Shown here piece after piece: positions 1-40,935 of a stretch of 40,935 nt of DNA. The position numbers and the translations under genes are program-made. Where the stretch lies: the IMG/VR virus record IMGVR_UViG_3300024298_000021, positions 1 through 40,935 of that record. One strand, given 5' to 3'. The stretch is from a virus. The notes beneath the pieces were generated by a model that had not been told where the DNA came from, searched no databases, and worked only from the letters and a program-made list of their open reading frames with translations. The first letter of the stretch is position 1. Each line of letters starts with the position of its first letter.

Positions 1-1185
1 AAAGTCAATTGTTCGCTCTAATTCAGAAACTAGTTCAGGCATTAATTTAGGATTTAAAAAATCAGGATCCATTAATTGAGGAACATCAAACCAAATTAAT
101 TGACGACCTTTATTAAATTGTTTTCTTAATTTAAGAATATTTTCAATGTAGTTATAAAATCCTGTATAACTTAACACATTAAAAGTAATAATAAATGTTA
201 AACTATGTTTTTCACTATTTTGCAAATAATCACATACGTTGTTATACAGTAAATTAAAATCCATCCCGTTGCGAATATATTCTGCTTGTTCTCCCCAAGA
301 ATCTAAAGAACAATATAACATAAAATGATCAATGGCGTTTGCATCAGTAATTTCTTTAAGACTTGTCATAAACTTTTTCCACTGATCGCCAGGTGGACAA
401 CAATTACTAGTTATACTTAAATGTAAATCTTTTTTAGGATGTTCTTTAACGTAATCAAACATACGAAATGTGTTCTTGTCCATTAGCGGCTCGCCGCCAG
501 TCATACGGAAAGTATGTAGTGTTGGGTATATTTGAGGCAACCATTCCCAGAATGCTAACAAATAGGGATTATCAGGACCATTATCAATATTAAGACTTTT
601 CATCCAATTGATATCATTGTGCCATCTATCCTTTAAAATAAATGCTCCATTTGCTTGAACGTCTTTATGCCAGGCAGTAGATAGATGAGGACTGCAATAA
701 CTACATTTAAAATTACAGGCTTGGTTAAAATTAACTTCGACATATCTTGGATTAGAATTACCCAAGTAGCCTATTAACTGTGCTTCATCAATTAAACCAT
801 CTTCCCACACATCCTTGCTACGGTAAGCACGATCACTTAACTGTGTTCCACTATCTTCAATTTGCCAACAAAATTCGCATTCGTTAGGACGAGTTCCCTC
901 TAACATTAACTTTCGTTGTTCTTTTTTATACTTTGTATTATGCAATGCACTAACATCAATACGTATTTCTTCTAATGGAACTTGATGTGCTCTAGGATGG
1001 TAACAACTGTGTGTCTTACCTGTAGGAATATGTATACTAACATTATACCATTTAGCCAAACAAAAACTAGGACTTACTTCATTAAGTTTTTTTTGAACGT
1101 AGTCAGCGTCGGCAAAGTATCTAGATTCATACTTGCCATTTATTTCTTTCAACTCGTTGCCTTTTATATTACGGTTGTATTCCAC
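1..1185 (-). CDS. Twitch-type radical SAM protein (3' end beyond window)
   Basis: Probable radical SAM enzyme that cleaves S-adenosylmethionine with a 4Fe-4S cluster; the substrate is unknown. Numbered from the GTG start, the cluster motif CNFKCSYC (CxxxCxxC) lies at residues 157-164 and the SAM-binding TGGEP at 229-233. An N-terminal cysteine region (C61 in SCYHPR, C103 and C106 in CEFCW) is typical of the twitch-domain subfamily. The frame is open to base 1, giving 395 residues with the C terminus missing, so any C-terminal auxiliary-cluster cysteines cannot be seen. I chose GTG at 1185 because AAGGAA lies 7 bases upstream; this overlaps the preceding gene by 17 bases. A TTG at 1152, with AAAAGG 7 bases upstream, is a credible alternative. 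It is the last visible gene of the glycosyltransferase cassette, which suggests a role in modifying a peptide or sugar made or used by its neighbours. The family call is firm and the role is inferred. Confidence 0.88.
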   Translation of the reverse strand, partial: MEYNRNIKGNELKEINGKYESRYFADADYVQKKLNEVSPSFCLAKWYNVSIHIPTGKTHSCYHPRAHQVPLEEIRIDVSALHNTKYKKEQRKLMLEGTRPNECEFCWQIEDSGTQLSDRAYRSKDVWEDGLIDEAQLIGYLGNSNPRYVEVNFNQACNFKCSYCSPHLSTAWHKDVQANGAFILKDRWHNDINWMKSLNIDNGPDNPYLLAFWEWLPQIYPTLHTFRMTGGEPLMDKNTFRMFDYVKEHPKKDLHLSITSNCCPPGDQWKKFMTSLKEITDANAIDHFMLYCSLDSWGEQAEYIRNGMDFNLLYNNVCDYLQNSEKHSLTFIITFNVLSYTGFYNYIENILKLRKQFNKGRQLIWFDVPQLMDPDFLNPKLMPELVSELERTIDF

Positions 1186-3451
1186 TAAACTGTTCCTTTA
1201 ACCATTCAAAGTCATTAATTTTTCTTAATGCATCGGGATTGTTTTTATTTTCTTCTCCGTACTTACGTCCTGCAATAGCACCTGCAATTGCATACTTGCC
1301 ATATTGTTTATCAATTCCTAATGAACACCAAGCATCTAATCTTTGTTGTGTTTCATCTTCATATTGACGTTCAATTACACGACTTGATAATTTACAACAT
1401 TCTCTAAATGCTGATCTCCAGGTTGCAAACTCATCTGTATTAAACGAATTAATGTTCGATACATCATCCATAGCTTTAAATTTTTTAGATATAGAAGTTG
1501 TCATATCCGGAGTTGTTACATCCATTGATAATGTTAATAGTCTTGGTAATAATTTTACACCACCGTTACCATATTCTAAATCGTTTATTGGGTTTCTACT
1601 ACGCCACACGTGAACACAATCTATGTCATAACTAGACATAGTTAGATCAAAATTAAAATTATCTTCAATGATTGCATCGCCATCAACTATCCATATCATA
1701 TCAGTGTTACACATTTCAGCTGCCTTAATATGCGCTTGATGTATTCCTTTAACACCGTGGACTCTTTTTGCTCGAGGACACTTGACCAGCAATCTATTAT
1801 AATTTTCATCTGCATTAGGTTCGTTGTAACTGATAAAAACAACGTCATATAATCGATGCTTAGAAACTAAACGATCGTGTTCTTTTCTTTCTATTAAAAA
1901 TCGATGTTTAAATTCTCGATGACCTATAACCTTTGTCTTTGAAAATAATGCTAACCCGTTAATATAAATTTCTGTACCGTTAAACATATGTTTGAACATA
2001 TGATTTTCTTTTCTATCGTGATCGGACTTGCCGTCGTTAGGATCAAAATATAAATCAAAAACTGTTTCGTCAGTTATATCAATTTCTGGCCATATTCCCC
2101 AAAACAAAGGTTGAGTTTCTTTTTCTATAATTTGTTGATATTCATCATAGGTAGTTAACGTATATCTATTATATCTATATCGGCTAACAACACGATTGTG
2201 TTCTTTTTTATCAATTAAATATCGTCTATTAAATTCTCTTTGAGAAATAATTTTAGATGTTGAACATAGAACAAGACCATTTAAATAGGATTCTTTATCA
2301 TTGCATAAATTTTTAAACATATGATTTTCTTCTCTATCGTGATCATATTTGCCGTCGTTAGGATCAAAATATAAATCAAAAATAGTATTATCTAAAATTT
2401 CAATGTTAGGCCATATGCACCAAAACATTTTTTGTTTTTCGTTTTTAACAATTTCTAAATATTGATCGTATGTTGATATATTGTATACTGGATATTGAAA
2501 TTTGCTTGCTACAATATTATATTCTTTTTTATCAGTGGCATATTGACTTTCAAACTCTGTTGGGGACATCTGTTTATACTTACTGCAAAGAACCATGCCG
2601 CTTATATAAGACTCAACATCATTACATAAATTTTTAAAAATATGATTTTCTCTACGATCATATGTATTATGATGACTAAAGTATAAATCAAGTACCGATT
2701 CATTTATAATTTTAGTCTCGGGCCATACGACCCAAAACATATCATCTTTAATTTGTTGATATTCTTCAAATGTATTAGGAGAATATACACTATATTTTTT
2801 CGGTGTACTTGCAACAATATCTATTTCTTTTTTATCTGCAAAAAATCTATGATAAAATTCTCTCTTAGAAACTTTTACATTTTTTGGAAATAAGCAAATG
2901 CCGTCAAAAAATTCTCCATTTTTAAAAATATGGACAATATTAGAATTATGCTTAGGAACTTTATAATTAAATTTAAAATCTTTTTTGACATTTACGTCAG
3001 GCCAAATTGCCCAAAACATATCTGTATTAGAATGTTCAATAGCATTTAAATAATCATCGTAATTATTAATATTAAATTTATCGTATCCTAACGGAACACT
3101 GGCAACTATATCTATTTCTTTTTTGTCTGTAAAAAATCTATTATCAAATTCTCTTTGAGAAATTGTAGTTGATTTAGGAAACAAACATATACCATCATAG
3201 TGTTCACTGTTTTTAAAAACGTGAACATACATATCGTCCCACTTAGTGGCTTTGTACTCTGTTAAATTAAACGTATCTACTAAATCTATATCGTCCCAGA
3301 TAACCCAGAACATTTTTGTAAAAGATTTAGATTTAATCTGATCATATGTTGTTATGTTTGTCAAACGTTGAGATAACGGATACTTAGATTTTATTTTTAG
3401 CCAAGTATCGTCATTTCCTTCAGTTTTAGAAACATAAAAAATATCATACAT
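1169..3451 (-). CDS. Five degenerate glycosyltransferase-like repeats fused to an intact DxD glycosyltransferase domain
   Basis: A 760-residue protein. Residues about 534-752 form a GT-A-like domain aligning end to end with the 299-residue protein encoded just upstream. Shared landmarks are YDVVFISYNEPNAD, AKRVHGVKG, NTDMIWIVDGDA (DGD at 590-592) and YGNGGVKLLPR. The first 530 residues hold five repeats of 93-107 residues. Each carries MFWxIWP[DEN] (starting at 47, 145, 238, 342 and 449) where the real domain has MIWIVDGD, then a VHxFKN or NHMFKN strand, a DGICLFPK-like strand and a closing DKKExxxVAS (109, 206, 307, 414, 521). The first repeat begins YDIFYVSKTEGNDD, matching YDVVFISYNEPNAD. 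The repeats therefore look like glycosyltransferase cores that have lost the metal-binding DxD. I infer an acceptor-binding or scaffold role for them and catalysis by the last domain. The gene overlaps its upstream neighbour by 8 bases. Confidence 0.85.
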   Translation of the reverse strand: MYDIFYVSKTEGNDDTWLKIKSKYPLSQRLTNITTYDQIKSKSFTKMFWVIWDDIDLVDTFNLTEYKATKWDDMYVHVFKNSEHYDGICLFPKSTTISQREFDNRFFTDKKEIDIVASVPLGYDKFNINNYDDYLNAIEHSNTDMFWAIWPDVNVKKDFKFNYKVPKHNSNIVHIFKNGEFFDGICLFPKNVKVSKREFYHRFFADKKEIDIVASTPKKYSVYSPNTFEEYQQIKDDMFWVVWPETKIINESVLDLYFSHHNTYDRRENHIFKNLCNDVESYISGMVLCSKYKQMSPTEFESQYATDKKEYNIVASKFQYPVYNISTYDQYLEIVKNEKQKMFWCIWPNIEILDNTIFDLYFDPNDGKYDHDREENHMFKNLCNDKESYLNGLVLCSTSKIISQREFNRRYLIDKKEHNRVVSRYRYNRYTLTTYDEYQQIIEKETQPLFWGIWPEIDITDETVFDLYFDPNDGKSDHDRKENHMFKHMFNGTEIYINGLALFSKTKVIGHREFKHRFLIERKEHDRLVSKHRLYDVVFISYNEPNADENYNRLLVKCPRAKRVHGVKGIHQAHIKAAEMCNTDMIWIVDGDAIIEDNFNFDLTMSSYDIDCVHVWRSRNPINDLEYGNGGVKLLPRLLTLSMDVTTPDMTTSISKKFKAMDDVSNINSFNTDEFATWRSAFRECCKLSSRVIERQYEDETQQRLDAWCSLGIDKQYGKYAIAGAIAGRKYGEENKNNPDALRKINDFEWLKEQFSGIQP
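1193..1198 (-). promoter_or_regulatory. Ribosome-binding site choosing the GTG start of the radical SAM gene
   Basis: AAGGAA on the minus strand, 7 bases before GTG at 1185, inside the end of the 760-residue gene. It favours the GTG over the downstream TTG at 1152, whose AAAAGG (1160-1165) has equal spacing but a weaker core. Confidence 0.5.
1995..2061 (-). repeat. Direct DNA repeat, copy in repeat 5
   Basis: 67-base stretch matching 2316-2382 with 4 mismatches by eye. It encodes FDLYFDPNDGKSDHDRKENH and the next residues of repeat 5. The spacing of 321 bases is exactly 107 codons, so the reading frame is kept. Confidence 0.9.
2316..2382 (-). repeat. Direct DNA repeat, copy in repeat 4
   Basis: 67-base partner of 1995-2061, differing at 4 positions by eye. 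It encodes FDLYFDPNDGKYDHDREENH and the next residues of repeat 4. Identity at DNA level, including silent positions, points to recent duplication or gene conversion. Confidence 0.9.
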
Positions 3452-4343
3452 TTGCAGGTACCGGCATCTTAAAATATGTATCGTTTAGATTCATTGTTTC
3501 ATTGTATAAATCTAATGTATATTTGCTTTGACGTGCATCTAACCACGGCCAGTCTAATCCTAATTCGTGTTTAATTTTAGTTCCGTAATCTTGTGCATCT
3601 TCTTCTACAAAGGTATGATTAACTTTTGTTTCATATATTTCTCTTAGGATTTCAAAATCTCTAACGTCAACATAATTCCAATCTGTACAATTAGTCATCC
3701 AGGTTCCCATACGAGCACCTAATACTGCATAAGTACCGTGTTCTTCGTGAGCTCCAACTGTTGACCACATACGTAATCTATGAATATTGTGCCACCATAT
3801 GTGTTGTTTAATTTCCATAGGAGGTACTTTGACACCGTCAAGGAGAGTCATTTTTACGCCTTCACGAAATCCTGCTCTCCAGGCCTGGAACGGACTTCCA
3901 GTTATAATGCTATCACTAAAACTTAAAGGAAAATTTCGATAACCATCTTCCCAACAAAAATCTACTTGTCCTCTATCACTATCCGAGTTCTCGTGTGTCT
4001 TCATATTAAGAACAAAATCTTTTTTCCAGATTTTTAATCCACCATTACCGTAACGCAGGCCATTGATAACGTTGCGGCCGCACCATCCATAGACCTGTAT
4101 CTTTGGATCGCTCATATCTAAATCAATATTAAAGAATCTAGGATCTACAATATTATCTGCATCAACAGTAATAAACCAATCAGTTTCGCTTTGTTCTGCT
4201 GCTGCTTTGTGTGCGTGATCACTGCCTTTAACACCGTGTACACGTTTTGCCCAAGGCACTTTGGTACAAAGATCAGCGTAGTGTAAATCTGCATTGGGTT
4301 CGTCGTAACTTAAAAAGATAACATCAAATTCTATAGTTTTCAT
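3444..4343 (-). CDS. GT-A-like glycosyltransferase (DxD, DAD)
   Basis: A 299-residue putative glycosyltransferase. The start IEFDVIFLSYDEPNAD is a Rossmann-like first strand. WAKRVHGVKG (31-40) follows, then SETDWFITVDADN with DAD at 61-63, the probable metal and nucleotide-sugar binding motif. RYGNGGLKIWKKDF (97-110) and a Trp/His-rich C-terminal half (IKQHIWWHNIHRLRMW) come next. It is a full-length paralogue of the C-terminal domain of the 760-residue protein that follows. The ATG overlaps the stop of the 207-residue gene as ATGA, so the two are probably translationally coupled. The nucleotide sugar and acceptor cannot be read from the sequence. The fold call rests on motif order, not on a database match. 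Confidence 0.78.
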   Translation of the reverse strand: MKTIEFDVIFLSYDEPNADLHYADLCTKVPWAKRVHGVKGSDHAHKAAAEQSETDWFITVDADNIVDPRFFNIDLDMSDPKIQVYGWCGRNVINGLRYGNGGLKIWKKDFVLNMKTHENSDSDRGQVDFCWEDGYRNFPLSFSDSIITGSPFQAWRAGFREGVKMTLLDGVKVPPMEIKQHIWWHNIHRLRMWSTVGAHEEHGTYAVLGARMGTWMTNCTDWNYVDVRDFEILREIYETKVNHTFVEEDAQDYGTKIKHELGLDWPWLDARQSKYTLDLYNETMNLNDTYFKMPVPANV

Positions 4344-4963
4344 TTGTATTCAATCACATAATTTTTAAACAGACGTCTTGTATAAACGCTAAACGTACTA
4401 TAATCTATATCGTTAATAACCTTGGAATCTCCGATAAGTTCATTAATTTTAACAGAAATTGTATCAAAAATCAAGTTAGGATCGTTATATTCGGTGATGT
4501 AAAATTTCATCTCAGTATCTCCGTCCCAAACAAAATTTCGTTTTTTAACTTCTTGGTTTACCTTTTTTGTTCCGCCAAATTCTTCAGATAACTCTATAAT
4601 TAAAACACCGCTATCAGCTATGTGTGTTATGTACACATCTGGTTTTTCTATTTCGGAATATTTTAAAGAAACAACTCTATGTAAAATATCGTCTAACTTT
4701 GTTAATGTACGAATTTCAGAAATTTCAAATTCATTAGAGTTAATATCAACCAAACACTTTTCAATACCCAATTTTCCATCAATAATAGATTCAGCAATTA
4801 AGGTGTCAATGTTTACTTTATGTTTTTCATCTTTAAATGCTGTGTCAGGCCCTACGGAAATTACTTTTCCGGAAAAAGGATCGAAGACTGCAACGTAATT
4901 AACTTCAGCAATTTTAAAATTAGCTAACCATACATCAAAATCATCAATTACTATTTCTTCCAT
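4340..4963 (-). CDS. Unknown 207-residue protein within the glycosyltransferase cassette
   Basis: I do not recognise this protein. It is acidic, with no signal peptide or membrane segment. It has a strand-rich N-terminal part (VNYVAVFDPFSGKVISVGP at about 22-40), a middle with IADSGVLIIELSEEFGG, and a C-terminal helix-like end (NDIDYSTFSVYTRRLFKNYV). Its start ATG is preceded by GAGGAAATAGT and overlaps the upstream glycosyltransferase by 13 bases. Its stop overlaps the next gene as ATGA. Coupling on both sides to glycosyltransferases suggests a partner or a modified substrate, but no function can be assigned. Another possibility is a small structural protein. Confidence 0.75.
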   Translation of the reverse strand: MEEIVIDDFDVWLANFKIAEVNYVAVFDPFSGKVISVGPDTAFKDEKHKVNIDTLIAESIIDGKLGIEKCLVDINSNEFEISEIRTLTKLDDILHRVVSLKYSEIEKPDVYITHIADSGVLIIELSEEFGGTKKVNQEVKKRNFVWDGDTEMKFYITEYNDPNLIFDTISVKINELIGDSKVINDIDYSTFSVYTRRLFKNYVIEYK

Positions 4964-5790
4964 ACTATTTCCTCTAAAATGCTAACTATTTCTTCTGTAA
5001 TTTTATCTTTTTCAACATAATGAACAATATTATGTTGTTGAAAATTTCCTAATTTTAAATTTCCTTTTTTATTCAAATAAAATCCAATATGATTGCTCCA
5101 CTTGTCAGACGGCCAAGGCCAATTTTGTATCATTGGCTTCATATGTACAATTTTAGGAAATTCTAATTTATAGGCTATTTCTGCCTCAATATCTAAAATT
5201 TTTGCAGACAAGGCAAATGCTTCATCAGTTCCTAACACCTTTGGTTTATATTGTGTTAAAAACAAATTAGAATACTCAGTTGGATTTTTAATTATATATC
5301 GACCTAACTTAAAAAAGTCGTCTGCTAAATTAGAATCTTTTTTAAAGAATGTCCACATAGAATAAAGATTTGGAAGATCATTTTTTGTGAAAGTTTTTCT
5401 ATAAAAATCGTTAGTTACTAAATCTCCACGATATGTATACGTGTCATTAGCTACATATAATTCAGAATTTTCAACAAAATAATCAATCCAGTGGCTGTAA
5501 TCTCTAAAAAATAACATATCGACGTCAAGACACACCGTATGGTCAAATGGAGTTAGTTTATCCATCCAACTTCTACCATCCCAGAATGTTTCTTGACTCC
5601 ATTCGATAACGTGATCAAATACCCAAGAGCTTTTTAATTTGTCTAATTTAGATTTGTCGTCAATGACTATGGCAACTTTATCATAGCCTTCTTTTTGTGT
5701 GTTTTTTATACTAAGTGCCAATGCATATGCCAACTGTAAATAATCTACAGTTTTGTTTTCGGCAACAATTAACAAATATCCAAAATTCAT
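4951..5790 (-). CDS. Glycosyltransferase-like protein (DxD, DVD), family 2 of the cassette
   Basis: A 279-residue putative glycosyltransferase of a different type from the 299-residue one. The N-terminal MNFGYLLIVAENKTVDYLQ leads to a Rossmann-like half ending in LTPFDHTVCLDVDMLFF, with DVD at 89-91. The layout (substrate-side helix, then DxD after a TPYDRTLxxDSD-like strand) recalls GT8-like and related GT-A enzymes. LGTDEAFALSAKILD (about 186-200) resembles the acceptor-side DEA region, and IVHMKPMIQNWPW supplies His and Trp residues near the C terminus. It is paralogous to the 286-residue protein encoded immediately upstream, with which it overlaps by 4 bases (ATGA). The sugar and acceptor are unknown. 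Confidence 0.75.
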   Translation of the reverse strand: MNFGYLLIVAENKTVDYLQLAYALALSIKNTQKEGYDKVAIVIDDKSKLDKLKSSWVFDHVIEWSQETFWDGRSWMDKLTPFDHTVCLDVDMLFFRDYSHWIDYFVENSELYVANDTYTYRGDLVTNDFYRKTFTKNDLPNLYSMWTFFKKDSNLADDFFKLGRYIIKNPTEYSNLFLTQYKPKVLGTDEAFALSAKILDIEAEIAYKLEFPKIVHMKPMIQNWPWPSDKWSNHIGFYLNKKGNLKLGNFQQHNIVHYVEKDKITEEIVSILEEIVWKK

Positions 5791-6647
5791 ATTAAATCCA
5801 ATAATTTATCTTTGTGCCTAATAATACTTTGTTTATTCATAATATGAATATCTATATTGCTCACAGACGAAGGAAAATAATTACTGTCAAGATTGTAATT
5901 TATTAAAAATTTTAATTTGTCATTGTCTACGCTGTACAAAATATCTTTGTCTAATGTTGTTAACACTGGCGGAAGCGAGTTGACTGAGGATTGTTCAAAT
6001 CCGTCTAATATGTGTTTTGCTATACTGAAAGCAATATCATTTCTATACTGTGTAGGATTAAATCCAAAAATGTCTGAATAATATTCATAATTTTCTTTTA
6101 TTAAACCTACCATATCAAAAAATAGTTTAGAATTTTCATTCTTAGTAAACATTACAGTGGTTGCCCAATACATTTTAATTCCAGTATCAGATATATGTTT
6201 ATCTAAATAACCTAATCTATCATTACTATAAATGTCGTTAATAGATTCACCTATCATAACATCGCAATCAACATTCCAGTACTTGTTTAGATGATCTGAA
6301 AAAATTAAATAATCACTGTCAATTAATAATGTTCTATCGTAAGGTGTTAATTCCCAGGCACTATGTCGATTAGAATTTATAAACGGCACAGTTGTAGACT
6401 CCTCACCGTCGTGTAATTTTCTTTGATTGTTTGTAATCGGTCTATCTATAATAATTAAATTTTCAAATACTGACATTGCTTTTTCAAATATGTTTGATTC
6501 TTTCATCCACTCAACAGTCGAAGGATCAGTTACTAAAGATACAGGAACATTTAAATTTTTTTTAGCAAGGCCTCCAGATATTAAAGACATTAATGCGTAA
6601 TCGAGAGTTCGATTATTGTGAGCATAAATTAAAATACCTGTATTCAT
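5787..6647 (-). CDS. Glycosyltransferase-like protein (DxD, DSD), family 2 of the cassette
   Basis: A 286-residue putative glycosyltransferase. It begins MNTGILIYAHNNRTLDYALM, has VSLVTDPSTVEWM near residue 36, and reaches WELTPYDRTLLIDSDYLIFS with DSD at 110-112. The same arrangement as the downstream 279-residue paralogue (LTPFDHTVCLDVDMLFF) identifies the pair. YWATTVMFTKNENSKLFFDM and QYRNDIAFSIAKHILDG match the paralogue's MWTFFKKDSN and DEAFALSAKILD regions. The start ATG overlaps the stop of the 115-residue gene as ATGA. Divergence between the two paralogues suggests two different linkages or acceptors, which is inference. Confidence 0.75.
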   Translation of the reverse strand: MNTGILIYAHNNRTLDYALMSLISGGLAKKNLNVPVSLVTDPSTVEWMKESNIFEKAMSVFENLIIIDRPITNNQRKLHDGEESTTVPFINSNRHSAWELTPYDRTLLIDSDYLIFSDHLNKYWNVDCDVMIGESINDIYSNDRLGYLDKHISDTGIKMYWATTVMFTKNENSKLFFDMVGLIKENYEYYSDIFGFNPTQYRNDIAFSIAKHILDGFEQSSVNSLPPVLTTLDKDILYSVDNDKLKFLINYNLDSNYFPSSVSNIDIHIMNKQSIIRHKDKLLDLI

Positions 6648-6991
6648 TGTTCTAATAATTTTTCAACAGATCGGCTTTTCTTTAAATTTTGATAGGCCGT
6701 ATAATATTCATTTGACGATTCAAAATATCTATTAAAAATTTCATTTTTAAAATCTTCTAAACTTTCGATTAAAATCGGTGTGTTATTTTTATCTAGAATA
6801 ATGCTATCTGTCCTTCCTTTATTGCAAAGCATCTCAACAAAAGTTAGAAGTGTTTGATCAATATAAAATATTCCACCATTAACACCGTATGTTAATTTGG
6901 CTTCAATTTTTTCTTTAAGGATTTTACGTTGAATTGAAAAAGTTTGTTGGTAGTTAGAAAAGTCTAACGATTTTTTCAAAAGGTCGTCCAT
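6644..6991 (-). CDS. Unknown 115-residue protein, first gene of the cassette
   Basis: A small, charged, mostly helical-looking protein that I do not recognise. It opens MDDLLKKSLDFSNYQQTF and has a central, more ordered stretch: KLTYGVNGGIFYIDQTLLTF, then SIILDKNNTPILIESLEDFK. It ends in a basic helix. It has no signal peptide or membrane segment. The ribosome-binding site GGAG lies 5 bases before the ATG and abuts a 20-base palindrome and a late-promoter-like motif. It is therefore the gene most directly affected by that element. Its position between fibre genes and glycosyltransferases fits either a small chaperone or adaptor for fibres or a cassette partner. Confidence 0.75.
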   Translation of the reverse strand: MDDLLKKSLDFSNYQQTFSIQRKILKEKIEAKLTYGVNGGIFYIDQTLLTFVEMLCNKGRTDSIILDKNNTPILIESLEDFKNEIFNRYFESSNEYYTAYQNLKKSRSVEKLLEQ

Positions 6992-6996
6992 ACAAT

Positions 6997-7000
6997 CTCC
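6997..7000 (-). promoter_or_regulatory. Ribosome-binding site GGAG that can be sequestered
   Basis: GGAG, 5 bases before the ATG at 6991. GG plus the following GATTGT can pair with ACAATCCC about 30 bases upstream (7029-7036), closing an outer stem around the palindrome. This would bury the site in read-through transcripts. Confidence 0.5.
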
Positions 7001-7020
7001 AATAATGTGCGCACATTATT
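7001..7020. repeat. Perfect 20-base palindrome AATAATGTGC/GCACATTATT
   Basis: The two 10-base halves are exact reverse complements with no spacer. It lies in the 58-base gap between the 306-residue gene and the glycosyltransferase cassette, overlaps the late-promoter-like ATAAATA by 4 bases and abuts the GGAG of the next gene. It could act as a DNA dyad (operator) or as the core of an RNA hairpin with a small GCGC loop. No T-run follows it on the coding strand, so it is not a standard terminator. Confidence 0.85.
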
Positions 7021-7024
7021 TATG
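7017..7024 (-). promoter_or_regulatory. Putative T4-like late promoter (CATAAATA)
   Basis: Reads CATAAATAA on the minus strand, one base from the T4 late consensus TATAAATA and matching the NATAAATA form described for marine T4-like phages. With T4-like spacing, transcription would start near 7010-7012, in the middle of the palindrome and about 20 bases before the ATG of the cassette's first gene. It is one of three such motifs in the short gaps of this window. Confidence 0.55.
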
Positions 7025-7049
7025 TTGTGGGATTGTAGGGAGAAAAAAA

Positions 7050-7970
7050 TTAAGAGAACGTGATTGATCCAATACTAAACGTTGGATTTGTAACAGTAAA
7101 ATTGCCTGTTCCTAAAGGGTAAAGGATTCCGGTTGGATAAACTACACTAACATTCATTGTTACTGTTCCGTCAACTAAGTCCCCTGGTGGAGGAAAACCT
7201 GGATCGGAGTATGCGTCAACTAAATTTATTTCGATTTCGCCAGACGCAGCAAGTCCGTTTACATTCAAAGGTTGATCAACAACTCTAGATTTTAATTGAA
7301 TAGAATTGCTTCCGTATGGACTTGAAGCATTGGCACTATAATATGTTTGGAATGAATTATTACACTGGTACCAACTTGCTCCGTTTGCCGGAGTTGTAGA
7401 TGTCGATCCGCCAAAATCTCTAGAACCAACTGCTGCTAGTAATTCTCTCCACTTTTGATTTTGTGCAGATGCAGTACCGTCTGTTCCTAAAGAAGCAGAT
7501 ACTCGAATTTTTCCGCCACTGTTAAAAAAATGTCTTGCTTGAGTAGCATTGGCCCAATAAAATTGCACAGTTGCCTTTGCAGAATTGCTCCAGGATCCGT
7601 TTCTAGAAGTTGACACCGTACTGGTAACTAATGATAAACCAGCTCCTACTGAAAATCTATTAGTTTCTATAGATGTGGCAAGAGTATCATACGTTGTAAC
7701 TGGAGCATCTGTTGTACTGTAACGTACAGTACCTCCCTCGTTTACTGTTAAAATAGTAGGAAGTGTTCCGTTTTGATGTACATAAGCATTTATTATATCA
7801 TATTTTAAATTTGCCCATTCATTAATTGTAACTTTGCTGCTTACTGAAACATCGCTGCTTAGTAATGTTTGTCCGTAACCGTAGGTTACTGAGCCGGTCC
7901 CAAATACCTGAGCCACTTTTGCACGAATAGAATTGTAATCCGCAACTTTAATTAGATCATTAACAGCCAT
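7050..7970 (-). CDS. Probable fibre or tail-tip structural protein, copy 2 of a paralogous pair
   Basis: A 306-residue, Ser/Thr/Asn-rich, strand-rich protein without cysteine pairs, signal peptide or membrane segment. An N-terminal module of about 65 residues (DYNSIRAKVAQVFGTGS, then YGQTLLSSDV and DIINAYVHQNGTLP) is shared with the next gene upstream. So are a middle motif ARHFFNSGGKIRVS and a C-terminal DPGFPPPGDLVDGTVTM. The family looks like a virion protein of marine T4-like phages, but the role is not settled. Position after the four long fibres suggests a fibre tip, adaptor or baseplate decoration. No clear Shine-Dalgarno precedes the ATG. The gap before it contains only AT-rich sequence. 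Confidence 0.7.
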   Translation of the reverse strand: MAVNDLIKVADYNSIRAKVAQVFGTGSVTYGYGQTLLSSDVSVSSKVTINEWANLKYDIINAYVHQNGTLPTILTVNEGGTVRYSTTDAPVTTYDTLATSIETNRFSVGAGLSLVTSTVSTSRNGSWSNSAKATVQFYWANATQARHFFNSGGKIRVSASLGTDGTASAQNQKWRELLAAVGSRDFGGSTSTTPANGASWYQCNNSFQTYYSANASSPYGSNSIQLKSRVVDQPLNVNGLAASGEIEINLVDAYSDPGFPPPGDLVDGTVTMNVSVVYPTGILYPLGTGNFTVTNPTFSIGSITFS

Positions 7971-7986
7971 GTCGTTATTTAATTAT

Positions 7987-8892
7987 TTAATAAACTGAAT
8001 AACTAGAAATTGAATATGTAGGACTAGTTATTGTCCAATTTCCGGTTGGTAATAGTGTTCCCGAAGCCTTTAATTCTGAAATAGCAACCGAAAGTGTCCC
8101 GCTAACAGAATCGCCCGGAGGAGGTGGATTTCCTGGACTTGGATCGGTATATCCGTCATTTAATGTTATTTTAAAATATAATATTTTTGCAGTACCTTCT
8201 GAATTATCAGCTACGTCTGTTTTAACTTCTATGCTGTAATTATTTGCAGAATACGGTGTACTTTGAGCTTGACTAAAAACCGTTTGGTAGGAATTAGTCA
8301 TAGTGTAATAATTTAATGTTGGATGAGTATTTGCTCCAAACGATACTGTACCTACAGTTAATAACAAATAAGCCCAGGCTCCATTTTGTAATGTTGATGT
8401 ATTTCCGGAAAAAGCCGACGATACTCTAATTTTTCCTCCACTGTTGAAGAAATATCTTGCTTCGTCAGATGAGGAGAATGTTACTGTAACTGTTACTGTG
8501 GCTGATGAAGACCAAGTCGATGTTGTTGTTTGGCCTATTTTTGTTGTTACTGTGGAAGTACTTGGAGAAATATTAAACTTATTTTCTACTGCAGAATTAA
8601 TTATTGTGTCATAATTGTTATTAGGATAAGATGCTCCGTATCCAATTAAATCACCGGAGTTAATAGTTACTATGTTAGGAACAGCACCATCCTGATGGTA
8701 CTTAATATTAACAATATCATAACGCAATGCGTCCCATTGGGCTTTAGTGATTTGATTACCTGCAAACACATCGGACGATTGAATCGTCTGATTATATCCA
8801 CGTTGCCCTGAACCTGTGCCTAACAACGATACTGCTTTGGCTCTGATAGAATTATAATCAGAAGATAAGATATCTGATCCGTTTGTAGTCAT
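7987..8892 (-). CDS. Probable fibre or tail-tip structural protein, copy 1 of a paralogous pair
   Basis: A 301-residue paralogue of the following gene, with the same order of landmarks: DYNSIRAKAVSLLGTGS, YNQTIQSSDV, DIVNIKYHQDGAVP, ARYFFNSGGKIRVS and DPSPGNPPPPGDSVSGTLSV. The central part between these landmarks is Thr/Ser-rich and diverges strongly from its partner, as expected for an exposed surface. Its ATG follows the preceding stop by 1 base. Both copies have complete N and C termini, so the pair is a duplication and not a split gene. Structural role inferred from composition and position. Confidence 0.7.
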   Translation of the reverse strand: MTTNGSDILSSDYNSIRAKAVSLLGTGSGQRGYNQTIQSSDVFAGNQITKAQWDALRYDIVNIKYHQDGAVPNIVTINSGDLIGYGASYPNNNYDTIINSAVENKFNISPSTSTVTTKIGQTTTSTWSSSATVTVTVTFSSSDEARYFFNSGGKIRVSSAFSGNTSTLQNGAWAYLLLTVGTVSFGANTHPTLNYYTMTNSYQTVFSQAQSTPYSANNYSIEVKTDVADNSEGTAKILYFKITLNDGYTDPSPGNPPPPGDSVSGTLSVAISELKASGTLLPTGNWTITSPTYSISSYSVY

Positions 8893-8893
8893 A

Positions 8894-10702
8894 TTATAAC
8901 ACCAATGCTTCGATTAATTTAACGCCATCGTTACCGTTTGATTCCAATGCCACAGCAAATACATTAGCATAATTGCCGTGTGCAGCAATAGCTGCGCCGC
9001 CTGGTCCTGCAACTAAGCGATCTCCTTTTTTAACTGCGCCGTAAACTTTGCAAGGAACACGACCTTTTAGAGCAATATATGTTCCGCCTTCTAGATCTTT
9101 GTTCATCATATAAGCAGGATTAGTTGAAACTACACCAATTGCACGAGTATTAACATCTGCTGCTGTAACTTCTTTTTCTCCGCCTACTATAACAACTGTA
9201 CCTGGTTCATATTCTTTATCTGTTAGATATTTTTCTGCCAAGTCAGCGTATCTAGCTGCTGTTGCTGTACCATTGAATATATTTGCTGTTAAATTTCCGC
9301 TAGAATCTCTAGCAGCAATAGAATAGGCAGTTGCTGTTAATCTTGCTGTTCTATATTGTGTAGATTCTGTTGAATCACTCCAAGCAGGATCTGTAACTGC
9401 ATTGGTTTTGTCAAGGAATAATTTATCTGTATTATTAGACGTTCCAATAAATTGATTAGCAGTAATGTTACCACTTGTATCTCTAATTGGGATAGATGCT
9501 ACGCCGCCTGCAGGAATATCACTAGTTGCTTCTAGGTCATTTAATTTTCCAGCATTAGTTGCGGTCGATGCTGATCCTGTTACAGAACCAGTTAATGTTC
9601 CTACTAAGGTTGCACCAGTGTATCCAATCTGTTTTGTAGTTCCGTCTATTAATACTGTAGAGTCGGTGGCTAAAACACTTCCTGTATGCGTTCCTGTTGA
9701 ATTTCCAGTAACATTTCCAACAAGACTTCCGGTAAATGTAGTAGAATAAACGTTGACCCATTTACTGCTGTCAGTGCCTAACGAATAAGTGCTGTTATCT
9801 CCAGGCACAATACCTGTTGATGTTATCACAGCAACATCTCTTTCATCAACTGTTGGAACTACTGAAATTCTAAAATATATAGGATTTCCTAACCGGTTTT
9901 CAATAATAGTTTCGTCGCCGTTTTCAACACGAATTCTTAGATCACCGCCGGTTGCATCGCCTACTGTAAATCCAGGATCGCTGAATGCTACTTCAGATGT
10001 AAATGCGTTATCACCAACTCTAATATACTGATCAGCATTGACTCCGCCTAACTGATTCGCATTTTGAGCTGTGCCCCACATAACGTAGTCGTCTGTTGAA
10101 ACACCTGTTTGTGATTTAGCTAGAGTAAATCCTTTCTTAATATATGTAAAATCTTCGATAGGATTTTGTGCATTATCAAGTGTAAATTCAGTTCTACTGA
10201 AAATACCAACAACTTTATCATTTGTAATTACTTTTAATATTGTATGAGGTCCAATATCAGACGAAATAGTTCCTTTTACAACTTCACCAGCTATAATTGA
10301 AGTTCCTAGGTCTGGGCTGGACACTGGACCAACTAACGTATATCCAGTTCCGTTATAGGCATACAACTGTTTTGCTGACGAATCCCACCAAAAATCACCT
10401 GTTGCTAAACCAGACGGTGCTGTAGAACTAACTTCTGCACCGCTAGCAACTTTAAATTTTGACCCGTCATAAAATTTTAATTTTTTATTTTGAGAATCAT
10501 ACCAAATTTGACCTGTTACAGACTTCGGTGGAGGTGTAGTATTTGAAAAATTTTCTAGCAAATGTAGGAAATTTTCGTTTTGAACTTCGCCGTACCCGGC
10601 GTAATTTTTACCAATGAAACGTAAATCTGTAGTTGTATCAATTGTACCGTCTGCAACTGATACTAAAAACGTTCCATTAAATTTGTTAACTTCGTATGCC
10701 AT
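8894..10702 (-). CDS. Long fibre protein with shared N-terminal anchor and unusual C-terminal domain
   Basis: A 602-residue fibre. Residues 1 to about 125 form the anchor shared by four consecutive genes: INKFNG-like start, GKNYAGYGEVQNENFLHLLE, and two GxxWxD..LKxYxG repeats (GQIWYDSQNKKLKFYDG and GDFWWDSSAKQLYAYNG). The shaft has beta-rich repeats such as RDTSGNITANQFIGTSN and RDSSGNLTANIFNGTAT. The last 115 residues (ARYADLAEKYLTDKEYEPG to the end) contain TVVIVGGEKEVT, RAIGVVSTNPAYMMN, YIALKGRVPCKVYG and KKGDRLVAGPGG. This C-terminal type recurs in tailed-phage fibres, where it resembles intramolecular-chaperone-like domains, but I cannot show cleavage. A weak GGGAC precedes the ATG, and a late-promoter-like motif lies in the gap upstream. 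Confidence 0.82.
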   Translation of the reverse strand: MAYEVNKFNGTFLVSVADGTIDTTTDLRFIGKNYAGYGEVQNENFLHLLENFSNTTPPPKSVTGQIWYDSQNKKLKFYDGSKFKVASGAEVSSTAPSGLATGDFWWDSSAKQLYAYNGTGYTLVGPVSSPDLGTSIIAGEVVKGTISSDIGPHTILKVITNDKVVGIFSRTEFTLDNAQNPIEDFTYIKKGFTLAKSQTGVSTDDYVMWGTAQNANQLGGVNADQYIRVGDNAFTSEVAFSDPGFTVGDATGGDLRIRVENGDETIIENRLGNPIYFRISVVPTVDERDVAVITSTGIVPGDNSTYSLGTDSSKWVNVYSTTFTGSLVGNVTGNSTGTHTGSVLATDSTVLIDGTTKQIGYTGATLVGTLTGSVTGSASTATNAGKLNDLEATSDIPAGGVASIPIRDTSGNITANQFIGTSNNTDKLFLDKTNAVTDPAWSDSTESTQYRTARLTATAYSIAARDSSGNLTANIFNGTATAARYADLAEKYLTDKEYEPGTVVIVGGEKEVTAADVNTRAIGVVSTNPAYMMNKDLEGGTYIALKGRVPCKVYGAVKKGDRLVAGPGGAAIAAHGNYANVFAVALESNGNDGVKLIEALVL

Positions 10703-10728
10703 AGTTTAATAGTCCCAAAATGTTTATA

Positions 10729-10735
10729 TATTTAT
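10729..10735 (-). promoter_or_regulatory. Putative late promoter (ATAAATA) before the 602-residue fibre
   Basis: Minus strand reads CTAATAAATATATAAAC in the 45-base gap between two fibre genes, about 27 bases before the ATG at 10702. That leaves room for a transcript start ahead of GGGAC and the start codon. Such 7-mers are common in AT-rich DNA, but this one is in one of the few true gaps. Confidence 0.45.
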
Positions 10736-10747
10736 TAGTTAAACTTC

Positions 10748-13156
10748 TTACAGTTTCATAATGAAGCAAAGTGCATAGTACGGAGGTAAGTTTGCGTTAG
10801 TGCCCGAAGATCCTGTTGAGCTAATGCTTACTGAAATACCTGTACTAGCGTTATCTGTGTTCGATCCGTTATCAGATTTTCCTAACGCCGAGTCAGGAGA
10901 TGTACCGGCTTGCCTTCCTGTTCCAGATCCCATTCGAGTTATTGGGTTGCCATATTGCGTTACATTACTGTGCGAGTGCCCTGGGTCATTAACTGAAGCC
11001 GAGTGCGAGTGGCTTACTACAATCGCATCTTTGCTACCACCTGTTGCTCCGACTGCATAGGTTGAACCTGCGCCTACTATAAAACGGTCTCGTAAATCTG
11101 GGGTGCCGTTGGAGCCGTTACACAACGCCCAACCAGAGGGAATTGATACTACTAATCCGTTCCACATAATAATTCCCCCTGACGGAATACCTGCAAGTGC
11201 AATATTAACTGCACCGCCAAGAGAAACTGTATACCCATTAATAGTAATCGATGGATTTTGTAAGGATGAATTTGGAATGCTTGTAACTTTTGAACCTGCT
11301 AACGTAGTAATCCAACTTGGATTAGAATAAGTTCCTGTAGTATACACACCATTTGTTACTGTTCCAGCATTTCCAGAAACATTACCAATAACATTTCCTA
11401 ATAATCCGCCAACAAATGAATTTGCAGCTATGTTTCCATATACATCTCGAGATGCAACGGTTAAAGGAACATTGTTTGGAGTAGCATCTATCCCAATAGT
11501 AACCGGAAGTGATGAATCGTATAAACTTAAACTACCGCTAGTAGCAGTATTAATCATCGTGATATGATTACCAGCAGTTATTGGTTCTATTCCAATTGAC
11601 GGTTCCCACTGAGGTCCTCCTGGTCTAGCTCTCAGAACAAATCCATCCGGTCCTAAACCCAACGTTGTTGTTGTATCTTGATCTGATTGTATAACTAGAG
11701 CGCCAGCGCCACCGCCAACAATATTAGTTGCTCTTAAGGATAATGTTGCAGTATCTGCATTTCCTTTAAAATTATTAGCATAAACATTGTTAAACTTGTA
11801 ACTTGGTATGCCTAAATTTGTTATGTTATCACCTATTAGTGCAGGAGAATTAGGGCCGCCTAATGACAGCGATGTTAACGTGTCAACAAGTTTTATGTCA
11901 GGTCCAGTTGGGCCTAGATCAAAATTTAATGCTCCTGTTTCAGATCTAATTGTAGGAACACTATCGTCAACAAACAAATTAAATTGAGATGAACTTCCTA
12001 TAGTTATTCCAAGATCTGCTACACTTAACCCTGTTAAAGTTCCTACAGAAGTCAGACTAGACATTAATACGTTAGATGCCAGTGTATTGCCTGTTAATAT
12101 ACCTGCAGGTGCAGGTATTGTTATATCACTTGTACCATCAAAGTTAACACCGTTAATTTTTCTTGCATTGGCTAGTTGAGTAGCTGTTGCCGCATTTCCC
12201 GAAAGTGTTGCGCCAACAAAAGAATTAGCTTCAATAATATTAAATCTACTAGTTCCGCTGGTTGCAGTTACATTGCCAGTTAAATTTCCTACAAATGTAG
12301 CCGTAATTGTACCTGCTGAAAACCCGCCTTCGCTGTTACGAGCTACAATTTTTCCAATAGCATTAGTAGATGATGCGTCTACTGACCAAGTAGTTTCTTG
12401 AGCTCCGTCAAAATCATTTCCTACAATATATGATCCGCTAATCAAAGAACGTGTTGTAGAAGATTTAATAGTTACGTTTGAAGTTCCGTTAAAAGGTACT
12501 CCGTTAATATTTCGACTAGTTTTTAATGCGTCAGCTGTTCCAGCATTACCTGTAACATTTCCATTTATTTTTGATGCTGATGATAAATTAATTCCAGCGG
12601 TTAAATTAGTTTCGAATCCATCTATTGCAGCATAAGGATTTATAGTAAACGCCGATGCTGTACATATTGCAAAAGGAACATCATCTGTTTCAAATATAAG
12701 AACAGGACGTTGATTTCCTACAGTATCATCTAGTGTAGTTGCTCGAACTTTAGTCGATCCAAATCCTCTAACCGCCTCTGGTCCTATTAATTGCCATTCG
12801 GAGCCAGTATACACTTTTAATTGATTAGCATTTGTGTCCAACCAAAAAGATCCGGCTATTGTGGTTGTTGGAGCATCTTGGCTTAAAATTGCTGATCCTA
12901 CAGGAACCCATTCTTCTAAATTATATACTTTGACTAAATTGGCCGAAGTATCAAACCATAATTGCCCGGTTAACGGCCTTGCTGGTGGTTTATTATTAGC
13001 AAAATTTTCTAGCAACCACAGAAAATTTTCATTTTGTGCTTCACCATAGCCAACATAGTTTCTTCCAACTAAGTTGATGCTGGTACTGGTGTCTATAGTA
13101 CCGTCGTCAAGTACTATTAGTTGTTCACCGTTAAATTTATTAATAACGTAAGACAT
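10748..13156 (-). CDS. Long fibre protein with collar-type tip and HxH motifs
   Basis: An 802-residue fibre with the shared anchor (GRNYVGYGEAQNENFLWLLE, GQLWFDTSANLVKVYN, GSFWLDTNANQLKVYTG). The shaft has many short repeats of the type ARKINGVNFDGTSDITI and GNVTGNAGTADALKTSR, a pattern known in phage fibre shafts. The tip starts near residue 655 with IPSGGIIMWNGLVVSIPSGW, followed by ALCNGSNGTPDLRDRFIVGAG, typical of tail-collar-like receptor-binding tips. SHSHSASVNDPGHSHS (about 713-728) has two HxH motifs, which in T4 gp37 and similar tips bind iron within the trimer. The protein ends NLPPYYALCFIMKL. CGGAGCG lies about 7 bases before the ATG. Predicted role: host receptor binding. Confidence 0.86.
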   Translation of the reverse strand: MSYVINKFNGEQLIVLDDGTIDTSTSINLVGRNYVGYGEAQNENFLWLLENFANNKPPARPLTGQLWFDTSANLVKVYNLEEWVPVGSAILSQDAPTTTIAGSFWLDTNANQLKVYTGSEWQLIGPEAVRGFGSTKVRATTLDDTVGNQRPVLIFETDDVPFAICTASAFTINPYAAIDGFETNLTAGINLSSASKINGNVTGNAGTADALKTSRNINGVPFNGTSNVTIKSSTTRSLISGSYIVGNDFDGAQETTWSVDASSTNAIGKIVARNSEGGFSAGTITATFVGNLTGNVTATSGTSRFNIIEANSFVGATLSGNAATATQLANARKINGVNFDGTSDITIPAPAGILTGNTLASNVLMSSLTSVGTLTGLSVADLGITIGSSSQFNLFVDDSVPTIRSETGALNFDLGPTGPDIKLVDTLTSLSLGGPNSPALIGDNITNLGIPSYKFNNVYANNFKGNADTATLSLRATNIVGGGAGALVIQSDQDTTTTLGLGPDGFVLRARPGGPQWEPSIGIEPITAGNHITMINTATSGSLSLYDSSLPVTIGIDATPNNVPLTVASRDVYGNIAANSFVGGLLGNVIGNVSGNAGTVTNGVYTTGTYSNPSWITTLAGSKVTSIPNSSLQNPSITINGYTVSLGGAVNIALAGIPSGGIIMWNGLVVSIPSGWALCNGSNGTPDLRDRFIVGAGSTYAVGATGGSKDAIVVSHSHSASVNDPGHSHSNVTQYGNPITRMGSGTGRQAGTSPDSALGKSDNGSNTDNASTGISVSISSTGSSGTNANLPPYYALCFIMKL

Positions 13157-13174
13157 TTATATCGCTCCGATTGA

Positions 13175-14989
13175 TTATGGTGGTAATAACGTATCTGATT
13201 GCCAAATCCAAGCACCAATGTTTAAAACAAACTCTTTAATAATTCTAGTTGTTACAATTGGTTGGGCAGTTATCGAAGCAGTTGGAAAAGTTATTCCTGT
13301 AACAGCTTGGCCTGTGGCGCCTCCTAAATCTGTTAAGAAGGGGTTAGTATTAACTGTAGGAGGAAGTGAATTGATATCCAATGTAACTGCGTTATTAGTA
13401 TTAATTGTACATAATATTCTTGCCACTGTACCAGACCTAAATTCCGCCGGCGGAGCAAGATTATTTAATATATTAATAATAATATAGGTGTTTGATTTAG
13501 CATCAGATAAATCCATACTGAAAACTAACGGCCTTGTTTCAATTGTATTATCTACATATTCTTTTGTGGCTGCATCTTGCGGATCAATAGGATCAACAAG
13601 ATTTGTAATTCTAGCTGAATCATTTAAAACAACGTTACCAGTACCGTCAGGGAATATTTCAACGTCATAATTACTAGAAACCGTAGATATTCTATGGTTT
13701 TCTAATCTCATTTGAGCTACCGGAGGTGCTCCAGGACCAACGTTAATTACTGTTTGTGTACCAAAAGAACTAACACCCGGAATACTAGTAATACTAGAGC
13801 CTAAACTGTTTCCATCAATAACCTTGGTGCCGCCAATATAAAGAGCCTTGCCAGAATCTAAGTTAAGTGTTTCTGACACATCTAACCAGTTATCAGCGTT
13901 AGAATAGGAAATTGTTTTGTCTGTAGTTCCTTTGATTGTAATTCCAGCACCGTCGGCTGTTGAATTTGTTGGATTAGTGACACTCGCAATGATTATGTTT
14001 TTGTCTTCTACAACTAAATCATTGGTATTAAGTGTTGTGGTTGTTCCCTGAACTTCTAAATTTCCAACAATGGTTAAATCGCCACCTACTCTAACTTGGC
14101 TATCTTCATATCCATAATATAGATCGATTGTTCGTTGAGATGATCCTATAACAACTGCGTTTTCTTGGTTAATGCCTTTTCGAACGTTAAGAATTAAATT
14201 CTTATCGGTTGAAGCGTTTGACATAAAAATGTCACCGCTGGTAACATACAAGTTAGATTGACCGGCTGATCCAATAACTATACCCTGGTCTGTGGTAATT
14301 CGTAGTTGTCCATTAATCGCATTTGATGTATCTCTACGAACATAGGTCGTTGCTACTGCTCCGCCAAGTTGTTCTGAATTTGTTACAGTTACATTAAATT
14401 TTAATCCGTCTAATGTTCCTGCATTAAATCCTGGTTCGATACTACCAGAATATCCAATAATCTCTGCTTTAGGTGTAAAACTGTCTTTAGAAAAAATTCC
14501 TAATAAAATTCCGTTATTATACAAGTATGTAATAACTCGAGTTTGGTTAAGAGTATCGAGAATACTATCAACTTTTAAACCGCTTAATCCTTGTGAAGCT
14601 GAATATGCTGGGCCTAATAAAATAGGATTTGTACCGTCATAAAAATATAATTGGCCGCCAATGTTATCAAACCATAAATCTCCGCTAGCTAGTGTATCTG
14701 GTTGTGTATTTGAAATAGTTGCAGAACTTACCGGTACAAATGTCGATCCGTTGTAAACTTTTAATTTATTTTCAGAAGAATCGTACCATACTTGGCCTTT
14801 AATAGGATGCTCTGGAGCAGTAGTACTTGAAAAATTTTCTAATATTTTAATTAGGTTTTCATTTAATGCTTCGCCAAACCCGCTGTAATTTTTTCCAATA
14901 AGAGTTATGTCAGTTGATAATTCATCAATTTGACCGTCTGCTACTGTTGCTACGATTGTACCGTCTGTTTTATTAATTTGATATGCCAT
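13175..14989 (-). CDS. Long fibre protein with shared anchor and distinct C terminus
   Basis: A 604-residue fibre with the shared anchor (GKNYSGFGEALNENLIKILE, GQVWYDSSENKLKVYNG, GDLWFDNIGGQLYFYDG). A further shared block follows (RVITYLYNNGILLGIFSKDS, about 145-170). The shaft includes LEVQGTTTTLNTNDLVVEDK, a motif widespread in fibres of marine T4-like phages, and NLVDPIDPQDAATKEYVDN, the common coiled linker before a tip. The last 110 residues end IKEFVLNIGAWIWQSDTLLPP and have no collar signature or HxH motif, so the tip differs from its paralogues. The ATG follows the preceding stop by 15 bases, with only a weak TAGG as ribosome-binding site. Confidence 0.82.
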   Translation of the reverse strand: MAYQINKTDGTIVATVADGQIDELSTDITLIGKNYSGFGEALNENLIKILENFSSTTAPEHPIKGQVWYDSSENKLKVYNGSTFVPVSSATISNTQPDTLASGDLWFDNIGGQLYFYDGTNPILLGPAYSASQGLSGLKVDSILDTLNQTRVITYLYNNGILLGIFSKDSFTPKAEIIGYSGSIEPGFNAGTLDGLKFNVTVTNSEQLGGAVATTYVRRDTSNAINGQLRITTDQGIVIGSAGQSNLYVTSGDIFMSNASTDKNLILNVRKGINQENAVVIGSSQRTIDLYYGYEDSQVRVGGDLTIVGNLEVQGTTTTLNTNDLVVEDKNIIIASVTNPTNSTADGAGITIKGTTDKTISYSNADNWLDVSETLNLDSGKALYIGGTKVIDGNSLGSSITSIPGVSSFGTQTVINVGPGAPPVAQMRLENHRISTVSSNYDVEIFPDGTGNVVLNDSARITNLVDPIDPQDAATKEYVDNTIETRPLVFSMDLSDAKSNTYIIINILNNLAPPAEFRSGTVARILCTINTNNAVTLDINSLPPTVNTNPFLTDLGGATGQAVTGITFPTASITAQPIVTTRIIKEFVLNIGAWIWQSDTLLPP

Positions 14990-15004
14990 ATTTTTTTAAC
15001 CTAA

Positions 15005-17116
15005 TTAGAATAACGGTGGACCTGATCTAATAATATAATTAATAGTCAAGTAGGGATTCATAATACCAACAGCCGTACCTAATGTTGTTCCAGTTGGTTT
15101 TTTAATTCCTCCGGAGTCTTTTAAATATTGTGCCTGACCTGGAGCGGTTGGACCTGGTCCAGTAACTGCATCCGGATCAATGGTAGTTGTGACTGCAATA
15201 ACATTATAATCTTGTCTTGACGAACTTAAAGAGTGAGAGTGTTCTGGTAAATTTGATAATGTCAATGTCACAGAACTTTGACCGGCTGTACCTGCTAGAG
15301 TCTGGGCCTTAGTGTCAGTTACTCTGCCTGCTGTGCCGCCACCTGCATCAACATATCCACCTGTTGATATTGGAACTGTGCCTCCGTTGTCCATATTATC
15401 TTTACCTAACGGGAATCTTCCTCTTAGGTCCGGAATTCTAAATGTGTTGACTCCAGTTAACGAACCTGTACCATTATATGTTGTTCCAATTACATCGTAT
15501 AGATCTGGAAATTTTGATCTTTCAACTTCTGATCCATCACAAAATAAAAAACCATAAGGTGCTGTTGCGCCTGCATATGGAATGATGCCACCGATTGGAA
15601 TACCCATATCTCCAACAAATGTGTCTCTTGTTTGTTTTAATAAACCAGACGATATAGTTGTAGATTCGCTTGCTCTATATGTTAATACATAATCTGTCTT
15701 TTTAGATACTTTAGGAAATGGTTCGGACTTACTAGAAATAATGTTTGCAGTAAGAGTTGTGTTAAAAATCTTAGTGTAACTTCCTGTTTGCCCGTCGAAC
15801 TGAATTGCAGGACTAACAACGTCTCCGGATAACTGAAATGTTGTAACATTTTTTAATGATGTCGCTGTGTTAGAATTACCACTAATATTTCCATCAAGGA
15901 CGCCTTGAATGGTATCTGCAATAATTGTTTTAGCCTGTACTGTATTCCATCTCTTTAATCCGGTTCCTAGATTAAAGGTATCAGTTGTTTTTGGTTGTAT
16001 TGTATTAGATTCTAATACTCCAGCAATACTAGCACCCTCGCCAACTAAAAGATTTTTAGAAATTGCTACACCGCCGGCGGTCCTGATGCTTCCGTTATTT
16101 AAATTTGTACTTGCTGTAATATCTGTTACAATAACAGAACCAGTAAGTTTAATGTTTCCGTCAACATCTAATGCTTCAGTAGGACTGGCTTGATTAATAC
16201 CAACTGTATTATCAACTACTTTAAGAATAGTAGAAGGAATACCATTTCTGTTTGTCTGTATATCAATCGAACTGCCTGCTGCCGAATTATAAATCTTAGC
16301 GGTGGTAGCAGTAGTTCCGATATTAAATGTTCCGTCAATACCTACGGTTAAGCCGTTATTATTTCTAATATTAAACGCATAGTCAGTAGTATTAACTGTA
16401 TTAGATCTTAAAAATTTTCCGGCAGCAACTTCAACGCCGCCAATGTTTAAGGCATTTGCATTTTTAGCTGTTCCATATAAAGTAGGAAGGTACCCTCCAA
16501 CAAACTCATTTATTGCAGAGTCTGTTGTTGGCAATGAAATATTCATACCTGATCGAATAATATCAAATCCGGTAATTAAAACTTTTGGGGTAAAACTGTC
16601 TTTAGAAAAAATAATTACAGGAATATCTGCAATATAAAATGTTAAAATATATCGAGTGATGTTATCCGAATCGGAAATACTTTCAACTACTGGTCCGTAT
16701 CTTAAACCGTCTACAGAACTTTCTGCAGGACCAACTAATAGCCAACGTGTGCCTGTAAAAATACGAAGCTGTTGATTAGTTGTATCTACCCATAATTCAC
16801 CAACCTTGCTTTCTGCAACTGCTGGTTCTGTTGTTCCCTTTTGAATTCCCGATGCTGCTTTCCAACTTGTGTTGTCCCACATCATTAGAATTCCGTCATC
16901 GCTCTTATACCAAAGTTGTCCTTCTGTAGGATTCATTGGTTCGTCTGTTGAAGCAAAATTCTCTAATAATGCTAAAAAGTTTTCGGCTACAATCTGACCG
17001 TACCCAGTAACGTTTCTACCTGGAAATGTTAAACTAGTATCAGTGTTTGATGTATTATCAAATACTGTTATAGGAGTCTTATTTGCACTATCTGTAAAAT
17101 TAACAATATATGGCAT
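15005..17116 (-). CDS. Long fibre protein with phage tail collar domain
   Basis: A 703-residue fibre with the shared but most diverged anchor (GRNVTGYGQIVAENFLALLE, GQLWYKSDDGILMMWDNTSW, GELWVDTTNQQLRIFTGTRW). The shaft contains SPTEALDVDGNIKLTGSV and similar beta repeats. A collar domain occupies about residues 504-572: IPIGGIIPYAGATAPYGFLF, CDGSEVERSKFPDLYDVIG, FRIPDLRGRFPLG. LPEHSHSLS supplies one HxH, and the end reads MNPYLTINYIIRSG, the usual end of collar proteins. AGGAG lies about 8 bases before the ATG. It is the first of four fibres after the baseplate genes and may be the one nearest the baseplate, which is inference. Confidence 0.87.
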   Translation of the reverse strand: MPYIVNFTDSANKTPITVFDNTSNTDTSLTFPGRNVTGYGQIVAENFLALLENFASTDEPMNPTEGQLWYKSDDGILMMWDNTSWKAASGIQKGTTEPAVAESKVGELWVDTTNQQLRIFTGTRWLLVGPAESSVDGLRYGPVVESISDSDNITRYILTFYIADIPVIIFSKDSFTPKVLITGFDIIRSGMNISLPTTDSAINEFVGGYLPTLYGTAKNANALNIGGVEVAAGKFLRSNTVNTTDYAFNIRNNNGLTVGIDGTFNIGTTATTAKIYNSAAGSSIDIQTNRNGIPSTILKVVDNTVGINQASPTEALDVDGNIKLTGSVIVTDITASTNLNNGSIRTAGGVAISKNLLVGEGASIAGVLESNTIQPKTTDTFNLGTGLKRWNTVQAKTIIADTIQGVLDGNISGNSNTATSLKNVTTFQLSGDVVSPAIQFDGQTGSYTKIFNTTLTANIISSKSEPFPKVSKKTDYVLTYRASESTTISSGLLKQTRDTFVGDMGIPIGGIIPYAGATAPYGFLFCDGSEVERSKFPDLYDVIGTTYNGTGSLTGVNTFRIPDLRGRFPLGKDNMDNGGTVPISTGGYVDAGGGTAGRVTDTKAQTLAGTAGQSSVTLTLSNLPEHSHSLSSSRQDYNVIAVTTTIDPDAVTGPGPTAPGQAQYLKDSGGIKKPTGTTLGTAVGIMNPYLTINYIIRSGPPLF

Positions 17117-17119
17117 TTA

Positions 17120-17794
17120 TTAAGCTCCTGTAAATCCAGTTAAACTTTGTATACGAATTGTGTAGTCAATTTGTAATAATCTGTTTAACGATTTTTGAAC
17201 TGGGTGGAAAACTACGTGGGTTAACAATTTGCCTGTTCCGTTGGGGTTGTAGCTCATTAGTCCCAGTTCATCAAATACAAATTCTCCATTCATATCAACA
17301 GAGTTATCAAATGCTTCTTGATCTAAAGGCTCGCCGTAGTCTAATAAACAACTAATTAAAATGTCGCTATAAGTTGCTCCGCTGATATGTCTAATTTCCA
17401 TTTTATTTCTCAACGGGTCAGTATTTGATGACGAATTCTGATCAACAATTTTTGAATAAGTTTGGTTATATAAGCTAGAATTAATACCAGTTGTATTTGG
17501 AGTTAGATATGTTATTAACCCTGTTGGATCTACTGTTGTTCCGCCTGTTCCAAACACCATTTGATATACTGTTCCTTGACCTTGATTTGACAACGATTGT
17601 ACCATTGCAACTGACATATTTTCGTAATGGATAGCGTTGCGTTTATCAATAAACACCTCTTTGGTCTCGGGATCGAAGATTTTAATATGCCCTTCAAAAT
17701 GGAATCCGCCCGTTTCGTTTGGGCGTTTTTCCTGCGGCTGTGTAGTTTTTTCTTGATTTTGCGACATTTTATTCTCGTTTGACTCCATCATCAT
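17120..17794 (-). CDS. Baseplate- or tail-associated structural protein, function unknown
   Basis: A protein of up to 224 residues, with a polar Gln/Glu-rich N terminus (about residues 4-30) followed by a compact beta-rich domain: FHFEGHIKIFDPETKEVFID, NAIHYENMSVAMVQSL, YQMVFGTGGTTVDPTGLITY, DELGLMSYN and HPVQKSLNRLLQIDYTIRI. The pattern resembles small virion proteins of T4-like marine phages, but I cannot match it to a T4 gene; gp8 or gp9 position is a guess. The frame opens with three ATGs at 17794, without a ribosome-binding site. An internal ATG at 17767 (MSQNQEK) follows ACGAGAATAAA and may be the true start, since a late-promoter-like motif overlaps the first ATGs. The gene sits between the giant baseplate protein and the fibres. 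Confidence 0.72.
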   Translation of the reverse strand: MMMESNENKMSQNQEKTTQPQEKRPNETGGFHFEGHIKIFDPETKEVFIDKRNAIHYENMSVAMVQSLSNQGQGTVYQMVFGTGGTTVDPTGLITYLTPNTTGINSSLYNQTYSKIVDQNSSSNTDPLRNKMEIRHISGATYSDILISCLLDYGEPLDQEAFDNSVDMNGEFVFDELGLMSYNPNGTGKLLTHVVFHPVQKSLNRLLQIDYTIRIQSLTGFTGA

Positions 17795-17795
17795 A

Positions 17796-17802
17796 TATTT
17801 AT
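17796..17802 (-). promoter_or_regulatory. Putative late promoter (ATAAATA) overlapping a gene junction
   Basis: Minus strand reads CTGAATAAATATATGATG. It includes the TAA stop of the giant gene and lies 1 base from the first ATG of the next gene. If used, transcription would start downstream of that ATG, favouring the internal start at 17767. It could equally be chance in AT-rich DNA. Confidence 0.35.
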
Positions 17803-20800
17803 TCAGGTATAGAAGTGGTCTTCTGCGCTATGAATTTAGCTACAGGAGTGTTGTTATTCAACAAAGTAACACCCGAACTTGCCGATGTTTCGCTTCTATC
17901 GTACCAGGTTTTTCCTGTTCTTCTAATTAAAGTTATACGTGTTCCAGCTTTTAACGGGTTAGTTAAGCGTAGATAGTTTGATGACCCGTCAACTGAAAAA
18001 TCAGCTTCAGTTACAATAAATCCATCTATACCGTTATTTTCACTCCAAACAACCTGCGGGTCTTTTACTAATCTTCGGCCCTCTGCAAACACTTCAATAG
18101 TATCACAAGGTCCGTAGTTAGTAGGAATTGTAATTAAATCCCAGTAAGTTTCCCAATCGTTAGATTCTAAAGGTTTAATATTAATACAAGGTCTGATATT
18201 TGTATAAAAACTATCATCAACCTGTATAACATTGCCGGTTACATACTTAATTTTTTCATCATAGATGCCCTTAGTTATGTAAAAATTAGAATTGTACCAT
18301 CTATTTTTATTAGATTTAGTTGGAATAAATTCAAGAGGACCTATTAATAAACTACTTCCATCACTGTAAAAATCATATCTTTCTTGTGTGTCTTCGTAAG
18401 GAATAATATCATTATAACCAACGTCTGCTACCTTAGTATCAATTAAATATTTTTCTCCAATAGGTGTTCCTCGTGTACCACGTCTTAATTGTCCTAAAAC
18501 ATTTTCTGTTTTAGTCATATACTCTATTCTTTCACCGGAAATCCAAACAACTCCAGGAATATTTCTATTTCTAACAGGATCAGCCAATGACGATGCATCA
18601 TTTAAAGTAATTGTAGTATCAAAATAATTTAGATCAGATGCTAATTTAATGTCATCTAAAGAGAATCTATTAAAGTGATATACGTTGAGCATATCTTTGT
18701 GAATTTCATATGCACTTGGTAATTTAAAAATAGATTTTGAAAAACTAATTGTTTTTATTTTATCTTCAGAGGTTGTATCTTCTTTTAGATAAATTGCTCC
18801 TCTTGGTAAAGAAACATAATAATCTTTATCTAACATTAGTCTATTTCCGTTTTTGTATACCCATACATAGCTAGACGAAATAGGAATTCTAGATAATTGA
18901 ATATTAACTCTTCCTCCTGTCTTTTCATCCGAAACAATATCAAGAGTAGGATATTCATTGAACCAAGTAATGTCAATTTTAACATTATCTGTTTCGTCTG
19001 CCGATACCATCGAAACATCGTCTAATATCGTAACAGAATTTCCTGATATTGTATACTCTCGTCTTAGGTCATTTTCAACTTTAATAATATCACCAATGTT
19101 TAAAGAATCAGGATATATTGTTAATTCTTTTGTTGGACCATCAAATACATAATTAGTAATGAACTCTACTAATACATCATTAATAAAAACTTTTAAGTTG
19201 CTTGGCAAAATACTTCCAGGAGTTTCGTAAGGATCCTGGCCTAGAACAATAACGTTATTAGTTCCGTCGTATGTTCTATAAATTGTATCAGATCCTTTTA
19301 GGATTCGACCGTCAACTTCAACAATTACAGCATTACCCGAACTTCCTCTAGAATATTCAAAAAATCCATCTATATCAAATGTTCGTGTACTTCCTTCAAA
19401 ATAAACTGTTTGTGTGTTGATATTAATTACAGATAAGTCACTAGGTGCTATATCTGTTGTTGCTGATAAACATACAATCTTAATTGTATCACCGGCTTCG
19501 GGATTAAATCCAAACTCAACTAAAGTTTTTCCGTTTGTATCAATTATCCCTGTGCTATTTTTAAATCCTGTATCAAATAATCTACCGTTTAATGTTACAT
19601 AAACATTAGAAGTATTATCGTAATCTGCATTTGTTAAAAATAAATTTGTATTACCGTCAGCAATAAATTCTTGATAGTCGATAATTCCAAGACCGCCCAA
19701 TCCAATTGATAATATTTCAACTAAGGAATCGGCTGGTGGACTTGATGCAAAATTAACTTTCTGATTTATCAGATCAAGTGTATAATCTATATTGATTACT
19801 TGTTTAATTTTATCAATATAAACAATCACTGAACTATTTTGCAACACTGGTTGACCAATATTAAAACTAGTATCAACTCCAGTGCTTCGAATTAATTTTG
19901 TGTGCAACGGAGCAGAGCCATTAATTATATTATTGTATACTTTGATAGATACGCTATCTAATACTTGGCCGGGAACATTTTCTTCTGGTGCTGGTACCTG
20001 TTCAGGGCTAATAAACGACCCACCATTAATAATAATTTCTTCAACCGTTGCTCCATTGGCTGTAACATATGCTCCGTCAATTGCAGAAAGTGTTCCTCCG
20101 CTAACCTTTGTATCTAGTAAGTTGTCATCTGTAATAGTTACAGAGCCGTCACTTTCAATTGGGCGGAAAATTAAAATGTCTCCGGCACTGGTAGAAATAT
20201 ACGTTCCAATTTCAATATTTGAAGTATTACCGTCGCCGACAAAAGATGGCATTTGTGCGTTAGGATTAATTGCAACCGACGAATCCCAAGCATCTGTATA
20301 GTTAGGATCGTCAATTCTAATAATTTCTCCTGTTACTGAATTTTTTATGTAGATGTTAATAATTTGACCGTTTGCAGGAACATACGGTAAAGTAACATAT
20401 GTTGTGCTTCCATCACAGACATGGTAATAATCTGAATTTGCTTCAACACTATCCCAGTTGTCAGTGAACCAAGGCAGAGCGTCCCATCCACCAGTAACAT
20501 CAAAGGTAGTACCTTGGATTTGAACACCTCCAAAGTCAATACCTGTCATTAACTGTCCTAGATCCTTTCCTATCATTCCCGCCTTAGGATTATACTTCTG
20601 TTCAATTCTATTAACAGCATCAAACAATTCAATATTTTTATCGTAGTTTACTACTATAATATCTCCTGCAGACGGTGCTATTGCAAAATTTAATTTTCCT
20701 TGTAGACTCTTAAATCCAGGAACTGTTGAATAATATAATGTAATTGTGTAATCAGAATTTAATAATAATTGATTATTTTTATAAACTGATATTTTATTTT

Positions 20801-23800
20801 TATCTCTGGAAGGTGCGTAAGATAAATTAAACACCGATGTTGTTCCTGTTGCAACAAATCTTTCAGATTGTGAAAAACTAGTATACAATCCAGAAGTTGT
20901 TAACCTATCAAATTTAACTGATACATGAAGTGATCTAATTAAACTGTTTCCAATGATTGCAACTGCTTTGGCCGATCTAGCTCCGGCTGAATTTCCTCCA
21001 ACCAATGAAACAGTAGGAGCAGACAAGTATCCTTGGCCAGCATTAAGAACTACAATGCCGGATACTTTACCATTAGAAATATAAGCCTGTGCTGTTGCGC
21101 CAGTGCCAGATCCTTCAATTAATACTTTAGGTGGAGTTTTGTATAATTCTCCCGAATCGTATACTTGTATATCTGTAATCGAATATCCGTTATTATCAGA
21201 CCACCACTTCCAAGGATAAACATTTAATAAATCATTATCAAGTTTGATCGGAATAACTTTTCCATCTTTAACAGAAAACGTTGGTTCTAAATCAAAGTCT
21301 GCTACAGATAAATCATATTTTTCAGGAGTTGTGTATTGGCTAACATACTCTCTAACAGTAGTTCTAAAAGGTTTTACTTCGTTAATATATTCTTGATAAC
21401 TTGATAAATTATCATTTTTATAGTTAGTTGGCTGACTAAATGCTCCTACGTTGTGTGTTGCATTTACAAAACTTGTTTTAAACATCCAGTCAACATATTG
21501 TTGCTCAGACAACACATATCTCATAGATGCAAAAAATAAATTGTTCCATTCGATATTAAAATCGCCAACGAAAATATCTTCTTTAACAGCTTTTAAAATA
21601 TTTCTTAATTCTAAAGATGTGTTAATATCGTAATTTGTATCATCATACGCCTGCGATCTATCAAATCCAATTCCAAAGATTGAAGCGTCGTATAATGAGT
21701 CACTTAATTTTATAGTTCCGTTTTCTCTCGAAATTAATTCAAATCTGTCTAAGAAAGTACTGCCTGTATCTGAGACCTTTTCAAATACTGCCCATCCACC
21801 TGATCCATATTCTTTAACTCTTATCAGGTCGCCGACGGAAATTTTATAAATTACTTCGTCGTGTATGCTTAATAGTTCTTTGGTAATTCTAGATTTGTTA
21901 TTGTATCCAGATTTCCACCAATCAATATAACTCCAATATCTTGTAGTATCGTATGCTTGTGATTGAGTTCTAAAGAAAGTTTTTCTTACATCGTCCCAAG
22001 AATATATACTCCAGAAATTGTTAATAGTAGAATCAGAGTTTACTAATACAGAGAAATAACGAACAGACGCATTAATTGTACTGTATTTTTTTCCTCTAGT
22101 TAATACTGTTACTGTTCTAATTCTTCCTTGGTTGTCAAGAGTTACTTCTGCAGATGCACCTTTGCCATCCCCATTAATAACAACATTAGGAACTACTTTA
22201 TAACCGAAACCAGGATCTATAATATCAATAGTGTCTAATTCACCGTTTACAATATTTGCAGACAGCACAGCTTTTTTGGTTCTTATGGTACCTACATTTT
22301 GCAAATCTATTTCAGTGTCAACTTGAACATCGTATAGATTTAAGATTTCAGCAGGGGCTGAATCTTTTAAGTTTAAATTTGTAAAATCAATAATAGTTGC
22401 AAACGGTTGTTTTAACAATACAGAATTTATTTTGTTAACAACAAGTTTTAATGCTGCATCTTTGTTAACAAACATACTTTGACGAGGTCTAAAATCTATT
22501 CCGTATTTTTGTTTTGCCGGAATGTTGATATCAGGAACTCTATTACCGATAATATCAAAACCAACTAAACTGTCTATCCATTTATTTTCAAGTTTAGGTG
22601 TTGGTAAGCTGCTAGCAATACCTTCAGTCATTAATTGATATTCTTTATGTACTGGGATTGATATACCTAATTCGTTCTTATATTTTATATTAAGCAATGC
22701 AGTATCTGATTGAATAATAGAATCAAAATTATAGGTTATAAATTTATCAGAATCAACAAATGCTATAAACGGTAGTCCAGTTCCTACTGGGTTTGATATC
22801 AAACTAGCTACTTCAGAGCAAGATTTTCTTCTAAAATTTAAATTAGAAGGAACTGTAGATTTATTCTTTACCCAGTAATAATAAAGAGTCTTGTTCACTT
22901 GACCACTGATAGAATTATAAAATTGTTTTGTGCTATAGGTATCATCATTAGGATATAATGGCTGGCCGGAAATTCCAACTGCTAGGCCTTCGTTTGTATC
23001 AGCTAAAGCAGCCCACTCGCTAGGCAACAACGGAGTTTCCACCCATTCGTAAACATCAATACTTGCGCCAGTTACTAGTTGTGTCCAATTACCTTGTCTG
23101 TAGGAAATGTCTCCAATTTCAGAATACATCCATTTTGCATTACCTACATTCCACCATAGCTGTCCAACATTTTTTTCTAGCCAGTTAATAGAACTATCAA
23201 CTACTACGTCTTCAGTTCCTACAGTATAGACCGCAGGGTCGTATGGTGTTTTAAATTTAATTTCTTCTTCTGCTAAATTAAGGATTTTACCTTTAGCAGG
23301 ATCTATAAAATCTATATCCTGTATTTTAACATTTTTAATATTGTCGTATAACTCAACACTATTAATTTTTCTTATGTCAACTAAAGGAGATTGTTGAGAT
23401 ATAATAGTCCAAGAATCAACAGAAGAATCTTTGCTGAATAATCTTATATTACCAATGTAATCTCCTGTATTATCTTTTCTATAATAAGGAGACCCTACTA
23501 ATACTTTTGATCCAACACAATCAATACTATAACCAAAACTTTCATTTTCAACAAGTACAGATTCTAATTTTTCTGTTAAGAAAAATTCGTTGTCTTTTTT
23601 ATCAAATATATAAACGCCGCCGGTGTATCCTTGGTCAACATAGAAACTAGTTCTTCCTTGATCAAAGAGTGTTCCGCTCATTGAATCAAATATTATAGGA
23701 TAATGCGAATAAGTGTTTTTAGAACCGATGGCTATTTTATATCCGTCCGGGCTAATAGAAACGCCGTATCCAAAGTATTCACTTGGATACATTTCATAAC

Positions 23801-26800
23801 TTTCTAATTTTTGTTTTACTTTAAATTCAGAAATATTGGAATCAAAATTAAGAACATATACTGATCCTTGATTTTGATAATTTATGTCTGATCGTGGGCT
23901 AGAAATAATCAATGTAGTACCGGATGAGTCAACATCTACAGAATATCCAAATTGATCTCCAACATTTATTTCCATGCTCACATCTGAATAAGATGATATG
24001 TTTGCAGATGTTAGTGTCTGGATTAACTGATATAAATCATAACTAGTTTTCTTGTATACAAAAACTTTTCCTGAAGGATTAGCAGCACTATCGCCTACTT
24101 CTTGCCAATTGGCACTGGACGACGGATCTTCTCCTTGACTTCTGTAAGTAGAATCTGGGTTTCCTGACGCATCTCCTAATCGATAATAGATATCTGAATA
24201 TTTGACAACTTCTCCTTCTGCATATTCTACATCGGCTCTCCACAATCCTTTGTAGTTAGAAAAATATTGACCGTCGGCATACGGAGCGCCAACAACTAAT
24301 ATACTTCCGTCTCGGCTCATTGTTAAACTATAACCAAATTGTTCATCTTGTTTTATAATTTCTGTAAGTTGATCCACTGAAATTATTCCAGCTGCAACTG
24401 TTGAGCCGTCGTCTTCTATAGACACATTTGTTGGTAAAGAGCAGCTTGTAGAAACATCACTAACTTTTATCCAACCAGATGATTCTAGTGTTAATGTGCT
24501 GCCGTCACCTTGTTGTGTTTCAAGTGCCTGCCATAGGTTGCCCTTGACTTCTTCTACAATTGGATCTTGTGCAGGTTGCCATACAATATCGCCTTCACGA
24601 TAAATTGTTGAAGGATTATAAATTCCTTTATAGTGAGAATTTTCTAAATGTTCCCAGTCGGTTCCTGTGTTTTTAAACAAATAAACTCTTCCGGAACTGT
24701 TTACTGATCCTACAGCACTAACTGCCATATAATAATTTGTACCGTCATAACTTACAGTTACATTAGATCCAAATTTTTCATTTTCAACAGGTCGAGGACT
24801 TACAAATGCTTTTGCATTTGTGTATCTTCCATTTGAAAATTCATATATTGCAATCATTCCTTGATTGTAAAAACCAGAAACTCTTCCTGATGTTAGTACT
24901 GGAATATTAGTTGCAATTTCCCAATCATCAGTGTTAACTGCTGCTACTGTACTTCCGTCAGTACCTAGATAGTTAGGATTCTTGGCTCTCCAGATTTGTC
25001 CGGAATAAAGCACAATATCGTTTGTTTGATATCTTACCTGAGACTCCCAAGGTCCTTGGTAATTTGTTTTTAATCCGCTGGCTTCAGGCGTTCCAATAAT
25101 TAAAAATCTTCCGTCCGGTGACAACGCCATTGATTTACCAAACGATCCAACTGCATTACTATATGTGTTAACTGGAGGAGACAATATTTGTTTTATTTGT
25201 AGGCCGGTATCAGTTTCAACATAAACTACAACTATTCCCGATCCTGGAATACTTGAAATTATTTGTTTATTAATATTGTCGTACAGAACTGACGATCCGG
25301 CAAATAGCGGATTAGTTACACCGTAGTCAGAAATTGTTTTAGGAGAATACTGTTTATTTTTTTCAACAACTTCCCAATTTCCTGTATCATTAGAATCAAC
25401 AAATAATCTAGATTTATTTTTTAATAACGCTGCTTGTTGGTTGTCTATAGATTGATAATCAGCAAATCTGCATTCAGTTATTAACTGAACTCGTGTAATT
25501 GTACTGTAATCAATTACAGGATCTTGAATCGTTGACGATACATTAACAGTGATTGTTGCAGTAGTTTTATTAGAAACTTTATAAAAGCCTACTAAATTTA
25601 ATATGTTTCTAAAGCCCACATACTCGTCGATTTGAATAGAGTGCGGACGATTAAATGTAATAACAACTGTTGTATCCGATGGACGAGTGACGTCAGTTAT
25701 TTCAAGAGTGGCAGATTCGTTAACTCTTAATACTGTCCAAGAATCTTTTTCAAACGTAACCCAAATGTGATCATTTTCTTTTATAGAATTTATATCTAAA
25801 GTTAATAAATCTTCTCTTGTCTTAATAGAATGATCAATAGTAGTCGAAGTAATATATCCTGCGGTATAAGGGCAAGATAAATCAGCAGTGGGTGATATAT
25901 TAACATTAAATGGGGTTGGTACTATTGTAAAATCAGAAGAAGTTATTCTATACTTTTGATCTGTAGTTAAAGCAGACTTAGTAGTTTCTATTAAAAATTG
26001 TTGAGGGTTAACTTCTAATTTATTTTTTTCAATTTGTATTTCAACTTCAGTAAGCTGATCAACGCCTCCGACTTTTCCTACTAAAAATGCCCATTCTTCG
26101 TTGAGAGAAATACTATCAGTTTCTGAACGACTTAATTTTCCAAATATTTTTGTAATCGAATTTGCTGTTCCTTTTTCACGAACAAATCCTTGATATATTT
26201 GAAATTGTGTAACTGGATCTTCTGAAAGATTCTGTAGATAATTTCTAGTTTGATATCCTATTGTATGACGAGCTAAATCTCTGTGACTCTTGTCTAGGCC
26301 GTCTGACGTTACTTCAAAATAATCAGAGAACCCTTTAATTTTGTAATCGAAGTTAGGAACTAACTGTTTTTCTGGAGTTGTATCTAACTTGCTCCAATAG
26401 GCATCATTAAATGTTTGAGAGCCCGGCTGATTAATCAAGCTAGTCCAATTGTAAGATTTATAAGAAACAATATCGCCTAACTTGTAATCAGTATATGGTA
26501 CCCAAGGTTGTATATTAACATTATCAAATAAGAATCCTGGGCTGGTATAATCTCCGTCCCAATCGGTTGTTCTATATCCGTGTACTTTTATTCTTCCTTG
26601 ACGGTAACCGGTTGTCTTGTCATAGATAGTATCGTTAAAAACTGTTTTATCGTCAAAAATAGTTACGTGTTCTTTCAGAACATAAAATAACTTTAGATAG
26701 TAAATACCGTCAGTGGTATTTGTGGTAGTAACTGTGATATTTTGAAAATTTCTGCTAACATCAATATATTTTGGTTGCAGAGGTTTACCGTCACCTTTAA

Positions 26801-29800
26801 GAACTTGATAATTGTAAAATCCTTCTAATACGCTATCAGCAACGCCAACAGGAACTGTTATGTTAACTTTTTGTGCTGCAGGGCTTAGTGAGATCAACGA
26901 TCCGACTTGCCAGCTGTGCTTGGTCCAGAACATAAATTCTTTTGCAGCAGATAGCCAGTCTTGCGATACTTTATTTTCAGGATCGTAATTATCAAATATA
27001 AATCCTACTGATTTGAGATAGGCTTCGTACCCCAATAGGAAATCAACAACCTGTTGAATAGTTGTAAATTGTGTTCCGTAACTTAGACGTTTAACTACCA
27101 GTGTGTTAAATGTTCTTCTACCGCTTGCTTCTACTGCTCCAGTTTTTGGAATTCCTGCTACTTTTTTCCATAGATCAATGTCAAATACATCTCCGCTGGT
27201 GTGAGATTTAAGTGCTCTATAAAATTCGTTGGCATATCTCACTAATATTCCATTAGAGTATAATTTATTAGCTTGCCAGTCTAAGAAATTCTCACTTGTG
27301 CCGCCAACAGATATAATAGGATCTCGTTGGTTTGGAAGTGCTTGGAAATAATTAAAATATGGTTGTATATCGTCATAGCCTTTTAACACCCACCCGCTTG
27401 AATTTTTTTCTATAATTACTCCGCTGTAAGACAAGCTAGCAATAGGAGAACTTACATTAAAAATAATATCGTAGTTCTCTGGAGGAACATATACGCTAGA
27501 TGACGATGCTGCTGGACTCTTAGAGTCTAATAAAAATTTTTGTTGTTGCTGGTCAACAAATCCAGACATTCTATGCGATATTTGTACATCAATATTATTA
27601 ATCTTATCCCATAAGGTAGTTTCATCGATACCTTTTGATTTTACATAATCGATAATATATTTTCCAAGACCAACTATATTGTCAGTTGATTGACCATAAT
27701 TTTCTTTTGTAATAAATTTGCCAGTAGACGAATAAATTGTTTGTCCTAGGTTGTTTAAAGATACTCCGTCTTTGTTAAAATTATTCGAAATAAATTCAAA
27801 CGGTCTCATTAATGCCATTGCTATTACAACAGCAAATGGCCATTCAGAACTTGATCTCCATGCGTATTCGACAGGAGCTATATCGCCTAATACGAACGAT
27901 CCTTGATTGTTAATTAATGAAAAATCTCTAGCTAATCCAGAATCTAATGGGCTCAATAAACGACCTTCGTCGTCTACAGGAATATGAGATAGTAATGTAT
28001 CCCTTGTATATCGAGCGTATCTGCCCTTTCTTGTACCTTGACGTATAATTCCGTTTGCTAAATCTTCCCAAAGAATTAAATTTCCTCTAGTATAAGGTGC
28101 AGGGCCGTATTCACTTTCCCACCAAGTTGGTTTTTCACTAAAGCCCAACATTTCCCAAGGACAACGATGTGGTCGATCAGTATCGTAGAAATATTGATAC
28201 ACACCTCTCCAATACCCTGGTAAATTTTCAGACCTTGTAGGATCTGTCATATTTGTGTAGGTATATGTAAAAGAATTTTGACTGTCAAAATAAGAATTTA
28301 ATGTATAATTAATATTTGTATTTTGAATCCATTTTAAAAATTCTTGAGACACTATAATGTCCAATTGAGATTTTTTATATAATCCGACACCGTAGTAACC
28401 GCCAACAATATCGTCTATATTAAAAATGTCTTCATTGTATTCTTGTTTGATATTATTATAAATTCTATATTCTAATTCTAATAATAGATCATCTCTAAAA
28501 TCGCCATATGTTGCTGAAATGCTACCGTCGTGACCTTGAATAACTTCTCTTGGTTCTACATAGGTATCATCAACAAATTTCATTGGAGTATATTTTTTAT
28601 ACAATCCCATTGACGTTGGAGTTGCTGGAATATAGTTCGAAGATGTAGAAACATATTCTCTAATTTCAATTACATCACCTTCGGTTAAATTAACTGATAA
28701 CTGTACAAAACCAAAAGTAGAATTAAATGTGTAATCTTGAGAATTTAATAATTGGTTTCCGTTAAAATAAACGTAAACGGCTCTACTGCTAGGAGTAGAT
28801 AAATCAAATTTCGTGCTAAGAGAAAATGTTTTTATTCCTGGATCATCAACTTCATATACTATTGAAGTGAATGCTCCGCTACCAATCATATCGGACTCTG
28901 AAAATTGATTTGTTGAATTTTTAGTTTTTGTTAAACTGTTTATAATCTCATCGACAAAATCTGGAATATTATCATTGTAATCTATTTCTAATGCTCTTGA
29001 TAAGAAATTATTTTTAAATTCTGTATATGACTGCTTAGAATACTGTATTGATTTAACAATATTATGAGTTTTATCGCATAGCGACATCAACACTACTGGA
29101 GTTAAACCAGAATGTTTTAAAAATCGTTTTCCAAATTTTTGGAAATTAGATATATCACGCAAATTAGAATTTCCTGGAACTATGCCAGTAATATCAATAT
29201 TAAACTCTAATGCAGTTGTTAAATGATCAATTGCTTGGCCAAGAGTAAATGTTATTAAATTATCGTTAAATGGATTCTTTTCAAGACCTACAGGAATTTC
29301 GTAATATCCTTGGTCTGGTTCAATGTCTGAAATTAATTTCAAAGAAACTGCATCATTTATTTCAAATGTTGTTGAGAATGTAAAAGTTCCTAGAGTTCGT
29401 GTCCAGTCTCCAAGATACTTTGTACCGTTAACATAAAAATTAATTTCGTTATCTTCTTTGAGATTTTCCCATCTTACAGTATTAAAAGTTAAAATGTTTG
29501 TAGATTCTTTTACAATTTGACTGTCAATGATAGGTTGAAAATATTTTGTATCTGCTAGCAACCAACCGTTTTGATAATCATCTCCGTTGATGTTGTTAAA
29601 TTTATAGAAGCCGGTGGCTAGATCTTTAGAATATGTAACTCTATCGATCACATATTCAAATTTAGCAGAATCCCAAGACCAATTAAATTGTATGTCTCCG
29701 ATATTATTGATGTTGAGATAACTTATACTAAATCCTAATTCTTTATCAACAACACTAGAGCCAACTTTATAACTTAAAATTTCAGTACCAACAAACGTAT

Positions 29801-31655
29801 TAGTCGGATATGTATCTTCATTAGAAAAACTTATTCCGTTGTTGTCAAACCCGTCAAACATTGGACTTTGATTAACTGTAATTTTTTGCTGGCTTTCTTT
29901 CCAAGCTGTTCCTGTGAAATGGAACATCTTGCCAGAATTTTTATTGCCGCGTCTAATTAATAAACAACTACCAACAGCAGATTCGCTATCTAAGGCTTCT
30001 TTTAAATGTATTTGGCGTAGATTATTATGTGTTATAAATTGTACTTCATAAATTTTATTATTTGCAAGACTATCAGTATCAGCAACAAATAAAACTCTTG
30101 CGCCTTCAAATAAAAACTCACCGTCAATGTTGTAACCAGAACTACCTTCTATGATACTAAAAATATCAGTAGTATTTGTATCTAAATAATCAACTGTTTG
30201 TTTAGCTACAGAACCAAAGTTATATAACTGTAGATTTGGTTTAAATTCGATAATAGGTCTTTTTGCTCTTAAAGATTCAGTTGCTGGAAAATCTTCTCCT
30301 CTTAAGGAATATGATTTTTCTAAAACAGATCTATGAAACCATCTGTTATATCGACTCCAGGGATTTAAATCTCTACTATCTCTTCGAATTGTTGTATAAT
30401 CTTTATATGTTGGATATGCGGTCGCATCGTCAAACGGTTGCGTATCAAATCCTTCATTGTCAAATAAAACTTCCGGTACATCTGTTGTCAATACAGGAAC
30501 GACCAGACTATCGAATCTTGTTAGTGTAATAGCATCGCCTACTCCTTCGACTAACCAATTATTATGAGAGTACTCAGCAGGAGTTACGTTTCCTCTAAAT
30601 TCGACAATCATTCCACTTGATAATTCTATTCCGTTGCTAGAAGTGTATTGAGATTTTCCAATAATATCTTTATTAATATTAATGAAAGAATTTGATTCTA
30701 TGTCGGCAATTAAAAATTTTCCAAAGCGATCTGGAGTTATTAATCCTTGATAATATAAAGTGTCCGGAGCATCGTAGGGCACTTCAAATGTTAAAGTACC
30801 ATTCTGAGTTCCGTTATTTGTTACACCGTTAGAATATTCTAACGCAGTAGTCGACGATGCTAGGTCGACAAACTCCCAGTCTTGACTATCTATACTAATA
30901 GAGCTGCCGTCACTTGGCGAAATATCTCTTTTAGCTTTCCATAGGTTTCCATCATAAACTGCAAGGCTTCCTGCTTTATAAGAGTGATAAGGTTGGAAAA
31001 TTAATGAACCGGTATCATAGTTTGTTCTAATAGAAAATCCTTCTCCCGGAGCATTAACTTTAAACTTATATGTTTGTCCCCTGTACAAAGTAATTGTAGG
31101 ATTGTTTGTATAAGAATCAGGAGTGAATACAAAAGAGTTTCCTGTTGTTCCTAAAACAACTTTATATGTACTTGTTACCTTGGCGGTTTGGCCGTATATA
31201 GGTAAACTTGGCGGACCGCTTGGTTGCCAGTAGTATTCTCTGTAATTAATAAACTTATCCCAATCAACAGGAGGATTCCAAGTATAATGTTCTTGTTCTG
31301 TTATCTTGTCGTCACGCTCATCAATGTTTCCAAAAAACTTTAACTGATTTTTAAAGTCAAGGTAGTCATAAAAATTTTCAATTTTATTAAGATTTTTATA
31401 AACAACACCGGGTTCTAATTGGTATCTGCTTCTTAAAGTATTGTCTGTATCTACATATACATCAGTGCCAGTGTAAGTTTTTTCGTATCTTCTTCCTACA
31501 TATCCAACAACCTTATCTAATACGCCAGGCTGGACTAAAGGATCTAATACTCCTGATAAAAACTTATCGTTACTAGATGTTTGAAAAACAGAAGGCAATA
31601 GCTCAACTGTTCTTCTAATTGGTAAGTTGCTCTTAGGATAAAATTTATCTGCCAT
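17799..31655 (-). CDS. Giant 4618-residue mosaic baseplate/tail structural protein
   Basis: One uninterrupted frame taking a third of the window, in the place of T4 gene 7, after a gp6-like gene. The N terminus (RRTVELLPSVFQTSSNDKFL to about 60) and a Trp-rich block near 1165-1200 (PHRCPWEMLGFSEKPTWWES) recall very large virion proteins of marine T4-like phages. Residues about 2105-2740 form seven FG-GAP-like blades (FGYSLTMSRDGSILVVGAP and relatives). Carbohydrate-binding-like modules (hydrophobic-Y..GDIV.Y....W.A......W) lie near 218-263, 1457-1502, 1715-1757, 2197-2248, 2338-2400 and 2463-2520, with a weaker one near 4447-4510. Two GxGY/GATA repeats are at about 3144-3192 and 3497-3553. 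VYxNGxxLLxxxDYT beta-sandwich repeats cluster after 3600. No signal peptide or membrane segment is seen. Likely role: peripheral baseplate scaffold that also touches host glycans (inference). The ATG has no clear Shine-Dalgarno. Confidence 0.88.
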   Translation of the reverse strand: MADKFYPKSNLPIRRTVELLPSVFQTSSNDKFLSGVLDPLVQPGVLDKVVGYVGRRYEKTYTGTDVYVDTDNTLRSRYQLEPGVVYKNLNKIENFYDYLDFKNQLKFFGNIDERDDKITEQEHYTWNPPVDWDKFINYREYYWQPSGPPSLPIYGQTAKVTSTYKVVLGTTGNSFVFTPDSYTNNPTITLYRGQTYKFKVNAPGEGFSIRTNYDTGSLIFQPYHSYKAGSLAVYDGNLWKAKRDISPSDGSSISIDSQDWEFVDLASSTTALEYSNGVTNNGTQNGTLTFEVPYDAPDTLYYQGLITPDRFGKFLIADIESNSFININKDIIGKSQYTSSNGIELSSGMIVEFRGNVTPAEYSHNNWLVEGVGDAITLTRFDSLVVPVLTTDVPEVLFDNEGFDTQPFDDATAYPTYKDYTTIRRDSRDLNPWSRYNRWFHRSVLEKSYSLRGEDFPATESLRAKRPIIEFKPNLQLYNFGSVAKQTVDYLDTNTTDIFSIIEGSSGYNIDGEFLFEGARVLFVADTDSLANNKIYEVQFITHNNLRQIHLKEALDSESAVGSCLLIRRGNKNSGKMFHFTGTAWKESQQKITVNQSPMFDGFDNNGISFSNEDTYPTNTFVGTEILSYKVGSSVVDKELGFSISYLNINNIGDIQFNWSWDSAKFEYVIDRVTYSKDLATGFYKFNNINGDDYQNGWLLADTKYFQPIIDSQIVKESTNILTFNTVRWENLKEDNEINFYVNGTKYLGDWTRTLGTFTFSTTFEINDAVSLKLISDIEPDQGYYEIPVGLEKNPFNDNLITFTLGQAIDHLTTALEFNIDITGIVPGNSNLRDISNFQKFGKRFLKHSGLTPVVLMSLCDKTHNIVKSIQYSKQSYTEFKNNFLSRALEIDYNDNIPDFVDEIINSLTKTKNSTNQFSESDMIGSGAFTSIVYEVDDPGIKTFSLSTKFDLSTPSSRAVYVYFNGNQLLNSQDYTFNSTFGFVQLSVNLTEGDVIEIREYVSTSSNYIPATPTSMGLYKKYTPMKFVDDTYVEPREVIQGHDGSISATYGDFRDDLLLELEYRIYNNIKQEYNEDIFNIDDIVGGYYGVGLYKKSQLDIIVSQEFLKWIQNTNINYTLNSYFDSQNSFTYTYTNMTDPTRSENLPGYWRGVYQYFYDTDRPHRCPWEMLGFSEKPTWWESEYGPAPYTRGNLILWEDLANGIIRQGTRKGRYARYTRDTLLSHIPVDDEGRLLSPLDSGLARDFSLINNQGSFVLGDIAPVEYAWRSSSEWPFAVVIAMALMRPFEFISNNFNKDGVSLNNLGQTIYSSTGKFITKENYGQSTDNIVGLGKYIIDYVKSKGIDETTLWDKINNIDVQISHRMSGFVDQQQQKFLLDSKSPAASSSSVYVPPENYDIIFNVSSPIASLSYSGVIIEKNSSGWVLKGYDDIQPYFNYFQALPNQRDPIISVGGTSENFLDWQANKLYSNGILVRYANEFYRALKSHTSGDVFDIDLWKKVAGIPKTGAVEASGRRTFNTLVVKRLSYGTQFTTIQQVVDFLLGYEAYLKSVGFIFDNYDPENKVSQDWLSAAKEFMFWTKHSWQVGSLISLSPAAQKVNITVPVGVADSVLEGFYNYQVLKGDGKPLQPKYIDVSRNFQNITVTTTNTTDGIYYLKLFYVLKEHVTIFDDKTVFNDTIYDKTTGYRQGRIKVHGYRTTDWDGDYTSPGFLFDNVNIQPWVPYTDYKLGDIVSYKSYNWTSLINQPGSQTFNDAYWSKLDTTPEKQLVPNFDYKIKGFSDYFEVTSDGLDKSHRDLARHTIGYQTRNYLQNLSEDPVTQFQIYQGFVREKGTANSITKIFGKLSRSETDSISLNEEWAFLVGKVGGVDQLTEVEIQIEKNKLEVNPQQFLIETTKSALTTDQKYRITSSDFTIVPTPFNVNISPTADLSCPYTAGYITSTTIDHSIKTREDLLTLDINSIKENDHIWVTFEKDSWTVLRVNESATLEITDVTRPSDTTVVITFNRPHSIQIDEYVGFRNILNLVGFYKVSNKTTATITVNVSSTIQDPVIDYSTITRVQLITECRFADYQSIDNQQAALLKNKSRLFVDSNDTGNWEVVEKNKQYSPKTISDYGVTNPLFAGSSVLYDNINKQIISSIPGSGIVVVYVETDTGLQIKQILSPPVNTYSNAVGSFGKSMALSPDGRFLIIGTPEASGLKTNYQGPWESQVRYQTNDIVLYSGQIWRAKNPNYLGTDGSTVAAVNTDDWEIATNIPVLTSGRVSGFYNQGMIAIYEFSNGRYTNAKAFVSPRPVENEKFGSNVTVSYDGTNYYMAVSAVGSVNSSGRVYLFKNTGTDWEHLENSHYKGIYNPSTIYREGDIVWQPAQDPIVEEVKGNLWQALETQQGDGSTLTLESSGWIKVSDVSTSCSLPTNVSIEDDGSTVAAGIISVDQLTEIIKQDEQFGYSLTMSRDGSILVVGAPYADGQYFSNYKGLWRADVEYAEGEVVKYSDIYYRLGDASGNPDSTYRSQGEDPSSSANWQEVGDSAANPSGKVFVYKKTSYDLYQLIQTLTSANISSYSDVSMEINVGDQFGYSVDVDSSGTTLIISSPRSDINYQNQGSVYVLNFDSNISEFKVKQKLESYEMYPSEYFGYGVSISPDGYKIAIGSKNTYSHYPIIFDSMSGTLFDQGRTSFYVDQGYTGGVYIFDKKDNEFFLTEKLESVLVENESFGYSIDCVGSKVLVGSPYYRKDNTGDYIGNIRLFSKDSSVDSWTIISQQSPLVDIRKINSVELYDNIKNVKIQDIDFIDPAKGKILNLAEEEIKFKTPYDPAVYTVGTEDVVVDSSINWLEKNVGQLWWNVGNAKWMYSEIGDISYRQGNWTQLVTGASIDVYEWVETPLLPSEWAALADTNEGLAVGISGQPLYPNDDTYSTKQFYNSISGQVNKTLYYYWVKNKSTVPSNLNFRRKSCSEVASLISNPVGTGLPFIAFVDSDKFITYNFDSIIQSDTALLNIKYKNELGISIPVHKEYQLMTEGIASSLPTPKLENKWIDSLVGFDIIGNRVPDINIPAKQKYGIDFRPRQSMFVNKDAALKLVVNKINSVLLKQPFATIIDFTNLNLKDSAPAEILNLYDVQVDTEIDLQNVGTIRTKKAVLSANIVNGELDTIDIIDPGFGYKVVPNVVINGDGKGASAEVTLDNQGRIRTVTVLTRGKKYSTINASVRYFSVLVNSDSTINNFWSIYSWDDVRKTFFRTQSQAYDTTRYWSYIDWWKSGYNNKSRITKELLSIHDEVIYKISVGDLIRVKEYGSGGWAVFEKVSDTGSTFLDRFELISRENGTIKLSDSLYDASIFGIGFDRSQAYDDTNYDINTSLELRNILKAVKEDIFVGDFNIEWNNLFFASMRYVLSEQQYVDWMFKTSFVNATHNVGAFSQPTNYKNDNLSSYQEYINEVKPFRTTVREYVSQYTTPEKYDLSVADFDLEPTFSVKDGKVIPIKLDNDLLNVYPWKWWSDNNGYSITDIQVYDSGELYKTPPKVLIEGSGTGATAQAYISNGKVSGIVVLNAGQGYLSAPTVSLVGGNSAGARSAKAVAIIGNSLIRSLHVSVKFDRLTTSGLYTSFSQSERFVATGTTSVFNLSYAPSRDKNKISVYKNNQLLLNSDYTITLYYSTVPGFKSLQGKLNFAIAPSAGDIIVVNYDKNIELFDAVNRIEQKYNPKAGMIGKDLGQLMTGIDFGGVQIQGTTFDVTGGWDALPWFTDNWDSVEANSDYYHVCDGSTTYVTLPYVPANGQIINIYIKNSVTGEIIRIDDPNYTDAWDSSVAINPNAQMPSFVGDGNTSNIEIGTYISTSAGDILIFRPIESDGSVTITDDNLLDTKVSGGTLSAIDGAYVTANGATVEEIIINGGSFISPEQVPAPEENVPGQVLDSVSIKVYNNIINGSAPLHTKLIRSTGVDTSFNIGQPVLQNSSVIVYIDKIKQVINIDYTLDLINQKVNFASSPPADSLVEILSIGLGGLGIIDYQEFIADGNTNLFLTNADYDNTSNVYVTLNGRLFDTGFKNSTGIIDTNGKTLVEFGFNPEAGDTIKIVCLSATTDIAPSDLSVININTQTVYFEGSTRTFDIDGFFEYSRGSSGNAVIVEVDGRILKGSDTIYRTYDGTNNVIVLGQDPYETPGSILPSNLKVFINDVLVEFITNYVFDGPTKELTIYPDSLNIGDIIKVENDLRREYTISGNSVTILDDVSMVSADETDNVKIDITWFNEYPTLDIVSDEKTGGRVNIQLSRIPISSSYVWVYKNGNRLMLDKDYYVSLPRGAIYLKEDTTSEDKIKTISFSKSIFKLPSAYEIHKDMLNVYHFNRFSLDDIKLASDLNYFDTTITLNDASSLADPVRNRNIPGVVWISGERIEYMTKTENVLGQLRRGTRGTPIGEKYLIDTKVADVGYNDIIPYEDTQERYDFYSDGSSLLIGPLEFIPTKSNKNRWYNSNFYITKGIYDEKIKYVTGNVIQVDDSFYTNIRPCINIKPLESNDWETYWDLITIPTNYGPCDTIEVFAEGRRLVKDPQVVWSENNGIDGFIVTEADFSVDGSSNYLRLTNPLKAGTRITLIRRTGKTWYDRSETSASSGVTLLNNNTPVAKFIAQKTTSIPE
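18020..20850 (-). repeat. Beta-sandwich repeats of the VYxNGxxL..DYT type (protein level)
   Basis: Seven repeats in the last 1000 residues: NKISVYKNNQLLLNSDYT (about 3618), SSVIVYIDKIKQ..IDYTL (3939), SNVYVTLNGRLFD (4017), NAVIVEVDGRILKG (4107), SNLKVFINDVLVEF (4153), SYVWVYKNGNRLMLDKDYY (4262) and DTIEVFAEGRRLVKD (4517). Most are followed by a PxxGDxIxV strand. Two more lie near residues 735 and 957 (VYFNGNQLLNSQDYTF). Confidence 0.7.
23436..25343 (-). repeat. Seven FG-GAP-like propeller blades with module insertions (protein level)
   Basis: Blade starts by motif are FAGSSVLYD (about residue 2113), FGKSMALSPDG (2170), FGSNVTVSYDG (2294), FGYSLTMSRDG (2438), FGYSVDVDSSG (2567), FGYGVSISPDG (2627) and FGYSIDCVGS (2706). 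Most are followed by a [IV][IV]G[AST]P-like strand and a G.VYVF-like strand. Three W/Y-rich modules are inserted: in the second blade, after the third blade and in the fourth blade. Confidence 0.75.
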
Positions 31656-31660
31656 AATTA

Positions 31661-34600
31661 TTAATAAGTTGTTGAAACAATAGTTGTAATACTTGCACCC
31701 AATTCAGCTGCTGTAATAGCCGAAACTATTTCAACATCATCAACAGTTGCACCACTAATTAAGATTTCGTCCGATCTACTTTGAATCTCAAAAAGACTTC
31801 CGAATACCTGATTTGTTTGTTTTGGAACAATAACAATATTTGCTAGGTCCGGAGCACAGGAATTTAAAATATAAGTTGTCAATTCGCTCATATAAAATCT
31901 ATCTCCAAAGTCCCAATTGTTAATATCAAAGAAATTGTTAATTGCACCTATTACTCTCACTTTTAAATCATTGTCGTTAATAGTTTTATTTGGGTTTTTC
32001 ACTACCTTAAATGTTGCTTGTAATTTTGGATCAGCTTTAGATCCAAACAATACTTTATATTTGGCTGAATGGTAAACTATTTCGTCGCTGAGAGATTTAA
32101 TCGCAGACAATGTTCCGCCAAACGTAGTTCTTAATACTTCTGTATCTGGTGGAGTTGGTTCTGTAGATATTCCGCCCTGTAAATACATTCTGTAATCTTC
32201 GTCATATGATCTTACCAACATATATGTGTCAATAATGTTACTCGATGAAGGATCAATTCTACGATAAGTTGTAGCATTGTGAACATACTGGAATTTTAAA
32301 TTTCGACGGCCTAAAACTGCTTTGTAGGATGTAACTAGATCTAATGTATTTGTTGTTCTATTAACTTGTTTAATCACGTCCTCGTCAACATCATAGAAAT
32401 ATATAAGTTGTCCGTCTGGATAAGTTGCAGTATCGTTAATATCAACAACTGATTCTTTTTCTAAAACTAACACAGAGTTAATTGAATTATCAATTAATGA
32501 GTAGTAAACTGTTCCGTACTGATCAACAGACTGTTTAAAAAACAAATAATTTAAAGACTGATCGTCGCCCACAATTGTTTCAAAAGATTCAGGATTATCA
32601 ATTATTCCATCACTGTTAGAATCATAGAATGATAATTTAATTTCTGAAGTACTTTCATATCCATCATCAAATTTTATAGTATCACTAATTTCAAAAGAAA
32701 CATCTTGTTTTAATTCAGTTATAAAATCACTCGATGTATTGATACCTAAAACTGTAACTGTATCTTTGACAACATTGCCTGTTTGATCATTGTAACGTTT
32801 TTCGTTGGCATCAAAATAAAATCTATTTTGTTGTAAACTTCCAAATATGTAATTTAACTTTCTTACTCTAACAGTATAGCTGTCAGCCTCTTTTACAAAA
32901 GCAACAATCCATGACGAGTCGACTCCGGTGTTTGAAATATCACCAGATTTGCCTAGAGTAAAATTATCAATTAAGTTTAAATTAGATGATGTTATAATCG
33001 ACCATTGTAGTGTTTCAACATCGTATCTCAAGCCAAAATTTAAATTTTGATATGCTTGATTTACTATTTCGTTTTCTAAAGAAACATTTAAATCGTTTAT
33101 AAATCTAGGAATAATTCTTGAAGCAATGGCTCCTGTTGGAACTGTTTTGTTTAATACAATAGGTCCCAATCCGTTAGTCAAAGCACCCCTTCCTGTGTTT
33201 GTGCCATCTCCAGTAATTTTAACAGCCTCTGCCCATATCATATTAGTCTGTAAAGGATCTGTAGGATCTGCTGCTACCATTTCTCCGTTTTTAAATGCTT
33301 TGCCTTCTTCTGGTACAAACTTGATAAGAGATCCTACATAAAAATATTTTAATAGGTTAGTAGAATAGCTACCAACTTTTGTTAAAGATGAATCTACTGT
33401 ATTTTTAAAGTATCCAGTTGGTGTTATTGTGGTGACAGCTTCCCAAACGGTTTTATCGTCTGTGAATAAAATTTTATCAAATTTTGTAAAATAAAAATTA
33501 TATACTTCGTTACTAGAAAACACAGGCTCGATGTAACCTCTTATAAAATTAATAATGTCTAGTCTATTATTAAATTTAAAAGTTAAAGTTTCTTCTGTTT
33601 CTTCTTTATAGATATAACCGTCATTAGCAAATACATTAACTGAACTGTATTTTCCAGACGCATCGATGATATCGTAGTTTCTAGATATTCCGCTAGAAGT
33701 TCTATTAATAGATTTTACTTTTAAAATATTTTGAGAACTAGTTAACGGTGCTAGATTATAATCTTCTGCGGTAATCATACGATTCTGTGTATAATATACA
33801 GCAGGAGCATTTGTTCTAATTGTATCGATATCTTCTGAAGCAGCAGAATTAGTGATAGTTGACTGTAGTGCCAACCCGATTGTTAGAGTATGAGCAACGC
33901 CAGAAGCATTTACATAATTAATGCTTATGTTGATTCCTCGCAAATCGTTTGGATAAATTGTATATCTATATCCGTTGCTGGTTCTATAATAAACTCTAAA
34001 AGGGCCTTGTGGCAAATTACCATAGACTCCGTCAGCAAACACTAAATCAATGTTATCATTTTCTTTTGTGTTGACTGCATAGATATTTCTAACGTTCTGA
34101 TTAACACTATTATAAGCAATATTATTTCCAACAAGGCTTGAAACTTTTGTCCATTCTTCTAATTGGGCTCCGGCTGCATTTAAAGAAAATAACCAAACAT
34201 CGTTGTTATTAATGTTATTTGCATCAACTGCAATTTTTTCATTAGTAGTAGGAGCATCTATGCTAAAATCAGCAAGTTGCATAGTGCCTTGTTTAAACAT
34301 TAAAAAGAATCCAGTATTTGCTGAACCAGGTCCAGTGCTATCATTACGATAAACAAAACCTAACTGGTTGCCCGGCACTGGTGGTTCTTCGTAGATATTT
34401 TCACTGTTAGCAAATGCTGTAGAAACTATCTCAAAAGGCATTCCTCTAGAAGCAACAGATTTACTAAAAGAAAACAAAGGAACGTCAGCAGTGGTTGTTC
34501 TAAAACGATACTGTTCTGTTGGAATTCCTTGAATTGTAGCAGATCCTTGGCTTCGACCAAACTCTGTGTTATCTGCCATTGCAGAATTTAAAACTAGAAT

Positions 34601-35068
34601 AAACTGTTCTAACCAGTTAGTGTTTGTTGGGTCATTCCAAGAAATAACCTGTTGCGAAAGATTTTTTCCGTTGCTGTCAACAATACTATCTGTAGTAGTC
34701 ACTGATGTAAATTTTAACAGACCGCTAGCAGCTATATTTCTTTTAGCGTTATAGGAAAGCATACGAGCAATCCTTAACACGCTTTCTTTTGTTTCCGCAA
34801 GTTCAATAAAATTCTCACGGCTAGCAAGATCAATGCGGAAGGATAGGCTTTGACCTAAGAATGCAATAGCGTCAATAAGCGCCATATATTCGCTAGATTC
34901 GATATAATCGTTAAAATCTTCTGGGTAGTTTTCACGCAGATACGTGATGATAACGCGGCGTAGATTTTCAAAGTCGTAAGATTTGAAATCCGCATTTTTA
35001 AATGTCTGATATATTCTAGTCCAGTCTTGGTTTAGAATTAAATTATTTTGTCTGCTTGTAGTAGTCAT
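31661..35068 (-). CDS. gp6: Baseplate wedge protein gp6-like (baseplate J family)
   Basis: Structural wedge subunit that in T4 forms the inner baseplate ring with gp7 and gp53 and contacts gp25. Evidence: the N-terminal block YDFENLRRVIITYLRENYPE and YIESSEYMALIDAIAFLGQS, a J-family motif DLVFADGVYGNLPQG at about 339-353, VYYTQNRMITAEDYNLAPL at about 425, and a C-terminal NNFFDINNWDFGDRFYMSEL near 1040, all typical of gp6 of marine T4-like phages. At 1135 residues it is far longer than T4 gp6 (about 660). The extra length sits in the middle and includes a strand-rich region with DSNSDGIIDNPESFE, a calcium-loop-like motif. AGGA lies close before the ATG, after a 46-base gap that has no exact late promoter. 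Confidence 0.9.
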   Translation of the reverse strand: MTTTSRQNNLILNQDWTRIYQTFKNADFKSYDFENLRRVIITYLRENYPEDFNDYIESSEYMALIDAIAFLGQSLSFRIDLASRENFIELAETKESVLRIARMLSYNAKRNIAASGLLKFTSVTTTDSIVDSNGKNLSQQVISWNDPTNTNWLEQFILVLNSAMADNTEFGRSQGSATIQGIPTEQYRFRTTTADVPLFSFSKSVASRGMPFEIVSTAFANSENIYEEPPVPGNQLGFVYRNDSTGPGSANTGFFLMFKQGTMQLADFSIDAPTTNEKIAVDANNINNNDVWLFSLNAAGAQLEEWTKVSSLVGNNIAYNSVNQNVRNIYAVNTKENDNIDLVFADGVYGNLPQGPFRVYYRTSNGYRYTIYPNDLRGINISINYVNASGVAHTLTIGLALQSTITNSAASEDIDTIRTNAPAVYYTQNRMITAEDYNLAPLTSSQNILKVKSINRTSSGISRNYDIIDASGKYSSVNVFANDGYIYKEETEETLTFKFNNRLDIINFIRGYIEPVFSSNEVYNFYFTKFDKILFTDDKTVWEAVTTITPTGYFKNTVDSSLTKVGSYSTNLLKYFYVGSLIKFVPEEGKAFKNGEMVAADPTDPLQTNMIWAEAVKITGDGTNTGRGALTNGLGPIVLNKTVPTGAIASRIIPRFINDLNVSLENEIVNQAYQNLNFGLRYDVETLQWSIITSSNLNLIDNFTLGKSGDISNTGVDSSWIVAFVKEADSYTVRVRKLNYIFGSLQQNRFYFDANEKRYNDQTGNVVKDTVTVLGINTSSDFITELKQDVSFEISDTIKFDDGYESTSEIKLSFYDSNSDGIIDNPESFETIVGDDQSLNYLFFKQSVDQYGTVYYSLIDNSINSVLVLEKESVVDINDTATYPDGQLIYFYDVDEDVIKQVNRTTNTLDLVTSYKAVLGRRNLKFQYVHNATTYRRIDPSSSNIIDTYMLVRSYDEDYRMYLQGGISTEPTPPDTEVLRTTFGGTLSAIKSLSDEIVYHSAKYKVLFGSKADPKLQATFKVVKNPNKTINDNDLKVRVIGAINNFFDINNWDFGDRFYMSELTTYILNSCAPDLANIVIVPKQTNQVFGSLFEIQSRSDEILISGATVDDVEIVSAITAAELGASITTIVSTTY

Positions 35069-35114
35069 TTCCTATCCCTATACCAATATTTACCATAAAA
35101 ATTATGTGGGTATT

Positions 35115-35552
35115 TTATACTATGATAGAATTGTTTTTATCAAAATTAAACGTCATACGCTCACTAATATTAAATGGAACGTAAACGATATCTGCTTGAA
35201 TTCTTATTCCTTGATCTGTAGTATCGATTTGAATCTCATTAACTGCTATTCTAGGATCGTAATTGATAATATCTTCGACGTCTTTTGCAATAATTTTTTT
35301 AACTTCTTCAGTGAACTGCTCAAATAACATATCCCAGATGACTGTACCAAACTCTGGGTTTTCTAATTTTTCTCCTTTGCGGATATAAAAATGATTTATT
35401 AGATCTTGTTTAACTAGATCAATGTCATAAAGTTTATAATTTTTTGCTCCGTTTGAAGAACTAAATCCCCTATAGGTAAAAGTTCCGTAATTAGTAGTAA
35501 CTTGTGCATTTGATGTTGCAACTGTTTTTTGATTATAAATTTTTGTTCCCAT
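35115..35552 (-). CDS. gp25: Baseplate wedge protein gp25-like
   Basis: 145-residue gp25/GPW family protein, in T4 the wedge subunit that bridges gp6 rings and the sheath. The signature is LVKQDLINHFYIRKGEKLEN followed by PEFGTVIWDMLFEQFTEE (about 46-82). Then come INYDPRIAVNEIQID and a strand VYVPFNISERMTFNFD that ends the family fold. Length matches T4 gp25 (132) plus a short polar N-terminal extension. The ATG is 2 bases after the gp5 stop. The order gp5, gp25, gp6 on one strand supports the call. Confidence 0.93.
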   Translation of the reverse strand: MGTKIYNQKTVATSNAQVTTNYGTFTYRGFSSSNGAKNYKLYDIDLVKQDLINHFYIRKGEKLENPEFGTVIWDMLFEQFTEEVKKIIAKDVEDIINYDPRIAVNEIQIDTTDQGIRIQADIVYVPFNISERMTFNFDKNNSIIV

Positions 35553-35554
35553 AA

Positions 35555-37165
35555 TTAGTCTGCATCCCTATCTGTTTTATCTGGAGTCAATTGTTCTGGT
35601 GCTTGATTCTCGTGCAAGGCCCAAGGTTCGTGCATCGGTATGCGTTTCATAAAGCTCTGAACAACCCCAGCTTGATACTTTTTAGTTTCCCAACTAGATG
35701 TTGTACTTGTTGCAGGGTTATCTCTTAGGTCGTATGGTTTAACAAAATCTGCAACTTCTGCAGGTGTTGCATTAGTTGTATCGTTTAAGTGGATTGTTGG
35801 AGCCGTTTCTATAATTTGTGCTCCAGAACCTATGCTTAAATCTCCGGTAGAACTAACTCTAAGTTCACCACCGGCAGCAATATCAAAGTTAGTGTTTGTA
35901 GAAAATTTTGTTGCAGCACCAATAAGAATATCTAGATTAGATCCTACGGTCAGTTTTGCATCCTTATTAATTAAAAACTCCATATCTGAGCCTATTTCAG
36001 CGTGCCACTTTCCTGTCTCTGTTCTAAAGTTCATATTGCGGCCACACTCAAAATTGATATCTCTATCAGCACGTAGATTTAAATCATTTTGTGTATGAAT
36101 GCTGATGCTGTCTTGGGCATAGATATCAATTTTACCATTACTGGTCATTTCAATCCAAGCTGTTCCTCTTGCATTAGCAATATAAATGATATCTTCAGAA
36201 TTATGCATTAACAACTGGTGACCAGTTCTGGTCCTAATTCTAAAATATTCTCCGTAAGGAACTTCCGGTTCATATTTTTCTTTGTCGTTTAATAAGTCAA
36301 TATATTTTACAGGACCATCTGCTGCTGCTGTTGCTCGATGATATCTATCATCTCCATCATCCATTACAATTTGTGTTCCGCCTAAACGACTGACTGGTAC
36401 AGGGTCCGACTGACTATCTGATTTTCCTACTTTTGCTTTCTTAGCATTAGTTCGTCTATCAACTGGTCCTGGTGTTGAAATACCAAATACCATAGATGGT
36501 GCTTCTCTTCGTGGAGACGAATTAACAACTCCTCTAACATCGTCTTCTAATAAACCTTGTTCTAAGAATCTATCGGCAATAGGATGTACAACTTTTTTAA
36601 TTTTTTCCGGATTAATTTCTTGGTCTTTATCTGCATTTAGACGTTTGTTAATTTCTGCAACTGGCAACGGCAACGGTTTACCATCTAAGGATTTCATTGG
36701 ACCGTATCGTGCTTTATCTGTAGCATCTAAAGAATTTTCAGTTGATCCAGCAATAGCTGGAACCATATTATTAATGTATCTACCAGGTGCGCAGGCAAAC
36801 CAAAATCCTTGAGCAGGATCTCCGTTTAAAAATAATACTAAAACGTTAACACCAATGTCTGGAGGCACAAACCACATACCATAAGATTTTTGTGTGTCGT
36901 TATATCCGTCAATTGTTGAACTGGCGCCATCATTCTTACCCATAAACTCAAAAGGTGTATGGCCAAAGAACGGCGGAGCATATTTTACAATATACGTTTC
37001 GGCATCTTCGCCGGAGGTATTTGCTTGGTCTTTTAATAAATTAACTTCTAAAGATCCCATAAACGTAGGATCTAAATGACTAATAACCCTCGCAAGATAT
37101 ATTCCGTTACCAAGAGTACCGGAACGTCCTTCATTTTCTGCTGAGGGTCTTTGTAATTCTGCCAT
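35555..37165 (-). CDS. gp5: Baseplate hub/spike protein gp5-like, without lysozyme domain
   Basis: A 536-residue central spike protein. The N-terminal OB-fold-like domain (about 18-150) shows NGIYLARVISHLDPTFMGSL, GMWFVPPDIGVNVLVLFLNG and GFWFACAPGRYINNMVP. A charged linker follows. From about 300 to 450 a beta-helix runs as short repeats (YANARGTAWIEM-like, DIYAQDSISIHTQNDLNLRA, DINFECGRNMNFRTETG, SIGSGAQI), the needle that pierces the outer membrane. T4 gp5 carries a lysozyme domain between the two parts; here only about 150 residues separate them, with no glutamate-centred lysozyme motif. The end is a polar tail (APEQLTPDKTDRDAD). The start ATG overlaps the TAA of the preceding gene. Confidence 0.85.
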   Translation of the reverse strand: MAELQRPSAENEGRSGTLGNGIYLARVISHLDPTFMGSLEVNLLKDQANTSGEDAETYIVKYAPPFFGHTPFEFMGKNDGASSTIDGYNDTQKSYGMWFVPPDIGVNVLVLFLNGDPAQGFWFACAPGRYINNMVPAIAGSTENSLDATDKARYGPMKSLDGKPLPLPVAEINKRLNADKDQEINPEKIKKVVHPIADRFLEQGLLEDDVRGVVNSSPRREAPSMVFGISTPGPVDRRTNAKKAKVGKSDSQSDPVPVSRLGGTQIVMDDGDDRYHRATAAADGPVKYIDLLNDKEKYEPEVPYGEYFRIRTRTGHQLLMHNSEDIIYIANARGTAWIEMTSNGKIDIYAQDSISIHTQNDLNLRADRDINFECGRNMNFRTETGKWHAEIGSDMEFLINKDAKLTVGSNLDILIGAATKFSTNTNFDIAAGGELRVSSTGDLSIGSGAQIIETAPTIHLNDTTNATPAEVADFVKPYDLRDNPATSTTSSWETKKYQAGVVQSFMKRIPMHEPWALHENQAPEQLTPDKTDRDAD

Positions 37166-39606
37166 TATTGTTGTCCTAGGTCTCTATAATATCTGTAACC
37201 AGCAACAGGTTTTGTTTTGTTAGATGTTGTCACGGTTTGTGTAGTTTGCCCAGATTGTCCAGTATTTCCATTAGCGGTTGCTGTATCTGTTGTTGAATTT
37301 GACGATGATGCAGCATCGTCAACAACTGATGTATCTTTAGGCTCAGCATCACTAATCTCAGTAGCTTGGTTATCTGTTCTAGAAATTGGTCCAGGTGTAT
37401 CACCTGTTACAGAATTAATCTCAGGTCCCTGTGGTCCTGGCATTCTTAAACATTTTAATTTCTGTTTCCAAAATCCATCTGAAAAGTAATTTTCTACCAT
37501 ATTAACACGATATATACCACCGAACGGACTTTCTTTTCCTGCAATTGAAAAATCGTATAAGCCTGTGGTTTCATTTACATCAGACGGTGTTCTAAATGTT
37601 AGATATACATAGACGTTTCCACTTTCGTAGTTCATTGTACCATCGTTTGTAATCTGAGAAGTTTCGCTGGGAGCTCCGGAAAAATATCCTCCCATACCGC
37701 TGTCAACCAACCAATACGGATCGCCAAGGATTTCCAAATCAACAGTAACTAAGTCTGCACTATTTCCAGAAAGGAAAGCATATTGAAAGTTTTCAGCAAC
37801 ATTCTGTTCAGTTGATTTAGATCCTGCACCACCTTTAAGTCCTTCAAGTAATTTAGGATCTCTTTTTTTCCTAGCTCTGCCCATTGGAGCTGCCTGTGCG
37901 CTGGCATCTTGACCTTGCCCGCTTTTTGTAGAACTGTTAGTTCTTTCAGCAGGCCCTTGTTGGTCTTGGTTGGCTGTTGTTGCAGCCTTGCTTTCAGGAG
38001 AAGGATTTGCCCCTGTAAAAAATAAATTGTTAATGTTTATGTCAAATTTTAATATATCAACGTTCTGACCTGTGTAGATATATTGATAATGTTTACATAC
38101 ACTCTTTTGTAGTTCAGCATAACCAACAGGTGCTGCTGACGGATTTGCAAATATAGATTGATGCACGAAATAAGGAACAACTCTATATGTTATTTTTTTT
38201 GCATAATCTCCAATTAAATCGTCATAGTTTAACAATTTCATTTGTACATCTAGTTTAAACCATTTAATATAACCTTCTGGGGTTAGATTAGCTTTTGATA
38301 TTGCATCTGATGCATAATTAGAACTAAGCACAATTTGATTTATAATTGAAGTTAAAGTTTGATCCTGTGAAAAATGAAATGCTCTCAACTTAGGATCAAT
38401 GGTCATATTATCTCGTTTAACAACACCAGTCTTTGGATCATACTGATCTTGAGCACGTTTAAAAATATGATTACCGCCTCTAGTTTGATCAAATCCTAAG
38501 CTAGCAAGCCCAATAGGATTAACTGGTTTACTATCTGCTTCTTCAAAGTCTGCTGTTTGTTCTGCTAACATCCTTTGCTGTTCAGTCATTGCAGGATTAA
38601 CTGTTGCTCGATTTGTCTTAGGAGGATTGCCTGCGGTCGAATACAGGTCGCTGGCAAGTATAGGGAACTCAATATGGTATTCGTCTTGTTCCTTAATCTG
38701 CTGTTCTTTTTTTAATCTATATTCATTATCATTTAATACTGCTGCAAGACTTTTATCTCCTGTGCTTAGTACTTCAACTACATTACCTACACCATTTTGT
38801 TTTCCAAAGATTTTTATATCTTTGAAAGTTGTATTCATTGCGTCTGAAAAACCTTGATGGTTGTATGGAATACCTTCTACTTTATAGCTGCTTCCTCCCT
38901 CGTTTACACTAAATTTCATAGAAACCAATTTTAGTGTAAAATATTTCGATTTAACAGCTTTGATTGAAACTCCTAATTCGTCAAAACCTTGAATGTCCAT
39001 TTTTAACAAATATGGAGTATTGTCTAGATAATTTGCATAGCCAGAGTTTACTGCGGCAACCTGCATACTTTGTAAAAGTAATCCCATACTGTAGGGTTCG
39101 TAGATGTCAAATTCAAATTTAATAGCATTACTGTTTCCTGTTTTTTCAGTTGAACCAATAATACATTTCATTTGAAAATTATTAACATAATATTCAGGTG
39201 TACCATAAAATGTTTTTACACGTTGTTCATCAAATCTTCCAGCTGAAGAAAATACAATGTTTTTTAAATCGGCTGGTGAATTTCTATATGACGACGGGTT
39301 ATTAAATTGTGCAGGAGTTAAACAAGCCAATGTCCATAACACATTAACAGAAGCAAATTGTTCCATTGGGTTTGGTTTAACATTTGGCAAATTAGGAACT
39401 GCACTACCCGCTGTAGTTTTTGTATCAGGAAGTATTGATGATTGCCCGTTTCTTAAAAAGTTTGTTGCACCGCCTGCAACTAAATTTGTAATATTAGATA
39501 CTGACCCTATGTTAATAGTAGAATTTACAGGGTTAGGAATAATAGGAGTACCGTCGGGCTTTTTTACTTCTAATGCTTTTCCAAGATAATCTAAAATAGA
39601 TGCCAT
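37165..39606 (-). CDS. Large probable baseplate hub protein (gp27 position)
   Basis: An 813-residue structural protein between gp53- and gp5-like genes. An N-terminal Gly/Asn/Pro-rich segment (about 1-80) precedes a globular region with FASVNVLWTLACLTPAQF, a VNNFQMKCIIGSTEKTGNSN strand and FDIYEPYSMGLLLQSMQVAA, followed by SKYFTLKLVSMKFSVNEGG. A middle domain has a ranked Gln/Ala linker (TTANQDQQGPAERTNSSTKS). A second globular part follows: VTVDLEILGDPYWLVDSGMG, VYVYLTFRTPSDVNETTGLY and VNMVENYFSDGFWKQKLKCL. The last 90 residues are low-complexity Ser/Thr/Gln/Asp. Position and the paired tube-like domains suggest a hub of the gp27 type; that name is inference, and I see no decisive motif. 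TAGGAG lies 8 bases before the ATG. Confidence 0.75.
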   Translation of the reverse strand: MASILDYLGKALEVKKPDGTPIIPNPVNSTINIGSVSNITNLVAGGATNFLRNGQSSILPDTKTTAGSAVPNLPNVKPNPMEQFASVNVLWTLACLTPAQFNNPSSYRNSPADLKNIVFSSAGRFDEQRVKTFYGTPEYYVNNFQMKCIIGSTEKTGNSNAIKFEFDIYEPYSMGLLLQSMQVAAVNSGYANYLDNTPYLLKMDIQGFDELGVSIKAVKSKYFTLKLVSMKFSVNEGGSSYKVEGIPYNHQGFSDAMNTTFKDIKIFGKQNGVGNVVEVLSTGDKSLAAVLNDNEYRLKKEQQIKEQDEYHIEFPILASDLYSTAGNPPKTNRATVNPAMTEQQRMLAEQTADFEEADSKPVNPIGLASLGFDQTRGGNHIFKRAQDQYDPKTGVVKRDNMTIDPKLRAFHFSQDQTLTSIINQIVLSSNYASDAISKANLTPEGYIKWFKLDVQMKLLNYDDLIGDYAKKITYRVVPYFVHQSIFANPSAAPVGYAELQKSVCKHYQYIYTGQNVDILKFDININNLFFTGANPSPESKAATTANQDQQGPAERTNSSTKSGQGQDASAQAAPMGRARKKRDPKLLEGLKGGAGSKSTEQNVAENFQYAFLSGNSADLVTVDLEILGDPYWLVDSGMGGYFSGAPSETSQITNDGTMNYESGNVYVYLTFRTPSDVNETTGLYDFSIAGKESPFGGIYRVNMVENYFSDGFWKQKLKCLRMPGPQGPEINSVTGDTPGPISRTDNQATEISDAEPKDTSVVDDAASSSNSTTDTATANGNTGQSGQTTQTVTTSNKTKPVAGYRYYRDLGQQ

Positions 39607-39608
39607 AT

Positions 39609-39908
39609 TTAGACTCCTAAGAATTTTTCTAAGTTAGTTTTTTTAGGAAGATAGATTGTTGTTCCAGGAGTAAAATCGTAAATTGGATCTTTTAACACGC
39701 TCATATTTCTTTGAACGAAAACCCACCATAACTTAGCATCGCCGTATACATCGTATGCTAACAAATCAGGTCTGTGTTTATATTGATTTTCTATAATATA
39801 ACGAAAATCATCTGCTTCTGCTGGAACAGGTCGAATGTTCAGCAATTCCATATATAAAGAATTCTGAGGAGTAGTTAACCAAGGACTTGTTTTAGAATAT
39901 TTTGCCAT
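39609..39908 (-). CDS. gp53: Baseplate wedge protein gp53-like (short)
   Basis: A 99-residue protein with the gp53/LysM-like signature: DDFRYIIENQYKHRPDLLAY, DVYGDAKLWWVFVQRN, then FTPGTTIYLPKKTNLEKFLG. In T4, gp53 (196 residues) links wedges around the hub. The form here keeps the core only, as in many marine T4-like phages. The W-W-V-F core and the closing G-T-x-I-Y-L-P strand are the strongest features. The ATG follows the preceding stop by 1 base, with AGGA about 10 bases upstream inside the previous gene. Confidence 0.83.
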   Translation of the reverse strand: MAKYSKTSPWLTTPQNSLYMELLNIRPVPAEADDFRYIIENQYKHRPDLLAYDVYGDAKLWWVFVQRNMSVLKDPIYDFTPGTTIYLPKKTNLEKFLGV

Positions 39909-39909
39909 A

Positions 39910-40935
39910 TTATAGATATCCTACACCACCGCCACTGGCCTTCATAGACATTCCGCCACTGGCGTAATCTTGTAAACTGAATTGACGTAGACGCTGTCTG
40001 CTGTATATAGGAGCAACGGTTACTGTTATAGTGCTAACAACAGGAACCCACGTATTTGTTTTCCACTTGTCGCAGTGAATGTAGTTTACATCGTCTTTTA
40101 AGTCTACCGAAAAAGATTTTACAATTACAGGAATGTTATCAAAAACACTAGCACCGTAACCAGATAAATTACATACCAACGGTGGATTTCCTGCGTATGC
40201 TCCTTGACCAAAGAACATTTTAGTTGCTGTTTTAAAGAATGTAGTTGCTGCAATCCAATATGCTGCATCAGATTCTGTTTCGCAGGTAAAATCTCCACTA
40301 ATCTGAATATCATCCACAACACTATTTTTGTAAGAGTGTACTTGGTAGTTACTGTGAATCATACTTTGAGAATTGTATTCTGCCTTTGTTGATACAGTTA
40401 TATTTGGATTATAAGGCCAAACAACTCCTCCTGTATTTTTTAAAAGTTCAAACATCGGACTATTAAAAGTATTCCATTGGCAATTAATTCTTACACGCCA
40501 ATCATTTCCAGGATTTGTGTTTAATTTTATAGCCGTGCCTTGTTTAACAAATGCATCTGCTCCCGATGGAATGTTTGCTCCTCGCTTTAGACTAAGTATA
40601 TTGTTGAGCATTCCAGCTGTCTTACTAATTCCTGTTGCTAATGCCATTAGGCCGCCGCCAACAGAACCTCCAGCTAATTTGTTTAACCCCCCGGAGATGT
40701 CTGCTGCTATGTTACTAGTCGAACCTGCTACAGATTGCAAAGAATTAATTGCTCCTCCAACCTTACTCTGGACTTCAGACGAAATGTTTCCTAAACCAGA
40801 AATACCACCTAGTGATCCGGAAGCACTTCCTGCTAAACTTTTAATATTTCCTGTTAGCCCGTTAAGTCCTGACCCAATTTCTCCCGACAAGGAAGAAATT
40901 TTACTGTTTAAATCAATTTTCGATAGATCAGAAAA
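39910..40935 (-). CDS. Baseplate tail-tube junction protein, gp48/gp54-like (5' end beyond window)
   Basis: The reading frame stays open to the last base, so the N terminus lies outside the window; a TTG at 40890 that could be taken as a start is probably internal (upstream residues FSDLSKIDLNSKISS). The first 110 visible residues are Gly/Ser/Ala-rich and low in charge. Then come a beta domain with DWRVRINCQWNTFNSPMFEL, a middle block DIQISGDFTCETESDAAYWI, and a C-terminal block FSVDLKDDVNYIHCDKW followed by VPVVSTITVTVAPIYSRQRL and FSLQDYASGG. The last block matches the pattern of tube-initiator proteins gp54 and gp48 of marine T4-like phages (PEDVDYI, VPxxTTVxxxLxPxxSRxxL, FSLxxFASG). Which of the two it is cannot be decided here. 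Confidence 0.62.
   Translation of the reverse strand, partial: FSDLSKIDLNSKISSLSGEIGSGLNGLTGNIKSLAGSASGSLGGISGLGNISSEVQSKVGGAINSLQSVAGSTSNIAADISGGLNKLAGGSVGGGLMALATGISKTAGMLNNILSLKRGANIPSGADAFVKQGTAIKLNTNPGNDWRVRINCQWNTFNSPMFELLKNTGGVVWPYNPNITVSTKAEYNSQSMIHSNYQVHSYKNSVVDDIQISGDFTCETESDAAYWIAATTFFKTATKMFFGQGAYAGNPPLVCNLSGYGASVFDNIPVIVKSFSVDLKDDVNYIHCDKWKTNTWVPVVSTITVTVAPIYSRQRLRQFSLQDYASGGMSMKASGGGVGYL

Follow-up and report, generated by a model that had tools for sequence, protein, structure and literature searches.

A tandem array of degenerate GT-A repeats, variable in number, ahead of one intact domain in a phage gene family

Why should a phage gene carry a row of degenerate glycosyltransferase cores in front of a single intact one? 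The question is raised by p760, an ORF in a 40,935-nucleotide stretch of viral DNA (IMG/VR record IMGVR_UViG_3300024298_000021; hereafter the window), in which five repeats of approximately 95–120 residues lie N-terminal of an intact GT-A domain (Table 1). Analysis of the gene and its relatives confirms this tandem array of degenerate GT-A repeats ahead of one intact domain. The repeats are marked by ..MFW.xW.. stretches starting at residues 44, 142, 235, 339 and 446, and the predicted model of the whole protein has a pLDDT of 89 and a pTM of 0.60, at which the relative placement of the modules is uncertain.

Table 1. Parts of p760 and the surrounding genes in the window.
Feature	Position	Strand	Description
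Array-GT gene p760	1169..3451	-	ORF, 760 aa: five degenerate GT-A repeats and one intact GT-A domain
R1	3089..3451	-	Residues 1-121; fullest repeat, strand 1-helix A-strand 2 kept; Trp52 at DxD Asp position
R2	2804..3088	-	Residues 122-216; without helix A-strand 2; Trp150
R3	2501..2803	-	Residues 217-317; Trp243
R4	2180..2500	-	Residues 318-424; Trp347; 321 bp unit
R5	1853..2179	-	Residues 425-533; Trp454; 58% aa identity with R4
Intact GT-A domain	1172..1852	-	Residues 534-760 (227 residues); Foldseek and VIA fold matches
DxD metal motif Asp590-Gly591-Asp592	1676..1684	-	D-x-D in 131/131 distinct relatives
N-terminal-twitch radical SAM protein	1..1185	-	NCBIfam NF033640, E 2.7e-82, 277 bits, cut-off 170
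q299, paralogous GT with intact DAD, partner gene	3444..4343	-	36% identity to p760 C-terminal domain, E 3e-34
207 aa protein (g207), conserved cassette	4340..4963	-	Synteny; no Pfam family, PHROG matches weak
279 aa GT-like protein, DVD motif by eye	4951..5790	-	phrog_1903 (unknown function), E 1.3e-4; synteny
286 aa GT-like protein, DSD motif by eye	5787..6647	-	Synteny; no useful family match
Four tail-fibre / tail-collar genes	8894..17116	-	PHROG tail families; Pfam Collar on 15005-17116, E 4.4e-20
Baseplate genes (wedge, gp25-like, hub/lysozyme) and virion structural gene	31661..39606	-	Myovirus placement

The C-terminal domain has the predicted fold and the metal motif of a GT-A enzyme. 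Foldseek searches with the full p760 model returned the E. coli K4 chondroitin polymerase K4CP (2z86/2z87) as the best PDB match (2z86, E 1.6e-6), and VIA aligned the domain alone with 9h6j over 134 residues (Z 11.6, rmsd 2.5), consistent with a GT-A/Rossmann-like fold. The VIA matches listed for the domain are mostly GT-A enzymes and related nucleotidyltransferases; as the lists for both this domain and R1 include the nucleotidyltransferases IspD and MobA, fold evidence alone cannot single out a glycosyltransferase, and a family's absence from these lists carries no weight. Both aspartates of the DGD motif are present in 135/135 sequences, and 57 positions of the domain show the same residue in 97% or more of them, which together suggest that catalysis has been retained. 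By position only, D673, just ahead of helix 674–690, is a candidate xED base (132/135), and GxGG at 628–631 a candidate G-loop; no C-His of the GT-A common core could be assigned from the model and the 135 sequences. Among 32 members, the Pfam families Glycos_transf_2 and Glyco_tranf_2_3 reach 13 and 14 respectively when E up to 1 is allowed, the best value being 0.0008, and the p760 domain itself, at 18.1 bits, stays below the GT2-type cut-off of 27. The catalytic unit can stand alone, since there is a family member with no repeats (L140) as well as many standalone glycosyltransferases of about 230 residues.

What, then, are the repeats? An earlier note, made from the sequence alone, had proposed that they share a core with the catalytic domain, and profile comparison bears this out. 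Alignment of an R1+R2 profile with the catalytic-domain profile by hhalign gave a probability of 97.1 and an E-value of 5.7e-11 over 113 columns, practically all of them in R1. An HMM built from the five p760 repeats scored the protein's own catalytic core at 18.8 bits, against a maximum of 10.9 when the core was shuffled 2000 times (1977 reported). In the first 79 loci, wherever the array protein was complete, it located the catalytic domain where expected (9–24 bits). Separation was as clear with R1 only (19.8 bits; shuffle maximum 8.6) and with R2–R5 (16.6 bits; shuffle maximum 7.2), neither score being reached by any of 2000 shuffles, and an HMM of 149 inner repeats of the family gave 23.9 bits (shuffle maximum 7.1). 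R3–R5 taken by themselves separate poorly (5.8 bits, reached by 13/2000 shuffles); their link to the glycosyltransferase core therefore runs through R1, R2 and the family profile.

The note had named two outcomes that would speak against it, a fold unrelated to GT-A and the lack of a significant profile match. The hhalign result is significant, and a GT-A core is predicted for R1, which aligns with the solved GT-A enzyme 8xlz over 122 residues (VIA, Z 8.7, rmsd 3.2), in a setting where unrelated models commonly reach 7–8. Foldseek with R1+R2 alone was weak (best PDB E 0.01), and for R2–R5 a GT-A-like core is suggested by shared sequence, the secondary structure of the model and the HMMs. The replacement of the first metal-binding Asp by Trp was likewise correctly read. 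None of the five p760 repeats has a DxD motif, the tryptophans given in Table 1 occupying the position of Asp590 of the C-terminal DGD, and among relatives Asp is found at this position in 0/332 repeats and Trp in 264. Sequence and models thus support a view of the repeats as degenerate GT-A cores, paralogues of the intact domain that lack the first metal-binding Asp.

Degeneration goes further than the metal site. In the secondary structure of the model, the first strand-helix-strand (YDIFYVSKTEGNDD...) is kept in R1 only; in R2–R5 helix A and strand 2 are absent and strand 1 leads directly to the next helix, so that these units have been shortened besides losing the metal site. From R2 onward the spacing is some 20–25 residues short, and it is this shortfall alone that is used, the distances themselves being offset by a few residues from the cutting of repeat ends. 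All repeats stop at the strand equivalent to 657–668. The helices 674–756 are confined to the last domain, and none of R1–R5 has the C-terminal helical part with the catalytic base.

The family is frequent in environmental viral sequence and scarcely visible in annotated collections. Hundreds of IMG/VR stretches carry it, and at least 545 were confirmed with an R1+R2 query in one scan, some of which may contain just the catalytic domain; the carriers are large, uncultured viruses of aquatic bacteria. The best structural matches in BFVD by far are two proteins of uncultured Caudovirales phage, A0A6J5LK21 (804 aa; Foldseek E 1.5e-34, 920 alignment columns) and A0A6J5L5L5 (1076 aa; E 2.2e-29, 1163 columns, gaps included in both), annotated just as “Uncharacterized protein”; from the structural match, both are very likely members. 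Searches of 50,697 phage records by tblastn, from which near records were possibly omitted, gave no credible match to p760, its C-terminal domain, R4, q299, g207 or two standalone glycosyltransferases; one such search at E up to 10 returned 50 records, the best 40 at chance level (E 3–8) and mostly fibritin genes. Neither p760 nor q299 exceeds the cut-off of any Pfam or NCBIfam family, the best PHROG value is E 0.014 for p760 (0.013 or worse for p760 and q299 together), and against PDB sequences the C-domain profile found nothing at E up to 10 and the R1+R2 profile one chance-level match (hemocyanin, E 4.4). Judged by title and the start of the abstract, the openly licensed literature searched contains no account of inactive GT-A modules arranged in tandem. 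The earlier statement that no such family had been described is consistent with these searches of Pfam, NCBIfam, PHROGs, PDB sequences and openly licensed papers.

Repeats were counted in relatives, as the note had proposed. Five is the number in p760, as it had said, and has no special standing: copy number (n) ranges from 0 to 8 in one conserved gene slot. It differs in 6/6 pairs of loci whose flanks are 93–97% identical (four of them independent, since identical copies cause two to be counted twice), in 7/23 pairs at 90–93% and in 0/11 at 97% or above, and the correspondence between arrays can be traced at the level of the unit, one exact 321 bp case being a possible assembly collapse. Such differences between close relatives, together with the existence of forms with n = 0 and of three loci in which a broken array frame was noticed (L073, L190 and L240), might suggest functionless repeats that expand and shrink freely by neutral tandem duplication. 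This is highly improbable. Median dN/dS was 0.15 for R1 (89 pairs), 0.10 for inner repeats (64) and 0.11 for the catalytic domain (108), in pairs of moderate synonymous divergence that are not independent of each other, from proteins with at least three repeats. The ratios indicate that the repeats are under purifying selection, much as the active domain is; the His of VHxF is present in 196/196 repeats and the REF/KKE residues in 189–195 of 196. Low dN/dS and conserved residues thus disfavour the idea of junk repeats, and the difference in copy number between close relatives suggests that the dead copies are kept as an adjustable gripping arm.

The surroundings of the gene are far more constant than the array. 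Tail fibres, glycosyltransferase-like genes, a glycosyltransferase paralogue, the array gene and a radical SAM gene follow each other in a conserved order. An array-GT family member adjoins q299 in 80/80 loci, q299 being 83–93% identical among the 80 kept relatives, identical copies aside. The radical SAM gene overlaps the 3′ end of p760 and extends beyond the window; it matches 23 Vibrio phage records, with 22–23% identity among the matches listed. In the one record inspected (L241), the match lies near ribonucleotide reductase genes, with no annotated glycosyltransferase there. The window belongs to a myovirus, judging from its baseplate genes and one gene for a virion structural protein; the wedge protein is 34.6–37.5% identical to those of jumbo phages, Atu_ph07 and PA5oct among them (best 15 of 61 records). 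The cassette resembles the host recognition cluster of pelagimyophages, where tail fibres share one variable region with glycosyltransferases and with radical SAM cassettes (PMC7029224). The authors give GT8 as the commonest glycosyltransferase family, and the accessible text mentions no tandem array of dead glycosyltransferases. In the “Moraphages”, large phages from aquatic metagenomes, the widespread genes include four groups of glycosyltransferases; “repeat” occurs once, for terminal repeats, and “tandem” never in the main text as available (PMC12619734).

That p760 lies where the tail-fibre module ends, and that its turnover of alleles and copy number resembles a host-contact gene, could mean that the glycosyltransferase has been recruited as a multivalent lectin of the adsorption apparatus, a receptor-binding component of the virion and not an enzyme of the infected cell. 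The invariant DxD pair and the 57 near-fixed positions suggest retained catalysis instead, and the gene sits within a row of glycosyltransferase and radical SAM genes, which makes such a role unlikely. Adjacency and conservation of those same genes, and the paralogy of q299 with the C-terminal domain, could be taken to mean that the modules are a scaffold on which q299, the two GT-like proteins and the radical SAM enzyme dock, or are themselves a chaperone-like partner. There is precedent in the pseudo-glycosyltransferase COSMC, which plays that part for its active paralogue (PMC7185993, in the part available). Here a fixed set of clients leaves variable module number unexplained: the partners stay constant while n runs from 0 to 8 and are present even where n = 0 (L189, L192, L209, L212 and L213), and we consider a scaffold quite unlikely.

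Could the array be a ruler, its length matched to that of a polymer and specifically to the shafts of the phage's own fibres, as the earlier note suggested? The units are regular (approximately 107 residues), and two of seven genes tested singly, in cassettes drawn from 38 taken with their upstream DNA, vary in length with n, fib602 (rho 0.53, p 0.001) and, marginally, g224 (rho 0.36, p 0.050). These p values ignore both the seven-fold testing and kinship, and in some cassettes two related genes were added together to give the figure for fib602. Summed fibre length showed no correlation with n in 33 cassettes (rho −0.17, p 0.35), cassettes with two and with five repeats have practically equal fibre lengths (L250/L271 vs L263), and the four fibre genes are near-constant in length across most cassettes while n varies from 0 to 8. 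For these fibres, the ruler was rejected, and as a general reading it seems very unlikely; the array may yet hold a repetitive acceptor of another kind.

The reading we prefer, held tentatively and at somewhat less than even chances, is that p760 is an active metal-dependent GT-A transferase with a variable, non-catalytic, acceptor-binding N-terminal arm. The C-terminal 227 residues would be the one working glycosyltransferase, and the arm a series of tandem pseudo-glycosyltransferase modules derived from the enzyme's own core. The modules lack both the donor/metal site and the catalytic helices of the C terminus, and all but the first lack helix A and strand 2 as well. Selection nevertheless retains them, probably as a multivalent surface that binds an acceptor which is extended or has several sites, either a glycan or a glycosylated virion protein. 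Candidate acceptors are polysaccharide on the surface of the host and the tail fibres of the phage itself. Arm length and inner modules would turn over by gain and loss of units and by allele exchange while partner genes stay constant. As members with n = 0 occupy the same cassette, the arm is dispensable for the cassette's task. A more specific version, which we regard as doubtful, is that the modules are lectin-like subsites in which Trp has become a sugar-stacking residue, and that rapid retuning of copy number and sequence follows the glycans of host or virion.

Inactive GT-A domains that occur singly, next to an active one or close by, are already known, as in LH3 and COSMC. K4CP, the top fold match in the PDB, combines two active GT-A domains in a single chain; p760 has one D-x-D-bearing glycosyltransferase module, and its family combines from zero to eight dead modules with one intact domain, unlike that multidomain polymerase. 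The N-terminal GT2 domain of K4CP is treated as a GT-A prototype in the available text of PMC7185993. In human LH3/PLOD3, an inactive GT-A-like domain adjoins the active glycosyltransferase, and the authors suggest a role in substrate recognition or partner binding (PMC6082870, in the part available). LH3/PLOD3 structures (6fxr and 6fxm) are in the fold-match list of p760, while the C-domain and R1+R2 profiles match no LH3 PDB chain; its accessory domain is single, follows the active domain and is fused to a lysyl hydroxylase, unlike the N-terminal array of p760. COSMC (C1GALT1C1), a GT31 member without DxD and xED, is described in the accessible text as kept for a non-catalytic role (PMC7185993). 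It is a scaffold and chaperone of another enzyme, T-synthase, and forms no tandem array of the kind found in p760.

New within the literature searched is an array of dead modules, built from the core of the enzyme itself, that varies in number even among close relatives and is maintained by purifying selection. Environmental viral contigs carry the family often, and the 50,697 phage records gave nothing credible at the settings used; annotation based on isolates therefore misses it. With 0 to 8 modules in one gene slot, it offers a natural series for testing what non-catalytic glycosyltransferase modules do, and it may serve as a marker for phage adsorption or host-surface cassettes with glycosyltransferases and radical SAM enzymes. 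If the lectin-like reading were true, the family would represent a new kind of adjustable enzyme, in which one conserved transferase tracks changing glycans.

The product of the array gene (hereafter p760) carries five degenerate repeats (R1-R5) ahead of an intact C-terminal GT-A glycosyltransferase (GT) domain, the C domain. Sequence profiles indicate that the repeats and the catalytic domain after them are paralogous, as the earlier note had proposed. With an HMM built from R1-R5 alone, the C-domain core of the window reaches 18.8 bits, against a maximum of 10.9 for 2000 shuffled cores. Similar separation is obtained with R1 only (19.8 bits; maximum 8.6, 2000 shuffles), with R2-R5 (16.6 bits; maximum 7.2) and with 149 inner repeats of the family (23.9 bits; maximum 7.1). 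R3-R5 reach just 5.8 bits, equalled by 13 of 2000 shuffles, and are therefore linked to the core via their likeness to R1 and R2 and via the family. Profile-profile comparison of R1 and R2 (25 sequences) with the C domain (32 sequences) gave a probability of 97.1 and an E-value of 5.7e-11 over 113 columns, practically all within R1. Across the first 79 loci, the five-repeat HMM located the C domain at its expected position in the array proteins that are complete.

The AlphaFold2 model of the full chain, obtained with 32 sequences, has a mean pLDDT of 89 and a pTM of 0.60. Its best Foldseek match in the PDB is K4 chondroitin polymerase (E 1.6e-6), and VIA aligned it, mainly over residues 532-672, with 9h6j (Z 11.6, rmsd 2.5, 134 residues). 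The model of R1 and R2 (pLDDT 92) gave weak Foldseek matches in the PDB (best E 0.01), and R1 was aligned end to end with the GT-A enzyme 8xlz by VIA (Z 8.7, 122 residues, rmsd 3.2). Since best VIA Z scores of 7-8 are common for unrelated models, the homology rests on the sequence profiles and the structures count as agreement.

The metal site was compared in 131 distinct proteins that have a C domain and in the 332 repeats scoring above 30 bits that precede it within one ORF. The C-domain motif is DGD in 105 proteins and DAD in 26 (131/131). Asp occupies the first DxD position in 0 of 332 repeats, which have Trp (264), Pro (29), Ser (16), Tyr (10) or other residues there, two being gapped. 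The Trp in place of a metal-binding Asp suggests a putative sugar-stacking site. In the secondary structure of the model, R2-R5 lack helix A and strand 2, so that strand 1 leads into the helix preceding the DxD strand; family-wide, R2 and later repeats reach the DxD position at a distance of about 30, compared with 50 for R1 and 55 for the C domain. The helices that follow the core in the modeled C domain (674-756) are absent from every repeat. At 57 positions of the C domain, ≥97% of the 135 sequences share a single residue, and D536, E544, D590, D592, D649 and E684 are present in all 135. D673, just ahead of the long helix and found in 132 of 135, is by its position a candidate xED base.

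The window covers a 40,935 bp IMG/VR virus record in full. Its gp6-like wedge protein shares 34.6-37.5% identity with jumbo phages such as Atu_ph07 and PA5oct (among the matches listed, 15 of 61 records). An N-terminal segment, likely a common attachment module, is shared by all four fibre proteins, each start being matched by phrog_14394 and phrog_15511. A run of smaller genes follows the fibres and ends with the p760 gene and a radical SAM gene with a twitch domain. The cassette order, conserved in most close relatives, is fibres, g301, g306, g115, GT286 and GT279 (GT-like proteins of 286 and 279 residues), g207, q299 (a GT with intact DAD, paralogous to the C domain of p760), array GT and radical SAM. 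Several relatives have consecutive radical SAM genes downstream of the array gene, three in L165 (5653-9651) and four in L174, L180 and L182.

Features of the window around the array gene
Feature	Position	Strand	Details
Baseplate genes (myovirus)	right part of window		hub/lysozyme, gp25-like wedge, gp6-like wedge
Virion gene, 4618 codons, phrog_10938	17799-31655	-	between baseplate wedge and fibre genes
Four tail-fibre genes	8894-17116	-	after virion gene
p760 gene, 760 residues	1169-3451	-	R1 1-121, R2 122-216, R3 217-317, R4 318-424, R5 425-533, C domain 227 residues

Scans of IMG/VR yielded 127 confirmed stretches with whole p760, 480 with q299, at least 599 with the C-domain profile and at least 545 with the R1 and R2 profile; the best 80 were kept from each, a selection that biases the census. 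The number of repeats ahead of the C domain (n) was counted in 133 distinct proteins in which this domain is full and which are not cut at the locus start (135 less 2 cut). It was 0 in 39, 1 in 13, 2 in 13, 3 in 20, 4 in 23, 5 in 17, 6 in 5, 7 in 2 and 8 in 1, each a lower bound since strongly diverged repeats would escape the count. In 80/80 q299 loci (best 80 of 480) the next gene downstream of q299 is a family member (76 loci, of which L140 lacks repeats, plus four from the first 79 loci). Of 43 pattern matches in genome contigs, seven MAG contigs carry the GT, and no repeat above 30 bits was found in these seven. A q299-like gene, the GT and radical SAM lie together on a 493 kb Bdellovibrionia MAG contig (L161, 4039-7203), apparently within the bacterial chromosome, and their position near MoxR-/DUF58-type genes suggests that the trio exists in cells too. 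In L159 (2985-4634), another MAG contig, a single ORF of 550 codons has two C-domain matches (141 and 368 bits) and looks like a q299-like GT fused to a GT domain. No credible family match was found among 50,697 phage records, and two phage proteins annotated as "uncharacterized" come closest among database entries.

Where ≥1.2 kb of sequence flanks the gene on each side, q299 is directly upstream in 63/77 distinct genes with n≥1 versus 12/31 with n=0, and radical SAM directly downstream in 56/77 versus 9/31. Within this slot array length changes. When identity across the 3.8 kb ahead of the array gene was set against n in 38 cassettes, n differed in 0/11 pairs at ≥97% identity (six groups of near-identical records), in 6/6 at 93-97% (four independent comparisons, two recurring through identical copies) and in 7/23 at 90-93%. 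C-domain DNA is 96% identical in L196/L193 (n = 3/4) and 100% in L042/L041 (n = 6/8). The array gene also seems to exchange alleles, as the C domains of L036/L021 and L058/L050 are just 74% identical despite flanks of about 93-94%. Exactly one 321 bp unit is the sole difference within the gene between L024 (n=5) and L033 (n=4), a case weak alone since short-read assembly can collapse identical neighboring units. In L190 (3362-5669) and L240 (3413-5666) the array is broken at one shared point, giving two ORFs that overlap and differ in frame, the first with four repeats and the second, with an ATG near its start, with one repeat and the GT domain; array and enzyme may here be two proteins, or joined by frameshift. 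A frame break also divides the array of L073 (5860-7166) into overlapping ORFs of 94 and 347 codons.

One rival explanation for the repeats is neutral decay. Median dN/dS is 0.15 for R1 (89 pairs), 0.10 for inner repeats (64, compared just between proteins of equal n) and 0.11 for the C domain (108), in pairs of moderate synonymous divergence from proteins with at least three repeats, which share sequences and are not independent. Several polar positions were near-invariant in a first set of 196 repeats (VHxF His 196, REF Glu 195, KKE 189, 193 and 194). By these sequence measures, the repeats are maintained by selection. Another rival is a ruler, and the earlier suggestion that the array could measure a fibre shaft was not supported for the phage's own fibres: the summed length of the four fibre genes does not correlate with n (rho -0.17, p 0.35, 33 cassettes). 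Seven uncorrected single-gene tests gave rho from -0.20 to 0.53, the highest for fib602 (p 0.001; in some cassettes the sum of two related genes), with g224 marginal (rho 0.36, p 0.050). Fibre lengths are practically equal in L250/L271 and L263, yet n is 2 and 5; they diverge more in L257, L258, L277 and L279. The array could alternatively be a scaffold for partner enzymes, or p760 a virion lectin.

As the earlier note had supposed, no description of an array in which 1-8 inactive modules, variable in number, precede one intact domain was found in the literature searched. LH3 pairs an active GT-A domain with a single inactive GT-A-like domain (PMC6082870), COSMC is a separate pseudo-GT and LARGE1/2 have two GT-A domains in tandem (PMC7185993). 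With its tail fibres, GT paralogue, two GT-like genes and radical SAM genes, the neighborhood of p760 is similar to the pelagimyophage host recognition cluster, for which the authors propose that the host O chain is modified as protection against co-infection (PMC7029224). Most likely, p760 would be a single active, metal-dependent GT ending an arm of dead cores, and this arm would most likely grip an extended or multi-site acceptor, which may belong to the host surface or to the virion.
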